NCBI GenBank assembly: GCA_030432925.1 | Contig: JAUILT010000012.1 | Location: 1-47,447 of the forward strand | Direction: 5' to 3' | DNA from: Bdellovibrionia bacterium | GTDB taxonomy: Bacteria; Bdellovibrionota; Bdellovibrionia; Bdellovibrionales; UBA1609 | Length of the DNA stretch: 47,447 nt | Shown here: piece by piece, positions 1 through 47,447 of the stretch | Numbering within the stretch: position 1 is the stretch's first letter | How the letters are laid out: every line of letters starts with the position of its first letter | Notes under the pieces: model-generated | The model's input: the letters and a program-made list of their open reading frames with translations, nothing else | The model's database searches: none | What the model was told of the DNA's origin: nothing | Position numbers and translations under genes: made by a program

Positions 1-81
1 TCTCGCTGAGCAAAAAACTTTTATGTCGGATAGAACACTTCAAAGTTTGGAGTCTATTAATATTAATTCCTAAAGAATGTA

Positions 82-702
82 TTAGGGTTTAAATTTTGAC
101 AGTTGGTCCTTCTTATAATCTTCAACCAGAGTATCCAAGTGGTTAAAAAACTTAAGTGCCGCTTCTTTTGAGGAGAAGCATTCTGGACCGATAATGCCAA
201 TGAGGATGTCATGATTTTCGTCAGTAGTGGTAATGTAAGGAAATAAATGCTCAATTTTCTTTGATCCCTTGAGGATCAGTTTTGCAAGAGAAGATGTGCT
301 CATTACATCCAGGTCATTCCGACTTTGCTGCGACGTCTTTTGTCTTTTTTTGTTACGATATTCACTAATTGGAGTTTCGGCAAATACTTCAGTTGAAAGA
401 GTAGTTTCGTCCATTAATTTTTTAATGACTTTTGCATTTCCCGTTGTCCAGTGGAATTTCCCTTTTTCTAAAATTCCTAAACCTAGTTTTTCAAGTTCCT
501 TGAAGTAGCTGGAGACAGTTAAACCAGTTCTGCTAAACTTGGCGTCCTTATATTTTTTTTTACATCTGTGTCCAAATACAAAAATATCTGAGGTTGGCGA
601 ACTTCGCTCTAATGAAGCTATGTATTGGCTCATCCTTTTGTAGGGAATAGCCTTTTTGTTAATTTCATCGAAGTCTTTTTTGGATATTTTAATGTCTCCC
701 AT
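82..702 (-). CDS. unknown protein, possible winged-helix regulator
   Basis: A 206-aa protein I do not recognise. It is Lys-rich and hydrophilic, with no signal peptide or membrane segment. Residues about 57-95 (SRTGLTVSSYFKELEKLG, then a hairpin-like stretch) have the look of a recognition helix plus wing, so DNA binding is possible. The C-terminal half (about 130-206) is a separate, more acidic region. The start is supported by a GGAGGA Shine-Dalgarno a few bases upstream. It is transcribed divergently from the winged-helix gene at 850, and the palindrome GTATACTATAC overlaps its likely -10 region (TATAGT on the minus strand). Role inferred from position only: a regulatory or maintenance protein of the island. 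Confidence 0.6.
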   Translation of the reverse strand: MGDIKISKKDFDEINKKAIPYKRMSQYIASLERSSPTSDIFVFGHRCKKKYKDAKFSRTGLTVSSYFKELEKLGLGILEKGKFHWTTGNAKVIKKLMDETTLSTEVFAETPISEYRNKKRQKTSQQSRNDLDVMSTSSLAKLILKGSKKIEHLFPYITTTDENHDILIGIIGPECFSSKEAALKFFNHLDTLVEDYKKDQLSKFKP

Positions 703-711
703 TATTCCTCC

Positions 712-722
712 GTATACTATAC
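712..722. promoter_or_regulatory. palindromic operator candidate, copy 1
   Basis: GTATACTATAC is a perfect inverted repeat (GTATA-C-TATAC). It lies 10 bp upstream of the minus-strand gene that starts at 702 and overlaps a plausible -10 element (TATAGT read on the minus strand). An identical copy lies at 824-834. Occupancy of both would block both divergent promoters. Confidence 0.5.
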
Positions 723-823
723 ATAATAAGTTATCGGAAAAATTGTTTCAACCAATATTTTCATATTATAAGTAACTAAAAATATTAGTAAAAATCAATA
801 CTCCTAAAAAACCTTTACTTAAT

Positions 824-834
824 GTATACTATAC
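824..834. promoter_or_regulatory. palindromic operator candidate, copy 2, overlapping a -10 box
   Basis: Second copy of GTATACTATAC. It contains TATACT (826-831), a good -10 hexamer for the plus-strand gene whose ATG is at 850. Transcription starting 6-8 bases downstream would leave only about a 12-base leader, which fits the absence of a well-spaced Shine-Dalgarno (AGGGA directly abuts the ATG). Confidence 0.5.
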
Positions 835-849
835 AGTAAAATCTAGGGA

Positions 850-1176
850 ATGGAAGCGAAAAAGAAAACCTCATTTACTCAGATATTAAACGAAGTTCTC
901 CGGACTCCAGACCTATCTCCTTTGGAACTAAAGGTTTTGCTGTACTTGGCGACGTACAAAACCCCGTATCCTCCTTATTCAGTTATTATGAAGCATACTG
1001 GGATCAAGAGCCAATCGTCTGTCAGGAAAGCCATTAAAGGACTACAAGATAAGGGATACTTAAAAGTTGTAAAGCAGGGGTATTCCATTCCTGGTCACTC
1101 AAAAGCCAATCAATATGTCGTTTTAAATACTAAATTTATCCAACCCAAAAAGAAAAAAGGAGGGCCTTATGGATAA
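850..1176 (+). CDS. winged-helix (HTH_36-like) DNA-binding protein
   Basis: A 108-aa protein whose residues about 18-80 follow the HTH_36 pattern: 'LSPLELKVLLYLATY', then 'SVIMKHTGIKSQSSVRKAI' as the helix-turn-helix, then 'LQDKGYLKVV' leading into the wing. This family is common in replication-initiation and regulatory proteins of phages and plasmids. The tail is Lys-rich. It is the first gene of a rightward run (850, 1169, 1655, 1852), and it overlaps the next gene by 8 bp. Its promoter carries the GTATACTATAC palindrome, so it is a good candidate to bind those sites and regulate itself and the divergent gene. That regulatory role is inference. Confidence 0.75.
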   Translation: MEAKKKTSFTQILNEVLRTPDLSPLELKVLLYLATYKTPYPPYSVIMKHTGIKSQSSVRKAIKGLQDKGYLKVVKQGYSIPGHSKANQYVVLNTKFIQPKKKKGGPYG

Positions 1177-1597
1177 GATCGTAGGTATTTTTGTTGAAAA
1201 CCCAGACGCTGAAGTGGCAAAGAAAAGGGTTAAAGAATTAGTCAGGATGATCGACTTAGACAGTCGTCGCAAAAGATTTTTAGGCGATTTCCCTGAAGGG
1301 CGTGATAGCCATGTCTCATTGTCAGAGCTGCGCAGGCTCGTTGACAAAGCATATGTTTTACCATCCGGAAGTTTGCCCCAGAAAATCAGAGATTTATATC
1401 TTTCAAAGTCATCAGATGGTTGTATTCCTGATGATTCAATTTCCTATATATTTGAAAAATTAGAAGGAATGAGTGAGCAAAATTGCTACCGTGTTCAATG
1501 GAAGTTCGCCTATGATCTCATTTTTATTGTATACGGCCCGGATTTAAAACCGAGAAGTCGCAACAAGAACAAACGCAGACAAGAAATTGATTTTTGA
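1169..1597 (+). CDS. unknown island protein
   Basis: A 142-aa protein I do not recognise. It is charged, has no signal peptide or membrane span, and ends in a strongly basic tail (RSRNKNKRRQ). The ATG overlaps the end of the upstream winged-helix gene and is preceded by AAAGGAGGG, a strong ribosome binding site, so translational coupling is likely. It sits between a winged-helix protein and the excisionase/integrase pair, which suggests an element-maintenance role. Nothing in the sequence identifies a chemistry. Confidence 0.6.
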   Translation: MDKIVGIFVENPDAEVAKKRVKELVRMIDLDSRRKRFLGDFPEGRDSHVSLSELRRLVDKAYVLPSGSLPQKIRDLYLSKSSDGCIPDDSISYIFEKLEGMSEQNCYRVQWKFAYDLIFIVYGPDLKPRSRNKNKRRQEIDF

Positions 1598-1654
1598 ATT
1601 GAATGGACTGTGATATGAAGCCTTCAGTTCTTTGGCAATCAAATAGGAATGTAA

Positions 1655-1861
1655 GTGAAAGTAGGCCCAATGTCTTCTAAGGTCTGGTTAACCACTTCGG
1701 AGGCGGCTGAGTATTTGGGTACAACCGAAGGCGGTATTCGTAATCGTGTCTATAGAAAGCAATTGAAAGCCTACAAATTTTATGAACGTAACTTGTTTAA
1801 GCGCGAAGAATTGGATCGCTTGATTGAATCCTCTCAACGGAGGTTTAAAAAATGGCGATAA
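1655..1861 (+). CDS. excisionase-like MerR/HTH_17 DNA-binding protein
   Basis: A 68-aa protein that is almost entirely a small helix-turn-helix domain: 'WLTTSEAAEYLGTTEGGIRN', followed by 'LKAYKFYERNLFKREELDRL'. This is the pattern of the HTH_17/excisionase family, including the wing motif that reads out the recognised DNA. A GTG start at 1655 has AGGA six bases upstream. An internal ATG at 1670 is the alternative. The 3' end overlaps the integrase gene by 10 bp, the usual arrangement of a recombination directionality factor translated with its integrase. Its role in excision is inferred from that pairing. Confidence 0.75.
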   Translation: MKVGPMSSKVWLTTSEAAEYLGTTEGGIRNRVYRKQLKAYKFYERNLFKREELDRLIESSQRRFKKWR

Positions 1862-2982
1862 TTGATTATGAAAAAGAGGGAACTACCCTCTACCGTGTAA
1901 GAATTAATTTACGAAGTGAAGATCAAACTCAACGTGTGCAAAAGGAAAAATCTGGAATTGAGTCTATGGCAAAAGCCAAGGTCATTGAAAAGAGATTGAT
2001 CCGCGAAGCTCAGTCAATCTTGATTCAAAAAACCATGAGTGGAATTCCATTAGGTCATTTGATCCATGATTGGGAGCTGGCGATGAGAAAGCTCGACAGG
2101 AAAGAGCGTGGTTTGGAATTGGTCACGTTACATGACCATGTGAATTGCATGATGATGTATTTGGAGCATCTTTTGGAAGTTCCAGCCGACCAGGTTTCCA
2201 GGGCTGACATCAAGGACATTTTTGATGAAATGCAAAGGCAAAACAAATCTAAAAGCCGATGCAAATCTTTAAAAGCAGCTATCAATAGGCTTTATTCTTG
2301 GGCAATTGACGAGGGTATGATTTCTTGTGAAAGATCTCCGGCTCAAGGTTTTCGATTTGTCAGGAAAGAGACTGAGAAACCGGAAATTTTAAACACTAAA
2401 GAGGTCAGAAAACTATTGCAGTTAGCTAGGGATCAACAACATCCTTGGTTCCCTCACTGGTGTCTAGCTTTGGGGACTGGTATGAGATCGGGAGAATTAT
2501 TTTGTTTGCTGTGGTCTGATATAGATTTTGAACAGCGAACCATCAAAGTATCTAAGTCCTACAATCGTCGGATGAAGGGTATTAAAAGCACGAAAGCTGG
2601 TTATTGGCGAGAGGTTCCTATTAATGACGAATTAATGAAGCTCCTCAAGCAATTGAAGTTAAGCTCTTGTGATGAGTTTGTACTGCCAAGACTTCCCCAT
2701 TGGGAAGCCGGAAATGGGGCTCAGGTACTTAGAGCATTTTGTATGGGCAATGGATTGCCGTCTATCCGCTTTCACAGTCTGAGGGCCTGTTTTGCGACTC
2801 TCCTGATTCGTGACGGCGTGGCTCCGGCCATAGTGATGAAGATATGCGGCTGGCGTGATTTAAAAACCATGCAGCGTTATATACGACTGGCTGGGATCGA
2901 GATTGAGGGAGCCACAGATCAGCTCAAAATCTTGCCTGAGAACGATATTTTAGCTTCTGTTCACAAGCTGATTCCTTCTTAG
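1852..2982 (+). CDS. tyrosine recombinase / phage-type integrase
   Basis: A 376-aa site-specific recombinase. The N-terminal 60 residues resemble an arm-binding or AP2-like domain, residues about 60-170 are the SAM-like core-binding domain, and residues about 185-350 are the catalytic domain. Catalytic residues visible are R212 (GTGMRSGEL), H308 and R311 (FHSLR), W334 (GWRD, in the position usually His/Trp) and the nucleophile Y343 (MQRY). The ATG follows GGAGG with 8-base spacing inside the excisionase gene. All key residues are present, so it is probably active. It should catalyse integration and excision of the island. A fragment matching its 3' end lies about 3.0 kb downstream. Confidence 0.92.
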   Translation: MAIIDYEKEGTTLYRVRINLRSEDQTQRVQKEKSGIESMAKAKVIEKRLIREAQSILIQKTMSGIPLGHLIHDWELAMRKLDRKERGLELVTLHDHVNCMMMYLEHLLEVPADQVSRADIKDIFDEMQRQNKSKSRCKSLKAAINRLYSWAIDEGMISCERSPAQGFRFVRKETEKPEILNTKEVRKLLQLARDQQHPWFPHWCLALGTGMRSGELFCLLWSDIDFEQRTIKVSKSYNRRMKGIKSTKAGYWREVPINDELMKLLKQLKLSSCDEFVLPRLPHWEAGNGAQVLRAFCMGNGLPSIRFHSLRACFATLLIRDGVAPAIVMKICGWRDLKTMQRYIRLAGIEIEGATDQLKILPENDILASVHKLIPS

Positions 2983-3028
2983 ATTTTTCCTATACTCCTG
3001 ATTGTTGGATATGGTAGAAAGGGGAGTT

Positions 3029-3361
3029 ATGGCTCAGTCTGAAGATCAACTTTTAAAGCAAATTTTGGATCGTTTGGTTCCGGCATTTCAGCCATCCAAG
3101 GTTGTTTTGTTTGGATCTCATGCCACTGAGACTGCTAATGCTGACAGCGACTTTGATTTGATTTTTGTTCTCAAGGAAAGAACTAAAAAACAGGGCGACC
3201 TAATGATCGAAGCCTCTCATTTGCTTCGAGGCATTGAGGCTCCTGTAGACGTGTTCTTTTACTCTGAGCAGGAGTATGAAGAAAAGCTCAAAGATTTTGG
3301 TTCTATTCCAGAGACAGCTCAATTCGAGGGTCAAAAGGTTTTAGTAGATGTCGGCCTCTAG
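3029..3361 (+). CDS. MNT-type nucleotidyltransferase (antitoxin candidate)
   Basis: A 110-aa minimal nucleotidyltransferase. The hallmark is G29-S30 followed by D41 and D43 in 'ADSDFDL', with a third acidic residue near D74 (PVDVFF). In characterised MNT/HEPN pairs this enzyme AMPylates the HEPN partner and neutralises it. I chose the ATG at 3029, preceded by AAAGGGGA, over an in-frame TTG at 3002 that lacks such a site. It lies 46 bp after the integrase and overlaps the HEPN gene by 14 bp, so the two are co-translated. A mutated copy of its 5' end exists at about 6001-6066. Confidence 0.85.
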   Translation: MAQSEDQLLKQILDRLVPAFQPSKVVLFGSHATETANADSDFDLIFVLKERTKKQGDLMIEASHLLRGIEAPVDVFFYSEQEYEEKLKDFGSIPETAQFEGQKVLVDVGL

Positions 3362-3734
3362 GGATTGGTTTTACCTTGCAAGAGCCGACCTGTTGGCGGC
3401 CACTGTTCTTTTTGAACAAAATGAAGATTTATATGTGGCTGTTGGATTTCATCTTCAGCAATGTATGGAAAAAGTTATCAAGGGATTTCTGAAGAAACTA
3501 AAAGTCCGTTTTTCTAAAACCCATGACATGAACTATCTGCTAACTCTTTTGGAAAAAGAAAATCAAGAGTTGGCAAATTCATTGGAATGGGCCAGAGAGT
3601 TAACGGATTATGCCGTGATGGCCAGGTATCCTGAAGCCATATTGGAAGTGGACTTATCCCATGACCGATTGGCTGGCTTGATGGAGAAAACCAAAGCAGG
3701 GCATGAGCTGATTCTTAAAGCCGTCAGAGGCTGA
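3348..3734 (+). CDS. HEPN-domain protein (toxin candidate)
   Basis: A 128-aa all-helical HEPN protein. Typical features are the 'FHLQQCMEKVIKGFL' helix and the 'KTHDMNYLL' segment. R54-x4-H59 (RFSKTH) matches the RX4-6H spacing of HEPN ribonucleases, but the Tyr AMPylated in HepT (RX4HXY) is not in the same place, since here H59 is followed by D-M. The protein may be a PF05168-type HEPN partner rather than a classic HepT. It overlaps the upstream MNT gene. Toxin activity is an inference from the pairing. A non-toxic substrate-binding role is possible. Confidence 0.8.
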   Translation: MSASRDWFYLARADLLAATVLFEQNEDLYVAVGFHLQQCMEKVIKGFLKKLKVRFSKTHDMNYLLTLLEKENQELANSLEWARELTDYAVMARYPEAILEVDLSHDRLAGLMEKTKAGHELILKAVRG

Positions 3735-3801
3735 TTTTCATTTCCAATGGCTGAACTCAGCCAAATGTATTAGCTAAAGCACTGGTTTGACTGTCAGTTG
3801 G

Positions 3802-3824
3802 ATGGTCCGACCATTTAATTTTTT
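3802..3824 (+). terminator. weak intrinsic terminator after the MNT/HEPN pair
   Basis: ATGGTC at 802-807 and GACCAT at 809-814 (window 3802-3814) form a short perfect hairpin with a very small loop, followed by TTAATTTTTT. It lies about 70 bp after the HEPN stop codon. The stem is short, so efficiency is doubtful. Confidence 0.35.
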
Positions 3825-3937
3825 GACTATCACCAAAAGACCTAAAAACCCAAAGAACCTAAGTATTTAAAATCACACAAACCGGAGCCTAGCTCAGATC
3901 TCACCATTTCACAGTATTTCGGCATATTTCAAAGTCG

Positions 3938-3966
3938 GGTAACAAAAAGGTAACAGGTGGGTAACA
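3938..3966. repeat. three helically phased GGTAACA iterons
   Basis: GGTAACA occurs at 3939, 3949 and 3960, i.e. 10 and 11 bp apart and in the same orientation. That phasing puts all three on one face of the helix, as for protein binding sites. The position between the integrase/TA part and the methyltransferase fits recombinase arm-type sites or another directly bound regulator. The function is inference. The rest of 3735-3985 shows only the hairpin at 3802. Confidence 0.45.
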
Positions 3967-3985
3967 GCAATTTTTCAAGTTTGGG

Positions 3986-4957
3986 TCAAAGAGATAAGTT
4001 TAACTGTGTCGGCTGTCGTTTCGGACGCTTGTTAGTGGAAACCTCTAGCCAACTTTTCATAGATAAAGCTACGGCTTTTGCAACAGGTGGAGGAAAGGCA
4101 TTACCTATTTGTCTATATGTAGAAGTTTTTTTACCAGCAAACTTCCAAGAATCAGGAAACCCCTGAATTCTAGCAACCATTCGATTTGTTAATCGAGGAT
4201 TTCCCTCGAAGTCAAAGGAGGGCGGTTCATTCGCAATTCCCATTCCATCCACTCCTAATTCCGCCCATTGTCTTTTAGCTCTTGTGGGCCCCAAATCTGG
4301 GCCACCATGTTTTTTGCTTCCGCCTACAATTGTGGGAGCGATTTGATCTGCTTTAATTGACCAGGCGTCCAAACCTTTCCAGTTATTCTCACCCATTAAG
4401 TCACTTATAACTTCTGAAACGGTTTTAGATTTTCTTTTTTTTATAGGCCAAGGAAATTCTGCAGCTCCATTTCTTTTGCCAACCAAAATAAATCGAGGAC
4501 GTAATTGAGGGACGCCATAGTCGGCGGCTTCAAGGACTTTCCATTCTACATAGTACCCAAGGTCAACTAATAAATTTATTATTTTGGCTCTATAGCTATC
4601 GAATTTAGAGGTCGACAGTCCTCGGACATTTTCAAAGAAAAAACCTAACGGCCTATGGTTTGCAACTATTTTAATAGCTGTTGGAAATAAGTCTCTCTCA
4701 TCTTTGTGTCCCTTATTTTGCCCAGCAATACTAAATGGCTGGCAAGGTACACCTCCACAAATAATATCAACAGCGCCAAACTTATGTTTGGTCATCTGCT
4801 TCAAATCGCCTTCAATAACATTCCATTTGGGTCTGTTTAATTGAAGAGTTGCACAAGCATCTTTATCAATTTCAACTAAGGCAGAGGTTTCATAGCCAGC
4901 AAGATCAAGTCCCAAGGCCTGCCCCCCAGCTCCAGCGCATAATTCAAGAACTTTCAT
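3986..4957 (-). CDS. DNA (cytosine-5)-methyltransferase
   Basis: A 323-aa C5-cytosine methyltransferase that uses SAM to methylate a specific site. Motif I is at residues 4-17 (ELCAGAGGQALGL), motif IV at 68-76 with the catalytic C72 (GGVPCQPFS), motif VI is E109-N110-V111, motif VIII is at 148-160 (YGVPQLRPRFILVG), and motif X is at 284-296 (GNAFPPPVAKAVA). The target-recognition region is about 170-255. All key motifs are intact. It is divergent from an HNH nuclease gene, suggesting a type II restriction-modification pair. A TATAAG element close upstream and the lack of a Shine-Dalgarno suggest a very short leader. The recognised sequence cannot be read from the protein. Confidence 0.93.
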   Translation of the reverse strand: MKVLELCAGAGGQALGLDLAGYETSALVEIDKDACATLQLNRPKWNVIEGDLKQMTKHKFGAVDIICGGVPCQPFSIAGQNKGHKDERDLFPTAIKIVANHRPLGFFFENVRGLSTSKFDSYRAKIINLLVDLGYYVEWKVLEAADYGVPQLRPRFILVGKRNGAAEFPWPIKKRKSKTVSEVISDLMGENNWKGLDAWSIKADQIAPTIVGGSKKHGGPDLGPTRAKRQWAELGVDGMGIANEPPSFDFEGNPRLTNRMVARIQGFPDSWKFAGKKTSTYRQIGNAFPPPVAKAVALSMKSWLEVSTNKRPKRQPTQLNLSL

Positions 4958-5056
4958 AGGTGTCAGAAGCTTATAGGATTGGCGTATTTGTATAAAGCAA
5001 TTTATAAGTTACGCTACGCATTATTAAGAAACTACAAGTTATTCCGACAAGATAGT

Positions 5057-5665
5057 ATGTCAGAAGAGAAGCTATCGAAAGTTAAGCGGTTCATCTTAAA
5101 ACTTCTTTGGGGTGGAAGATGGGTAAGCTCTGCCAAGCTTCTTAAAGAAACTCAGCAAAAGTATTTTGACCGAAGAATTAGAGAGTTAAGAGATGAGCTT
5201 GGATATGACATAGAAATGGGATTTCAAAAAGGTGAACCACATTACAGGTTAAAAAGCAAAAAAAGAAAATTAGCGAAAGTTCGTACATATCTTGGCTCCA
5301 AACAAAAAAAAGAACTTTTGGAAAACCTCCCAAGCTTATGTGCTTTATGCGGAATTAAATTTACGCAAAAAAAGCAGCCCGTTTTTGACCACCGCATTCC
5401 ATTGATCAGAGGTGGGCCTGGTAGCGTAGCAAACTACCAACTCCTTTGTCACGAATGTAACAATCAAAAAAGATCACAATGCCGAGGTTGTGCCCTAAAC
5501 TGTAAGAAGTGCTATCTTGCTTTTCCTGAGAAATATCCACCAGCAATAATGGTTAGAATAACTAGTAAACCACTTTTGGAGAAAATTAATCTACATGCCA
5601 AGAAACAGAAACTAAGCATTGAAGAGTATATTATCGAGCTACTAAAAAATGAGAGAGAAAACTAA
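5057..5665 (+). CDS. HNH endonuclease with N-terminal winged-helix region
   Basis: A 202-aa protein from the ATG at 5057. Residues about 5-70 look like a winged helix. Residues 95-135 form a zinc-containing HNH (beta-beta-alpha-metal) nuclease: C95/C98, D111-H112, N126, then C131-H132-E-C134-N. A second cysteine group (C142, C145, C149, C152) follows, and the tail resembles a short ribbon-helix-helix-type region. Divergence from a cytosine methyltransferase suggests it is the cognate restriction enzyme. I chose this start because the in-frame TTG at 4979 would leave only 21 bp for two divergent promoters. A stand-alone homing-type nuclease is the alternative. Confidence 0.82.
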   Translation: MSEEKLSKVKRFILKLLWGGRWVSSAKLLKETQQKYFDRRIRELRDELGYDIEMGFQKGEPHYRLKSKKRKLAKVRTYLGSKQKKELLENLPSLCALCGIKFTQKKQPVFDHRIPLIRGGPGSVANYQLLCHECNNQKRSQCRGCALNCKKCYLAFPEKYPPAIMVRITSKPLLEKINLHAKKQKLSIEEYIIELLKNEREN

Positions 5666-5933
5666 TTATTCAGTTATTTTGATCTTTTAAATAAAATCAA
5701 ATTTGCCCCCACCAAGCCCCTTTCCATATAAAGGGGTCAAATTATTAACCATGCAAAATTTAATCCATTAATGGTTGATCAGCTTAAGTATACAGGGTTT
5801 AGGCATACAAATATGAGACACTCTTAATTTTTGTGTTCATTTTTTTTCATTGAAAATCAATTTGACGAGTTTTCGTGAAGGGGAGGGCCAATCGTCCCGA
5901 AGGTGATTCTTATTCATGATCCCTCCAGAAAGA
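5666..5933. other. AT-rich gene-poor spacer with a hairpin and a possible tiny ORF
   Basis: This part of the 5666-6141 gap holds no convincing gene. Visible items are a CCCCTTT/AAAGGGG hairpin at about 5717-5736 without a clear T-run, and a 26-codon minus-strand frame at 5837-5917 with a good GGAGG site. A short plus-strand frame near 5770-5830 is faintly similar in residue pattern to the integrase C-terminus, but this is too weak to call. Confidence 0.4.
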
Positions 5934-6066
5934 CTGAGTCAATATTATCTTGGCCTCAGTTCACAAGCAAATTCCTTATGAGATTTCTCCTATACTCTTC
6001 ATTGCAGGATATGGTATAAAACAAATTTTGGATCGTTTGGTTTCGGATTTTCAGCCGTCCAAGGTT
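5934..6066 (+). pseudogene. decayed copy of the integrase-3'-end / MNT-5'-end junction
   Basis: Bases 5959-6016 match 2959-3016 at 49 of 58 positions (counted by eye). Those bases include the end of the integrase gene, its stop region and the spacer. Then 37 bp corresponding to 3017-3053, with the MNT ribosome binding site and start codon, are missing. Similarity resumes at 6017-6066 versus 3054-3103 (45 of 50), covering the first codons of MNT. Weaker similarity to the integrase extends left to about 5934. The copy cannot be translated as MNT. It implies that a second related integrase-MNT module once stood here. Confidence 0.75.
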
Positions 6067-6141
6067 CTTGTTGATATCAACACACCGGTAAATACTCGAT
6101 GAATCTTCTTTCCATTGAAGAGTAAAAAATAGGAAGAATGG

Positions 6142-6978
6142 ATGAGTGGCTCCTTATTGATGATTTTGGCTGTAACTTGTTTTGCAGTGACTCATGCCAG
6201 TGTTAAATTTCTTCAGATAATTCCTTTTTATGAAATTGTATTTTTTCGTGCCATAATCTCCCTTGTAATGAGTGTCTTTATGCTGAGATCCTTAAAAGTT
6301 TCTTTGTGGGGCAATAATAAAAAGGTTCTTTTATTAAGAGGATTGTTTGGATCCGGTGCACTTATACTTTATTTTTATACACTTCAGGTATTACCCTTAG
6401 CGACAGCTGTAACTATTCAATATCTATCGCCAATGCTAACAATTCTTATTTCTCAATGGTTATTGAAAGAAGCCGCTAGTTCACTTCAATGGGTATTTTT
6501 TGTATTGGCCTTTATTGGCGTGGTTTTAATTCAGGATTTTGAAGGTGGTGGTCATTGGATCCCATTGATCGCTGGTTTGGCTGCAGCTCTAGGATCAGCT
6601 TTTGCTTATAATTTTGTGAGAATGTTAAAAGAAACAGAGCATGAGTTAGTTGTGGTTTTTTACTTTCCTTTGGTAACATTGCCTTTAATAGCCCCTGTAG
6701 TTATTTGGAAGTGGGTCACTCCTGCTGGTTGGGAGTGGCTGATCCTTTTAGTGATTGGAGTGTTTACTCAGCTGGCCCAAGTGTTTATGACAAAGTCTTT
6801 ACAAAAAGAACCAGCAGCCAAGGTCAGTCTTTATAATTATTTAGGAGTTATTTATGCCATTATCATTGGATGGTGGGTCTTTGGAGAAGCGTTAAGTCTT
6901 CAGTCATCTTTGGGAATAGTACTGATCGTTTTGAGCCTGATTTTATCTTCATTGACTCGTTGGAAGCGAGTTTCATAA
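6142..6978 (+). CDS. EamA/DMT-superfamily inner-membrane transporter
   Basis: A 278-aa, very hydrophobic protein with about ten membrane segments arranged as two EamA repeats (residues about 1-130 and 145-275). The first repeat contains the typical 'LYFYTLQVLPLATAVTIQYL' stretch, and the second 'VSLYNYLGVIYAIIIGWWVF'. Proteins of this family export metabolites or amino acids across the inner membrane. The substrate cannot be predicted. AGGAAG six bases upstream supports the ATG at 6142. A 14-bp palindrome (TGTTGATATCAACA, 6069-6082) lies 60 bp upstream and could be an operator. The gene converges on the lipoprotein gene with a 24-bp gap. Confidence 0.88.
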   Translation: MSGSLLMILAVTCFAVTHASVKFLQIIPFYEIVFFRAIISLVMSVFMLRSLKVSLWGNNKKVLLLRGLFGSGALILYFYTLQVLPLATAVTIQYLSPMLTILISQWLLKEAASSLQWVFFVLAFIGVVLIQDFEGGGHWIPLIAGLAAALGSAFAYNFVRMLKETEHELVVVFYFPLVTLPLIAPVVIWKWVTPAGWEWLILLVIGVFTQLAQVFMTKSLQKEPAAKVSLYNYLGVIYAIIIGWWVFGEALSLQSSLGIVLIVLSLILSSLTRWKRVS

Positions 6979-7002
6979 GGTGTACCGTGATGTGCTCTTT
7001 TA

Positions 7003-8034
7003 TCACTCTTTCTCTTCATAGGCAACGTCAATACGTGTTCCTTCGGGAAGGCTTTCCTCAAAGATAACTTTTTTACCTTGTAAAGACCAGTTGATGTTCA
7101 TTTCAGGAATCAATGTGATCTTTAGAGAACCAGCCGCGGGGTCTTTGGTGAGGATGACTTCATTTTGCAATTCTTTCTTTACCCGCTGCCCAATATTTTG
7201 CAAATTTTTGGTATAGTCATTATCGCAGATAGACCCAGTTAAACCACCCGTTAAGCGAGCAAGGCGAGAGACATGGTTTCCGTAACTGACTAAAGTATCT
7301 TGGGCTTCGTAGCAATCAGTGTCTCCAGGTTCAATAATAATACCAAACACATTCACTCTTTTACTGATTCCAAAATGAGTATCGATGGCAGTAATGAATT
7401 GCTCTGGAGTTGTGGCTTCTGCAGGGCCAGTGCTCATTTCATCTTCATCTGAGAGCATTATGACAGCCAGGTTGGCATTACCTCTAAAGAACCCGGCATT
7501 ATCAGTATCTCGCTTTTCGATAGCTAGTATTGTGGCGGCCAGTGGTTGCTCATTACTAGAGGGGCAGTCATTGTCACAGTAAATGGTTTCTTTTCTGACG
7601 ACAGTGTCTTTAAAGACTTGTTCATAGCTGGGAATATTATTATTTAGTATATAGCCACTAGCTCCTTCCAAGCTAATCAAGCTACCTTTTAATCCATATG
7701 TGTAGCTAGTAACATCTGTGGTTGTAATTCCAATTTGCCAATCCAGGCCATCGAGAGAGTTGACAAAGGTATCCAGTCGTTCCCCAAGTTTTTGCTGCTC
7801 TAAGGTCATTGATGTTGAGTTATCCACAACAAAAAGGATATCAACAGCCCCCCCGGTTTTAACGGCTGTTGCATAAAATGTTTCGTAGATAGTTCCAGAA
7901 AGCCCCTGATTATTACTATTACTGCTTTCAGTAGCATTGACTGGAGGTCCTGGGCTAAAAGCCACATCTGAACAGCCCGCGATGAGTGATGTTAAAAAGC
8001 TCAGAGCAAATATTAGTTTTTTTTGTGGTTTCAT
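7003..8034 (-). CDS. lipoprotein with von Willebrand factor A-like domain
   Basis: A 343-aa lipoprotein. The N-terminus has a basic start, a hydrophobic core and the lipobox LIAG-C21, so it should be lipid-anchored in the envelope. A Ser/Asn-rich linker (about 35-45) leads to a VWA fold beginning 'VDILFVVDNSTSM', where D71, S73 and S75 form the DxSxS metal-binding (MIDAS) motif. A later 'VIMLSDEDEMS' fits the domain core. VWA lipoproteins usually mediate protein-protein or surface contacts. No partner is visible nearby. The gene stands alone, converging with the transporter gene. Confidence 0.85.
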   Translation of the reverse strand: MKPQKKLIFALSFLTSLIAGCSDVAFSPGPPVNATESSNSNNQGLSGTIYETFYATAVKTGGAVDILFVVDNSTSMTLEQQKLGERLDTFVNSLDGLDWQIGITTTDVTSYTYGLKGSLISLEGASGYILNNNIPSYEQVFKDTVVRKETIYCDNDCPSSNEQPLAATILAIEKRDTDNAGFFRGNANLAVIMLSDEDEMSTGPAEATTPEQFITAIDTHFGISKRVNVFGIIIEPGDTDCYEAQDTLVSYGNHVSRLARLTGGLTGSICDNDYTKNLQNIGQRVKKELQNEVILTKDPAAGSLKITLIPEMNINWSLQGKKVIFEESLPEGTRIDVAYEEKE

Positions 8035-8421
8035 AAATCACCTCATCCTTTGAGCAAGGGTTTGTTATTAATAAGAGCAAGACCGATGCCTTATGGGTAA
8101 GGTCAAAAAAACCTATAAAACTTTGATTCTAGTAATATTTTTGATTTTGCTTCGGGATGAGAATCTCACTGAAAAATGTCACTGAGATCTTGTTTGAAAA
8201 AGAAAATGACATTTTTTTAGAATGTCTTTTGGTATTGAAGTGTATTGAGCGAGGGCTTTATCTAAAAAAATGTGCAAACTATTGTCAGAACCACAGTGAA
8301 TTACATTTTTTTAAAAAAGAGTTTTTAAAAAATCTGCCTACACTGTAGCTAAAAATACAGTTCCAACGACAAAAATAAATCTGTAATTCTTCAAAAGCCT
8401 TTGCTAGCTTGTGGCCATCTA
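8035..8421. other. AT-rich intergenic region with a long-loop inverted repeat
   Basis: A 387-bp gap. It should contain the promoter of the minus-strand VWA lipoprotein. An inverted repeat AAAAATGTCA (8172-8181) / TGACATTTTT (8207-8216) with a 25-base loop is followed by a T-run and might act as a terminator or regulatory stem. A 63-codon plus-strand frame (8157-8348) lacks a ribosome binding site and looks accidental. I see nothing else. Confidence 0.4.
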
Positions 8422-9372
8422 TTAAAGGCTTTTAAATGATTCCATGCAGGCCACCAGTTGAGCTGCAATTTCTGGTTCAAATGCTGTGTGCCCAGCATTT
8501 CCAATGATATGTAGGTTGGCTTTGGGGACTCTGGCCTTCAACTCCCAGGCGTTCTCCACGGGGCAGACAATATCGTAGCGGCCATGAACAATCTCCATGG
8601 GGATTTCTTGGATTTTATCAGTGTTGTCCATAATCCAGGTATCTGTTTCAAGAAAGATATTATTAGTGAAATAGTGGCATTCAATGCGAGCAAAGGCGAG
8701 GGCAAACTCAGGTTCATCAAATTTGTGAATAAAATTTTCTTCAGGAAAAAGTTGAGAGGTGGACCCTTCCCAGACGGACCAGTGTTTGGCAGCTGCTAGG
8801 CGAATATTTTGATCTTCAGAAGTCAGCCTTTTGTAGTAGGCTTTGACCAAATCTTGTTGTTCTTCTTTAGGGATATGATTTTGATAAGCTTCAAAGGCAT
8901 CAGGGTAAATGCGAGAGGCTCCTTCTTGATAAAACCACTGAATCTCTTGGGGGCGACAGGTAAAAATACCTCTAAGGCACAGGCCTTGGACTCTTTCCGG
9001 GTGAGTCTCTGCATAAACAAGGGCCAGCGTAGAGCCCCAGCTCCCTCCAAAGACAATCCATTTTTCAATATTCAGTTTTTTACGAATGCTTTCAGTGTCT
9101 TCAATCAGTTTCCAAGTAGTGTTGTTTTTTAATTCAGCATGAGGTCGACTACGGCCGGCCCCTCGCTGGTCAAACAGAATCACATGGTAATGATTTGGGT
9201 CAAAAAAGCGTCGATAGTCAGGTGTGATTCCCCCGCCGGGACCTCCATGAAAAAAGATCACTGGTTGGCCATTAGGGTTTCCAACCTGCTCCATATAGAT
9301 TTCAAAGCCATCAGAGACTTTAAGGAATTCTGTATGAAAGGGTTCAATAGAGGGGTAGAGTTTTGTTTTCAT
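8422..9372 (-). CDS. pip: proline iminopeptidase (alpha/beta hydrolase)
   Basis: A 316-aa cytoplasmic peptidase that removes N-terminal proline from peptides. The oxyanion motif is FHGGPGGG (41-48), and 'DQRGAGRSRPH' (68-78) is typical of the family. The nucleophile is S111 in GGSWGS, the catalytic Asp is probably D267 (GRYDIV), and the His is H295 (GNAGHTAFEPE). Length and motif order match the S33 family. The gene starts 15 bp after the thiolase stop codon and is preceded by AAAGGAG, so it is probably the third gene of a DUF606-thiolase-pip operon. It would contribute to peptide breakdown, consistent with a protein-degrading lifestyle. Confidence 0.92.
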   Translation of the reverse strand: MKTKLYPSIEPFHTEFLKVSDGFEIYMEQVGNPNGQPVIFFHGGPGGGITPDYRRFFDPNHYHVILFDQRGAGRSRPHAELKNNTTWKLIEDTESIRKKLNIEKWIVFGGSWGSTLALVYAETHPERVQGLCLRGIFTCRPQEIQWFYQEGASRIYPDAFEAYQNHIPKEEQQDLVKAYYKRLTSEDQNIRLAAAKHWSVWEGSTSQLFPEENFIHKFDEPEFALAFARIECHYFTNNIFLETDTWIMDNTDKIQEIPMEIVHGRYDIVCPVENAWELKARVPKANLHIIGNAGHTAFEPEIAAQLVACMESFKSL

Positions 9373-9387
9373 GCCTCTTTGTCTCCT

Positions 9388-10659
9388 TTATTTCTCAATA
9401 ATGGCGGTGACGCCCATACCACCAGCTGTGCAAATAGAAATTAAACCTCGACCGGCCCCTTTTTCGTTGAGCATCTTTGCTAGTGATCCCAGTATACGGG
9501 CCCCAGTGGCTGCAAAGGGGTGTCCCACGGCAAGGCTTCCCCCTTTGATATTCATTTTGTTGCGATCAATGGATCCTAAAGCTGATTTTCGTCCCAGTTT
9601 TTCTTGGCAAAACTCTTCGGATTCCCAGGCCTTTAGCGTGCAGAGAACTTGAGCTGCAAAGGCTTCATGGATTTCATAAAAATCAAAGTCCTGCAATGTG
9701 ATTCCTGCCTGATTGAGAAGCCTTGGAACAGCATATGCGGGTGCCATTAATAGCCCTTCGTTTTTGACAAAGTCCACAGCTGCCGTTTGTGAGTAGGTCA
9801 AGTAGGCTAAAACTGGCCAATTGTTTTTGGCTGCTGTCTCCTCAGAGGCCAACAGAACACAGGCTGCTCCATCGGTCAGAGGCGTCGAGTTTCCTGCGGT
9901 GAGTGTTCCTTTTTCGGATCTTTCAAAGGCTGGGCGCAGTTGAGCCAGTTTTTCAAGAGAGCTATCTGCCCGCATATTGTTATCGACCTTCACGCCCCTA
10001 AATTCTGTAACCAGGTCTGTATAAAAGTCTTCTTCATAGGCTTTGGCTGCTTTTTGATGGGACTCCAGTGCCAGTTGATCTTGCTCCTCACGGGAGACAT
10101 CCCATTGCTGGGCCATCAGTTCACAGCTTTGTCCCATACTCAAACCCGTTCGAGGCTCAATCACACCTGGAGCAACTGGTAGATATTTTTTGGGAGACAG
10201 TTTGAGCCAGGGCCTCAGGCGATCCCCAAAGCTACGGGCTTTGTAAGTTTTGAGTAGAGTATGATTAAAGTCTTTGGAGAAAACAAAGGGGAGATCACTA
10301 TTGGTATCTACACCACCGGCGATTCCACAGTCAATCTGTCCCAGAGCAATTTTGTTACCCACAAGAATAGCCGTTTCTAGGCTGGTTCCACAGGCTTGCT
10401 GCACATCGTAGGCGGGTGTTGCAGGGGAGAGTCCAGTACTCAAGGTGATTTCTCTAGCCATATTCCAGTCGGAGGAGTGTTTCATTACAGCGCCCAATGA
10501 GACTTCACCCACAGTTTGGCCTTCAAGAGAGAATTTTTTAATGAGTTCACCCATGGCAGCTGTCATCAGTGTTTGGTTGGAAAGCCCCATATACTTGCCC
10601 ATGGAGCGACAGAATGGAATTCGGGATCCCCCTACAATGGCTACTTTACGAATGTTCAT
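9388..10659 (-). CDS. acetyl-CoA acetyltransferase / 3-ketoacyl-CoA thiolase
   Basis: A 423-aa thiolase (FadI/AtoB type) that cleaves 3-ketoacyl-CoA or condenses two acetyl-CoA. The acylated nucleophile is C90 (QQACGTS), H380 lies in GGSLAVGHPFAATGAR, and the second active-site C410 is in ICTAGGMG. I chose the ATG at 10659, preceded by GAGGT, rather than the in-frame ATG at 10671, which has no ribosome site. It lies 27 bp downstream of the DUF606 transporter gene and is followed by pip. With the ETF-ubiquinone oxidoreductase elsewhere in the window it suggests an active fatty-acid beta-oxidation pathway. Confidence 0.92.
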   Translation of the reverse strand: MNIRKVAIVGGSRIPFCRSMGKYMGLSNQTLMTAAMGELIKKFSLEGQTVGEVSLGAVMKHSSDWNMAREITLSTGLSPATPAYDVQQACGTSLETAILVGNKIALGQIDCGIAGGVDTNSDLPFVFSKDFNHTLLKTYKARSFGDRLRPWLKLSPKKYLPVAPGVIEPRTGLSMGQSCELMAQQWDVSREEQDQLALESHQKAAKAYEEDFYTDLVTEFRGVKVDNNMRADSSLEKLAQLRPAFERSEKGTLTAGNSTPLTDGAACVLLASEETAAKNNWPVLAYLTYSQTAAVDFVKNEGLLMAPAYAVPRLLNQAGITLQDFDFYEIHEAFAAQVLCTLKAWESEEFCQEKLGRKSALGSIDRNKMNIKGGSLAVGHPFAATGARILGSLAKMLNEKGAGRGLISICTAGGMGVTAIIEK

Positions 10660-10686
10660 AAAAGACCTCATTTTTAAATGTGCTGT

Positions 10687-11124
10687 TTATCTGGATGCTA
10701 ATACTAACGCAACTACAGCCAGTATGGCACCCAGGACTCTACTGAAAGACCAATCCAGACCTTCGACAAACCTATCCCAAAAGAGCCCGCCTACCATTTG
10801 AGCAACAACAAGGCCAACAAATACCTGTAAGGCTCCAATTCGGGCAATGGAATAGGGAAGACCAATAACAAAGATAAAACCCAGGAGTCCTGGAAGCAAA
10901 TACCACCATTGTAGGTTTTCAAATCCTTGGCGTTCCTTTAAAGCCTCTGGAAGCTGAACCCAACCCCATTTGGCTAAGGCAAAGTAGACGGCACTGGCTG
11001 CGAGAAACATTATTGCGTTGAGTAAAACTGTACTAGGGAGCCCCCAGGGGGTGGACATTTGTCGGTTGAGTCCCGCTTGAATTATTGAAGATAAGCCAAT
11101 GAAAATTGTAAAAAGCAAAGTCAT
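10687..11124 (-). CDS. DUF606 (YdcZ-like) DMT-family membrane protein
   Basis: A 145-aa integral membrane protein with about five hydrophobic segments. It begins 'TLLFTIFIGLSSIIQAGLNR' and ends 'VLGAILAVVALVLASR'. The pattern and length fit the DUF606/YdcZ half-size members of the drug/metabolite transporter superfamily, which work as dimers. The substrate is unknown. Only 16 bp separate its start from the divergent SIS-domain gene at 11141, so the promoters must overlap or lie inside the neighbouring coding regions. It probably leads the operon with thiolase and pip. Confidence 0.8.
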   Translation of the reverse strand: MTLLFTIFIGLSSIIQAGLNRQMSTPWGLPSTVLLNAIMFLAASAVYFALAKWGWVQLPEALKERQGFENLQWWYLLPGLLGFIFVIGLPYSIARIGALQVFVGLVVAQMVGGLFWDRFVEGLDWSFSRVLGAILAVVALVLASR

Positions 11125-11140
11125 AGGTTAACCTTAGTGG

Positions 11141-12691
11141 ATGCCGCTCGAGAGATCAACTCAACAAAAGATTCAGCAGTTCCTTCAGGAGAAACAGCTT
11201 TATCAATTAGGAATGCTAACAACTGAGCAAGGACATCCGGATACAAAAAACCTTTCTGAGTGGGCCAGTGGGGATTTAAAACAAGGGCTTCAGGCACTGC
11301 GGCAGGTAGATGTATTATCTTTAGAAAAGTTAAAGTCTTATTCAGAAAATATTTTTGAGATGACTCAAAAAATTCAGGACACTCTCAATAAGGGGCATCG
11401 GGTTTATTTGGGGGGGTGTGGAGCCACGGGTCGGCTTTCTATAGTGTTGGAGAGGATTTTTCGAGAGGTGTTTCCGGATCGGGCGGATCAGGTGATTGGC
11501 TTTATGGCCGGGGGAGATGTGGCTTTTGTTCATGCCATTGAAGGGTTTGAGGACTTTCCAGATTATGGCGCTCGGCAGCTCCAGGAATTAGGGTTCTCAG
11601 AAAATGATCTTTTTTTGGGAATCACTGAAGGAGGAGAAACCCCTTTTGTCATTGGGGCCACGGAAAAAGCCGCTGAGCTTTCTAAGCAGTCTGTCTATTT
11701 TTTATTTTGTAACCCAGAAAATGTGCTCAAAAAGTATGTGGAACGCTCACGGAAGGTTCTTGAAAACCCCAATGTGAGACCACTTTGCCTTGAAACAGGG
11801 CCCATGGCTCTTGCTGGAAGTACTCGAATGCAGGCATCCACAGTATTGATGATTGCTGCTGGCGTTGGCCTGATGCAGGGCTGGGGAGGAGCTAGTGATC
11901 TTGAAGCCTTTATTGATGGTTTAAGGATCTCGTTGAACGAAATTTGCCTGGACGAGTTGAAGCGATTTATCGAGTTAGAAGCCGACTGTTATCAAAATGG
12001 TGACAAGACCTTATACCTGGCTGATGAGTTTTCGGCTTCGGTATTTACAGACACTACAGAGCGAGCGCCCACCTTTAGCCTGGCTTCATTCGATAATCAA
12101 CAGAACCCACAAAGAGTCCATTCTCTGACCTATGTGACTATACCTGGAACCCACACTTCTGAAGAGGCATGGAAGCGTTTGTTTTTAAGGAGTCCACGAA
12201 CACTGGAGTGGAGTGAAGACTTTCAAAAAGCTCGATCTGAATATATGAGGGGTTTTGACTTTAGTGAAAAGGCCAGGGAGTGTCGCGAGCATTTAATTCC
12301 GGATCATCAGCATTTTGTATTTTCTATTGAAAAAACGGAAAAAGGGGTTTTATTTTCGTTTCGAAATCATCAGGCATTTTTTGAAATGCCAAAAGACATT
12401 TTTATCAGAAATCTTTTATTGAAAATGGTTTTAAATATGCACTCAACTCTTGTGATGGGTCGGCTGGGACGTTATGAAAGTCATTTTATGACCTATGTCA
12501 GCCCTAGTAATGGTAAACTGGTGGACCGAGCTGTTCGGTATGCTCGTAGTCTTTTAGAGTGGAGGGGGGCTGTTGTACCGGAGTATGATGATGTGGTTGA
12601 AACGTTATTGAATTTTCAATCTGAAATTCCAGTGAATGAATCCGTTGTATTAAAAACTGTGGAGCACTACCTTGCTACTTCTATGGCATGA
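11141..12691 (+). CDS. MurQ/GKRP-like SIS-domain sugar-phosphate protein
   Basis: A 516-aa protein related to N-acetylmuramic acid 6-phosphate etherase (MurQ) and the glucokinase regulatory protein. Matching segments are 'GGCGATGRLSIVLER' (sugar-phosphate loop), 'AIEGFED' (equivalent of MurQ VEGAED with the catalytic Glu), 'ITEGGETPFVIGA' and 'TGPMALAGSTRMQAST'. MurQ is about 300 aa. The extra 200 residues here resemble the second half of GKRP-type proteins. It may recycle or sense muramic acid phosphates released from peptidoglycan. The last 25 bp overlap the end of rny on the opposite strand. Enzymatic versus regulatory role is unresolved. Confidence 0.8.
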   Translation: MPLERSTQQKIQQFLQEKQLYQLGMLTTEQGHPDTKNLSEWASGDLKQGLQALRQVDVLSLEKLKSYSENIFEMTQKIQDTLNKGHRVYLGGCGATGRLSIVLERIFREVFPDRADQVIGFMAGGDVAFVHAIEGFEDFPDYGARQLQELGFSENDLFLGITEGGETPFVIGATEKAAELSKQSVYFLFCNPENVLKKYVERSRKVLENPNVRPLCLETGPMALAGSTRMQASTVLMIAAGVGLMQGWGGASDLEAFIDGLRISLNEICLDELKRFIELEADCYQNGDKTLYLADEFSASVFTDTTERAPTFSLASFDNQQNPQRVHSLTYVTIPGTHTSEEAWKRLFLRSPRTLEWSEDFQKARSEYMRGFDFSEKARECREHLIPDHQHFVFSIEKTEKGVLFSFRNHQAFFEMPKDIFIRNLLLKMVLNMHSTLVMGRLGRYESHFMTYVSPSNGKLVDRAVRYARSLLEWRGAVVPEYDDVVETLLNFQSEIPVNESVVLKTVEHYLATSMA

Positions 12692-14304
12692 GTTTCACGG
12701 ACAACGATCACTTTGATCAGGCCGGGATAGGACATCTCTTCTTCGATTTTTTGGGCAATTTTTTGACTGAGCTTCAAAGCACCTAGGTCATCCATTTCAC
12801 GGCTGTTGACAGAGACTCTCATTTCACGCCCGGCACTGAGAATATAAGTATCAGTGACGCCTGGAAAACTTTTGCCAATTTTTTCTAGGTTTTGCATTTT
12901 CTGGTGATAAGAGTCCATTGTAGAGCGCCGAGCTCCTGGCCGAGCCCCTGAGATAGCGTCTGCGGCAATAGTCAAGTAAGCCAAAGGTGTGCTTGGTTGC
13001 TCATCATAATGGTGGGCTCGGACAGCATGAACAATATCTTGGGCTTCGTTATTTTTTTCAATAAAATCCGCCCCAATCACAGCGTGGCCACCATCCTTGC
13101 TATGGTCCATAGCTTTGCCTATATCGTGAAGCATTCCTGCTCTGCGGCCTTTAACTACTTCAACACCTAGCTCTGAAGAGAGCAGCCCACATAACCAGCC
13201 CACCTCGGCGCAATGAAAAAATTGGTTTTGGGCAAAAGAGTAGCGGTAACGGAGTGCTCCCATCATGTTTTGAATTTCTTCTGATAGACCTTTGATTCCC
13301 AACTCTTTGGCAATGGCATGGCCGTCTTTACGGATTTTCTTAAAAAGATCTTTTTTGGTTTTACTAACAATATCATTGATCCGTTTTTCATTCAGATTTT
13401 TTTCGTGCATGAGTTTTTCAAGGCTGGCACGCCCCAGTTCTCTTCGAACAGGATCAAACCCCAGAACCTGGGCGTAAAGGTTTTCTTCATTGAGAGTGAT
13501 ATCTACTCCAGAAGATTTTTCCAAAAGGTCGATAAACTGACGCTCTTTTCCTACAGTTCTATGGAAGACATCTTTATTGGGAAAGTGGACATTGCCAATT
13601 CCACGCTCTGGGCAGTAGGGGCGGGCAAAGCGATTGAGTGCCAGGTTTAAAACTCTACGAGCATTTTTTTCAAGGTCCAGCTGAGCTTGGTTTTCCAGTT
13701 CCTGAATGTTTTTGTTCGTCTCTTCTTTAACTTCTGTGCAAAGCTTTTGTATCAGTGTTTGTTTTACGTCTTCTATAGATGTGTCGGCTACGGGCTGTAA
13801 GGCTTGACGATATTTTTCTAACAGTTGTTCTTTTTGCTCCTTAAGTCCCTCATATTTACTTTCGAGTTTTCGGATACGGTCTTCGTTGTCTTTTAGAATA
13901 TGTTTTTTCTTGTCGAGCAAAGATTGTTGACCTCGAAAGTGTGTGTTCAGCCGTTCTTTTCGTTCATCAAATTGAGTTTTAAGTTGCTCTACCTTTTCAG
14001 AGAGTTCATTGATAGCATCCTCATTTTTTTCTTCGAGTTGGGCAATGAACTCGTCGGTTCTTGCCTGAACCTCTTTGTGACGGTCCTCAGCAGCTTCTGA
14101 AGCTTGCTCGATCAAGTCATTAGCGGTTTGTTCTGCGTCTTGAATTTGACCCCGTAGAGCTAGATTATGCAGGTAAATATAACCACCAAATCCCAAAAAG
14201 AGACCCAGAGTTCCATAAAGCGCTGTTTCTGTTGTGAAAAATTCTAGTCCTAAAGTCATAGCGCCCCAGACTAGCACAGGATTTGTCAATGAGGTATGAA
14301 TCAT
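12667..14304 (-). CDS. rny: ribonuclease Y
   Basis: A 545-aa membrane-anchored endoribonuclease that starts mRNA decay. Order: an N-terminal membrane segment (about 27-45), a long coiled coil (about 50-230), a KH-like domain (about 245-320), an HD domain with the metal-binding 'MLHDIGKAMDH' (about 391-401), and the C-terminal region with 'SAGREMRV'. Length is close to the usual 520. The KH GxxG loop is altered: the family GREG is GKER here. No clear ribosome site precedes the first ATG. An in-frame ATG at 14259 has a GGGG-rich upstream region and could be the real start. It is divergent from the cyclic-nucleotide-binding gene. Confidence 0.9.
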   Translation of the reverse strand: MIHTSLTNPVLVWGAMTLGLEFFTTETALYGTLGLFLGFGGYIYLHNLALRGQIQDAEQTANDLIEQASEAAEDRHKEVQARTDEFIAQLEEKNEDAINELSEKVEQLKTQFDERKERLNTHFRGQQSLLDKKKHILKDNEDRIRKLESKYEGLKEQKEQLLEKYRQALQPVADTSIEDVKQTLIQKLCTEVKEETNKNIQELENQAQLDLEKNARRVLNLALNRFARPYCPERGIGNVHFPNKDVFHRTVGKERQFIDLLEKSSGVDITLNEENLYAQVLGFDPVRRELGRASLEKLMHEKNLNEKRINDIVSKTKKDLFKKIRKDGHAIAKELGIKGLSEEIQNMMGALRYRYSFAQNQFFHCAEVGWLCGLLSSELGVEVVKGRRAGMLHDIGKAMDHSKDGGHAVIGADFIEKNNEAQDIVHAVRAHHYDEQPSTPLAYLTIAADAISGARPGARRSTMDSYHQKMQNLEKIGKSFPGVTDTYILSAGREMRVSVNSREMDDLGALKLSQKIAQKIEEEMSYPGLIKVIVVRETHAIEVAR

Positions 14305-14439
14305 TACGGCATGTACTGAGATTGGGCCTTAAAATGCAATGCGTAAATCACCTATTTACAGTCTGATTTTCTTAAATTGAAGGGGAAAACTCTCCGATAG
14401 TGAGAATGGCATTTTGGGTCTATGAGGAGGAGCCAGACG

Positions 14440-15624
14440 TTGGACAAAGGTAAGCGCTACAAAAAGGGTGAGTATCTCTTTCAGGAAGGGGATCTGACAA
14501 AGATGCTCTACATTATTGAGAGAGGGCGTGTCATTCTCACAGTGGAGAGAAATGGTAAGAAAATTGAGTTAGCCACTATGAATAAGTCTCAAATCCTTGG
14601 AGAACAGTCGATATTCAGTAACGCTCGTCAAGGGTTCAATGCTGAGGCCCTTCAAGAGTGTCAAATTATGGAAGTGCCGGTGGACATGATTAAAGCTCAG
14701 TTTGCCACCTCTCCTCCGGGTGTGAAGTTGATTATGAAATCTCTTGTGGATGAAGTGCGGCAGGCTCGACAAGTCCTCCGGTCAATGAAAATGGCGCAAG
14801 ATTCTAGCCCCTGCCCTCAGGTATCTATCCCCAGAATTTTTTGTATTCTCAACTTGGTCACTCGGCATACTGGCAAGCTTTTGGAAGCCGTTCCGAAGGA
14901 TGTCGGACTTGGTGAGGGCGTTAAGGGAGAGGGATCGCCGACTCAGCGGTATAAAGTGGATTTTGGAACCATAAAACTATACACATCCAGAATGTTTGCA
15001 GAGTCCCCTCAGAGAATGAAAAACCTGGTGGATCTTCTGCAAAAGCTCGATTATCTGGAAACTCATTACATGAAAAATGATGATGGTGATGAGGAGCTGG
15101 ACCATGTAGTGATTAAAGACCTTCAGGCTATTGAGGACTTTGCAGAGTTTTATCAGTACAACTTGTACAAAGGAGGCAAGTCAGAGGTTATTTATGTGGA
15201 TATGCTGGCTTTTAAAGTGGCTAATGCTCTAGTGGAAATGTCCAAAGATCTGGAGATCGGGCATAAAGGGGCTGTCTCTTTGGATTATGATCAAGTGCTC
15301 AAGGATATGAAGGACACTTATAAGATGGACCTCAAGGCAACTCACCTGGATATTCTTGAAAAAAAGGGTTTATTTGTGCAAAGAGTGCCCAATGGCGATT
15401 CAAAGACAGATCTGAAGTTTGATAAGGTGGAGTTCCAGACGATAAATAACTGGTGGAAGATTATTTATGAGATCGATAAGTGGAACACTACGGGCTCTGT
15501 AGATGCGAATGAAAGCGTAAGCCTTTATGATGATGTGGTTAAGTCAGGATGCCCTGGTTGTAAGGGAGAGGTTCTTGATGAGCATAAATTTTGCCCGCAT
15601 TGTGGTTATAAAATGACTGCGTAA
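14440..15624 (+). CDS. cyclic nucleotide-binding domain protein with C-terminal zinc ribbon
   Basis: A 394-aa cytoplasmic protein. Residues about 1-115 are a CRP-type cyclic nucleotide-binding fold: 'KGEYLFQEGDLTKMLYIIERG', then the phosphate-binding cassette 'LGEQSIFSNARQGFNAEA' with Glu and Arg retained. The middle (about 130-360) is unrecognised and mostly helical. The C-terminus has two CxxC pairs (CPGC and CPHC), a zinc ribbon. The TTG at 14440 has GAGGAGGAG seven bases upstream. An in-frame ATG at 14422 lies in that site and is less likely. No CRP-type helix-turn-helix is obvious, so it may regulate a protein partner rather than bind DNA. Confidence 0.8.
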   Translation: MDKGKRYKKGEYLFQEGDLTKMLYIIERGRVILTVERNGKKIELATMNKSQILGEQSIFSNARQGFNAEALQECQIMEVPVDMIKAQFATSPPGVKLIMKSLVDEVRQARQVLRSMKMAQDSSPCPQVSIPRIFCILNLVTRHTGKLLEAVPKDVGLGEGVKGEGSPTQRYKVDFGTIKLYTSRMFAESPQRMKNLVDLLQKLDYLETHYMKNDDGDEELDHVVIKDLQAIEDFAEFYQYNLYKGGKSEVIYVDMLAFKVANALVEMSKDLEIGHKGAVSLDYDQVLKDMKDTYKMDLKATHLDILEKKGLFVQRVPNGDSKTDLKFDKVEFQTINNWWKIIYEIDKWNTTGSVDANESVSLYDDVVKSGCPGCKGEVLDEHKFCPHCGYKMTA

Positions 15625-15646
15625 ATACCGATCTGGGGATTGGTAT
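15625..15646. terminator. hairpin between convergent genes
   Basis: ATACCGATC (15625-15633), loop TGGG, then GATTGGTAT (15638-15646) forms a 9-bp stem with one G-T wobble. It lies directly after the stop codon at 15624 and just before the end of the convergent gene at 15651. T-runs are weak on both sides, so it is a possible rather than a strong terminator. Confidence 0.35.
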
Positions 15647-15650
15647 AAAA

Positions 15651-18134
15651 TTAGCCATCTTTTTGTTTAGAGGCCGCATAGGTTTCTCTAAACCAATTAC
15701 GAGCAAATTTCATAAAACTTTCATTAATACCAAAATATAGAAGGTGGCACTTATATTTGAAGGGGCCATCATCTATGGGTTCTGTGGCGTAGAATCGTGC
15801 ACATAGGTTCTTTCGGGGGGCTTGGTCGTAGATACTTCCTCTTAAGAATAAAAAAGTGCCATTGGCGATCTGTGTATTAGAGGCCACTGTTCCACCAAAT
15901 TCTGAAATACTCAATAGAGTCATTGGTTTTGCAATGTGCACTGGCATTCTTGCGTCTAGCCAGCTCAGATTGTCGAAGTTATAAATAGAGTATTTATTAT
16001 TGGTAGCTAAGGAGATATTTAAAAGCAATGAACGGGTATCAAAGGGGGCCATCAAAGCGGCTCGAATATTTTTGTGTTGATAGGACTTAGGGCTAAGAGG
16101 GACATCATCACTACTAATAACAATGATTTTTAACTGTCTATCAGAAGGGAGCATATGATGGTCTTTGCACAGTTGAGTGAGGCCCTCTACCCAGGAGTTA
16201 ATGTCTTCAGGAACAAAGTGAGAGTCAATGACAAGAGCGTCCAGTGTTCCAATAGGGGCTTCAAGGAGAATTTTTTCTTTTAGAGTTTGGGCATTAGCTG
16301 GAGTGATCTCAATCTTAATGGACTCATCGGCGTTACTTTTTTCTAAGTGAAAGTGTACGAGACGGGTTTCCATAGACCCGTCAAATACAACAAAGGTTTT
16401 TTTAATTTGCCGCCCTTTGGCTGCAGAGTCTACAGCTTCTTCGAGCACCTCCTGTTCACTTTTCATGGGAAACAACAAAGAAACCCACTCATTGTTGTGA
16501 TCTAGAAGCTTTTGTGCCCTGTGCCCGAGGACTGAGTCAGTTTCGCTTTCAGGAGGCATGGGAGCTTCAATCGCCAGTGACTCCCTGTTGACAAAAAATA
16601 ATACGTTTCCTGATGGGCCTAAGTCATCGTCTGTTGTGGGTTTGACAGTTGCGAGATCGACCTTTCTCTCAGCATCTTGTCTTTTTTCACTTGAAAAGTT
16701 ATTCTTTAAGAACTCCTGGTAGGAGCCAACTCCCATCACTCGCATCTGATCAAAATTGTTATTGATAGTTTTAGATGTTTGTTGAAGTGTCAGTGCATCG
16801 GGTATTACTAAGACAACATTTTTTACTCTTTTTTCATCTTCAGTAAGAAAGATGTTGTCAGGATTATAAATGAATTCATTTTTATCTTCGGACTTCAGGC
16901 TCTGATACCTAGGATTTTGAGATAAATATTTTCTTACTTCGGTTAAAGTGGTCTTAGGAATAGCCACAAAACTAAAATAAACGATAAACTGTCGTTGCAA
17001 CTCTGGGTGAGGAATGGATGCCTGAACTTTTCCATAGACTTCGTATTCAAGCTCCTCTCCCGGGAATGTAAAAAAGAAGTGTCCCAGTAGACCAGGGGTT
17101 AAAGCCATGGGGTTTCGTATGCCAAAACCAATGTCTGAGATGTGTTCGATCACGGTTCTCTTTGATAAGTTCACTTGCATTTCTGTTTCTTGTTCAAACA
17201 GAAACCTTGGCTGAATCAATTCTGGTTGAGAAAGAATGATATCCACTTTTTGTAAAAACAATACGCGATCTAGAGGTAGATAAATCAAATCGTTGAGTTG
17301 AGGGTAAAGGAGGTCTACTTTTTGATGGCCGTCGTCTTCGTACTTTAACATGATAAATTTAGTGGCTCTTAGAGGAGGGCGAAAGCCAAAGTTTTCAATT
17401 TTTTTTGCAGTCTCTTTGAGCCAGCCTTTTTTGAAATCCTTGATTTGACTGAGTTTGAATAGAATCAGATCAATGTGAGCTAATAGATCTAGTTCAACAC
17501 CGTCTTCACTCTCTTGGTGAGATCGTTTAGCCACTTCTTCGTTAAAAATATTGCGAACACTTTCTGTATGATTTTCTATGTTTAGAGTCACCGTTTCATT
17601 GTTAGACTGTGTTTGAACATGGATTAACCAAAATTGACCGGTATCTCCTGAGGCCATGGGGAAGGTCTTCGCTTGAGATTGTCCTTCGGCAGCTTTTTGA
17701 ATCATATCTTTAAAGATGGGCTGGAAAGGGGTGCCAATGAGTTTTTCAAATGAATTGGGGGCGGCCTTGATTCCACCAACGGCCACTCCTAACAGAGGTG
17801 TTTCGGGAGGGAGATCTGGGTGGATGCTATTTATTTTTGCCGTGGGTACGTGGAGCTCTAAGGAGAGCTTTTCTTGTTCAAAGGGTTTATTTGTTTCGAG
17901 CTTTCTTTCTAACAGCCATTCTACATGAACGGATGTCCAGTCGTTTAAGGAGGGGAGTTCCTGTAGGGGGCTTTTACTTTCTTTTTGATTGGCTTTATTG
18001 AAGTACCGGGCTTCAAACTGCTCTTGATCGTCGAAGTAGCGAACTTTGTGCTCTTCTTCACTCAGCTCCCCCATGTATTGTTTGATTTGGCGCAATACTC
18101 GAGGGTCATTTTCGATGACAACAACACTAGCCAT
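15651..18134 (-). CDS. large degenerate receiver / PilZ-like signalling protein
   Basis: An 827-aa soluble protein of repeated signalling-like modules. The N-terminus (ASVVVIENDPRVLRQIK) resembles the acidic start of a response-regulator receiver. Residues about 310-405 (EHISDIGFG... then a beta-rich stretch) and about 715-815 (LLSISEFGGTVASN) resemble PilZ domains. About 610-710 looks like another receiver with the phospho-acceptor-like D in 'ALVIDSHF', but with the family Lys replaced (AALMAPFDTRS in place of KPF). PilZ c-di-GMP ligands (RxxxR, D/NxSxxG) are incomplete. The ATG at 18134 was preferred because the 16 residues encoded upstream look non-native. Domain calls are by pattern only. 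Confidence 0.65.
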   Translation of the reverse strand: MASVVVIENDPRVLRQIKQYMGELSEEEHKVRYFDDQEQFEARYFNKANQKESKSPLQELPSLNDWTSVHVEWLLERKLETNKPFEQEKLSLELHVPTAKINSIHPDLPPETPLLGVAVGGIKAAPNSFEKLIGTPFQPIFKDMIQKAAEGQSQAKTFPMASGDTGQFWLIHVQTQSNNETVTLNIENHTESVRNIFNEEVAKRSHQESEDGVELDLLAHIDLILFKLSQIKDFKKGWLKETAKKIENFGFRPPLRATKFIMLKYEDDGHQKVDLLYPQLNDLIYLPLDRVLFLQKVDIILSQPELIQPRFLFEQETEMQVNLSKRTVIEHISDIGFGIRNPMALTPGLLGHFFFTFPGEELEYEVYGKVQASIPHPELQRQFIVYFSFVAIPKTTLTEVRKYLSQNPRYQSLKSEDKNEFIYNPDNIFLTEDEKRVKNVVLVIPDALTLQQTSKTINNNFDQMRVMGVGSYQEFLKNNFSSEKRQDAERKVDLATVKPTTDDDLGPSGNVLFFVNRESLAIEAPMPPESETDSVLGHRAQKLLDHNNEWVSLLFPMKSEQEVLEEAVDSAAKGRQIKKTFVVFDGSMETRLVHFHLEKSNADESIKIEITPANAQTLKEKILLEAPIGTLDALVIDSHFVPEDINSWVEGLTQLCKDHHMLPSDRQLKIIVISSDDVPLSPKSYQHKNIRAALMAPFDTRSLLLNISLATNNKYSIYNFDNLSWLDARMPVHIAKPMTLLSISEFGGTVASNTQIANGTFLFLRGSIYDQAPRKNLCARFYATEPIDDGPFKYKCHLLYFGINESFMKFARNWFRETYAASKQKDG

Positions 18135-18256
18135 AGCCGCTTTCTTCAGGTGATGACTGCAGTTAACACCTCCATAATACAATGCTTTGCCAAAAAGAGA
18201 TTGTCTGTCATTGAAATCCTTCTCTTTGGTCGGGCTTTATGAAGAGGTCGTTAAAT

Positions 18257-18874
18257 TTATGGATAGAGCTCGTATGTATTCCATTGGTTGTTTTCCCAAG
18301 TAGATTCTACTCTTTGATGAAGGCGATTGGGTTGGGCCACCCAAAATTGATAACTCGTAGGGGTGACCTCGTAGCCTCCCCAGTTTTCAGGGCAGGGGAT
18401 GGGCTGATTTGCCCACTGATTCGCATAGGAGTTATAGAGTTCTTCAAGAGAGGTGGATTCGGCCAAAGGTCGAGATTGTTTTGAAATGCATTGGCTGATC
18501 TGACTTTCTCGGGGGCGGGAGTTCCAATAGTTCTCGGAGACTTTTCGGGAGGTTTTTGCTGCTGTTCCAAAAACATGCACCTGTCGCCCCAGGTGAGGCC
18601 AGTGAAAATTTACTGAAACCCTGGGGTTGGTTGCCAGATCCCTTCCTTTTTTTGAATCATAATTGGTAAAAAACACAAAGCCATTTTCGGTAAAAGACTT
18701 GAGAAGCACGACACGGGCAGAAGGAGACCCTTCAGGATCCACTGTGGAAACTGTCATGGCCGTTCCTTGGGTTTCTGGATTGTCGGCCTTTTCACAGGCC
18801 TCCTTGAACCAGGACTTTAATAAGTCTTGGGGGGATTGGATGCTTAACATTTGTTTCAGCAAAGAGTATCTCAT
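18257..18874 (-). CDS. pdxH: pyridoxamine 5'-phosphate oxidase
   Basis: A 205-aa FMN-dependent oxidase that converts pyridoxine/pyridoxamine 5'-phosphate to pyridoxal 5'-phosphate. Typical segments are 'MTVSTVDPEGSPSARVVLLK', 'GFVFFTNYDSKKGRDLA' (FMN binding), 'VSVNFHWPHLGRQVHVFG', 'YWNSRPRESQI', and the C-terminal 'WGGYEVTP...W...L.P' pattern. Length fits the family. The ATG at 18874 has no Shine-Dalgarno of its own. It overlaps the stop codon of a 7-codon leader frame (TGATG) that does have one, suggesting translational coupling. The receiver/PilZ-like gene follows 120 bp downstream on the same strand. Confidence 0.93.
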   Translation of the reverse strand: MRYSLLKQMLSIQSPQDLLKSWFKEACEKADNPETQGTAMTVSTVDPEGSPSARVVLLKSFTENGFVFFTNYDSKKGRDLATNPRVSVNFHWPHLGRQVHVFGTAAKTSRKVSENYWNSRPRESQISQCISKQSRPLAESTSLEELYNSYANQWANQPIPCPENWGGYEVTPTSYQFWVAQPNRLHQRVESTWENNQWNTYELYP

Positions 18875-18897
18875 CAAGGTTTCAAATACGTCGACAT
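18874..18897 (-). CDS. possible 7-codon leader peptide of pdxH
   Basis: An ATG at 18897, eight bases after the strong site AGGAGGG, opens a frame encoding MSTYLKP. Its TGA stop overlaps the pdxH ATG by one base (TGATG). pdxH otherwise lacks a ribosome binding site, so ribosomes terminating here could reinitiate on pdxH. This is inference. The alternative is a different true pdxH start or a frameshift. Confidence 0.35.
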   Translation of the reverse strand: MSTYLKP

Positions 18898-18922
18898 GAT
18901 GTGCGCCCTCCTAAAAAACAAA

Positions 18923-18946
18923 AGCGAGCTTTAAATAAAGCTCGCT
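18923..18946 (-). terminator. strong intrinsic terminator (bidirectional shape)
   Basis: AGCGAGCTTTA and TAAAGCTCGCT form an 11-bp perfect stem around a very short loop. Read on the minus strand it is followed by TTTTGTTTTTT, and it lies about 30 bp after the stop codon at 18977, so it should end transcription of that secreted-protein gene before pdxH. Confidence 0.85.
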
Positions 18947-18976
18947 TTTTGTCAAATTTAAATATGATGTGGGCTC

Positions 18977-19777
18977 TTAGATGCCGTTGGCAACAGAGGC
19001 ACTACCCAGGCTGCAGTTGCGGATCAATGTTTCTGCAGCATCTCTTCCATAACGTTTAGCGCGCTCAGGATTTACCTTTTGGTAAGCGTTCCAGATCAAT
19101 TCTTTATATTGAGCCGCAGTCATGGAAGTCTGTCCGCCAGCCAGTTCAGAAGCCGCAACCAGAATGTTTACAAATGGAGCTGCCAACTCAGGCTTAACAG
19201 CAGCACATCCGATACTTCCCAGAACAGGGGCACCACTTGGAAGTTTCACACTTTGTAAAAAATTGATCGCTCTTTGTCCGTCAGCAGCAAGACCAGGGTT
19301 AGAAGAACGCACTTGATTCAACATAGAATCAAAACCGCTATTTCCATCACAGGTTCCACCACCGTTAGCAAGATTGGCCATAGCGTCTTTTGCATAGTTA
19401 GTAGATGTCACGGCATCTGTGGCGCCAGAGGCTCCAATGGCTGTCGCCAGGTTGGCCATGATTGTGTCCAATTCTACGCTTTGGCTCATTTGTCGTCCAG
19501 CTTGGCTTAAAGCAGTTCTAAAAGCTGGATTTTCCTTAGCAAGGTTTGCAATCGCTGTTCTTCTCTCAGCAGCTGTCGCATTTTCTGCGGCTTTCAAAAC
19601 AGTCAGTTCACCTCTGCTGACAACAGAAGATGTTTCCATCATTCTTAGGAGAGATGCGTATTTTTCAGCGCTTGAAAGCACTCGAGTGGCTGTTGCACCG
19701 GGGTTGGCCAAAGCAGTTGTAGATACTAGGGCCAGTGTGGCCAGCATCATTAATAGAGTTTGGGTAAAACGTTTCAT
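18977..19777 (-). CDS. secreted Ala-rich protein of unknown function
   Basis: A 266-aa protein with a clear Sec signal peptide: basic start, hydrophobic core 'LLMMLATLALVSTTALA', and AxA cleavage near residue 24. The mature part is helical, rich in Ala/Ser/Asn, and has three Cys residues (C143, C188 and C254 by approximate count), perhaps for a periplasmic disulfide. I do not recognise a family. AAAGGA precedes the ATG, and a strong terminator follows. A TATACA element at about 19809-19814 on the minus strand may be the -10 box. It stands as its own transcription unit, consistent with an abundant secreted or periplasmic product. Confidence 0.72.
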   Translation of the reverse strand: MKRFTQTLLMMLATLALVSTTALANPGATATRVLSSAEKYASLLRMMETSSVVSRGELTVLKAAENATAAERRTAIANLAKENPAFRTALSQAGRQMSQSVELDTIMANLATAIGASGATDAVTSTNYAKDAMANLANGGGTCDGNSGFDSMLNQVRSSNPGLAADGQRAINFLQSVKLPSGAPVLGSIGCAAVKPELAAPFVNILVAASELAGGQTSMTAAQYKELIWNAYQKVNPERAKRYGRDAAETLIRNCSLGSASVANGI

Positions 19778-19808
19778 GGCGAAATTTTCCTTTCCAATTA
19801 TTTAACTG

Positions 19809-19814
19809 TGTATA
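19809..19814 (-). promoter_or_regulatory. candidate -10 element of the secreted Ala-rich protein gene
   Basis: TATACA on the minus strand, 32 bp upstream of the ATG at 19777. No well-spaced -35 hexamer is evident (the nearest, TTGCAT, is 20 bp away), so the assignment is tentative. The rest of the 19778-19964 gap shows nothing clear. Confidence 0.3.
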
Positions 19815-19964
19815 CCTCTAATGCTTGTTAGTTAATGCAAACCCTCGGCCAAGAAAGATTTTTAGTTTCCCTTGTAAATATTTGAAACCACTAGTCGTCT
19901 GGCGCTTCTAAGGGGCTGGAATGGAGTTGGAGCCGCAAAATGTCGCAATTTGCTCAAAAATAGA

Positions 19965-21758
19965 TCACTCGGCGGAGGGAGGGGTCAAAAGGGCCTCTAG
20001 CTGAACATAAAGGCCATGGCGTAAAGTCTTGATATTATTTGATATTTTTTGAGCTGCAGAGGCTTGCTCTGGCCGTTGGGCGGCTTGGGTTTGAAGCCAA
20101 AGGAGCACTTGATCTAGAAATACAACGGGGTTTCCGCAGTAGGATTTTCTAAGAATTTTTTCCTGCCACTGCTGTGTTGTTGTTTGAATGGACTGTTGGG
20201 CCAGGGATGGGGCATTGTCTTTGTGGTCTTCAAGAAAGCGTCCTGTCACATCCATCTGAACATAATCAACCATGGAAGCTGGATCGACCACAGGGTTAAT
20301 GATCTCTTTCATCCATTTTTCCACCGGATCGAGAGTTCCTTCTGGTCGGTAATAAATGGCATAGTGTTTAAGAATCATGGGGAGGTGGGGGGCACTTTCT
20401 TCCTGGTTTCCGATTTGTTCCAACCACTGATTGCGGAAAAACTCATATGAGCAAGAGCGAGCTCGTCGTTGAAAAAGAGTGTCGAAAGTTGTTTTTCTTA
20501 GCTTATTATTTAATCGAGTTTCTTTTTCAAAAAGCAGCTCCTCGAGATTTTCACTAGAAGTAGAAAGCTCTTGTTTTAATCCTTCCAGTTGTTCATTCAG
20601 GTAGATTTGTGCTCGTTCTTCCGCGTCTTTGTCTCCAGCCTCGGCTATTTTTTGAAACTCTCTCACCAGATTCTCAACAAAACGGACCCATTCTTGAAAA
20701 ACTCTTTGATCCGATTCCACTTCTGGTGTTTCCACGCCTGAGAGTTTTTGCTCCAACCACTGTATTTTTAGAGAAATCAGCTCGTCTTGCACCTCATGAA
20801 TTTGTTGCTGTTTTTCTGAGTACCGAGCCATACCATCATTGTTGTCATTGATTTTTTCAAAAATGGGAAGGATCAATCTTAGGGCATAGTTTTTAACGGC
20901 CGTTTCAAAAGCTTTATATTGTAAATCAATGTTTGAGTTGGAGCTTTGATCGTCAAGACCTTCCAGGCTTAAATGCTCCTGGTGGACACTTTGTTCTACC
21001 TGCACAACACTTTGATTGTCGGCCCATGCAATAATTCCTTCTGAGGCACCAATGGCCAGGGCTGTGATCAACAAACCCACTGGAGTGAACTTTAAAGGAT
21101 TTCCCTTGGAAACGGCTCTTATTCCTCGAGTGTTTCTTAAAATAAGAAGTCCTGCACCCGTGGTACCCAATGTTTCCAAAGTCGCTTGAATTTCTCGCAT
21201 CTGTTGATCCTGAAGAAATTCCTCCATAGAGACTGGCTCTAGCCTTTGCAAGACAGGGAGGTCAGAGAGAACGGATACCGGAGCTGGATAGGGAAGGTCA
21301 ATAGAGTCCGAATAAACATCTTTGGACCAGCGGATGCTGTTGAAATTCTCAGGTCCCGACTCCTCTGCGGGAGTGAGCACATTTACAAGAAAAATTAAAG
21401 GTACATATCGCCGAGAGGAATCTCTTAAGCGAGCCTGTCTCCAAAACCTGGGTGACATTTTGTATTCCCATTCTCTTTGGAACTTTAGTAGGGCGGATTG
21501 GCTTAAAATGGGGTCTGTATTCCAAAAGTTTTTCAAAAGATTCAGAGTTTTTTTGTACTCCGTGGATCCTTGAGAAAACAGCTGGGAAGTCACTTCATTG
21601 AGGGCATGATTTTTTTCGCTCACAATCATGCTGTGAGAGTTTTGCAGGAAAAGGTCCATCCGCTCAGAAACAAGAACGTTTTGCTGGATGACCCCTTCTG
21701 CAAAGCTGGAAAAAGGGGCGAGCATCGTAAAAATGAATAGGATGCCTCTGAAAATCAT
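19965..21758 (-). CDS. exported membrane-anchored protein, third gene of the exported operon
   Basis: A 597-aa protein with an N-terminal signal peptide (about 1-20, ending SSFA). Two hydrophobic stretches occur near residues 190-205 (TTGAGLLILRN) and 222-244 (FTPVGLLITALAIGASEGIIAW), followed by charged, coiled-coil-prone helices with many Glu/Gln (about 280-420), and a C-terminal helical region. I recognise no domain. Its ATG overlaps the upstream gene by 4 bp (ATGA), so translation is coupled. Together with the two upstream genes it probably forms an inner-membrane/periplasmic complex. The function is unknown. Confidence 0.72.
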   Translation of the reverse strand: MIFRGILFIFTMLAPFSSFAEGVIQQNVLVSERMDLFLQNSHSMIVSEKNHALNEVTSQLFSQGSTEYKKTLNLLKNFWNTDPILSQSALLKFQREWEYKMSPRFWRQARLRDSSRRYVPLIFLVNVLTPAEESGPENFNSIRWSKDVYSDSIDLPYPAPVSVLSDLPVLQRLEPVSMEEFLQDQQMREIQATLETLGTTGAGLLILRNTRGIRAVSKGNPLKFTPVGLLITALAIGASEGIIAWADNQSVVQVEQSVHQEHLSLEGLDDQSSNSNIDLQYKAFETAVKNYALRLILPIFEKINDNNDGMARYSEKQQQIHEVQDELISLKIQWLEQKLSGVETPEVESDQRVFQEWVRFVENLVREFQKIAEAGDKDAEERAQIYLNEQLEGLKQELSTSSENLEELLFEKETRLNNKLRKTTFDTLFQRRARSCSYEFFRNQWLEQIGNQEESAPHLPMILKHYAIYYRPEGTLDPVEKWMKEIINPVVDPASMVDYVQMDVTGRFLEDHKDNAPSLAQQSIQTTTQQWQEKILRKSYCGNPVVFLDQVLLWLQTQAAQRPEQASAAQKISNNIKTLRHGLYVQLEALLTPPSAE

Positions 21759-22972
21759 TGTGGCCCGACCTTCGCAGGGTCTCCCAGCTCTTGAATTTGT
21801 TGAAGAGCCGCTTCTGTCTCTAAGGCCATTTTTTCCAGCTCTTGATATTTTTCAGATAAATTGACCGAAGGACACAGGTCTGCCATTCCAGCAAACCATC
21901 CATCTGCGCGAGTCAATTCTTCAATTTGCATTTGATGACTTTTACTTCTATCGCTTGAATCTCTTTGATAGTTCAGAACGTGTTCATGGGCTCCAAACAA
22001 ATAAATCATCCGAAAAGATAAATCATTAATTTCTTCTTCCCGTTCTCTAAAAATTGCATGATTTTTTATAGTGACTTTCACACCTTGCATATCTTTAGTC
22101 ATGTCGCCCACTTGAGCGGCATATTGACAGGCCATTTCTGTTTGTACAATCTGCATGGCGAGCAACATATTGGCTCTGTAATGATTGGTATCAAGAAAAC
22201 AGCTAGAAGCAGATCTACAGGTGGCTCCTGTGACTGCGGCTATAGAGACGCTTGTTAAAAAACCAGATCGAGTGCTCCAGTAACTTTGAGGTTTGTAAGG
22301 AACTAAGGCCGTGCCTGTTGTTGATTGGCCAATGACGGCGGGCAGTTGGACTCGTTTTTTTCTAAAGTGGGGACGTCTCAACCACCTCATGATAGATCCT
22401 CGATTTTTTACAAGAGTATGAATCCCTCGAGCTCCAAGAAAGGCACCAATGCCCACGGCGAATCCATCAACAATTCGACCTCCTGTAGAAAGGCTGACAT
22501 TTTCATTTTCTAATTGATGCTTAATATATTGTCCATGGACAGGGTAGAGTTGGTCGATGGCCATTTGAAATGTCACATCAGTCATATATCTAGGTAGAAT
22601 ATAGTTGGTTAAAATATAGTTGTATTCAATGGCCGGAAGTGAAGCGAGGCTTTGCGCAAGACCTGTATTTTTGCAAAATGGTCCATCTCCAAAAATCAGG
22701 CAATCAATTTTAAGTTGAGGAATCAATGAATTCTCTAAATTCACGTCGCCGATGAGTCCCTTTAAGGACTCAGGGACAGGAGTGGTGTCTAAAGAGTCAT
22801 TACTTCCCCCAATGGCATCAACCAGTGTTTCAATGTTTTCAATCACTGCCTGGCCTTCAAGAGACAGTTCTTTCTCTACACCATTGAGTTCAATCACTGT
22901 TGGTGCATTGGCAAAGGTTTTGAACGATAAAACAAAACTAAAGAGTACGGCAGAGAGTATAAGAGACTTCAT
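21755..22972 (-). CDS. exported protein, second gene of the exported operon
   Basis: A 405-aa protein with a signal peptide (1-22, ending KTFA-NA). Hydrophobic segments lie near 165-185 (VDGFAVGIGAFLGARGI) and 236-252 (GFLTSVSIAAVTGATC). Between them is a basic loop (RWLRRPHFRKKR), which would face the cytoplasm if both are membrane spans. The C-terminal part is charged and helical with several Cys. No family is recognised. It starts at the stop codon of the 1201-aa gene and overlaps the 597-aa gene by 4 bp. The shared build (signal peptide, two mid-protein spans, helical periplasmic parts) suggests it interacts with both neighbours. Confidence 0.72.
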   Translation of the reverse strand: MKSLILSAVLFSFVLSFKTFANAPTVIELNGVEKELSLEGQAVIENIETLVDAIGGSNDSLDTTPVPESLKGLIGDVNLENSLIPQLKIDCLIFGDGPFCKNTGLAQSLASLPAIEYNYILTNYILPRYMTDVTFQMAIDQLYPVHGQYIKHQLENENVSLSTGGRIVDGFAVGIGAFLGARGIHTLVKNRGSIMRWLRRPHFRKKRVQLPAVIGQSTTGTALVPYKPQSYWSTRSGFLTSVSIAAVTGATCRSASSCFLDTNHYRANMLLAMQIVQTEMACQYAAQVGDMTKDMQGVKVTIKNHAIFREREEEINDLSFRMIYLFGAHEHVLNYQRDSSDRSKSHQMQIEELTRADGWFAGMADLCPSVNLSEKYQELEKMALETEAALQQIQELGDPAKVGPQ

Positions 22973-25900
22973 CAGAAAAGTCCTTTCTGAGGATCATACC
23001 CCAACCTTGGAGTTTTTCCATTGTCAGCATTTTCAATCATCTTTCGTGCCTTACCAGCGATACGGTCATAGATGATTCGATTTTCAACAGCATAGGCTTC
23101 GAGTTTCCACTTCCCTCCTCGTTCCACAATTTTAAATCGAAATCCGGTATCCAATCGGCTGAGCCAGTCATTTTGTTGTTTGACAGCAGCCCAGTCCGGT
23201 AGATCCATGGAAGAGGTCCAGCGAAATTCATTCATGGAAGATAAAAAGTCGGAGTGCATGGGGTGTTTTGGAGTTACACGAGCCACACCGGCGCGAGCCA
23301 CTTCAACGGCCTCTTGAGAGTTTTTATACCAATGCACTTGAGCACGGGCATGGGCAATCACATCGTGCATTTGGGACTGTTTGGTTTGATATTCCGTGTA
23401 AGAAATCAATTTGCTATGAAATTGAGATTCCCAGTGTCTTTGAACCTGAGCCAATCGGTTTTGATGGGCCCACCAGCCAGTTTCTGGACCGACAATTCGA
23501 GAATCCATTAAACCCAGTTCTTGAACCACTTTGCTCAAGTGGGGAGGGGGATTGACAAAGGCTTTGCCGATCACATCAAGCTCTTGTTCTATTTGAATAA
23601 ACTGTTGAGTGATGCGTGTTTTGAGTCTTTGTTTTTGAAGAATAGAAAGTTCTGATGAAGCATCAATTCTTCGCATCTGAGCTCGAAGCGATCCCTCTAA
23701 GTGTTCTCTCGTAAGGCTCCATTTTCCTGGCTGAAATCCCAGCCCAGTCTGTATAAACTCTTTATGTTTTTTTACAAACCCACCTGAGCGAGCAAAGTTT
23801 CTCATGTAGGCCCTAAACATGGCTCTAGCAGCAACAATACCAACCATAAAGCCGGCCAAAATAACACCTGTAATGAGCAGTTCATTACGTGCTTTTTTAT
23901 AGGCAAGGTGCTGCTTTTTCCAGTCTTCGGTTTTGACAAACGTAGTCCCATCATCAAAAGCAGAAAAATGATAGTTGGACAATGTGTTATCCAGTTGAGA
24001 TTCTTGGTACGTGTCTTGAATTTTTAGACCAAAGTATCCCAGAACAGCTGTCATTAAAACTATGGACGCAGACGCATAACTGGCGCCAAAAATAGGAGTC
24101 ATCAGTCGTTTTTCAAAACCACTGACTGTTTGTTGAAACCCCGGCGCGGCAAAGCGTAGGCCAAACTTAACCACTTGATAAAGAATGACTCCCCAGAAAA
24201 CAGGGTGAATAATATCTTCATAAAATTTATCAAACAAGGCTCGAGCCTGAGGCTTGTGGTTGTAAGTTTCAATGGCTTGTCTTAAATCAGTATCAAAGAA
24301 CGAATAGGTCTGAAGTGCCGCAGTATACAGTGATGTTGTCGCCAACAGCTGAATAATTATATGCTGATCATTAGAGCGTGTCTGTGAATGCATATCAAAC
24401 TGTCGACCAAGCCAGTGAATGATTTGAGACGCATTGGAGGACTCCGAAATCGTGGTTAGAGTCTTAAAAGTCTCATAGACCTTTTTTTCTGATTCCAAAA
24501 GTAAATAATCAAGTGCACAGGATTGTTGAGCGACAGTTTTAAAGTTGGGCCCAATTTTCCAAAGTGGTAAACCTCTAAGCCTTTCGTTTCTAGCATCTCC
24601 TAGGCAGCTTTGGTCGTGAATAGAACGCTCTGCTTGCATGACCAACATATGATTCATAGAGGCTGCTTTTTCTGCAAATGCCATTTGGTAAGACTTTTTT
24701 TCAGAACGACTCATATCAAGGTCGTCTAAGGTTAAGTTCACCAGTTCGGTGAGATCCACATTTTCACCGGAGGGGAGATTCATAAATACGGGGTTAAAGA
24801 AACCAAATAGATTTCCCGCTTCAAGAAGTCGAAGCATTTGTTTTCTTTGGCCACGATCTTCCACTTGGCTGAATGCATCAAAGAGGCTTTGATATTCGTA
24901 ATTGGCAGTAATATCTGCAACGGTTGATTCGGGAACTCCAATAAGTTCTAAATTGTCCATAATAAATTGATGGTAGCCTATACCAGCGGTGACAAAATCA
25001 CCCTCTCTAATAAGCTCATTAAATTTTCTCGCATGAAAGCCGCTTAAGCGAACATCTTCACCTCGAACTTGAGATAAGATCTCTAAATCTACAGGAAGAG
25101 TATCATCTGTTGTTATGTTTTGAATAGACAAGATATCCATATCTAGGCGGTCTAACATTTCCATTTTATTGTCGTAGAGAGCCTGTGGCAGGGCTTGAGC
25201 CTGTAGGTGTTGTAGGCGCTCTTGGCTGATGGGCAATTGGTTTTTAAGCTTTTCAATATAGCGATTTTTATTTTTGGATAAAATTTCAATCAGCTCGTTT
25301 CGTATTTCCACGAGATCCTGTGGTTCCCGGTGAGCACCATTGCTGGCAAAAATACGAATCTGACGGGTGACGGCTTCCATCGTAATGGAGTAGCGGGACT
25401 GGGCAAGGATTTCCAAAACTGTCTCTATGGTGAGACGTCCTTTGTAATTTGCAAGAAAAAGTTGATCTGCTTCAAATATTTGAGGAGCTTGTGCCGGAAG
25501 AGCTCCTTTTAAAACTTCTGTGAGATGATCTTTATGTGTATTTTGTGTTTGTTGTAAAGCTGCAATCATTTCGTTGGCAGCTTGGTCATCGATAAAATTG
25601 ACAATCAATGCGTCGGGGGTGATATCGGGAAGTGCCCATTCGTCGACCAGCATCTGACTTAATGTTTGTCGGTACAGATCCCATTCCTGATGCTGAACAA
25701 AGTATTTCAACCGAGCCAGTGGAGGAAATTTTTGTAGATTCTCTTGAATGGCCGGAATCTTTTGAGGATCAGGGAGGTCTCTTGTGCTTCGTCGAAGCAT
25801 TCCGTTCAAACGAGCAAGGTTCATATACTGCATTTTTAGAATGATAAATCGACTGTATTCAACAATATTTCCAGCATGGCGATATGCCATTTGGCGTTCT

Positions 25901-26577
25901 TCCACCTCGTCTAAAAAGCCTGGGTTCAAAGAGGTGGTCAAAACCCACCCTCCGTCAATCTGGGTCAAATCGGCATCAAATGGAGAGGTTGGATTGTTTC
26001 CCAGTTTAAAAAGATCTTTCACAAATGAGTGATGTCTGAGTGATGTTTGTAAATTCAATTCAATGCCATAGTCGGTGAGCCAATGGTCAGGGGAAATATC
26101 TACCTGATTGTATGCCTTCAGTGTCTCGAATCTTTGAACCAACTTGTAATAAGACAGAAATTGCGCTGCAACAGCATCGATGACAATTTCCTCGGCTTCA
26201 TTCACTGTTTCTACTTGGGCAAAACTAGTGCCTAAAAAGGTATTCAATCTTAATTGCAGTTCTTCTCGCAGTTGTTTTATTTTAATCTGAAGAGATCTTA
26301 GATCAGACCCGGCTGGTGTTGCTCCTCCGTTGACAAAGTAACTTTCCCAACTTTCCAGGGATTCCCCCATGTCTATGGCCATAGAAGAAAATGTATCTCC
26401 ATTAAAAAGAACGGGGAGAGTCACGGTGATTTCTCGAACAGTGTTGACGTCGTTAGCAGAGTCATTTTTAGAGGAGGTGGGCGCAGTGGCGTGCTCTTCA
26501 GATCTCGCAAATGCTGGAGCTGGGCCACCAAGAATCATCATGAAAGTTAGAATCTGTATTATTAGAGTTCTCATCAC
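22972..26577 (-). CDS. very large exported membrane protein, first gene of the exported operon
   Basis: A 1201-aa protein with a signal peptide (1-24, ending PAFA-RS). A long, mostly helical domain (about 30-780) should be periplasmic. Three membrane segments follow near 792-808, 825-848 and 895-917. The C-terminal 280 residues are basic and coiled-coil-like (EQELDVIGKAF, many Gln/Arg) and end close to 'LGYDPQKGLF'. No known domain is visible. The size and topology resemble scaffold proteins of envelope machines, but that is inference. It leads the operon, and its stop overlaps the next start by one base. A candidate promoter lies in 26578-26707. Confidence 0.72.
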   Translation of the reverse strand: MMRTLIIQILTFMMILGGPAPAFARSEEHATAPTSSKNDSANDVNTVREITVTLPVLFNGDTFSSMAIDMGESLESWESYFVNGGATPAGSDLRSLQIKIKQLREELQLRLNTFLGTSFAQVETVNEAEEIVIDAVAAQFLSYYKLVQRFETLKAYNQVDISPDHWLTDYGIELNLQTSLRHHSFVKDLFKLGNNPTSPFDADLTQIDGGWVLTTSLNPGFLDEVEERQMAYRHAGNIVEYSRFIILKMQYMNLARLNGMLRRSTRDLPDPQKIPAIQENLQKFPPLARLKYFVQHQEWDLYRQTLSQMLVDEWALPDITPDALIVNFIDDQAANEMIAALQQTQNTHKDHLTEVLKGALPAQAPQIFEADQLFLANYKGRLTIETVLEILAQSRYSITMEAVTRQIRIFASNGAHREPQDLVEIRNELIEILSKNKNRYIEKLKNQLPISQERLQHLQAQALPQALYDNKMEMLDRLDMDILSIQNITTDDTLPVDLEILSQVRGEDVRLSGFHARKFNELIREGDFVTAGIGYHQFIMDNLELIGVPESTVADITANYEYQSLFDAFSQVEDRGQRKQMLRLLEAGNLFGFFNPVFMNLPSGENVDLTELVNLTLDDLDMSRSEKKSYQMAFAEKAASMNHMLVMQAERSIHDQSCLGDARNERLRGLPLWKIGPNFKTVAQQSCALDYLLLESEKKVYETFKTLTTISESSNASQIIHWLGRQFDMHSQTRSNDQHIIIQLLATTSLYTAALQTYSFFDTDLRQAIETYNHKPQARALFDKFYEDIIHPVFWGVILYQVVKFGLRFAAPGFQQTVSGFEKRLMTPIFGASYASASIVLMTAVLGYFGLKIQDTYQESQLDNTLSNYHFSAFDDGTTFVKTEDWKKQHLAYKKARNELLITGVILAGFMVGIVAARAMFRAYMRNFARSGGFVKKHKEFIQTGLGFQPGKWSLTREHLEGSLRAQMRRIDASSELSILQKQRLKTRITQQFIQIEQELDVIGKAFVNPPPHLSKVVQELGLMDSRIVGPETGWWAHQNRLAQVQRHWESQFHSKLISYTEYQTKQSQMHDVIAHARAQVHWYKNSQEAVEVARAGVARVTPKHPMHSDFLSSMNEFRWTSSMDLPDWAAVKQQNDWLSRLDTGFRFKIVERGGKWKLEAYAVENRIIYDRIAGKARKMIENADNGKTPRLGYDPQKGLF

Positions 26578-26707
26578 AGGGACTCATAGGAGCAATCCAG
26601 AGACCATGATTTTTAAGGAAAAAGGGACAAATTGAGACTCAAACGAAATATATCAGCAGTAGAGCCCGTCAAAAAGTTCGTCAACTGTCAGTCAGTGCCG
26701 GAAAGGG

Positions 26708-27049
26708 TCAATAAACAATGGGCCCTACGGGCTCACCGCCAAGAATATGAAAATGCAGATGGGGCACTTCCTGGCCCCCATGTTGACCAATATTGGTGAT
26801 CACCCGATAGCCGGAGTTCTTGAGGCCAGCACTTTCAGCCACTTCTGTGACTTTCATCATTACGTGGCCCATCAAGGCTTGATCCTCAGGGGTCAAATCC
26901 GCCAGAGACAGGATCTCTTTTTTAGGAATCACTAGTAAGTGCACTTTTTTTCTAGGCTGAATATCTTTAAAGGCCATGCAATGTTCGTCTTCATAAACGA
27001 TATCTGCAGGGATCTCCTTGTCGATAATCTTTTTGAAAATGCTACTCAT
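26708..27049 (-). CDS. HIT-family nucleotide hydrolase (HinT-like)
   Basis: A 113-aa histidine-triad protein. It contains the family entry 'IFKKIIDKEIPADIVYED' and the catalytic triad H97-L-H99-F-H101 (HLHFHILGG). HinT-type enzymes hydrolyse nucleoside phosphoramidates and lysyl- or aminoacyl-AMP. Length and motif spacing are normal. It follows the ETF-ubiquinone oxidoreductase gene with a 3-bp gap, so they form one transcript. The functional link between them is not obvious. Confidence 0.92.
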   Translation of the reverse strand: MSSIFKKIIDKEIPADIVYEDEHCMAFKDIQPRKKVHLLVIPKKEILSLADLTPEDQALMGHVMMKVTEVAESAGLKNSGYRVITNIGQHGGQEVPHLHFHILGGEPVGPIVY

Positions 27050-27052
27050 AAA

Positions 27053-28699
27053 TCACATCTCCTTGTAGTTGGGGCCACTGCCTCCTTCGCGGGGACGCCA
27101 CCTTGGACCCAAAACATCTGTGGCCTTGCAGTCAACGCAGTTGGGGGCATTGACCACCAGTTGATCCCCTCGGCGCTCATAAACACCGGCTGGACAAAGG
27201 TGAGAGTAAAAATCGGCTATTTCAGGTGTAATATCCTGACCCACAGTCAGGTGCTGAGGAATATCATCTCGAGTCTTATTTCCAGATAAGTAGACAGCAT
27301 CTACTTTAGAAATACCTACAGGTTTGGAGAGTTTGTTTTCTTCACCAAAGAACTTCCACTCTTCGGCATCATCCATAGGGTGGTCCGAATCTCCGGGAAA
27401 GGCTCCGCCCGTCAGAGTCATCAGTGCGGCTTTCATTCCACCGGAATAAAAGCCGCCTTTAAAGGCCTGTCTCATATTGCGGACTTTTTTAAGGTCTTTT
27501 CCAATAAAGCTACTTTGGATGGCCGTATCATACCCGGAAAGAGCCTCTTTGGAGGTGTCTCCTCTCTTGAGAGCCTTGTAAATACTTTCGGCGGCAAGGA
27601 CCCCAGATTTCATGGCATAGTGAATACCCTTGAGCGCTGGCACATTCACCAGACCGGCAGCATCTCCTAAAACCAGCAGTCCATCACCACTGAGGGAGTC
27701 TTTGATGGCATTGTAGCCTCCCTCAGGAATGGTTTTAGCTCCCCACTCGACGCATTCGCCACCATCTAGAAGATCTTTAAATAAAGGGTGAGTTTTCATG
27801 TGCTGTAAAAGGTTGTGAACATCCAGGGTGCTGTCCCGGTAGTCCAACCCAGCCACCAGGCCAATAGAAACACTGTCGTCAGACAGTGGATACATCCAAG
27901 AGCCCCCAAAGACCTCTTTTGGAAGAGGCCAACCTAGGGTGTGTAAAATATGATCTGGCGCTTTTTTGACCTTCCAGACCTCTTTCACCCCAAGGGCATA
28001 AATCTGTGGGTACTTACTTTGGGTATTTTGTAGATCGTACCAGGCTTGGGCTAGGGAAGAGCGTGTGCCATCAGACAGTACTGTTATTTGAGCGGTTAAA
28101 TCTGTGGGCGGCATGTATTGGCCACCAGGTGTGCTATCACGGTTTTCTCCCATGGCCGTGGTCTGAACACCCACAACCTTGGAACCTTCTACGTACAGGG
28201 ACTGGGCTGGAAAACTGGGAAGAATATTAATGCCCAGTTCTTCGGCTTTGTCTCCTAGCCACCGTACTATTTCAGAAAGAGAAGCCGAGTAGTTGCCGGT
28301 ATTGTGCATAGTAGGAGGAGTTGGAATGCGCACAGATCCAGTTTCTGTCATTAACAAAACTTTTTCTCCAGTGACTTTCTTGCGAAACGGAAAGTCCTCG
28401 TCTTTCAGGTCAGGAAATAGCTCACGAAACACGACTGGGTTGACTACGGCTCCTGAAAGGGAGTGGCCTCCAAGAGTTTCTGACTTTTCCAGCACTCCAA
28501 TTTCAATATCTTCCATATCGGGATCATTTTTGACTTTTTGGGCCAGAGCGATGGCGCCAGAGAGTCCTGCAGGTCCTGCACCAACAAACAAAACATCCAT
28601 AGGGACGACATCTTCACCCTCGGGCGTTTTTCGCAGAATCAATTGGTCTGTGGGCAATTCTGTCTGAAAATTGGCTGGAACAAACTTTTTGTCATTCAT
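27053..28699 (-). CDS. electron transfer flavoprotein-ubiquinone oxidoreductase
   Basis: A 548-aa flavoprotein that passes electrons from reduced ETF (beta-oxidation) to the quinone pool at the inner membrane. The N-terminal FAD dinucleotide motif is 'VLFVGAGPAGLSGAIAL' (about 36-52). The GG-doublet region 'GVLEKSETLGGHSLSG' follows, then the quinone-binding region and the C-terminal ferredoxin-like domain. Iron-sulfur ligands visible are C502 (LCPAGVYE), C521 and C524 (NCVDCKATD). The fourth ligand, Cys in the mitochondrial-type NCxxCKxCD motif, is Thr527 here. The nucleotide reading was checked on the minus strand. It works with the thiolase in fatty-acid oxidation. Confidence 0.92.
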   Translation of the reverse strand: MNDKKFVPANFQTELPTDQLILRKTPEGEDVVPMDVLFVGAGPAGLSGAIALAQKVKNDPDMEDIEIGVLEKSETLGGHSLSGAVVNPVVFRELFPDLKDEDFPFRKKVTGEKVLLMTETGSVRIPTPPTMHNTGNYSASLSEIVRWLGDKAEELGINILPSFPAQSLYVEGSKVVGVQTTAMGENRDSTPGGQYMPPTDLTAQITVLSDGTRSSLAQAWYDLQNTQSKYPQIYALGVKEVWKVKKAPDHILHTLGWPLPKEVFGGSWMYPLSDDSVSIGLVAGLDYRDSTLDVHNLLQHMKTHPLFKDLLDGGECVEWGAKTIPEGGYNAIKDSLSGDGLLVLGDAAGLVNVPALKGIHYAMKSGVLAAESIYKALKRGDTSKEALSGYDTAIQSSFIGKDLKKVRNMRQAFKGGFYSGGMKAALMTLTGGAFPGDSDHPMDDAEEWKFFGEENKLSKPVGISKVDAVYLSGNKTRDDIPQHLTVGQDITPEIADFYSHLCPAGVYERRGDQLVVNAPNCVDCKATDVLGPRWRPREGGSGPNYKEM

Positions 28700-28799
28700 T
28701 TGAGAATCCCCTCGGTGATTTTATGCGCAGCACTCTATGAATTCAGGGCGCTTTTGTCCAGCATGGGATAATAGAAGCGAGGCGTTACATTGTCGGAAT

Positions 28800-29501
28800 A
28801 TGGGGAGTGTTCAGGTTGGGGCCATCTTGGAAACAGACTTGACGGTTTTCCTGTCTATCATTGAAAATAGAAACCTTGCCGGATCAGCCCGGTGGAAATC
28901 TTTTGCTTTTGCGGGACGTACTTTGGCGGTTTTTCAATTCAGTGACTTCACATTAAAATATGAACTTCATTTACAACTTGTGTCCAGAGATACCTTATTG
29001 ATCTATCGTTCTGATCAGGCCCAACCCTGGAAGAGTCTTCTAGATTTCTGGAAAAGTAAAACTGATGGGAGCAAAACAGGTAAGCTCTGTGTTCTTGTAC
29101 TTCCCAGCCCTAGTGAGCAAAAAGCAAATAACTCCGTTGACCGGGAGCTGCACGCTGTGGGTTCACTTTTAGAAGCGGTGGGTTTTGAAGATGTGGTATT
29201 TATGGGTCAGGCCACGGCGGGCTATATGGCTATGGAGATGGCAAGCAGACAGCCCGCACGGGTAAAGAAAATTGTGGTGGTGGACCCGACTCCTTACCAG
29301 TGGGAAGGGTGTAACAAGCCCGGCTCTGAGAGTCTCAAGGGCATTGAAAAAGAGGTTTTGGTTTTACAAGGAGCCTTTGACAAGTCCCACCCTAAAACTG
29401 GAGCCAGAGAGTTTGTAAAATCCTTGCCCAATGCTCGGGTACTAGAGATGAGCTCCCCCAGCAATGATGCTATTTACGATGAGATCAACAGTTTTATCTG
29501 A
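28800..29501 (+). CDS. alpha/beta-hydrolase-like protein lacking the nucleophile
   Basis: A 233-aa protein. The C-terminal half has the shape of an alpha/beta hydrolase: 'DVVFMGQATAGYMAMEMASRQPARVKKIVVVDPTP' is the nucleophile-elbow strand-turn-helix plus the next strand (written here only as pieces: GQATAG, MEMASRQPARV, VVVDPTP). The position of the catalytic Ser (GxSxG) is Ala in GQATAG, so hydrolase activity is doubtful. Residues 1-90 are unrelated to the usual lid. An ATG at 28800 was preferred, with an in-frame ATG at 28737 as alternative. It is divergent from the ETF-QO gene, and a strong terminator follows at 29517. Confidence 0.6.
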   Translation: MGSVQVGAILETDLTVFLSIIENRNLAGSARWKSFAFAGRTLAVFQFSDFTLKYELHLQLVSRDTLLIYRSDQAQPWKSLLDFWKSKTDGSKTGKLCVLVLPSPSEQKANNSVDRELHAVGSLLEAVGFEDVVFMGQATAGYMAMEMASRQPARVKKIVVVDPTPYQWEGCNKPGSESLKGIEKEVLVLQGAFDKSHPKTGAREFVKSLPNARVLEMSSPSNDAIYDEINSFI

Positions 29502-29516
29502 GGCTGGTATAAAAAA

Positions 29517-29541
29517 GGCACTTTCTCGAAGTGCCTTTTTT
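29517..29541. terminator. bidirectional intrinsic terminator
   Basis: GGCACTT (29517-29523), loop TCTCG, AAGTGCC (29529-29535), then TTTTTTATTT. An A-run precedes the stem, so the minus strand also has a T-run. It sits 16 bp after the plus-strand gene ending at 29501 and about 50 bp past the minus-strand peroxiredoxin gene, serving both. Confidence 0.85.
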
Positions 29542-29589
29542 ATTTGTACAGTCATTTTTAAAAAGACCGGACCATTTTTGCTCAAGGTT

Positions 29590-30174
29590 TTATTGATTTT
29601 TTTGAAACCACTCTTTGGAGCCAGAAGGATCGGGTTTCATTGTGTCAGCACCTTCATCCCAGTTGGCAGGGCAAACCTCGCCGTGCTCAGAAGTGTATTG
29701 ATAACCTTTTAATAATCTTAAAGCCTCTTCGACATTTCGTCCCACAGAGAGGTTGTTGATCGTTGCGTGTTGGATGACATCGTTGTTATCTATCAGGAAT
29801 AAGCCTCTCAGGGCTACGCCTTCTTCATTCAACACCTCATAGTCAGTGGCAATTTTTTTATGAAGGTCTGAAAGAATAGGAAAGTCGACTTCGCCAATAC
29901 CACCATCTTTGCGAGATTGTTGGGACCAGGCCAGGTGAGAGAAGTGAGAGTCAATGGAGCAGGCAATAATTTCGCAGTTCTTCTCGCGAAACCTACTGGC
30001 TGCGTCAGAAAACGCGATGATTTCAGTAGGGCAAACAAATGTAAAGTCCAGGGGGTAAAAGAACAGAATTTTCCATTTGCCCTTAAAATCAGCAAGGGAA
30101 ATCTCTTTGAAGTCGCCGTCCACGAGAGCGGTGGCTTTAAAATCTGGGGCTGGGTTTCCTACTAATCGGGACAT
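29590..30174 (-). CDS. 2-Cys peroxiredoxin (AhpC/TSA family)
   Basis: A 194-aa thiol peroxidase reducing peroxides. The peroxidatic Cys is C48 in 'PLDFTFVCPTE', the resolving Cys is C168 in 'GEVCPANW', and R near 'GVALRGLFLID' completes the typical 2-Cys active site. Length is normal for a typical 2-Cys peroxiredoxin. AAGGAG precedes the ATG. It is the last gene of a thioredoxin-DUF6952-peroxiredoxin set, 62 bp after the DUF6952 gene, so the thioredoxin is the likely electron donor. An OxyR-like site upstream of the set fits oxidative-stress control. Confidence 0.93.
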   Translation of the reverse strand: MSRLVGNPAPDFKATALVDGDFKEISLADFKGKWKILFFYPLDFTFVCPTEIIAFSDAASRFREKNCEIIACSIDSHFSHLAWSQQSRKDGGIGEVDFPILSDLHKKIATDYEVLNEEGVALRGLFLIDNNDVIQHATINNLSVGRNVEEALRLLKGYQYTSEHGEVCPANWDEGADTMKPDPSGSKEWFQKNQ

Positions 30175-30236
30175 AATATTCTCCTTTTTCTTGTATTTAG
30201 GTTTTCAAAAAACGCATTCATTGTGATGATTTAAAA

Positions 30237-30494
30237 TCAAAAGTCAATGGAGCCCATGACCCTTTTCATAAAATCATTCAGAGCATCATTTTTGGGTTTT
30301 CCCTCTTTGATATCATGGGCCACAGAGAGGGCTCCGCTCATATTAGAAATAAGCTCCCCAATGGTATCGAGTTCTTCGTCTTTTAGGCCTCGGATCTGAC
30401 TGATGTGCTCCAGAACGTCAATGGCTTTGGAGACATCTTCAGGGTCATGTTCTTCAATGTATTCAGAAATCTGTCGGATGACGGGCAGCTTCAT
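30237..30494 (-). CDS. DUF6952-type small conserved protein
   Basis: An 85-aa acidic helical protein: 'MKLPVIRQISEYIEEHD', central 'VLEHISQIRGLKDEELDTI' and C-terminal 'NDFMKRVMGSIDF'. I recognise this pattern as the DUF6952 group, mostly seen in Bacteroidota beside thioredoxin and peroxiredoxin genes. The family function is unknown. It overlaps the thioredoxin gene by 4 bp (ATGA). Conserved neighbourhood suggests a role in peroxide detoxification, perhaps as a partner of the two redox proteins. Recognition is from memory of the family. Confidence 0.78.
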   Translation of the reverse strand: MKLPVIRQISEYIEEHDPEDVSKAIDVLEHISQIRGLKDEELDTIGELISNMSGALSVAHDIKEGKPKNDALNDFMKRVMGSIDF

Positions 30495-30787
30495 TTTAAT
30501 AACTCCTTTACGATATCAATTTTGTTTCCTTGAGCCTGTTTTTGAAAGGTTCCATTCTTAAAGAGCGCAAAGGTGGGCAGGTGATTCACCTGGGCCAGTT
30601 TGCGAGATTCCGGGAACTTCTCGGCATCCACATAAACAAATTCTGTGCCTTCAGTTTCTTCGGCCAGCTTTTTAAATTTTGGTTTGACCATACGGCAGTT
30701 TCCACACCAGGTAGCTCCGTACTGGACAACCACAGTGTCGTTATTAGCAATGACCTCATTTAAATTGTCTTGATTTAACTCGAGCAT
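30491..30787 (-). CDS. thioredoxin-like protein with WCGNC active site
   Basis: A 98-aa thioredoxin fold with redox centre W27-C28-G-N-C31 ('YGATWCGNCRMVKPKF') and the cis-Pro motif 'HLPTFALF'. The usual thioredoxin centre is CGPC. CGNC should change redox potential. No signal peptide, so it is cytoplasmic. The start is fixed by AAAGGAGGT five bases before the ATG at 30787. It leads the thioredoxin-DUF6952-peroxiredoxin operon and is the likely reductant of the peroxiredoxin. Confidence 0.9.
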   Translation of the reverse strand: MLELNQDNLNEVIANNDTVVVQYGATWCGNCRMVKPKFKKLAEETEGTEFVYVDAEKFPESRKLAQVNHLPTFALFKNGTFQKQAQGNKIDIVKELLK

Positions 30788-30843
30788 CTGAGACCTCCTT
30801 TTCAATATGGAACCATCATGAAGGGGTTCTATTAAAAAGACGA

Positions 30844-30879
30844 ATATTCAGTTTCTATAGATCGATAGGAAAAATCTAT
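30844..30879. promoter_or_regulatory. OxyR-like operator upstream of the thioredoxin/peroxiredoxin operon
   Basis: Four tetramers lie in order: ATAT (30844), 7 bases, CTAT (30855), 6 bases, ATAG (30865), 7 bases, CTAT (30876). The OxyR consensus is ATAG-N7-CTAT-N7-ATAG-N7-CTAT. Only one base and one spacer position differ. It is 57-92 bp upstream of the thioredoxin ATG, an activator distance. Binding is inferred. Confidence 0.5.
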
Positions 30880-30891
30880 AGATTTTTTTAA

Positions 30892-30907
30892 ATGATAACT
30901 ATATCAT
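30892..30907. promoter_or_regulatory. 16-bp palindrome next to the OxyR-like site
   Basis: ATGATA-ACTA-TATCAT has perfect 6-bp arms. It lies 12 bp upstream of the OxyR-like site and could bind a second dimeric regulator. It is loosely Fur/PerR-like but does not match the 7-1-7 arrangement. The remaining bases up to 31024 show nothing clear. Confidence 0.35.
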
Positions 30908-31024
30908 CCTGGTTTGAATTTTTCAGGATTGAGATGGAAATAAATCAGTTCCAAAAAAACTGAAAAAAACGAGATTGGTATAAAGAAAAACAACCATCTG
31001 CAGGCTCCCCCAGACTTCAGAGGC

Positions 31025-31492
31025 CTAGGCGTCTGGTTGAGTGATCAGTTTGTAATTGCTTAGAATCAGGCTCAGGGCCTTTAGATGCAAACGCAGTATG
31101 GGGGTGCAGGGAGAGAGGGTTTTTACCCAATCCTTTTGAGAGTCGGTCAGTTCTGGAGCGGGAACGTCAGATAGGGATTCAATCAGTAAAGACACTTCTA
31201 GTGAAGTTTCCAAGTCCTCCAAGGATGGAAGGGGTTCTTCTGACTGTTGCGCCTTAGAGCAGGAGTTCCATTTTTCCATAGGGACATTCAAGGCCCTCAG
31301 AGAATCGACGGCCTCGTCAACAGAAGCTTTACTGAAGGAGACGACTTTCCCAGTCATTCGATCTTTGAGAACATATTTTGGAGGAACGCGCGGGTTGATT
31401 TTTTTTGTAGGCTTAACCACAGGGTCGGCTAAGGCAGGCCCTGCAACCATCAGGCCTGTCAAAAATAAAGTGTATAAATAGTGGCACCTCAT
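31025..31492 (-). CDS. small secreted protein of unknown function
   Basis: A 155-aa protein with a Sec signal peptide ('MRCHYLYTLFLTGLMVAGPALA', AxA cleavage about residue 22; written as YLYTLFLTGLMVAGPALA). The mature N-terminus is basic and Pro-rich (VVKPTKKINPRVPPKY), and the rest is Leu/Ser-rich with two Cys residues that could pair. No family is recognised. The ATG at 31492 follows AGAGGAT and starts a complete signal peptide. Longer in-frame starts spoil it. It lies between the redox operon and a MITE, apparently as its own unit. Confidence 0.65.
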   Translation of the reverse strand: MRCHYLYTLFLTGLMVAGPALADPVVKPTKKINPRVPPKYVLKDRMTGKVVSFSKASVDEAVDSLRALNVPMEKWNSCSKAQQSEEPLPSLEDLETSLEVSLLIESLSDVPAPELTDSQKDWVKTLSPCTPILRLHLKALSLILSNYKLITQPDA

Positions 31493-31610
31493 ACTTATCC
31501 TCTGTATAAAGAGTTTATCACTCTTTAATAATAACCCCATTGTGAGACGCTATCCAGAGTTAAGTCCTGATAATGACTTTGTTCTCATATTGATACAAAA
31601 GAGAGGTCAC

Positions 31611-31779
31611 ACTAGTGTCGTAACCAATAAAATTTTTCACCCCCAGCTGGTTATTTTTAAGCAACTCCAATTTGCTCCTCCTCGAATTGGCTTCTGGCCA
31701 GTCCTTCGTCGTCTCGCATTGAATTTGCTCAAAAATTCCTGTGCTGCCAGTGAAAAATTTTATTGGTTACGACACTAGT
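31611..31779. mobile_element. 169-bp MITE, copy 1 (IS630/Tc1-type ends)
   Basis: A non-coding element bounded by perfect 30-bp terminal inverted repeats: ACTAGTGTCGTAACCAATAA at the left, its reverse complement at the right, continuing to TTTTTCAC. CTAG stands at both ends, the preferred target of IS630-family transposons, which duplicate TA. No transposase gene is inside, so it is non-autonomous. Copy 2 at 43863-44031 differs at two internal positions (by eye). The right end overlaps the stop codon of the serine protease gene. The rest of 31493-31610 holds only promoter-like AT-rich sequence. Confidence 0.88.
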
Positions 31780-32635
31780 TGGGCAGGTAGGGAACCGTCA
31801 CAGTAATATCTGTTACATCCTCCCCCCGACATCCATCATCTGCACAGACGTTGGATATTCGGCATCCGTCCTTGGAGACGAAGTCGAGTTCCCCACGAAC
31901 AAGAATACCTTCAACTACACCTGTCATTGAGTTAAAAACAGCACTTCCGGAATTACCACCATAGGTGTCCAGGTTAGCGACAAAGAAACCATGATTCAGG
32001 CTTCTGACTGAAGCACCACCAGCGACCTTTGTAGGGAGTCCAGCTGGGTGGCCAATAACGGTCAGCCCTGTTCCAGGAGTCACAGAACCACTTCTGCGAA
32101 TTTTAATAGGTGTGCGATTGACAACAGGCCTATCCAGGCGAACAACAGCAAAGTCAGACCCTCCCCCATGAACTTGACTTTGGATGACTTTTTCGCAGTG
32201 ATAAACGTTGTTTTCTGGGATGACTGTGGGCGTTGTCTGGTGTTTTTTAAAGATGGCAAAATCAAATACAAAGCTTGTACTTTCGCAGCTGGGCTGGGTG
32301 CGAATGCAGTGACCAGCGGTTATAATTACATCAGGAGCTACTAAAAAACCTGAACAAAAGACCCCAGTTCTTTGTTCACGGAAGGGCTCTGTTGGGCAAA
32401 GATTATAGGACTCACCGTAGGACCTTGTCTTCAGGGAGTAGGTGCCATCATTTTTATTGAGATCTCTGGTACTGACAAGCCCCACAGTGGCATGAGCCAG
32501 AACGAGTTGAGCGGGGTCTTGTACTTGGTAGAGATCTAACCGGTCATCGTTCCCGTAAATAACATCTGGTCGGATGCTGTTGGCATTGGCCACAATTGGC
32601 AAAACGGTCAGAAAAAGGATGGATAGATACTTCAT
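31775..32635 (-). CDS. secreted trypsin-like serine protease
   Basis: A 286-aa protease with signal peptide (1-18, 'SILFLTVLPIVANA'). Catalytic triad: H109 in 'VIITAGHC', D161 in 'GSDFAVVRL' and S229 in 'YGGNSGSAVF'. The fold is chymotrypsin-like, closest to V8/glutamyl-endopeptidase-type bacterial enzymes. Several Cys (80, 94, 110, 117) could form disulfides. It should act in the periplasm or outside the cell. GGGGAG precedes the ATG. The TAG stop (31775-31777 on the plus strand, 'cta') lies in the CTAG at the end of the MITE. Because the target CTAG is duplicated, the reading frame was probably not altered. Confidence 0.9.
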   Translation of the reverse strand: MKYLSILFLTVLPIVANANSIRPDVIYGNDDRLDLYQVQDPAQLVLAHATVGLVSTRDLNKNDGTYSLKTRSYGESYNLCPTEPFREQRTGVFCSGFLVAPDVIITAGHCIRTQPSCESTSFVFDFAIFKKHQTTPTVIPENNVYHCEKVIQSQVHGGGSDFAVVRLDRPVVNRTPIKIRRSGSVTPGTGLTVIGHPAGLPTKVAGGASVRSLNHGFFVANLDTYGGNSGSAVFNSMTGVVEGILVRGELDFVSKDGCRISNVCADDGCRGEDVTDITVTVPYLPN

Positions 32636-32827
32636 CAGAACTCTCCCCCATGATGTGTTCCTCTTCTACACTCGGAGCCCCTTGAAATAGTCATGAGTCC
32701 TGCTTGGGTCCAATTCCTGTGTTAAAGGACTGGGTAAGTTTTGCCGGTGGGAATCTAGTCTTCAGTGGAGTTGGCCGAAAGAGAGTTTATGTGGTATCAG
32801 TAGGACTTTTAGAAAGGACCTTTAGGT

Positions 32828-33664
32828 TTGAGTATTAACCCCAGATTTGATGAATATCACTTGAATGTTTTTGGTGACCGGTGGGCTTTTTTGGCTGAAG
32901 CATTGAAACAGGCTGGGCTGAAGCAGAATAAAGTGTCTGTAGGACTCAAAACTGGTTGTAGTAAAGACTTTATTTTTAGCCAAGGGTCTATGGCTTGTAT
33001 TCCCCGCGAAGTGGGCGGGCATTACCAATTGGACCTAGCATCTGTTTTGGCTGTGTCTGCTCTAAACCTGAATCCTGGAGCAAAGATTTTGGACCTTTGC
33101 GCTGCTCCCGGTGGAAAAGCACTGGTTTCGCAGTTGGTTGTTGGAGGTGAGGGAGAGTGGCATCTGAATGAGCTTTCTCAAGGAAGACTTTCTCGACTGA
33201 AGTCTGTGATTCGTGAGTTTTCTCCTGTTCATCAGGATTCTTTGCACTTTTACAAAAGAGATGCCTCAAAATGGGGGCTAACAGAGAAGAATATATATGA
33301 TTTTGTGATCTGTGATGTTCCTTGCTCTGGAGAGGCTCATCTGTTGAATTCGCCATCTCATTTGAAACGCTGGACTCCACGATCATCTAAAAACCTAGCT
33401 GTGAGACAGCATGCCATTCTCTGCGCAGCTCTTGAAACTGTTCGACCAGGTGGGAAGATTCTCTATAGCACGTGCTCCATTAATCCTCAGGAGAATGATG
33501 GAATCATTCAAAGGCTTTTAAAAAAACGAATGGATCGTGTGGAAATTATTGCTCCGACACTGAGTGGAATTTTTTCTGGAGAGCCTACTCAGTATGGGGT
33601 GGAGTTTTTTCCGGATAAGTGTGAGTACGGTCCTATTTACTTTAGTGTGTTAAAAAAAATATGA
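32828..33664 (+). CDS. RsmB/NSUN-type RNA (cytosine-5) methyltransferase
   Basis: A 278-aa SAM-dependent RNA m5C methyltransferase. SAM site: 'ILDLCAAPGGK' (87-97). Motif IV 'CDVPCSGEA' carries the releasing C166, and motif VI 'YSTCSINPQEND' the catalytic C216. It is short compared with RsmB (about 430 aa) and lacks the NusB-like N-terminal part, so its target (rRNA or tRNA) is uncertain. It starts with TTG at 32828 after AAAGGA. It converges on tamA with a 7-bp gap. Confidence 0.88.
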   Translation: MSINPRFDEYHLNVFGDRWAFLAEALKQAGLKQNKVSVGLKTGCSKDFIFSQGSMACIPREVGGHYQLDLASVLAVSALNLNPGAKILDLCAAPGGKALVSQLVVGGEGEWHLNELSQGRLSRLKSVIREFSPVHQDSLHFYKRDASKWGLTEKNIYDFVICDVPCSGEAHLLNSPSHLKRWTPRSSKNLAVRQHAILCAALETVRPGGKILYSTCSINPQENDGIIQRLLKKRMDRVEIIAPTLSGIFSGEPTQYGVEFFPDKCEYGPIYFSVLKKI

Positions 33665-33671
33665 CAGCTTT

Positions 33672-36614
33672 TTAGAAAGTTCCTATAGAAAAGTGAAAGT
33701 CAGTAGCACTTTCGTCTTCTTGGGGATCTAATTTGAATCCAATATCCATGCTGACAGGCCCCACAGGGGTATTGTATCGAAATCCAAATCCCACGGATTC
33801 TCGGTAAGGATCTTTGAATTTGTAACCAGAAACAAGGACAGCTCCACCGTCGTAAAAAAGAACACCGCCAAATTCTCCGTAAATGGGAAATCGAAGCTCT
33901 GTTTTGATCATATAAAAGTGTGAATCGGTCTTGATGACTTTGCGGTTGGCTCCGGTGACGGGAAGGCGGCTATTGCCATTAGGTTCCTCTTCGTCTGTAC
34001 TTTTTGGAATCCTGTTATTGGTACTGGCAAAGTCATACCCGCGAACTGTTGAGAAGCCTCCGAGCAGAAAAGCGTGAGAAACAGGAACACCATTGCAGTT
34101 TGTGGTATTAGAATCAGAACACTTAGCATTGGACAGGTTAGTGAGGTAGCCAGATCTTAGTTCGTTGGCCCAAACGAGTTTCTTTTTGAAAAATGGAAAA
34201 TAGTGACGATAGGTTCCCTCGACTTTGGCAAACTCAATACCTGTTGAGCTTCCTAAAAAGGGAGCTGCGTAATCTACTCCCAGGCGAGAGTAGTTTCCAT
34301 CTCTGGGCAAAAATGGATTGTCTCTGTAGTCCAGCGCAAAGACCGGCCCGATATTGGCAATCTGTAGGGTTTCTTCGGGGCAATATTGTGTGGGGTCATC
34401 AGGGCAGCGGAATTTTCGCTCTCTGGTGGTTCGAGAGTCAAGGCCCCAGGCCGTCCAAGTCATTTTAAGATCTCTTGTTAGGTCGGTTTCCAAAAGAAAA
34501 TCCACTCTGTTCCGAGTTAAAAGTTCTACTCGCTCTACATCATCATATCCAATCGGTCGAGTGGTATTATAGACTTCGTCAGAGCGAGTGACATTCACTC
34601 GTCCTTTGGTGCGAGAGCCAAATAAAAAGGGTTCTAAATATCCCGCAGTGATTCTATGTTCCAGGTAATTGATGTCGGCAATATTGGAAGAGAGTTCCAG
34701 CCGACTGGAGATCCCTCGCATGGACCCACCAATATTATTGTAGCTCACGCCGGTAAAGGTTCTGGCTGTCAATTCACGTTCACTGTTGACTCCGGCTCCC
34801 AGACGCCAAAGTCCTGGATCTCGCTCGTCCACAGAGATCACCACGGTTCGTGCTTCTTTGTCTGTACCCTGTTCCAGAGTATTGATGGCCACTCGGGAGA
34901 AAATTCCTGTTCGGTTTAAGTAGAGAATAGAGTCTTCGATTTTCTCTGGAGTGAGGGTTTCACCAGGCTCAAAACTGAGGGCTCGTTTGATCACACTGGA
35001 TTGGGTTTTGGAATTGCCCTCTATAAGAATGGATTTGACACTGATTTGAGGGCCCTCATAAATACGAATCTCAATATTGGCATGTGTTCCTTTTTCATTG
35101 TATTGAACAATGTTTTTTACTTCATTGAGGAGTTTCATCTCCAAAAAGCCGCGGTCTAGATAGAATTTCTTTAGGGTTTCAATAGAGGCTTCCAGGCTTT
35201 GCAAGCGTAGAGGAGAATTGCTTTTCACAGTAAATATTTTTTCTAGATCCATGTCAGAAAACTTTTTATTACCAATAAAATCCAATCGTCGTACCTGAGT
35301 GAGAGGGCCCTCGTCTAGGTTGATAGTGATTTTTGCACGAGACTTGGACCTTCCAAGGTATTCAATGCGGGTGCTTTGAATTTTAGCCATCAAAAAACCT
35401 TGGTTTCTAAGTTCTGTAATGAGGTTTTTTTGGCCAAGACTGAGGTCTTCACTGTTGTAATAATTTTTTTGAATCAAGTTACTACTATTTTCTTGTATAA
35501 ACTCCGTATAGTACTCTTCGGCTCTTGATATGCGACCTTCAATCTTCCATTGCACAATTTTAACTTTAGGTCCTGTTTGAATTTGAAAGGTGAGGGTTCT
35601 TTTAAGGGATTCTTCAAGCTGATCTCTTTGTGTTTTAATTTTGACTTCAGGATACCCCCTATTCAAATAAAAATTGCGGATCTTGTTGGACATTTCCGCT
35701 TCTGGATCAACTCCTGACTTTTCTCCATCAGTGTAAGTAATCGCTCTGAGAACATCAGATTCAGAGGGGAGGTGACGTTTTTCTGCGGGGATATTTTGGT
35801 ATTTAAAGGGGTCCTTATTGAGATGAAAGGGGGTGTTGGGATTGGCTCCTTCGATGAAGATTTGATACTGGTAGGGATCACTCAGTTCAAAGATCAAAGA
35901 GGCCTGACTTTTTTCATCATTATAAGAGGTGCTTGGGCCTTTCATGTCAGAGCTGTAGTACTTTTTATCCATCAGATAGTTTTTGATACGCTCATTGATT
36001 TGAACTATCTGAGAGTTTGTGAGTACACGTCCTTTAAAACTTGAGACACGGTGGGATAGTTGGTTATTGAGAGCAGGGTTTTTGGATCGAACTTCAATAT
36101 TTGCGATTCGGCAAGGAAGCCCTTCTGATATTGTGAATTTGATATTCATGGTTCGGTTATCAACTTTTTCAAAGGCCACTTCAATAATTGTGTTAAAGAA
36201 TCCTTTTTCTCCATAAAGGCTCTTTAGTCGCTCTCCAATTTCTAGGATTCGTCGTTTTTCAAAATTTTCATCTGTTTTCAGGTCAATCATGTCAAGAATT
36301 TCAGATCGGGAAGCTGATTGGTTTCCCTCGATGATGATATCTTTTACCTTTCTTAAAGGTGTGGCCACAATAATAAAGTGCCCATCCTCTCGGACGACTA
36401 TTTCTACAGATTCAAATCTATTCATTGACATAATGTACTGAGTGACTTTGTCCAAAACAGCCAGAGAGTTGTTTTGACCTTTAAGACTATGAAACTTTTT
36501 TGTCACCTTTGCTTCCTCAGAGGGATTGAGTCCCTCAAGAAGAACCTGTCGGGCAAAAGCAGAAAAGCTCCCTAAATAGGTGAATATCAATGCTGCATAT
36601 AAAAGCTGTTTCAT
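33672..36614 (-). CDS. tamA: BamA/TamA-family outer-membrane protein with about seven POTRA domains
   Basis: A 980-aa Omp85 protein. After a signal peptide (1-22, ending SAFA) come about seven successive POTRA-like units (boundaries near 95, 170, 250, 350, 435, 515 and 600), each with the beta-alpha-alpha-beta-beta pattern ending 'EGP/DP'. The C-terminal ~380 residues form the barrel with the signature 'GGFSTVRGYDF' and end in a Phe ('FHFSIGTF'). TamA usually has three POTRAs and BamA five. It lies one base after tamB and is co-transcribed with it, so I favour TamA over BamA. It would insert or export outer-membrane proteins or lipids with TamB. Confidence 0.88.
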   Translation of the reverse strand: MKQLLYAALIFTYLGSFSAFARQVLLEGLNPSEEAKVTKKFHSLKGQNNSLAVLDKVTQYIMSMNRFESVEIVVREDGHFIIVATPLRKVKDIIIEGNQSASRSEILDMIDLKTDENFEKRRILEIGERLKSLYGEKGFFNTIIEVAFEKVDNRTMNIKFTISEGLPCRIANIEVRSKNPALNNQLSHRVSSFKGRVLTNSQIVQINERIKNYLMDKKYYSSDMKGPSTSYNDEKSQASLIFELSDPYQYQIFIEGANPNTPFHLNKDPFKYQNIPAEKRHLPSESDVLRAITYTDGEKSGVDPEAEMSNKIRNFYLNRGYPEVKIKTQRDQLEESLKRTLTFQIQTGPKVKIVQWKIEGRISRAEEYYTEFIQENSSNLIQKNYYNSEDLSLGQKNLITELRNQGFLMAKIQSTRIEYLGRSKSRAKITINLDEGPLTQVRRLDFIGNKKFSDMDLEKIFTVKSNSPLRLQSLEASIETLKKFYLDRGFLEMKLLNEVKNIVQYNEKGTHANIEIRIYEGPQISVKSILIEGNSKTQSSVIKRALSFEPGETLTPEKIEDSILYLNRTGIFSRVAINTLEQGTDKEARTVVISVDERDPGLWRLGAGVNSERELTARTFTGVSYNNIGGSMRGISSRLELSSNIADINYLEHRITAGYLEPFLFGSRTKGRVNVTRSDEVYNTTRPIGYDDVERVELLTRNRVDFLLETDLTRDLKMTWTAWGLDSRTTRERKFRCPDDPTQYCPEETLQIANIGPVFALDYRDNPFLPRDGNYSRLGVDYAAPFLGSSTGIEFAKVEGTYRHYFPFFKKKLVWANELRSGYLTNLSNAKCSDSNTTNCNGVPVSHAFLLGGFSTVRGYDFASTNNRIPKSTDEEEPNGNSRLPVTGANRKVIKTDSHFYMIKTELRFPIYGEFGGVLFYDGGAVLVSGYKFKDPYRESVGFGFRYNTPVGPVSMDIGFKLDPQEDESATDFHFSIGTF

Positions 36615-36615
36615 A

Positions 36616-39600
36616 TCACTTGAAGTTTACCTTGTATTCGACATCCATGCCTACTTTATTTTCTTCTTCTTCTTGATCCGTGTCAGTGGCTGTTTGCTCA
36701 CGCCCTTCCCATAGTCCGATAAAAGAGATGTTGTTATTCAATTTGTATTCTACCTTGACATCACTTTTTGGGTTGTTCTCAATAGTTCTACTAGCAGAGG
36801 TTTCCCACTTGGGTGTCCACTGTTTGGAAAATATCACTTTTGGATATGTGGCATTGTCGGTGGTGCTTTGTGATGTCGAGATCTTCAGCTCTACTCCGAG
36901 GCGCTCTTTCAAGGGCTCACTTAAGCCCCGCCCAATCAATCCCATGCCAATCTGAGTACCAATCACTCCTGAAGCAAGAGCATCATCTCGAGAGGCTTGT
37001 TGATTAGGGTTATAGGTTTCATCAATGGTTGTCGCTGTGGTCATTCCCAGAGCTAATAGTGAAACTATTTGTTGATAGCTCAAAGGAGGTTGACTGCTCA
37101 AATTGATCTTAATATTGGGAGCCTGTCCCTGAACCAACATTTCCACTTCGTAGTCAGTGGACTCCTCTCTGTAATTGGGGGAGTCTTCACTACCACCTCT
37201 TGCTACAACGGTTTTTTCTGTCACTTTTGCGTCAGCTGTTAGGTAGATAATGGGGTTTTCAGGAGCTGAATTTCTAAAATCTACATAGCCATTATTGATT
37301 TCAAACTCTGTATCTTTAAATTTAATAATTCCACCAGCAATAGGGTTGATCACGCCGTTCAGGAGGAGTTTGTCAGGGGTTCCTTTGACAGTGATTTTTC
37401 CTTGAGCTTGAGCATCAATACGTTCATTGCGAACGGCTACAGGTTTTTTGATGTTGATATCTAGGTCCAATCGGATGGGCTGGAAGGAGTCTTCTGTGAG
37501 GAATTTAGGTAAAAACTCAGAGGGTTTGATTTCGTTGGCCTTGGTGTTAGAGCCTGTAAAATCCATGGTGATATCCCCATAACTGACATTATACTGTCCT
37601 TTGAGTAAGTAGGGAAACCGTTGTCCCACAAACTGAACTTGCCCACTGCCTTTTGTTCTCATTCCGTCGGGCATATTCAGAGAAATATCTTCAAAAGTGG
37701 CTCTAATATCAACAGGCACATGGCTTAGAGAGTTGATTTGAATTTTTCCTTCACCTTTTATGGGTCCTCCTCCTAGTGAGGCTTTCATGGCATTAATGAC
37801 AAGACTCTTTTGATTGAATAACAAGTCAGCATTGATTTGATCAAAGGGGTGTGGAAAACCATCCAACTTGACATAGCCATCTTCAATAAAGGCTGACCCA
37901 ATAGCGCTGGGGTTATTTAAGGGGCCTTGAGTCTTGAGAGCTAGAGATAACTTACCTCTGAGGTCGTCCAGAAAAGGTGTCAGCAAGGAGACGAGGCTCA
38001 AGTCCACCTTACCATTGATATCTGTATTAAGAGCCTGTTTTCGGGCATTGAGAATATCTACTTTAAGAAACGTGCCCTCACCTTTAAGGTAAAGGTCTTT
38101 GGAGTTGATGACTCCATCTCGAAATCGGATGAACATGGGGCCTGCAGAGGTCATACTCAATGGCCCTCTCTGAAGCAAAAAACTCTCCACATTAATGGAG
38201 CCAGTGGAATTCCAAAAACCACCAGAGGGGGAGGCGAGTTTAACTTCGCTGGTCAACTGGGTGACAAAATCCTTCTTTTTCGCTGTAGAAGAGAATATTG
38301 TAAATAGATTGGTAAAGTCCCAACGGGTGGTCTTGAGATTGAGAGAAAAAGGCCCCTTTTCATTGTAGGGAAAAATAAAATTGGCTTTCAGAGTTTTTCC
38401 TATAAAGTCTAGATTTCCTTTCAACCGATCTTTCATAATATTTAGTTGAAAACTAGAGTCCTCAGCAGGACTGTTACCAATGACAAGTTTTCTCAAGCGC
38501 CCATTGAGAATAATTTCTGGATCGGGTAGCTGACCTTTAAGTAAGAGGGTGGAGTCAAATTGCCCAGCAATGTCTAAACCTGCTTTGGATAAATTTTCTG
38601 ATTGTTCTAGGCGGAGTTGTCGGCCTACAACTACGGCATCAATTTTGCCCTCTGGGGAAACTGTTCCATTCAGGTCAATAGTACTCTCAGACTTGGTGAT
38701 TTGAACTTTACTTGCTTTGACATTTCCATTTTCAGAGGTCACATTAAAAATGGCTTTATCAAAAGTCTCTTTGGCGACTTCGCCTCGATAAAAAGAGCTT
38801 TCAAGGTTGTAGTTCATACGATTGAACTGCAAAGGCCCCCAGGCTTTAAGTTGTCCACTTCCTGTTCCATCAATGCGAATGGGTAATTTCATTTTTCTGG
38901 AAAAGATTTTTTGAACATCTGCAAGATCAACAAATGGCATTTTTTGATTGAGAAACAATTCCTTTTTTTGAATATCAATGGTGAGTTGGCCTTCATAACG
39001 AGAGGAGTTAAATTGACCTTTAATCTTTCTGAAAGTTAGTTTGCCGTCTTTGTATAGAATAATACTGTCCACACTTCCCAGTCCATAATCTTCTAGCCAA
39101 AGTTGTTTTGCGCGAGTATCAATTTTTACGGTTCCCCATTTTGAAGTACCTGTTGTTGTTCCACTCAGTGCGGCAGCCCCTTCTAGTTTGAGACCTACCA
39201 GGTCTTCAATATCAGACATTTCCAATCGTTCGCCAATGAATGAGATATTGAACCCCTTGTTAAAAGAAATACTTCCCTTAGAAGAACCTCGGCTTTTATT
39301 TCCAGCTTTGAGTTTGGCATTATAAGAGACCAATGAATCTGTCACAGTAATTGTGCCATCGGCTTGAATAAAGGGGACTTTGACGATGGTAGATTTATCA
39401 TCTCCTGAGTAAATATGTAGGTTTTTTGAAATGGCCTGTCCCGTGCAATCTATTTTGATTTTAGGTCTCAATGTTCCTTTACAGGGAAACTCTCCATTCA
39501 ACCGGCTTTCCACAGGGATGAGCCCCACATCAATAACATTGAGGAAGGGGCGGATACTGAGCCAGTTGACTTTGAGTATCCCTTGAATATTTGAGGTTTC

Positions 39601-40710
39601 GCCCAAGCTGGCGGTCAAATTTTTTAGCTCAACGAATCCAGATCTATTTTTCACGGTAATGAGAGGAGTGGATACAGAGTCTTTACTAAAATTTCCTTGA
39701 GAACGCACATTGCCGATCAGTCGATTTTGAACTTCAACATTTTTGCTTTCCAGGCTGTAGGTTCCATTGATGATCGTTTTGTCAAAATCATAGCTGATTT
39801 TGGTATCAATACCAATAGACCCTTTCAGTTTAGGAATTTTTAATTTATTACTAAATACGGGAATTAGGTCATAGATTTCATTTAATTGAAAGAGGGCTCG
39901 GCTGTTGAGGTCAATGGTTTTCATTTTAAAAGCTTCAACATCACCTTGAACTTTTCCAGAGGCGACAGCAAAACTATTATTGGCTTTTAATTGAAAGGAG
40001 GAAACTTGAATGCCAGTTTTTTCAACCAGTGTTTTGGTATTCAGAGAGAAAGTCATATCAGGCTTATCGCCTAACTGCTTAACAGTGATTTCTGGTAAAT
40101 CTGCTTTTAGAAGGAGCGATTTATATTTATTTTCTACAGAAATATTAGAATCAAGAAGTCGAGCAGCAAGATTGTCATTTCCAAACTTGGCTTGAACGAC
40201 AACGTTATTGAGTTCTACTTCGTCTACAGGCAGTCGAAAGATCTGATCCAGATCAAAAGAGTTTGAGTTTTGTATATTTTCATTTTTTGCATCGAGCAGT
40301 TCTGCCAGGCTCTGTTTGAATATCAGATTCAAAACTGGTTTTTCAATAGAAATCTTGGAAGCCCTAATGCTCCCCTGAATCAGCCCTAAAACAGAAATGC
40401 TAACTTCAAAATTTTTTAGATGTATGGGGCTTAAGTTTTTCGCTAAATTCCCTTGAGGAAGAATTCTGACATCACTGAAGCGAACTCCAGGAGGGAACAT
40501 TTTCACTTCTACAGTCTGTGGCCAGACACGAAATGGGGAGTGCTTTTGGCTTTGCTTTTCAACCTCTATCAGCAACCAGTCTTTAATTTTTGGAAGATGA
40601 TAGGCTCTAAAAAATCCCAGAAGGAACGCAAAACCCAGAAACAGTAAGGCCTTCCACATGAAAGAATACCATTGGGATTGGAGAATATTTTTCAGTGACT
40701 GAAAGCTCAT
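36616..40710 (-). CDS. tamB: TamB-like translocation/assembly (AsmA-like) protein
   Basis: A 1364-aa inner-membrane-anchored periplasmic protein. An N-terminal anchor ('SFMWKALLFLGFAFLLGFF', about 17-36) is followed by a very long beta-rich repeat region typical of TamB/AsmA/VPS13-like lipid-transfer bridges, and the C-terminal DUF490 domain ('GVINPIAGGIIKFKDTEFEI', 'VDFRNSAPENPIIYLTADA'). The start at 40710 forms an ATGA overlap with the TPR gene. A longer start at 40728 would overlap more. It precedes tamA, reverse of the common tamA-tamB order. It should link the inner membrane to TamA for outer-membrane protein or phospholipid transport. Confidence 0.9.
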   Translation of the reverse strand: MSFQSLKNILQSQWYSFMWKALLFLGFAFLLGFFRAYHLPKIKDWLLIEVEKQSQKHSPFRVWPQTVEVKMFPPGVRFSDVRILPQGNLAKNLSPIHLKNFEVSISVLGLIQGSIRASKISIEKPVLNLIFKQSLAELLDAKNENIQNSNSFDLDQIFRLPVDEVELNNVVVQAKFGNDNLAARLLDSNISVENKYKSLLLKADLPEITVKQLGDKPDMTFSLNTKTLVEKTGIQVSSFQLKANNSFAVASGKVQGDVEAFKMKTIDLNSRALFQLNEIYDLIPVFSNKLKIPKLKGSIGIDTKISYDFDKTIINGTYSLESKNVEVQNRLIGNVRSQGNFSKDSVSTPLITVKNRSGFVELKNLTASLGETSNIQGILKVNWLSIRPFLNVIDVGLIPVESRLNGEFPCKGTLRPKIKIDCTGQAISKNLHIYSGDDKSTIVKVPFIQADGTITVTDSLVSYNAKLKAGNKSRGSSKGSISFNKGFNISFIGERLEMSDIEDLVGLKLEGAAALSGTTTGTSKWGTVKIDTRAKQLWLEDYGLGSVDSIILYKDGKLTFRKIKGQFNSSRYEGQLTIDIQKKELFLNQKMPFVDLADVQKIFSRKMKLPIRIDGTGSGQLKAWGPLQFNRMNYNLESSFYRGEVAKETFDKAIFNVTSENGNVKASKVQITKSESTIDLNGTVSPEGKIDAVVVGRQLRLEQSENLSKAGLDIAGQFDSTLLLKGQLPDPEIILNGRLRKLVIGNSPAEDSSFQLNIMKDRLKGNLDFIGKTLKANFIFPYNEKGPFSLNLKTTRWDFTNLFTIFSSTAKKKDFVTQLTSEVKLASPSGGFWNSTGSINVESFLLQRGPLSMTSAGPMFIRFRDGVINSKDLYLKGEGTFLKVDILNARKQALNTDINGKVDLSLVSLLTPFLDDLRGKLSLALKTQGPLNNPSAIGSAFIEDGYVKLDGFPHPFDQINADLLFNQKSLVINAMKASLGGGPIKGEGKIQINSLSHVPVDIRATFEDISLNMPDGMRTKGSGQVQFVGQRFPYLLKGQYNVSYGDITMDFTGSNTKANEIKPSEFLPKFLTEDSFQPIRLDLDINIKKPVAVRNERIDAQAQGKITVKGTPDKLLLNGVINPIAGGIIKFKDTEFEINNGYVDFRNSAPENPIIYLTADAKVTEKTVVARGGSEDSPNYREESTDYEVEMLVQGQAPNIKINLSSQPPLSYQQIVSLLALGMTTATTIDETYNPNQQASRDDALASGVIGTQIGMGLIGRGLSEPLKERLGVELKISTSQSTTDNATYPKVIFSKQWTPKWETSASRTIENNPKSDVKVEYKLNNNISFIGLWEGREQTATDTDQEEEENKVGMDVEYKVNFK

Positions 40711-41753
40711 AAGTTTTTCCCAGCCCATTCCGCCATTAGGGAGTAGGCAGACCGGTAGTTGGGTCTCACACTGACTATGCTTTGGAGCAAGTCAATGGCT
40801 GGACCGCTTTGTCCAAGTCCGTTGAGAGCTTTGGCTCGAGCATAGGTGGCGGCAAATGTGGTTTCAGGATCATGAGCATAGCACACTTCTAGATCATGAA
40901 CAGCATTGAGACAGTCAATAAAGTGTCCACTATCGATGAAGAGTTCTACCTTCAGCCACTCTACCTCCCATGCGTCATCGGCCAGAGCCAGAATTTTGAG
41001 AGCAGGGATGGGGTGTGCTAGAACTTTTAAGGCAATAGCAAAGTTATAAGCATGTTTATTATCCCTACTAAGGATTTTCATCATTTCATCAGTGATGCAC
41101 TTAACGATGAGGAGTTCTTCTTTGTCTGGTTTTTTCTGGTCAATAATTCTGGCTTCACTCATATCCCGACTATTTTGAGCAATCACTTCACGAGCCCATT
41201 GCCTTTGGAACTTTTCATGCTCCTCTTGAATGGTTTTGTCATTGGGAAACATTTTTAATAAAACCTTTAAAGCACGCTTTTCCTCATCCATCATTCGTTG
41301 GCTACGATAAAATTCAATTTTTTCTATCATGACTTGTTTTTTGTTCTGATGCTCATCTTGCCGCTGTTTCTCAATTTTGCATCGGAACTCATAAAAGCGT
41401 TTATCATAACGATCCCATGAGGTGACAATGCTTAGTAACTCTAAGTTATTTTGGCGCCGAGCCCCTTTAATCACAGATTCAATCACTTCTTTATTGGGAG
41501 TTATAGATAGAGAGTTGAGCAGGGTCATGTACTGTCCCCACGGAACAGGGGTCTTTTCATGAAAGGTTTCTACAAAGTTGGCGAGAAGTTGTTGGTAGAG
41601 GCCTGCGTTGAGACCAAAATTAAAAATAGAAAGCCGTTCATCCATTGAGATTTTTTTTTGAAAAAGATCACGAGTGAGCTCATCAAAGACACTTTTTGGT
41701 GTCTTCCCAATGACAAGCAATCGATGAATTTTTCGCTCAATCCGGTTGGCCAA
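40707..41753 (-). CDS. TPR-like helical protein, first gene of the tamBA operon
   Basis: A 348-aa soluble protein of helical repeats. No signal peptide is visible. Residues about 125-200 are charged and coiled-coil-like ('KIEKQRQDEHQNKKQ'). The last 110 residues have TPR periodicity ('ATYARAKALNGLGQSGPAID', 'LQSIVSVRPNYRSAYSLMAEW'). Its TGA overlaps the tamB ATG by 4 bp, so it is co-translated with tamB and probably helps the TAM machinery or its regulation. No specific family is recognised. Confidence 0.75.
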   Translation of the reverse strand: MANRIERKIHRLLVIGKTPKSVFDELTRDLFQKKISMDERLSIFNFGLNAGLYQQLLANFVETFHEKTPVPWGQYMTLLNSLSITPNKEVIESVIKGARRQNNLELLSIVTSWDRYDKRFYEFRCKIEKQRQDEHQNKKQVMIEKIEFYRSQRMMDEEKRALKVLLKMFPNDKTIQEEHEKFQRQWAREVIAQNSRDMSEARIIDQKKPDKEELLIVKCITDEMMKILSRDNKHAYNFAIALKVLAHPIPALKILALADDAWEVEWLKVELFIDSGHFIDCLNAVHDLEVCYAHDPETTFAATYARAKALNGLGQSGPAIDLLQSIVSVRPNYRSAYSLMAEWAGKNL

Positions 41754-41868
41754 GAAGTCCTCGCTGGGTGATCTATCTCTCTAATTATCCTGGAGAAACA
41801 CGTATCTCACGAGGCTGGAAATTATGCGTTAGTACCCGGTAATTTTTGCCTACTATCAAAAGGGTGCC

Positions 41869-42435
41869 TTAGCCAATAGACACTCTCTCAACGTAAGACC
41901 CGTCAGTGGTATTGATTTTTAGTGTATCACCCTCATTGATGTGTAAAGGAACCTGGACAGTATAGCCGGTTTCAAGGGTGGCTGGTTTGAAAGTATTGGT
42001 CACTGTATTTCCCTTGTGACCAGGGTCAGTTTGAGTGACTTTCAGCTCTACACTTTTTGGAATTTCAATACCAATGGCCCGGCCATTAAACAAACAGATT
42101 TTTACTTCCATGTTTTCTAGTAGATAGTTGGCAGTATCTCCAATCAGCTCTGCAGTGAGACTGATTTGTTCAAAAGAAGCCTGATTCATCAAGTGAAAGC
42201 CAGTGTCATCTTGGTAGAGAAAGGTCATATCTTGGTAGATGACGTCAGGGACCGGAAACTTTTCACCGGATTTGATAGTTCTTTCGATATTGGTTCCGGT
42301 AATCAAGTTTTTTAGTTTTGTGCGTGTGAATTGGTTGCCTTTACCAGGTTTGACGTGTTGAAAGTCTGTAATGGTGTAAGGCTCTTCATCGATGAGTACT
42401 TTTGTGCCTTTTTTGAAATCACTGGTTCCAATCAT
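41869..42435 (-). CDS. efp: translation elongation factor P
   Basis: A 188-aa protein, exactly the usual length from the ATG at 42435. It relieves ribosome stalling at polyproline stretches. The tip loop of domain I carries K32 in 'HVKPGKGNQF', the lysine modified in many species (K34 in E. coli). Domains II and III follow ('KVTQTDPGHKGNT', C-terminal 'DGSYVERV'). The 11 residues encoded upstream of this ATG lack family similarity, and AGGAG lies just before the chosen start. No epmA/epmB-type modification gene is seen in the window. Confidence 0.96.
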   Translation of the reverse strand: MIGTSDFKKGTKVLIDEEPYTITDFQHVKPGKGNQFTRTKLKNLITGTNIERTIKSGEKFPVPDVIYQDMTFLYQDDTGFHLMNQASFEQISLTAELIGDTANYLLENMEVKICLFNGRAIGIEIPKSVELKVTQTDPGHKGNTVTNTFKPATLETGYTVQVPLHINEGDTLKINTTDGSYVERVSIG

Positions 42436-42580
42436 TTCCACTCCTATAATGCTTTTGTCTGAACTCAAACATCTACCTAATGCAAGGAAGCTTGTAAATC
42501 CCTTGCCGTCGAGGGTGTTGAATTTTGCTAATGCGTGGCGCTATATTTGTAGTTCCGCCCCTTGCAGGAGGAGGGCTTGG

Positions 42581-43426
42581 TCAATAGGGGTTTGCCGCCC
42601 TGTCTGAAATTCGTGCCAATAAGATTTTGAGTTTTTTGATGGTATTGGCTCTGGCTTGTTTTTTTCTAGAAATAAGAGGTTCCATTTTTTGTAAGGGCTG
42701 AGATGAGGGTTCAGAAGCATTGTCATCAAATTCAGCAATTTGGTTTAAAAGCTTTCGTCGTTTGATCAGCTCTGTGGCCTCTGAAAAGTAAGGCTCAGAT
42801 TGGTTGAGAACCTCTGCTGCTTTTTCAAAATCATTGCGAACAATAAAAGCATCTATCAGTGAGATGGCTCGGTCCAGTTGTGAGGAAGCTTTTGATGTCT
42901 GTGAGCCTTCTTCTTCCTCCATGGGAGAGAGGGAGAGTTCTTTGCTCTCTTCTTGAGCTAGGTGGTTCAGTGGTAGCATTTGAAAAAGTTCTTCTTCAAA
43001 CTCATCAGCAGTGACGCTTTCTAATTTTTTGACAGAACTTTGTGCCTTTTCATTTTTGGGGTTGAGAAAAAGCACCATTTTATAGGATTTTAGTGCTTCT
43101 TTGGGGCGTTTCAATCGTACCAGGCAGTCCGCGAGTAACTGAAAGGCCATGATATTTTCAGGGCTCAGCTGGACGGCGACTTCCAGTTGTTTAACAGCGT
43201 CTTCGTATTGAACTCGTTCAATCAGTGCCCTTGCCAGAGAAATTCGACCACTGGCAAATTTGGGATGTTGACGAACCCCCCGAACCCCCTCTTCAACAGC
43301 TTGATCCAGAAGCCTCATTTTTCTATAGGCATCTACAAGAGGAGCAAAAACCAGAGAATTGGGGTCTTTTTCCAGCATCAGCTGGTACTTCTCAACAAGG
43401 GCTGTATCTACGGGGTTTTCGGCCAT
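42581..43426 (-). CDS. tetratricopeptide repeat protein
   Basis: A 281-aa TPR protein. Repeats lie about 10-40, 45-75, 78-110 and 112-145, with pattern positions such as 'FASGRISLARALIERVQYED', 'AVQLSPENIMAFQLLADCL' and 'ALKSYKMVLFLNPKNEKAQ'. The second half is acidic and linker-like, then basic ('MEPLISRKKQARANTIKKL'). No signal peptide, so it is cytoplasmic unless exported otherwise. TPR domains mediate protein contacts, and the partner is unknown. It lies upstream of efp with a 110-bp gap. Confidence 0.85.
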   Translation of the reverse strand: MAENPVDTALVEKYQLMLEKDPNSLVFAPLVDAYRKMRLLDQAVEEGVRGVRQHPKFASGRISLARALIERVQYEDAVKQLEVAVQLSPENIMAFQLLADCLVRLKRPKEALKSYKMVLFLNPKNEKAQSSVKKLESVTADEFEEELFQMLPLNHLAQEESKELSLSPMEEEEGSQTSKASSQLDRAISLIDAFIVRNDFEKAAEVLNQSEPYFSEATELIKRRKLLNQIAEFDDNASEPSSQPLQKMEPLISRKKQARANTIKKLKILLARISDRAANPY

Positions 43427-43486
43427 AAGTTATCTTACACTGAGCTGCAAAAAATTCAACTGATCCCAAGAGTGTGATGTCACACA

Positions 43487-43750
43487 CTAGGGCCTGGAGC
43501 AATCGTATTCCGTTTTTGAGTAGTAGGACCGGGAACTCATGGCTGTACAGTGTTTATAGTAAAACTCCACAGGCTTCCAATGGGGGCGCGATGGAATAGG
43601 CTTGTTTAACATCATGTTGGAAGATGCAGCTCCGGGAGCCCTATTATTCGTATCTGAAGGGGGAAGGTAAATAAGAGTTTCGTAACTGGGGTCGGGTGAG
43701 GCACAGCCCATCATGATTCCTGTAATAATAACTCCAAAAAATCGACTCAT
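43487..43750 (-). CDS. small lipoprotein of unknown function
   Basis: An 87-aa lipoprotein. The hydrophobic start 'SRFFGVIITGIMM' leads to GC, a lipobox (GIMMG-C), so it would be lipid-anchored. The mature part is Pro/Tyr-rich with two further Cys. I chose the ATG at 43750. A TTG at 43771 has a better ribosome site but adds seven residues. No family is recognised. Confidence 0.65.
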   Translation of the reverse strand: MSRFFGVIITGIMMGCASPDPSYETLIYLPPSDTNNRAPGAASSNMMLNKPIPSRPHWKPVEFYYKHCTAMSSRSYYSKTEYDCSRP

Positions 43751-43862
43751 GCTTAATAGAATAAGCTCCAAAAGCTCACTTACAAAACCGTTCTGGTCTA
43801 AAGGTAGAGCCAGAAGGTTTAAATAGAAGGGCCTTTTGACAGGGCTGCGTTAAATATACTGA

Positions 43863-44031
43863 CCTAGTGTCGTAACCAATAAAATTTTTCACCCCCAGCT
43901 GGTTATTTTTAAGCAACTCCAATTTGCTCCTCCTCGAATTGGCTTCTGGCCAGTCCTTCGTCGTCTCGCATTGAATTTGCTCAAAAATTCCTGCGCTGCC
44001 GGTGAAAAATTTTATTGGTTACGACACTAGT
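43863..44031. mobile_element. 169-bp MITE, copy 2
   Basis: The second copy of the non-coding element at 31611-31779, in the same orientation and with only two internal differences plus one at the outer base. CTAG again bounds both ends. It lies upstream of lpxC, its right end 193 bp before the ATG. The remaining parts of the 43751-44223 gap (43772-43862 and 44032-44223) hold AT-rich sequence and the presumed lpxC promoter, without a clear -35/-10 pair. Confidence 0.88.
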
Positions 44032-44223
44032 TTAAAGGGAGTGCTGTGTTGTTTTCTTTAGAGACTGTGTCTTTAGAGCAACAATTTATTGCATTGCATA
44101 ATTTGTTTGTTGTAGGGTATTCACCTGGTTTCAGTGAGTTATAGGTTTTTTTTTGACCTCTGTCGAGGTGGTCTCGATTTTGGATGAATAGGGTTTCTAG
44201 AGACTTTTCTTAAAGGATTTGTG

Positions 44224-45129
44224 ATGTTTTTACAACGCACCATTAAAAAAAAGGCTGTTGTTAAAGGTATTGGTCTTCATACGGGGGCCCCTTCTCAGTT
44301 GACTTTCTGTCCGGCTCCTGCGGAAACAGGTGTTTGGTTTGTTCGTAGAGATTTACCTGGAGCTCCGGCACTCAAGGCCCTGGCTGAGTCAGTGACGGCC
44401 ACCTCTTTAGCTACGGTTTTGGGGGGAGAGGCTTTTTCAGTATCAACAGTGGAGCATTGCTTAAGCGCTTTGGCAGCACTGAGGATTGACAATTTATTTA
44501 TTGAGTTAGAGGGGCCTGAAATTCCTATTGGTGATGGATCAGCTAAGCCCTTTTTAGATGCCATTCTTGAGGCAGGAGTCATTGAGCAAGATCAACCCCG
44601 TAAATATGCCTATATCTCTCAATCTATTTATTATGGTACAGAAGACAAGCATGCCTATGTACTGCCTTACAATGGTCTCAGAGTGACTTGTACTATTGAG
44701 TTTCCCCATAAAGCCATTGGAAAACAGTCGATGGATTTAGATATCAATGAGCACACTTTTACCACAGAATTGAGTCGAGCCCGAACATTTGGTTTTCTAA
44801 AAGACGTAGAGGCACTTCGCGCGAGAGGTTTGGCCAAGGGGGGGTCTTTGGACAATGCTGTGGTTCTGGACGCTGAAGAAGTGATGAACCCAGAGGGGCT
44901 GCGCTGGAGCAATGAATTTGTCCGCCATAAAATGTTGGATGCCTTAGGTGATTTAGTCACCCTTGGAATGCCTTTGATGGGACATATTGTTCTCTATAAA
45001 GCAGGGCATGATGTCATGAACTGCCTGGTACGAAAAATTGCTGAATCTCGAGACTCCTATCGCCATATCGAGTTAGGCGCAGATTTGCCACAGCAGGGCC
45101 ATGAGGTTCAGTCCTATTGGGCCATATAA
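44224..45129 (+). CDS. lpxC: UDP-3-O-acyl-N-acetylglucosamine deacetylase
   Basis: A 301-aa zinc-dependent deacetylase, the committed step of lipid A synthesis in the cytoplasm. The zinc ligand H78 is in 'STVEHCLSAL', and the later H/D pair lies in 'HKMLDALGDL'. 'GIGLHTG', 'PEIPIGDGSA' and 'ARTFGF' complete the family pattern. AAGGA six bases before the ATG at 44224 supports this start over a GTG at 44221. It marks a lipopolysaccharide-bearing diderm. It is followed by a separate promoter and the broken ald gene. Confidence 0.96.
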   Translation: MFLQRTIKKKAVVKGIGLHTGAPSQLTFCPAPAETGVWFVRRDLPGAPALKALAESVTATSLATVLGGEAFSVSTVEHCLSALAALRIDNLFIELEGPEIPIGDGSAKPFLDAILEAGVIEQDQPRKYAYISQSIYYGTEDKHAYVLPYNGLRVTCTIEFPHKAIGKQSMDLDINEHTFTTELSRARTFGFLKDVEALRARGLAKGGSLDNAVVLDAEEVMNPEGLRWSNEFVRHKMLDALGDLVTLGMPLMGHIVLYKAGHDVMNCLVRKIAESRDSYRHIELGADLPQQGHEVQSYWAI

Positions 45130-45154
45130 AGCGCTCTTCAACTTTTGCAAGTTC

Positions 45155-45183
45155 TTGACTAAAAAGGTTTTTTTCTCGTACAA
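45155..45183 (+). promoter_or_regulatory. candidate promoter of the ald pseudogene
   Basis: TTGACT (45155-45160), 17 bp, GTACAA (45178-45183). The -35 is good and the -10 weak. It lies 33-61 bp upstream of the ald ATG at 45216, just after a GAGGAG ribosome site. Confidence 0.35.
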
Positions 45184-45215
45184 CCGGCTGTTCTTAATAA
45201 GAGGAGAAGAGTCCG

Positions 45216-46302
45216 ATGATTATTGGTGTGCCTAAGGAAATAAAAATTTCTGAAAATCGTGTGGGATTGACTGAAGCCGGAGTTCGGCAACTGGTGGCTG
45301 AGGGTCACAAAGTCTTTATTGAGAAAGACGCTGGCTTAGGAAGTATGATCTCTAATGAGTCCTATGAGGAGGCTGGGGCCGAAATGCTGCCGACTATTGC
45401 TGATATTTATGAAAAAGCAGAGATGATTATCAAGGTGAAGGAACCTCTTCCTGACGAATATGACTTAATGAAGGAAAATCAGATTCTTTACACATACCTG
45501 CACCTTGCGGCTGAGCCAAAGCTGACGAAGGTGCTCGTCGACAGAAAAGTCAAAGCTGTGGCCTACGAAACTATTCAGATGTCAGATGGGTCCTTACCTC
45601 TACTCACTCCTATGAGTGAGGTGGCAGGCCGTTTGGCGACTCAGGTGGGAGCCAACTACCTGCAAAGAAACAACGGTGGGCAAGGTATTCTTCTTGGTGG
45701 AGTGACTGGGGTCCATAAGGGGCGTGTTGTTATTATTGGTGGCGGGATTGTCGGGACCAATGCAGCTCAAATGGCTGTGGGCTTAGGGGCTGAATCGTAA
45801 CCGACTGGAGTACCTCAACCATATATTTGATGGCAAAATTCATACGTTATACTCCAATGCTCATAATATTGAGGAGGCTGTAGCTTCAGCAGATCTTCTT
45901 GTAGGCGCTGTACTGCTGACAGGGGCTAAGGCTCCTACGTTGGTGACCAAAGATATGATTTCTTCTATGCAGGCAGGATCTGTTGTGGTGGATGTGGCTG
46001 TGGATCAGGGGGGCTGTATTGAAACCTGTAAACCAACATCTCACACTCACCCCACTTATGAAGTGGATGGGGTGGTTCATTACTGTGTTCCTAATATGCC
46101 AGGTGTGGTTGCTAGGACTTCTACATATGCTTTAACTAATGCGACATTTAAATACGCCTCTATGTTGGCGCAGATGGGTGTGGAGGATGCTGTGGCCCAA
46201 GAAGAGCCTTTGAGAAAAGGGTTGAATGTTTATGGTGGGTCTATTTGTTATGAGCCTGTGGCTCGCGATCTTGGTATGGAGTATAAGCCTTACCAATTGT
46301 AG
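45216..46302 (+). pseudogene. ald: alanine dehydrogenase, frameshifted by a 20-bp deletion
   Basis: The N-terminal part (residues 1-193, ending GLGAE) is normal: 'IIGVPKEIK', '[11 protein letters not shown]', 'TYLHLAAEP', '[11 protein letters not shown]', and the NAD loop '[10 protein letters not shown]'. After the TGAA at 45791-45794 the frame runs into TAA at 45798. The remainder (from CGT at 45796) continues in another frame with a full C-terminal sequence ending YKPYQL. Compared with the family, seven residues (V-T-I-I-D-x-N type, including the NAD-binding Asp) are missing, which equals a 20-nt loss. Together the parts total the usual 370 aa. It would have interconverted alanine and pyruvate. 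Confidence 0.9.
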
Positions 46303-46303
46303 A

Positions 46304-47071
46304 TTATTTTAAAAATATCTTTTGTAAGGGGATTCTCACTTTAAGCGATCCCTTTTTTTCTGTGCTCTGCCAATAGACTCCGTGTTTTTCCAGTCGTTGA
46401 ATGGTTTTGGGGTGAGGGTGGCCATAACGTCTTTTTCGAGCAGAGATAGAGGCTGAATAGAGATCTGGCAGTGCATCTAAAAAGAGCTGAGAGGTGCTTG
46501 AAGAGCTCCCATGGTGGCCAACAACAAGGTGTTTTACAGGCCGCAAGGCTGACCAGTGAAGGGCTTGTTTCTCCACCTGTTGAGGAGCGTCTCCAGGGAT
46601 CAAAATATGTTTAAATAGAGCAATCCAAAGGCTATTGGCATTTTGATGGTCCTTTGACGGGGCTGGGGGGTGCCACCACTTCCACCACGACAGGGCCTGA
46701 GTGGGGTGAGGGCACTTGAGGAGATTTTTAAGCCTATTGGCTTTAGAGGGAATGATCTGCCTGGGGTGTAAAAGCAGGCACAGTCTATTTTGCTTTATGA
46801 TTTTCCGAAACCGAAAGATATGGTTGATATGATCCCGGTCGAAATGGGTGAGGACAACTATATTTGTTCTCAGAGAGCAAAGGGATTGGATAGCTCTCCA
46901 AGGGGCCCTTTCACCGCCCATATCAAAGTGCACACATAAACTTTCTAGAGGGAGAGTGATCCATTGCCCTTGCCCTACGTTCCAAATGTGGGCAAAGAAC
47001 CCTCCGGGAGAAGCAAGGGGTTGCAGCGGAAATAAGGAGAGACCAATTGTCAGGAGGCTTTGGCGGAGCAT
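46304..47071 (-). CDS. comEC: ComEC-type metallo-beta-lactamase domain protein (C-terminal part)
   Basis: A 255-aa protein corresponding to the C-terminal nuclease-like part of ComEC/Rec2. It starts with a hydrophobic segment ('LLTIGLSLFPLQPLA', like the last helix of the competence domain), then 'NVGQGQ', 'THFDRDHI' (HxDxDH metal site), 'ILIPGD' and 'GHHGSSSS'. In other bacteria this is fused to the membrane channel. Here the ATG at 47071 overlaps the membrane part by 22 bp in another frame and lacks a ribosome site. DNA uptake or degradation of the incoming strand is its family role. Confidence 0.8.
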   Translation of the reverse strand: MLRQSLLTIGLSLFPLQPLASPGGFFAHIWNVGQGQWITLPLESLCVHFDMGGERAPWRAIQSLCSLRTNIVVLTHFDRDHINHIFRFRKIIKQNRLCLLLHPRQIIPSKANRLKNLLKCPHPTQALSWWKWWHPPAPSKDHQNANSLWIALFKHILIPGDAPQQVEKQALHWSALRPVKHLVVGHHGSSSSTSQLFLDALPDLYSASISARKRRYGHPHPKTIQRLEKHGVYWQSTEKKGSLKVRIPLQKIFLK

Positions 47072-47447
47072 CGTTTTCGTACTTTTAAAATGTGGATCCA
47101 GAAAAATAGAAAATGCAATCCTGCTGCATAAGTGAGAGCAGCAAGAGGCGAAATCTTTTGTCCAGATACATACGGAGAGGGAATACTTTGAGCGAAAATA
47201 GTGAGGGCAGAATCAAAGAGATTCCAGATTATGGCCATAGGTGTTTGTAATAGAGGAAAAATCCAGGTGATAAAGCTCAAAGGGAGGAGCACTAGAAAAA
47301 CCAGCGGACCGATGAGGGCATTGACGAGGATGGTGAAGGGGTGAGGTAACTGCAGATCCAATAATAAGGGGATGAGAGTGAGGTACAGCCAGATAAGGTG
47401 AAAACTTTGTTTTTTATGTTGGTGGCTCCACATAAGTGTGGAAACGG
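47050..47447 (-). CDS. comEC: ComEC competence membrane domain, partial (5' end outside window)
   Basis: The frame is open to the window edge, so this is the 3' portion of a longer gene. At least 132 residues carry several hydrophobic helices ('LIWLYLTLIPLLLDLQL', 'PLVFLVLLPLSFITWIFPLL', 'LHFLFFWIHI') followed by a basic end, as in the competence domain that forms the inner-membrane DNA channel. It ends 22 bp inside the metallo-beta-lactamase frame. Either the gene is naturally split, a -1 shift near the A-rich 'GAAAACG' joins them, or an indel broke it. Confidence 0.7.
   Translation of the reverse strand, partial: VSTLMWSHQHKKQSFHLIWLYLTLIPLLLDLQLPHPFTILVNALIGPLVFLVLLPLSFITWIFPLLQTPMAIIWNLFDSALTIFAQSIPSPYVSGQKISPLAALTYAAGLHFLFFWIHILKVRKRCSAKAS

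Follow-up and report, generated by a model that had tools for sequence, protein, structure and literature searches.

A conserved operon of predicted exported envelope proteins in Bdellovibrionota, encoded in several relatives beside a putatively exported Hsp100-like ATPase

The window analyzed here, a 47,447-nucleotide stretch of a Bdellovibrionia bacterium contig, contains three large open reading frames, A, B, and C (proteins P0001, P0002, and P0003; Table 1), which all lie on the minus strand in the open reading frame list and thus read in the order 1201-405-597 aa. The sizes and the overlaps given in the original prediction stand, with A and B sharing 1 bp and B and C sharing 4 bp. An ATG at 26574 directly follows the GTG start of A and may be the true start, giving a protein of 1200 aa. 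The small gene D (P0004) lies 187 nt past C on the same strand and is followed just past its end by a terminator-like hairpin, and A-B-C-D is thus probably a single transcription unit; promoter matches for this operon are at chance level only. The original prediction was confined to the first three genes and lacked three further elements: D with its strong putative terminator, the fixed variable site at which the genes lie, and an exported Hsp100-type ATPase of relatives.

Table 1. Coordinates of the operon, its flanking genes, and the giant P-loop genes of related loci
Feature	Sequence	Positions	Strand	Description
Left boundary	Window	26708..28699	-	HIT protein and ETF-QO (core genes)
Gene A	Window	22972..26577	-	1201 aa; GTG start at 26577; signal peptide and helical N-terminal region of ~770 aa, then three hydrophobic segments and a C-terminal region of ~285 aa
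Signal peptide of A	Window	26506..26577	-	VMRTLIIQILTFMMILGGPAPAFA; called from heuristic and sequence
A hydrophobic segment 1	Window	24163..24213	-	aa 789-805
A hydrophobic segment 2	Window	24025..24075	-	aa 835-851
A hydrophobic segment 3	Window	23830..23880	-	aa 900-916; basic residues on flanks
Gene B	Window	21755..22972	-	405 aa; signal peptide; very basic loop with a weak hydrophobic segment on either side
Gene C	Window	19965..21758	-	597 aa; signal peptide; basic loop followed by a hydrophobic span; C-terminal part long and helical
Gene D	Window	18977..19777	-	266 aa; small and exported, with a Cys located 12 residues from the C-terminus
Terminator-like hairpin past D	Window	18920..18949	-	13 pairs, T tail
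Right boundary	Window	15651..18877	-	PdxH (18257-18877) and an 843-aa conserved flanking protein (15651-18182)
Giant P-loop gene	L223	13514-19003	+	Mutual profile probability of the three proteins 100%
Giant P-loop gene	L177	6242-11998	-	
Giant P-loop gene	L174	13061-17338	-	

The N-termini of A, B, C, and D all pass a Sec signal-peptide heuristic that most housekeeping genes of the window fail, in agreement with the signal peptides predicted earlier for the first three; these and the topology assignments are heuristic calls from a simple Sec test rather than from SignalP. The mid-protein membrane spans ascribed to all three proteins hold for A, which has three hydrophobic segments within aa 789 to 916 (best KD score, 2.58), and for C, with one clear span (aa 227 to 243; KD, 1.93), but not for B, in which there are only two weak segments (aa 172 to 188 and 236 to 252; KD, about 1.3). 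Many A, B, and C family members have basic stretches bordering their hydrophobic segments, and from the basic flanks of several of these segments together with the positive-inside rule the large N-terminal parts would lie in the periplasm. The hydropathy and charge pattern thus fits that of inner-membrane proteins facing the periplasm. AlphaFold2 models of A and B, built from two-row alignments, have pLDDT values of 32 and 35, too low for the models to be of use.

Neither A, B, and C nor members of their families match anything above the curated cut-offs in Pfam, NCBIfam, PHROGs, or PADLOC, and their matches in the PDB are at chance level only. These sequence and profile searches bear out the earlier view that the proteins have no recognizable domain and match none of the families known from secretion, motility, or transport, and they return no known system that would account for the operon. 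Several subthreshold similarities are taken to reflect composition, including FtsX_ECD for A (E = 0.094), TC1 and DUF matches for C, T3SS_HrpK1 for D, and a complex I subunit and a viral fusion glycoprotein recovered with the C profile, all of them weak or below the cut-off. Roles in anti-phage defense and a viral origin were also considered and rejected, as PADLOC has no match for A, B, C, or D and IMG/VR has none for P0001. We note that a TAM-like cluster is encoded elsewhere in the window (33672 to 41753), where the genes for TamB, a TPR protein, and an Omp85 protein with six POTRA domains adjoin one another. Like A, B, and C, the components of TAM/Omp85 envelope translocation are large exported envelope proteins, but those in the window are recognized as TamB and Omp85/POTRA, and A, B, and C match neither.

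A single-sequence search with P0001 finds no match in 148 relatives or in GTDB contigs, suggesting an orphan gene, a status overturned by synteny together with profiles. The flanking core genes lead to a remote A homologue of 1142 aa at locus L041 (22% identity over 321 aa; E = 9e-8), and iteration from this protein yields an A family present in at least 16 of 369 Bdellovibrionota genomes, a set that includes MAGs. Of these 16, 11 are seed members, full or partial, and the others are G319, G328, G345, G346, and G352; further matches occur in G146, where it is profile confirmed, and in G049, where it is supported by adjoining B and C genes. The A family spans six taxonomic families (f1, f4, f14, f16, f24, and f26), and at nearly every complete locus A adjoins B, C, or both, mostly with overlaps of 1 to 4 nt. 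The order is A-B-C at L098, L041, and L099, A-B at L178, L176, and L177, A-C-B at L217, L218, L223, and L174, and A-C at L220 and L173; at L221 the order is A-C-B with A and B each split into two frames, and at L045 A is followed by two genes that are candidates for B and C by size and position.

Profiles built without the window recover P0001 with an E value of 1.9e-23, P0003 with 3.2e-9 (probability, 96%), and P0002 with 1.3e-5 (probability, 80%), B being the weakest link of the three; these are pairwise hhalign E values, and the best among 90 unrelated control proteins are 0.0088 for A, 0.062 for C, and 0.072 for B. Weak matches to C in G142 and to B in G109 were dropped as chance, their loci not being A-B-C-like. 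The genes could in principle be unrelated, fast-evolving exported proteins brought together by chance at a tolerant site, as the weak similarity of the B and C families between lineages and the failed single-sequence search might suggest. However, all three proteins match positionally equivalent genes by profile with clean controls, and the translational overlaps are kept in families in which the module lies at other chromosomal sites, such that we strongly disfavor chance grouping and regard it as highly improbable. The joint conservation of all three in further families of the phylum shows that their grouping goes beyond chance. A-B-C is thus, with high confidence, a conserved module, and the survey of gene neighborhoods in Bdellovibrionota finds it as an operon in several families, rather than as genes scattered separately among relatives. 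Even without an ATPase, it constitutes a phylum-wide unannotated envelope operon, whose divergence (15 to 24% identity even within the family) concealed it from sequence search.

In the window's own family, the stretch from HIT/ETF-QO to PdxH forms a site of recurrent variation that is empty or carries either A-B-C or an alternative gene, X, on either strand. The comparison covers window positions 15651 to 28699 and loci L038, L039, L041 to L043, L045, L099/L100, and L111. The site is empty in one congener (L039, a contiguous stretch of an incomplete genome), large exported genes occupy it in L038, L041, L042, L043, L045, and L111, and its content switches between A-B-C, X, and nothing within one genus. 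The X proteins that replace A-B-C at some sites are 941 to 1507 aa long in the loci read; profile comparison detects no similarity between A and X, and we therefore do not claim that they are homologous. As to the flanking genes, the ETF-QO on three contigs titled Gemmatimonadaceae or Gemmatimonadetes (L118, L119, and L120) shares about 60% identity with its Bdellovibrionales counterpart, reflecting transfer, misbinning, or misnaming.

D adjoins A or X in most of the loci examined, and P0004 matches an X-linked D of another family (L060, 9956 to 10624; phmmer E = 2e-7). A cysteine lies within the last 25 residues in 20 of 20 D candidates, compared with 45 of 179 size-matched open reading frames, the motif having been noticed after the set was drawn up; iteration of the D profile gives no growth, and homology of D overall is not demonstrated. 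X profiles match in 83 of the 369 genomes, including G059, which is taken as Bdellovibrio bacteriovorus Tiberius. This strain has two X genes (L179, 7862 to 11455, and L180, 8794 to 11574), neither with a Pfam match and one adjoining a D-like gene, and the occurrence of a possibly related D/X pair in a culturable strain makes experimental tests feasible.

The rapid turnover invites the explanation that this is a hotspot of variable cargo, encoding secreted membrane-active proteins or adhesins that are directed at prey or rivals in an arms race and insert into the target membrane. The very fast divergence, the switching of content within a genus, and the hydrophobic segments of these exported proteins are all compatible with this, but the syntenic site is fixed, the gene set is conserved over several families, the basic flanks are consistent with insertion into the cell's own inner membrane, and neither a toxin-like domain nor an immunity gene is seen. 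We consider such a role unlikely.

The best functional clue is provided by a ClpB/Hsp100-like AAA+ ATPase encoded beside the module or X in several families. These ATPases are present at L041/L109 (909 aa), L042 (827 aa), L038 (1075 aa), L043 (835 aa), and L100/L099 (891 aa) in family f1, L185 (1100 aa) in f5, and L173 (1194 aa) in f16, with X rather than A as the neighbor at L043, L038, and L185. The L041 protein matches Pfam AAA_2 (E = 5.6e-40) and ClpB_D2-small (3.5e-7), and the L109 protein (12093 to 14822) matches ClpC (9e-50), ClpB (2e-48), and Plasmodium HSP101 (2e-35) in the PDB; the L173 protein is weak by Pfam alone (E = 0.004) and is recovered by the exported-family profile (97%; E = 4e-11). 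By the heuristic, all seven copies with a complete start have a signal-peptide-like N-terminus, and the canonical ClpB proteins of the same and related genomes have none. Each exported copy has exactly one intact Walker A/B pair, in NBD2 at L041, L100, L038, L185, and L173 and in NBD1 at L042 and L043, the other site being degenerate. The pore loop is kept as GYVG, GYVD, or GYSG in NBD2 of six copies and as YRGE in NBD1 of L042.

A second, giant P-loop family (1400 to over 1900 aa) lies beside A in f14 (L174/L177) and f4 (L223); the complete start of the copy in f4 is signal-peptide-like, and those at L174 and L177 are truncated at contig ends. By eye, the exported AAA+ protein of G219 (L173, 6300 to 9884, minus strand) has a C-terminal stretch resembling an FtsH/M41 peptidase with the motif HETEGH, which is one residue longer than HExxH. 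G100 codes for a Clp-like AAA+ protein of 991 aa in which both nucleotide sites are intact (L189, 7318 to 10293, plus strand), located among small genes and away from the A-B-C sites.

In the window's genome (96% complete), the AAA+ matches are to ordinary ClpB, ClpA, and others, and no exported ATPase was found on the contig or elsewhere in it, so its module either lacks a motor or uses an unrecognized one. ATPase genes are similarly missing beside A-B-C in G012, G319, and G328, and a motor is thus not obligatory. It is plausible, if rather less than probable, that A-B-C-D forms a static, ATP-independent scaffold in the envelope or periplasm, for which the long helical regions would be suitable, with the ATPase an optional accessory or a separate chaperone in some relatives. 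Against this, at least two kinds of ATPase turn up repeatedly next to A-B-C or X across several families with motifs intact, and this recurrence and integrity are unlike those of an incidental neighbor.

We tentatively favor a different reading, to which we would give somewhat less than an even chance, namely that A-B-C, with D, forms the membrane core of a previously undescribed machine of the envelope, one that would remodel or move proteins and be ATP powered in many relatives. We infer a physical complex in which A, B, and C would be exported by Sec and then retained in the inner membrane, their large helical parts mainly periplasmic, and A probably ending in a cytoplasmic C-terminal domain; the weak hydrophobic segments of B count against its place in such a core. 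In many relatives, the core or the alternative X is encoded beside the putatively Sec-exported Hsp100/ClpB-like ATPase, which may thread and unfold protein substrates on the outer face of the inner membrane; the machine as a whole would remodel, extract, or translocate a presumptive cargo of envelope or prey proteins. The window carries an A-B-C-D version without a recognizable ATPase.

The ATPase of relatives shares with the ClpB/Hsp104 disaggregases the two-NBD AAA+ arrangement, the coiled-coil-rich middle, ClpB_D2-small, the Walker motifs, and, in most copies, a GYVG-like pore loop and an arginine finger. It differs in its signal peptide, in having no Clp_N in Pfam and one intact nucleotide site of two, and in its presence in operons with exported membrane proteins. 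Type VI secretion also combines a ClpB-like ATPase, ClpV, with membrane proteins, but ClpV is cytoplasmic, in contrast to the signal-peptide-bearing ATPase of relatives, and no match to a sheath, tube, or TssJLM-like family was found in the loci searched. We know of no bacterial system with an exported Clp/Hsp100 unfoldase.

The main problem for an ATP-powered envelope machine is its energy source, as the periplasm is normally without ATP and is taught as ATP free; an ATPase that did work outside the cytoplasm would mean a surprise either in what fuels it or in where the reaction is assumed to occur. ATP from prey might be the answer, and a 1986 paper by Ruby and McCabe, cited in PMC4834554, reportedly describes ATP transport by a system of B. 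bacteriovorus 109J. A lineage with cells that grow inside other cells, with host ATP maybe at hand, is a natural place for an exported ATPase.

The Plasmodium PTEX translocon consists of HSP101, PTEX150, and EXP2 (PMC7355975). As in PTEX, an exported Hsp100 ATPase is encoded with exported membrane-associated partners, here in a lineage that includes intracellular predators, but the partner proteins have no detected sequence relation and HSP101 has two active NBDs; PTEX unites its ATPase and a membrane pore in one complex, whereas the observation in the relatives is one of gene adjacency. By analogy, the A-B-C or X membrane complex and the exported Hsp100 motor might constitute a convergent extracytoplasmic protein translocon of predatory bacteria, in which prey ATP drives the threading of proteins through a membrane within the invaded cell and of which the window version would have lost or replaced the motor, a speculation that we consider quite improbable.
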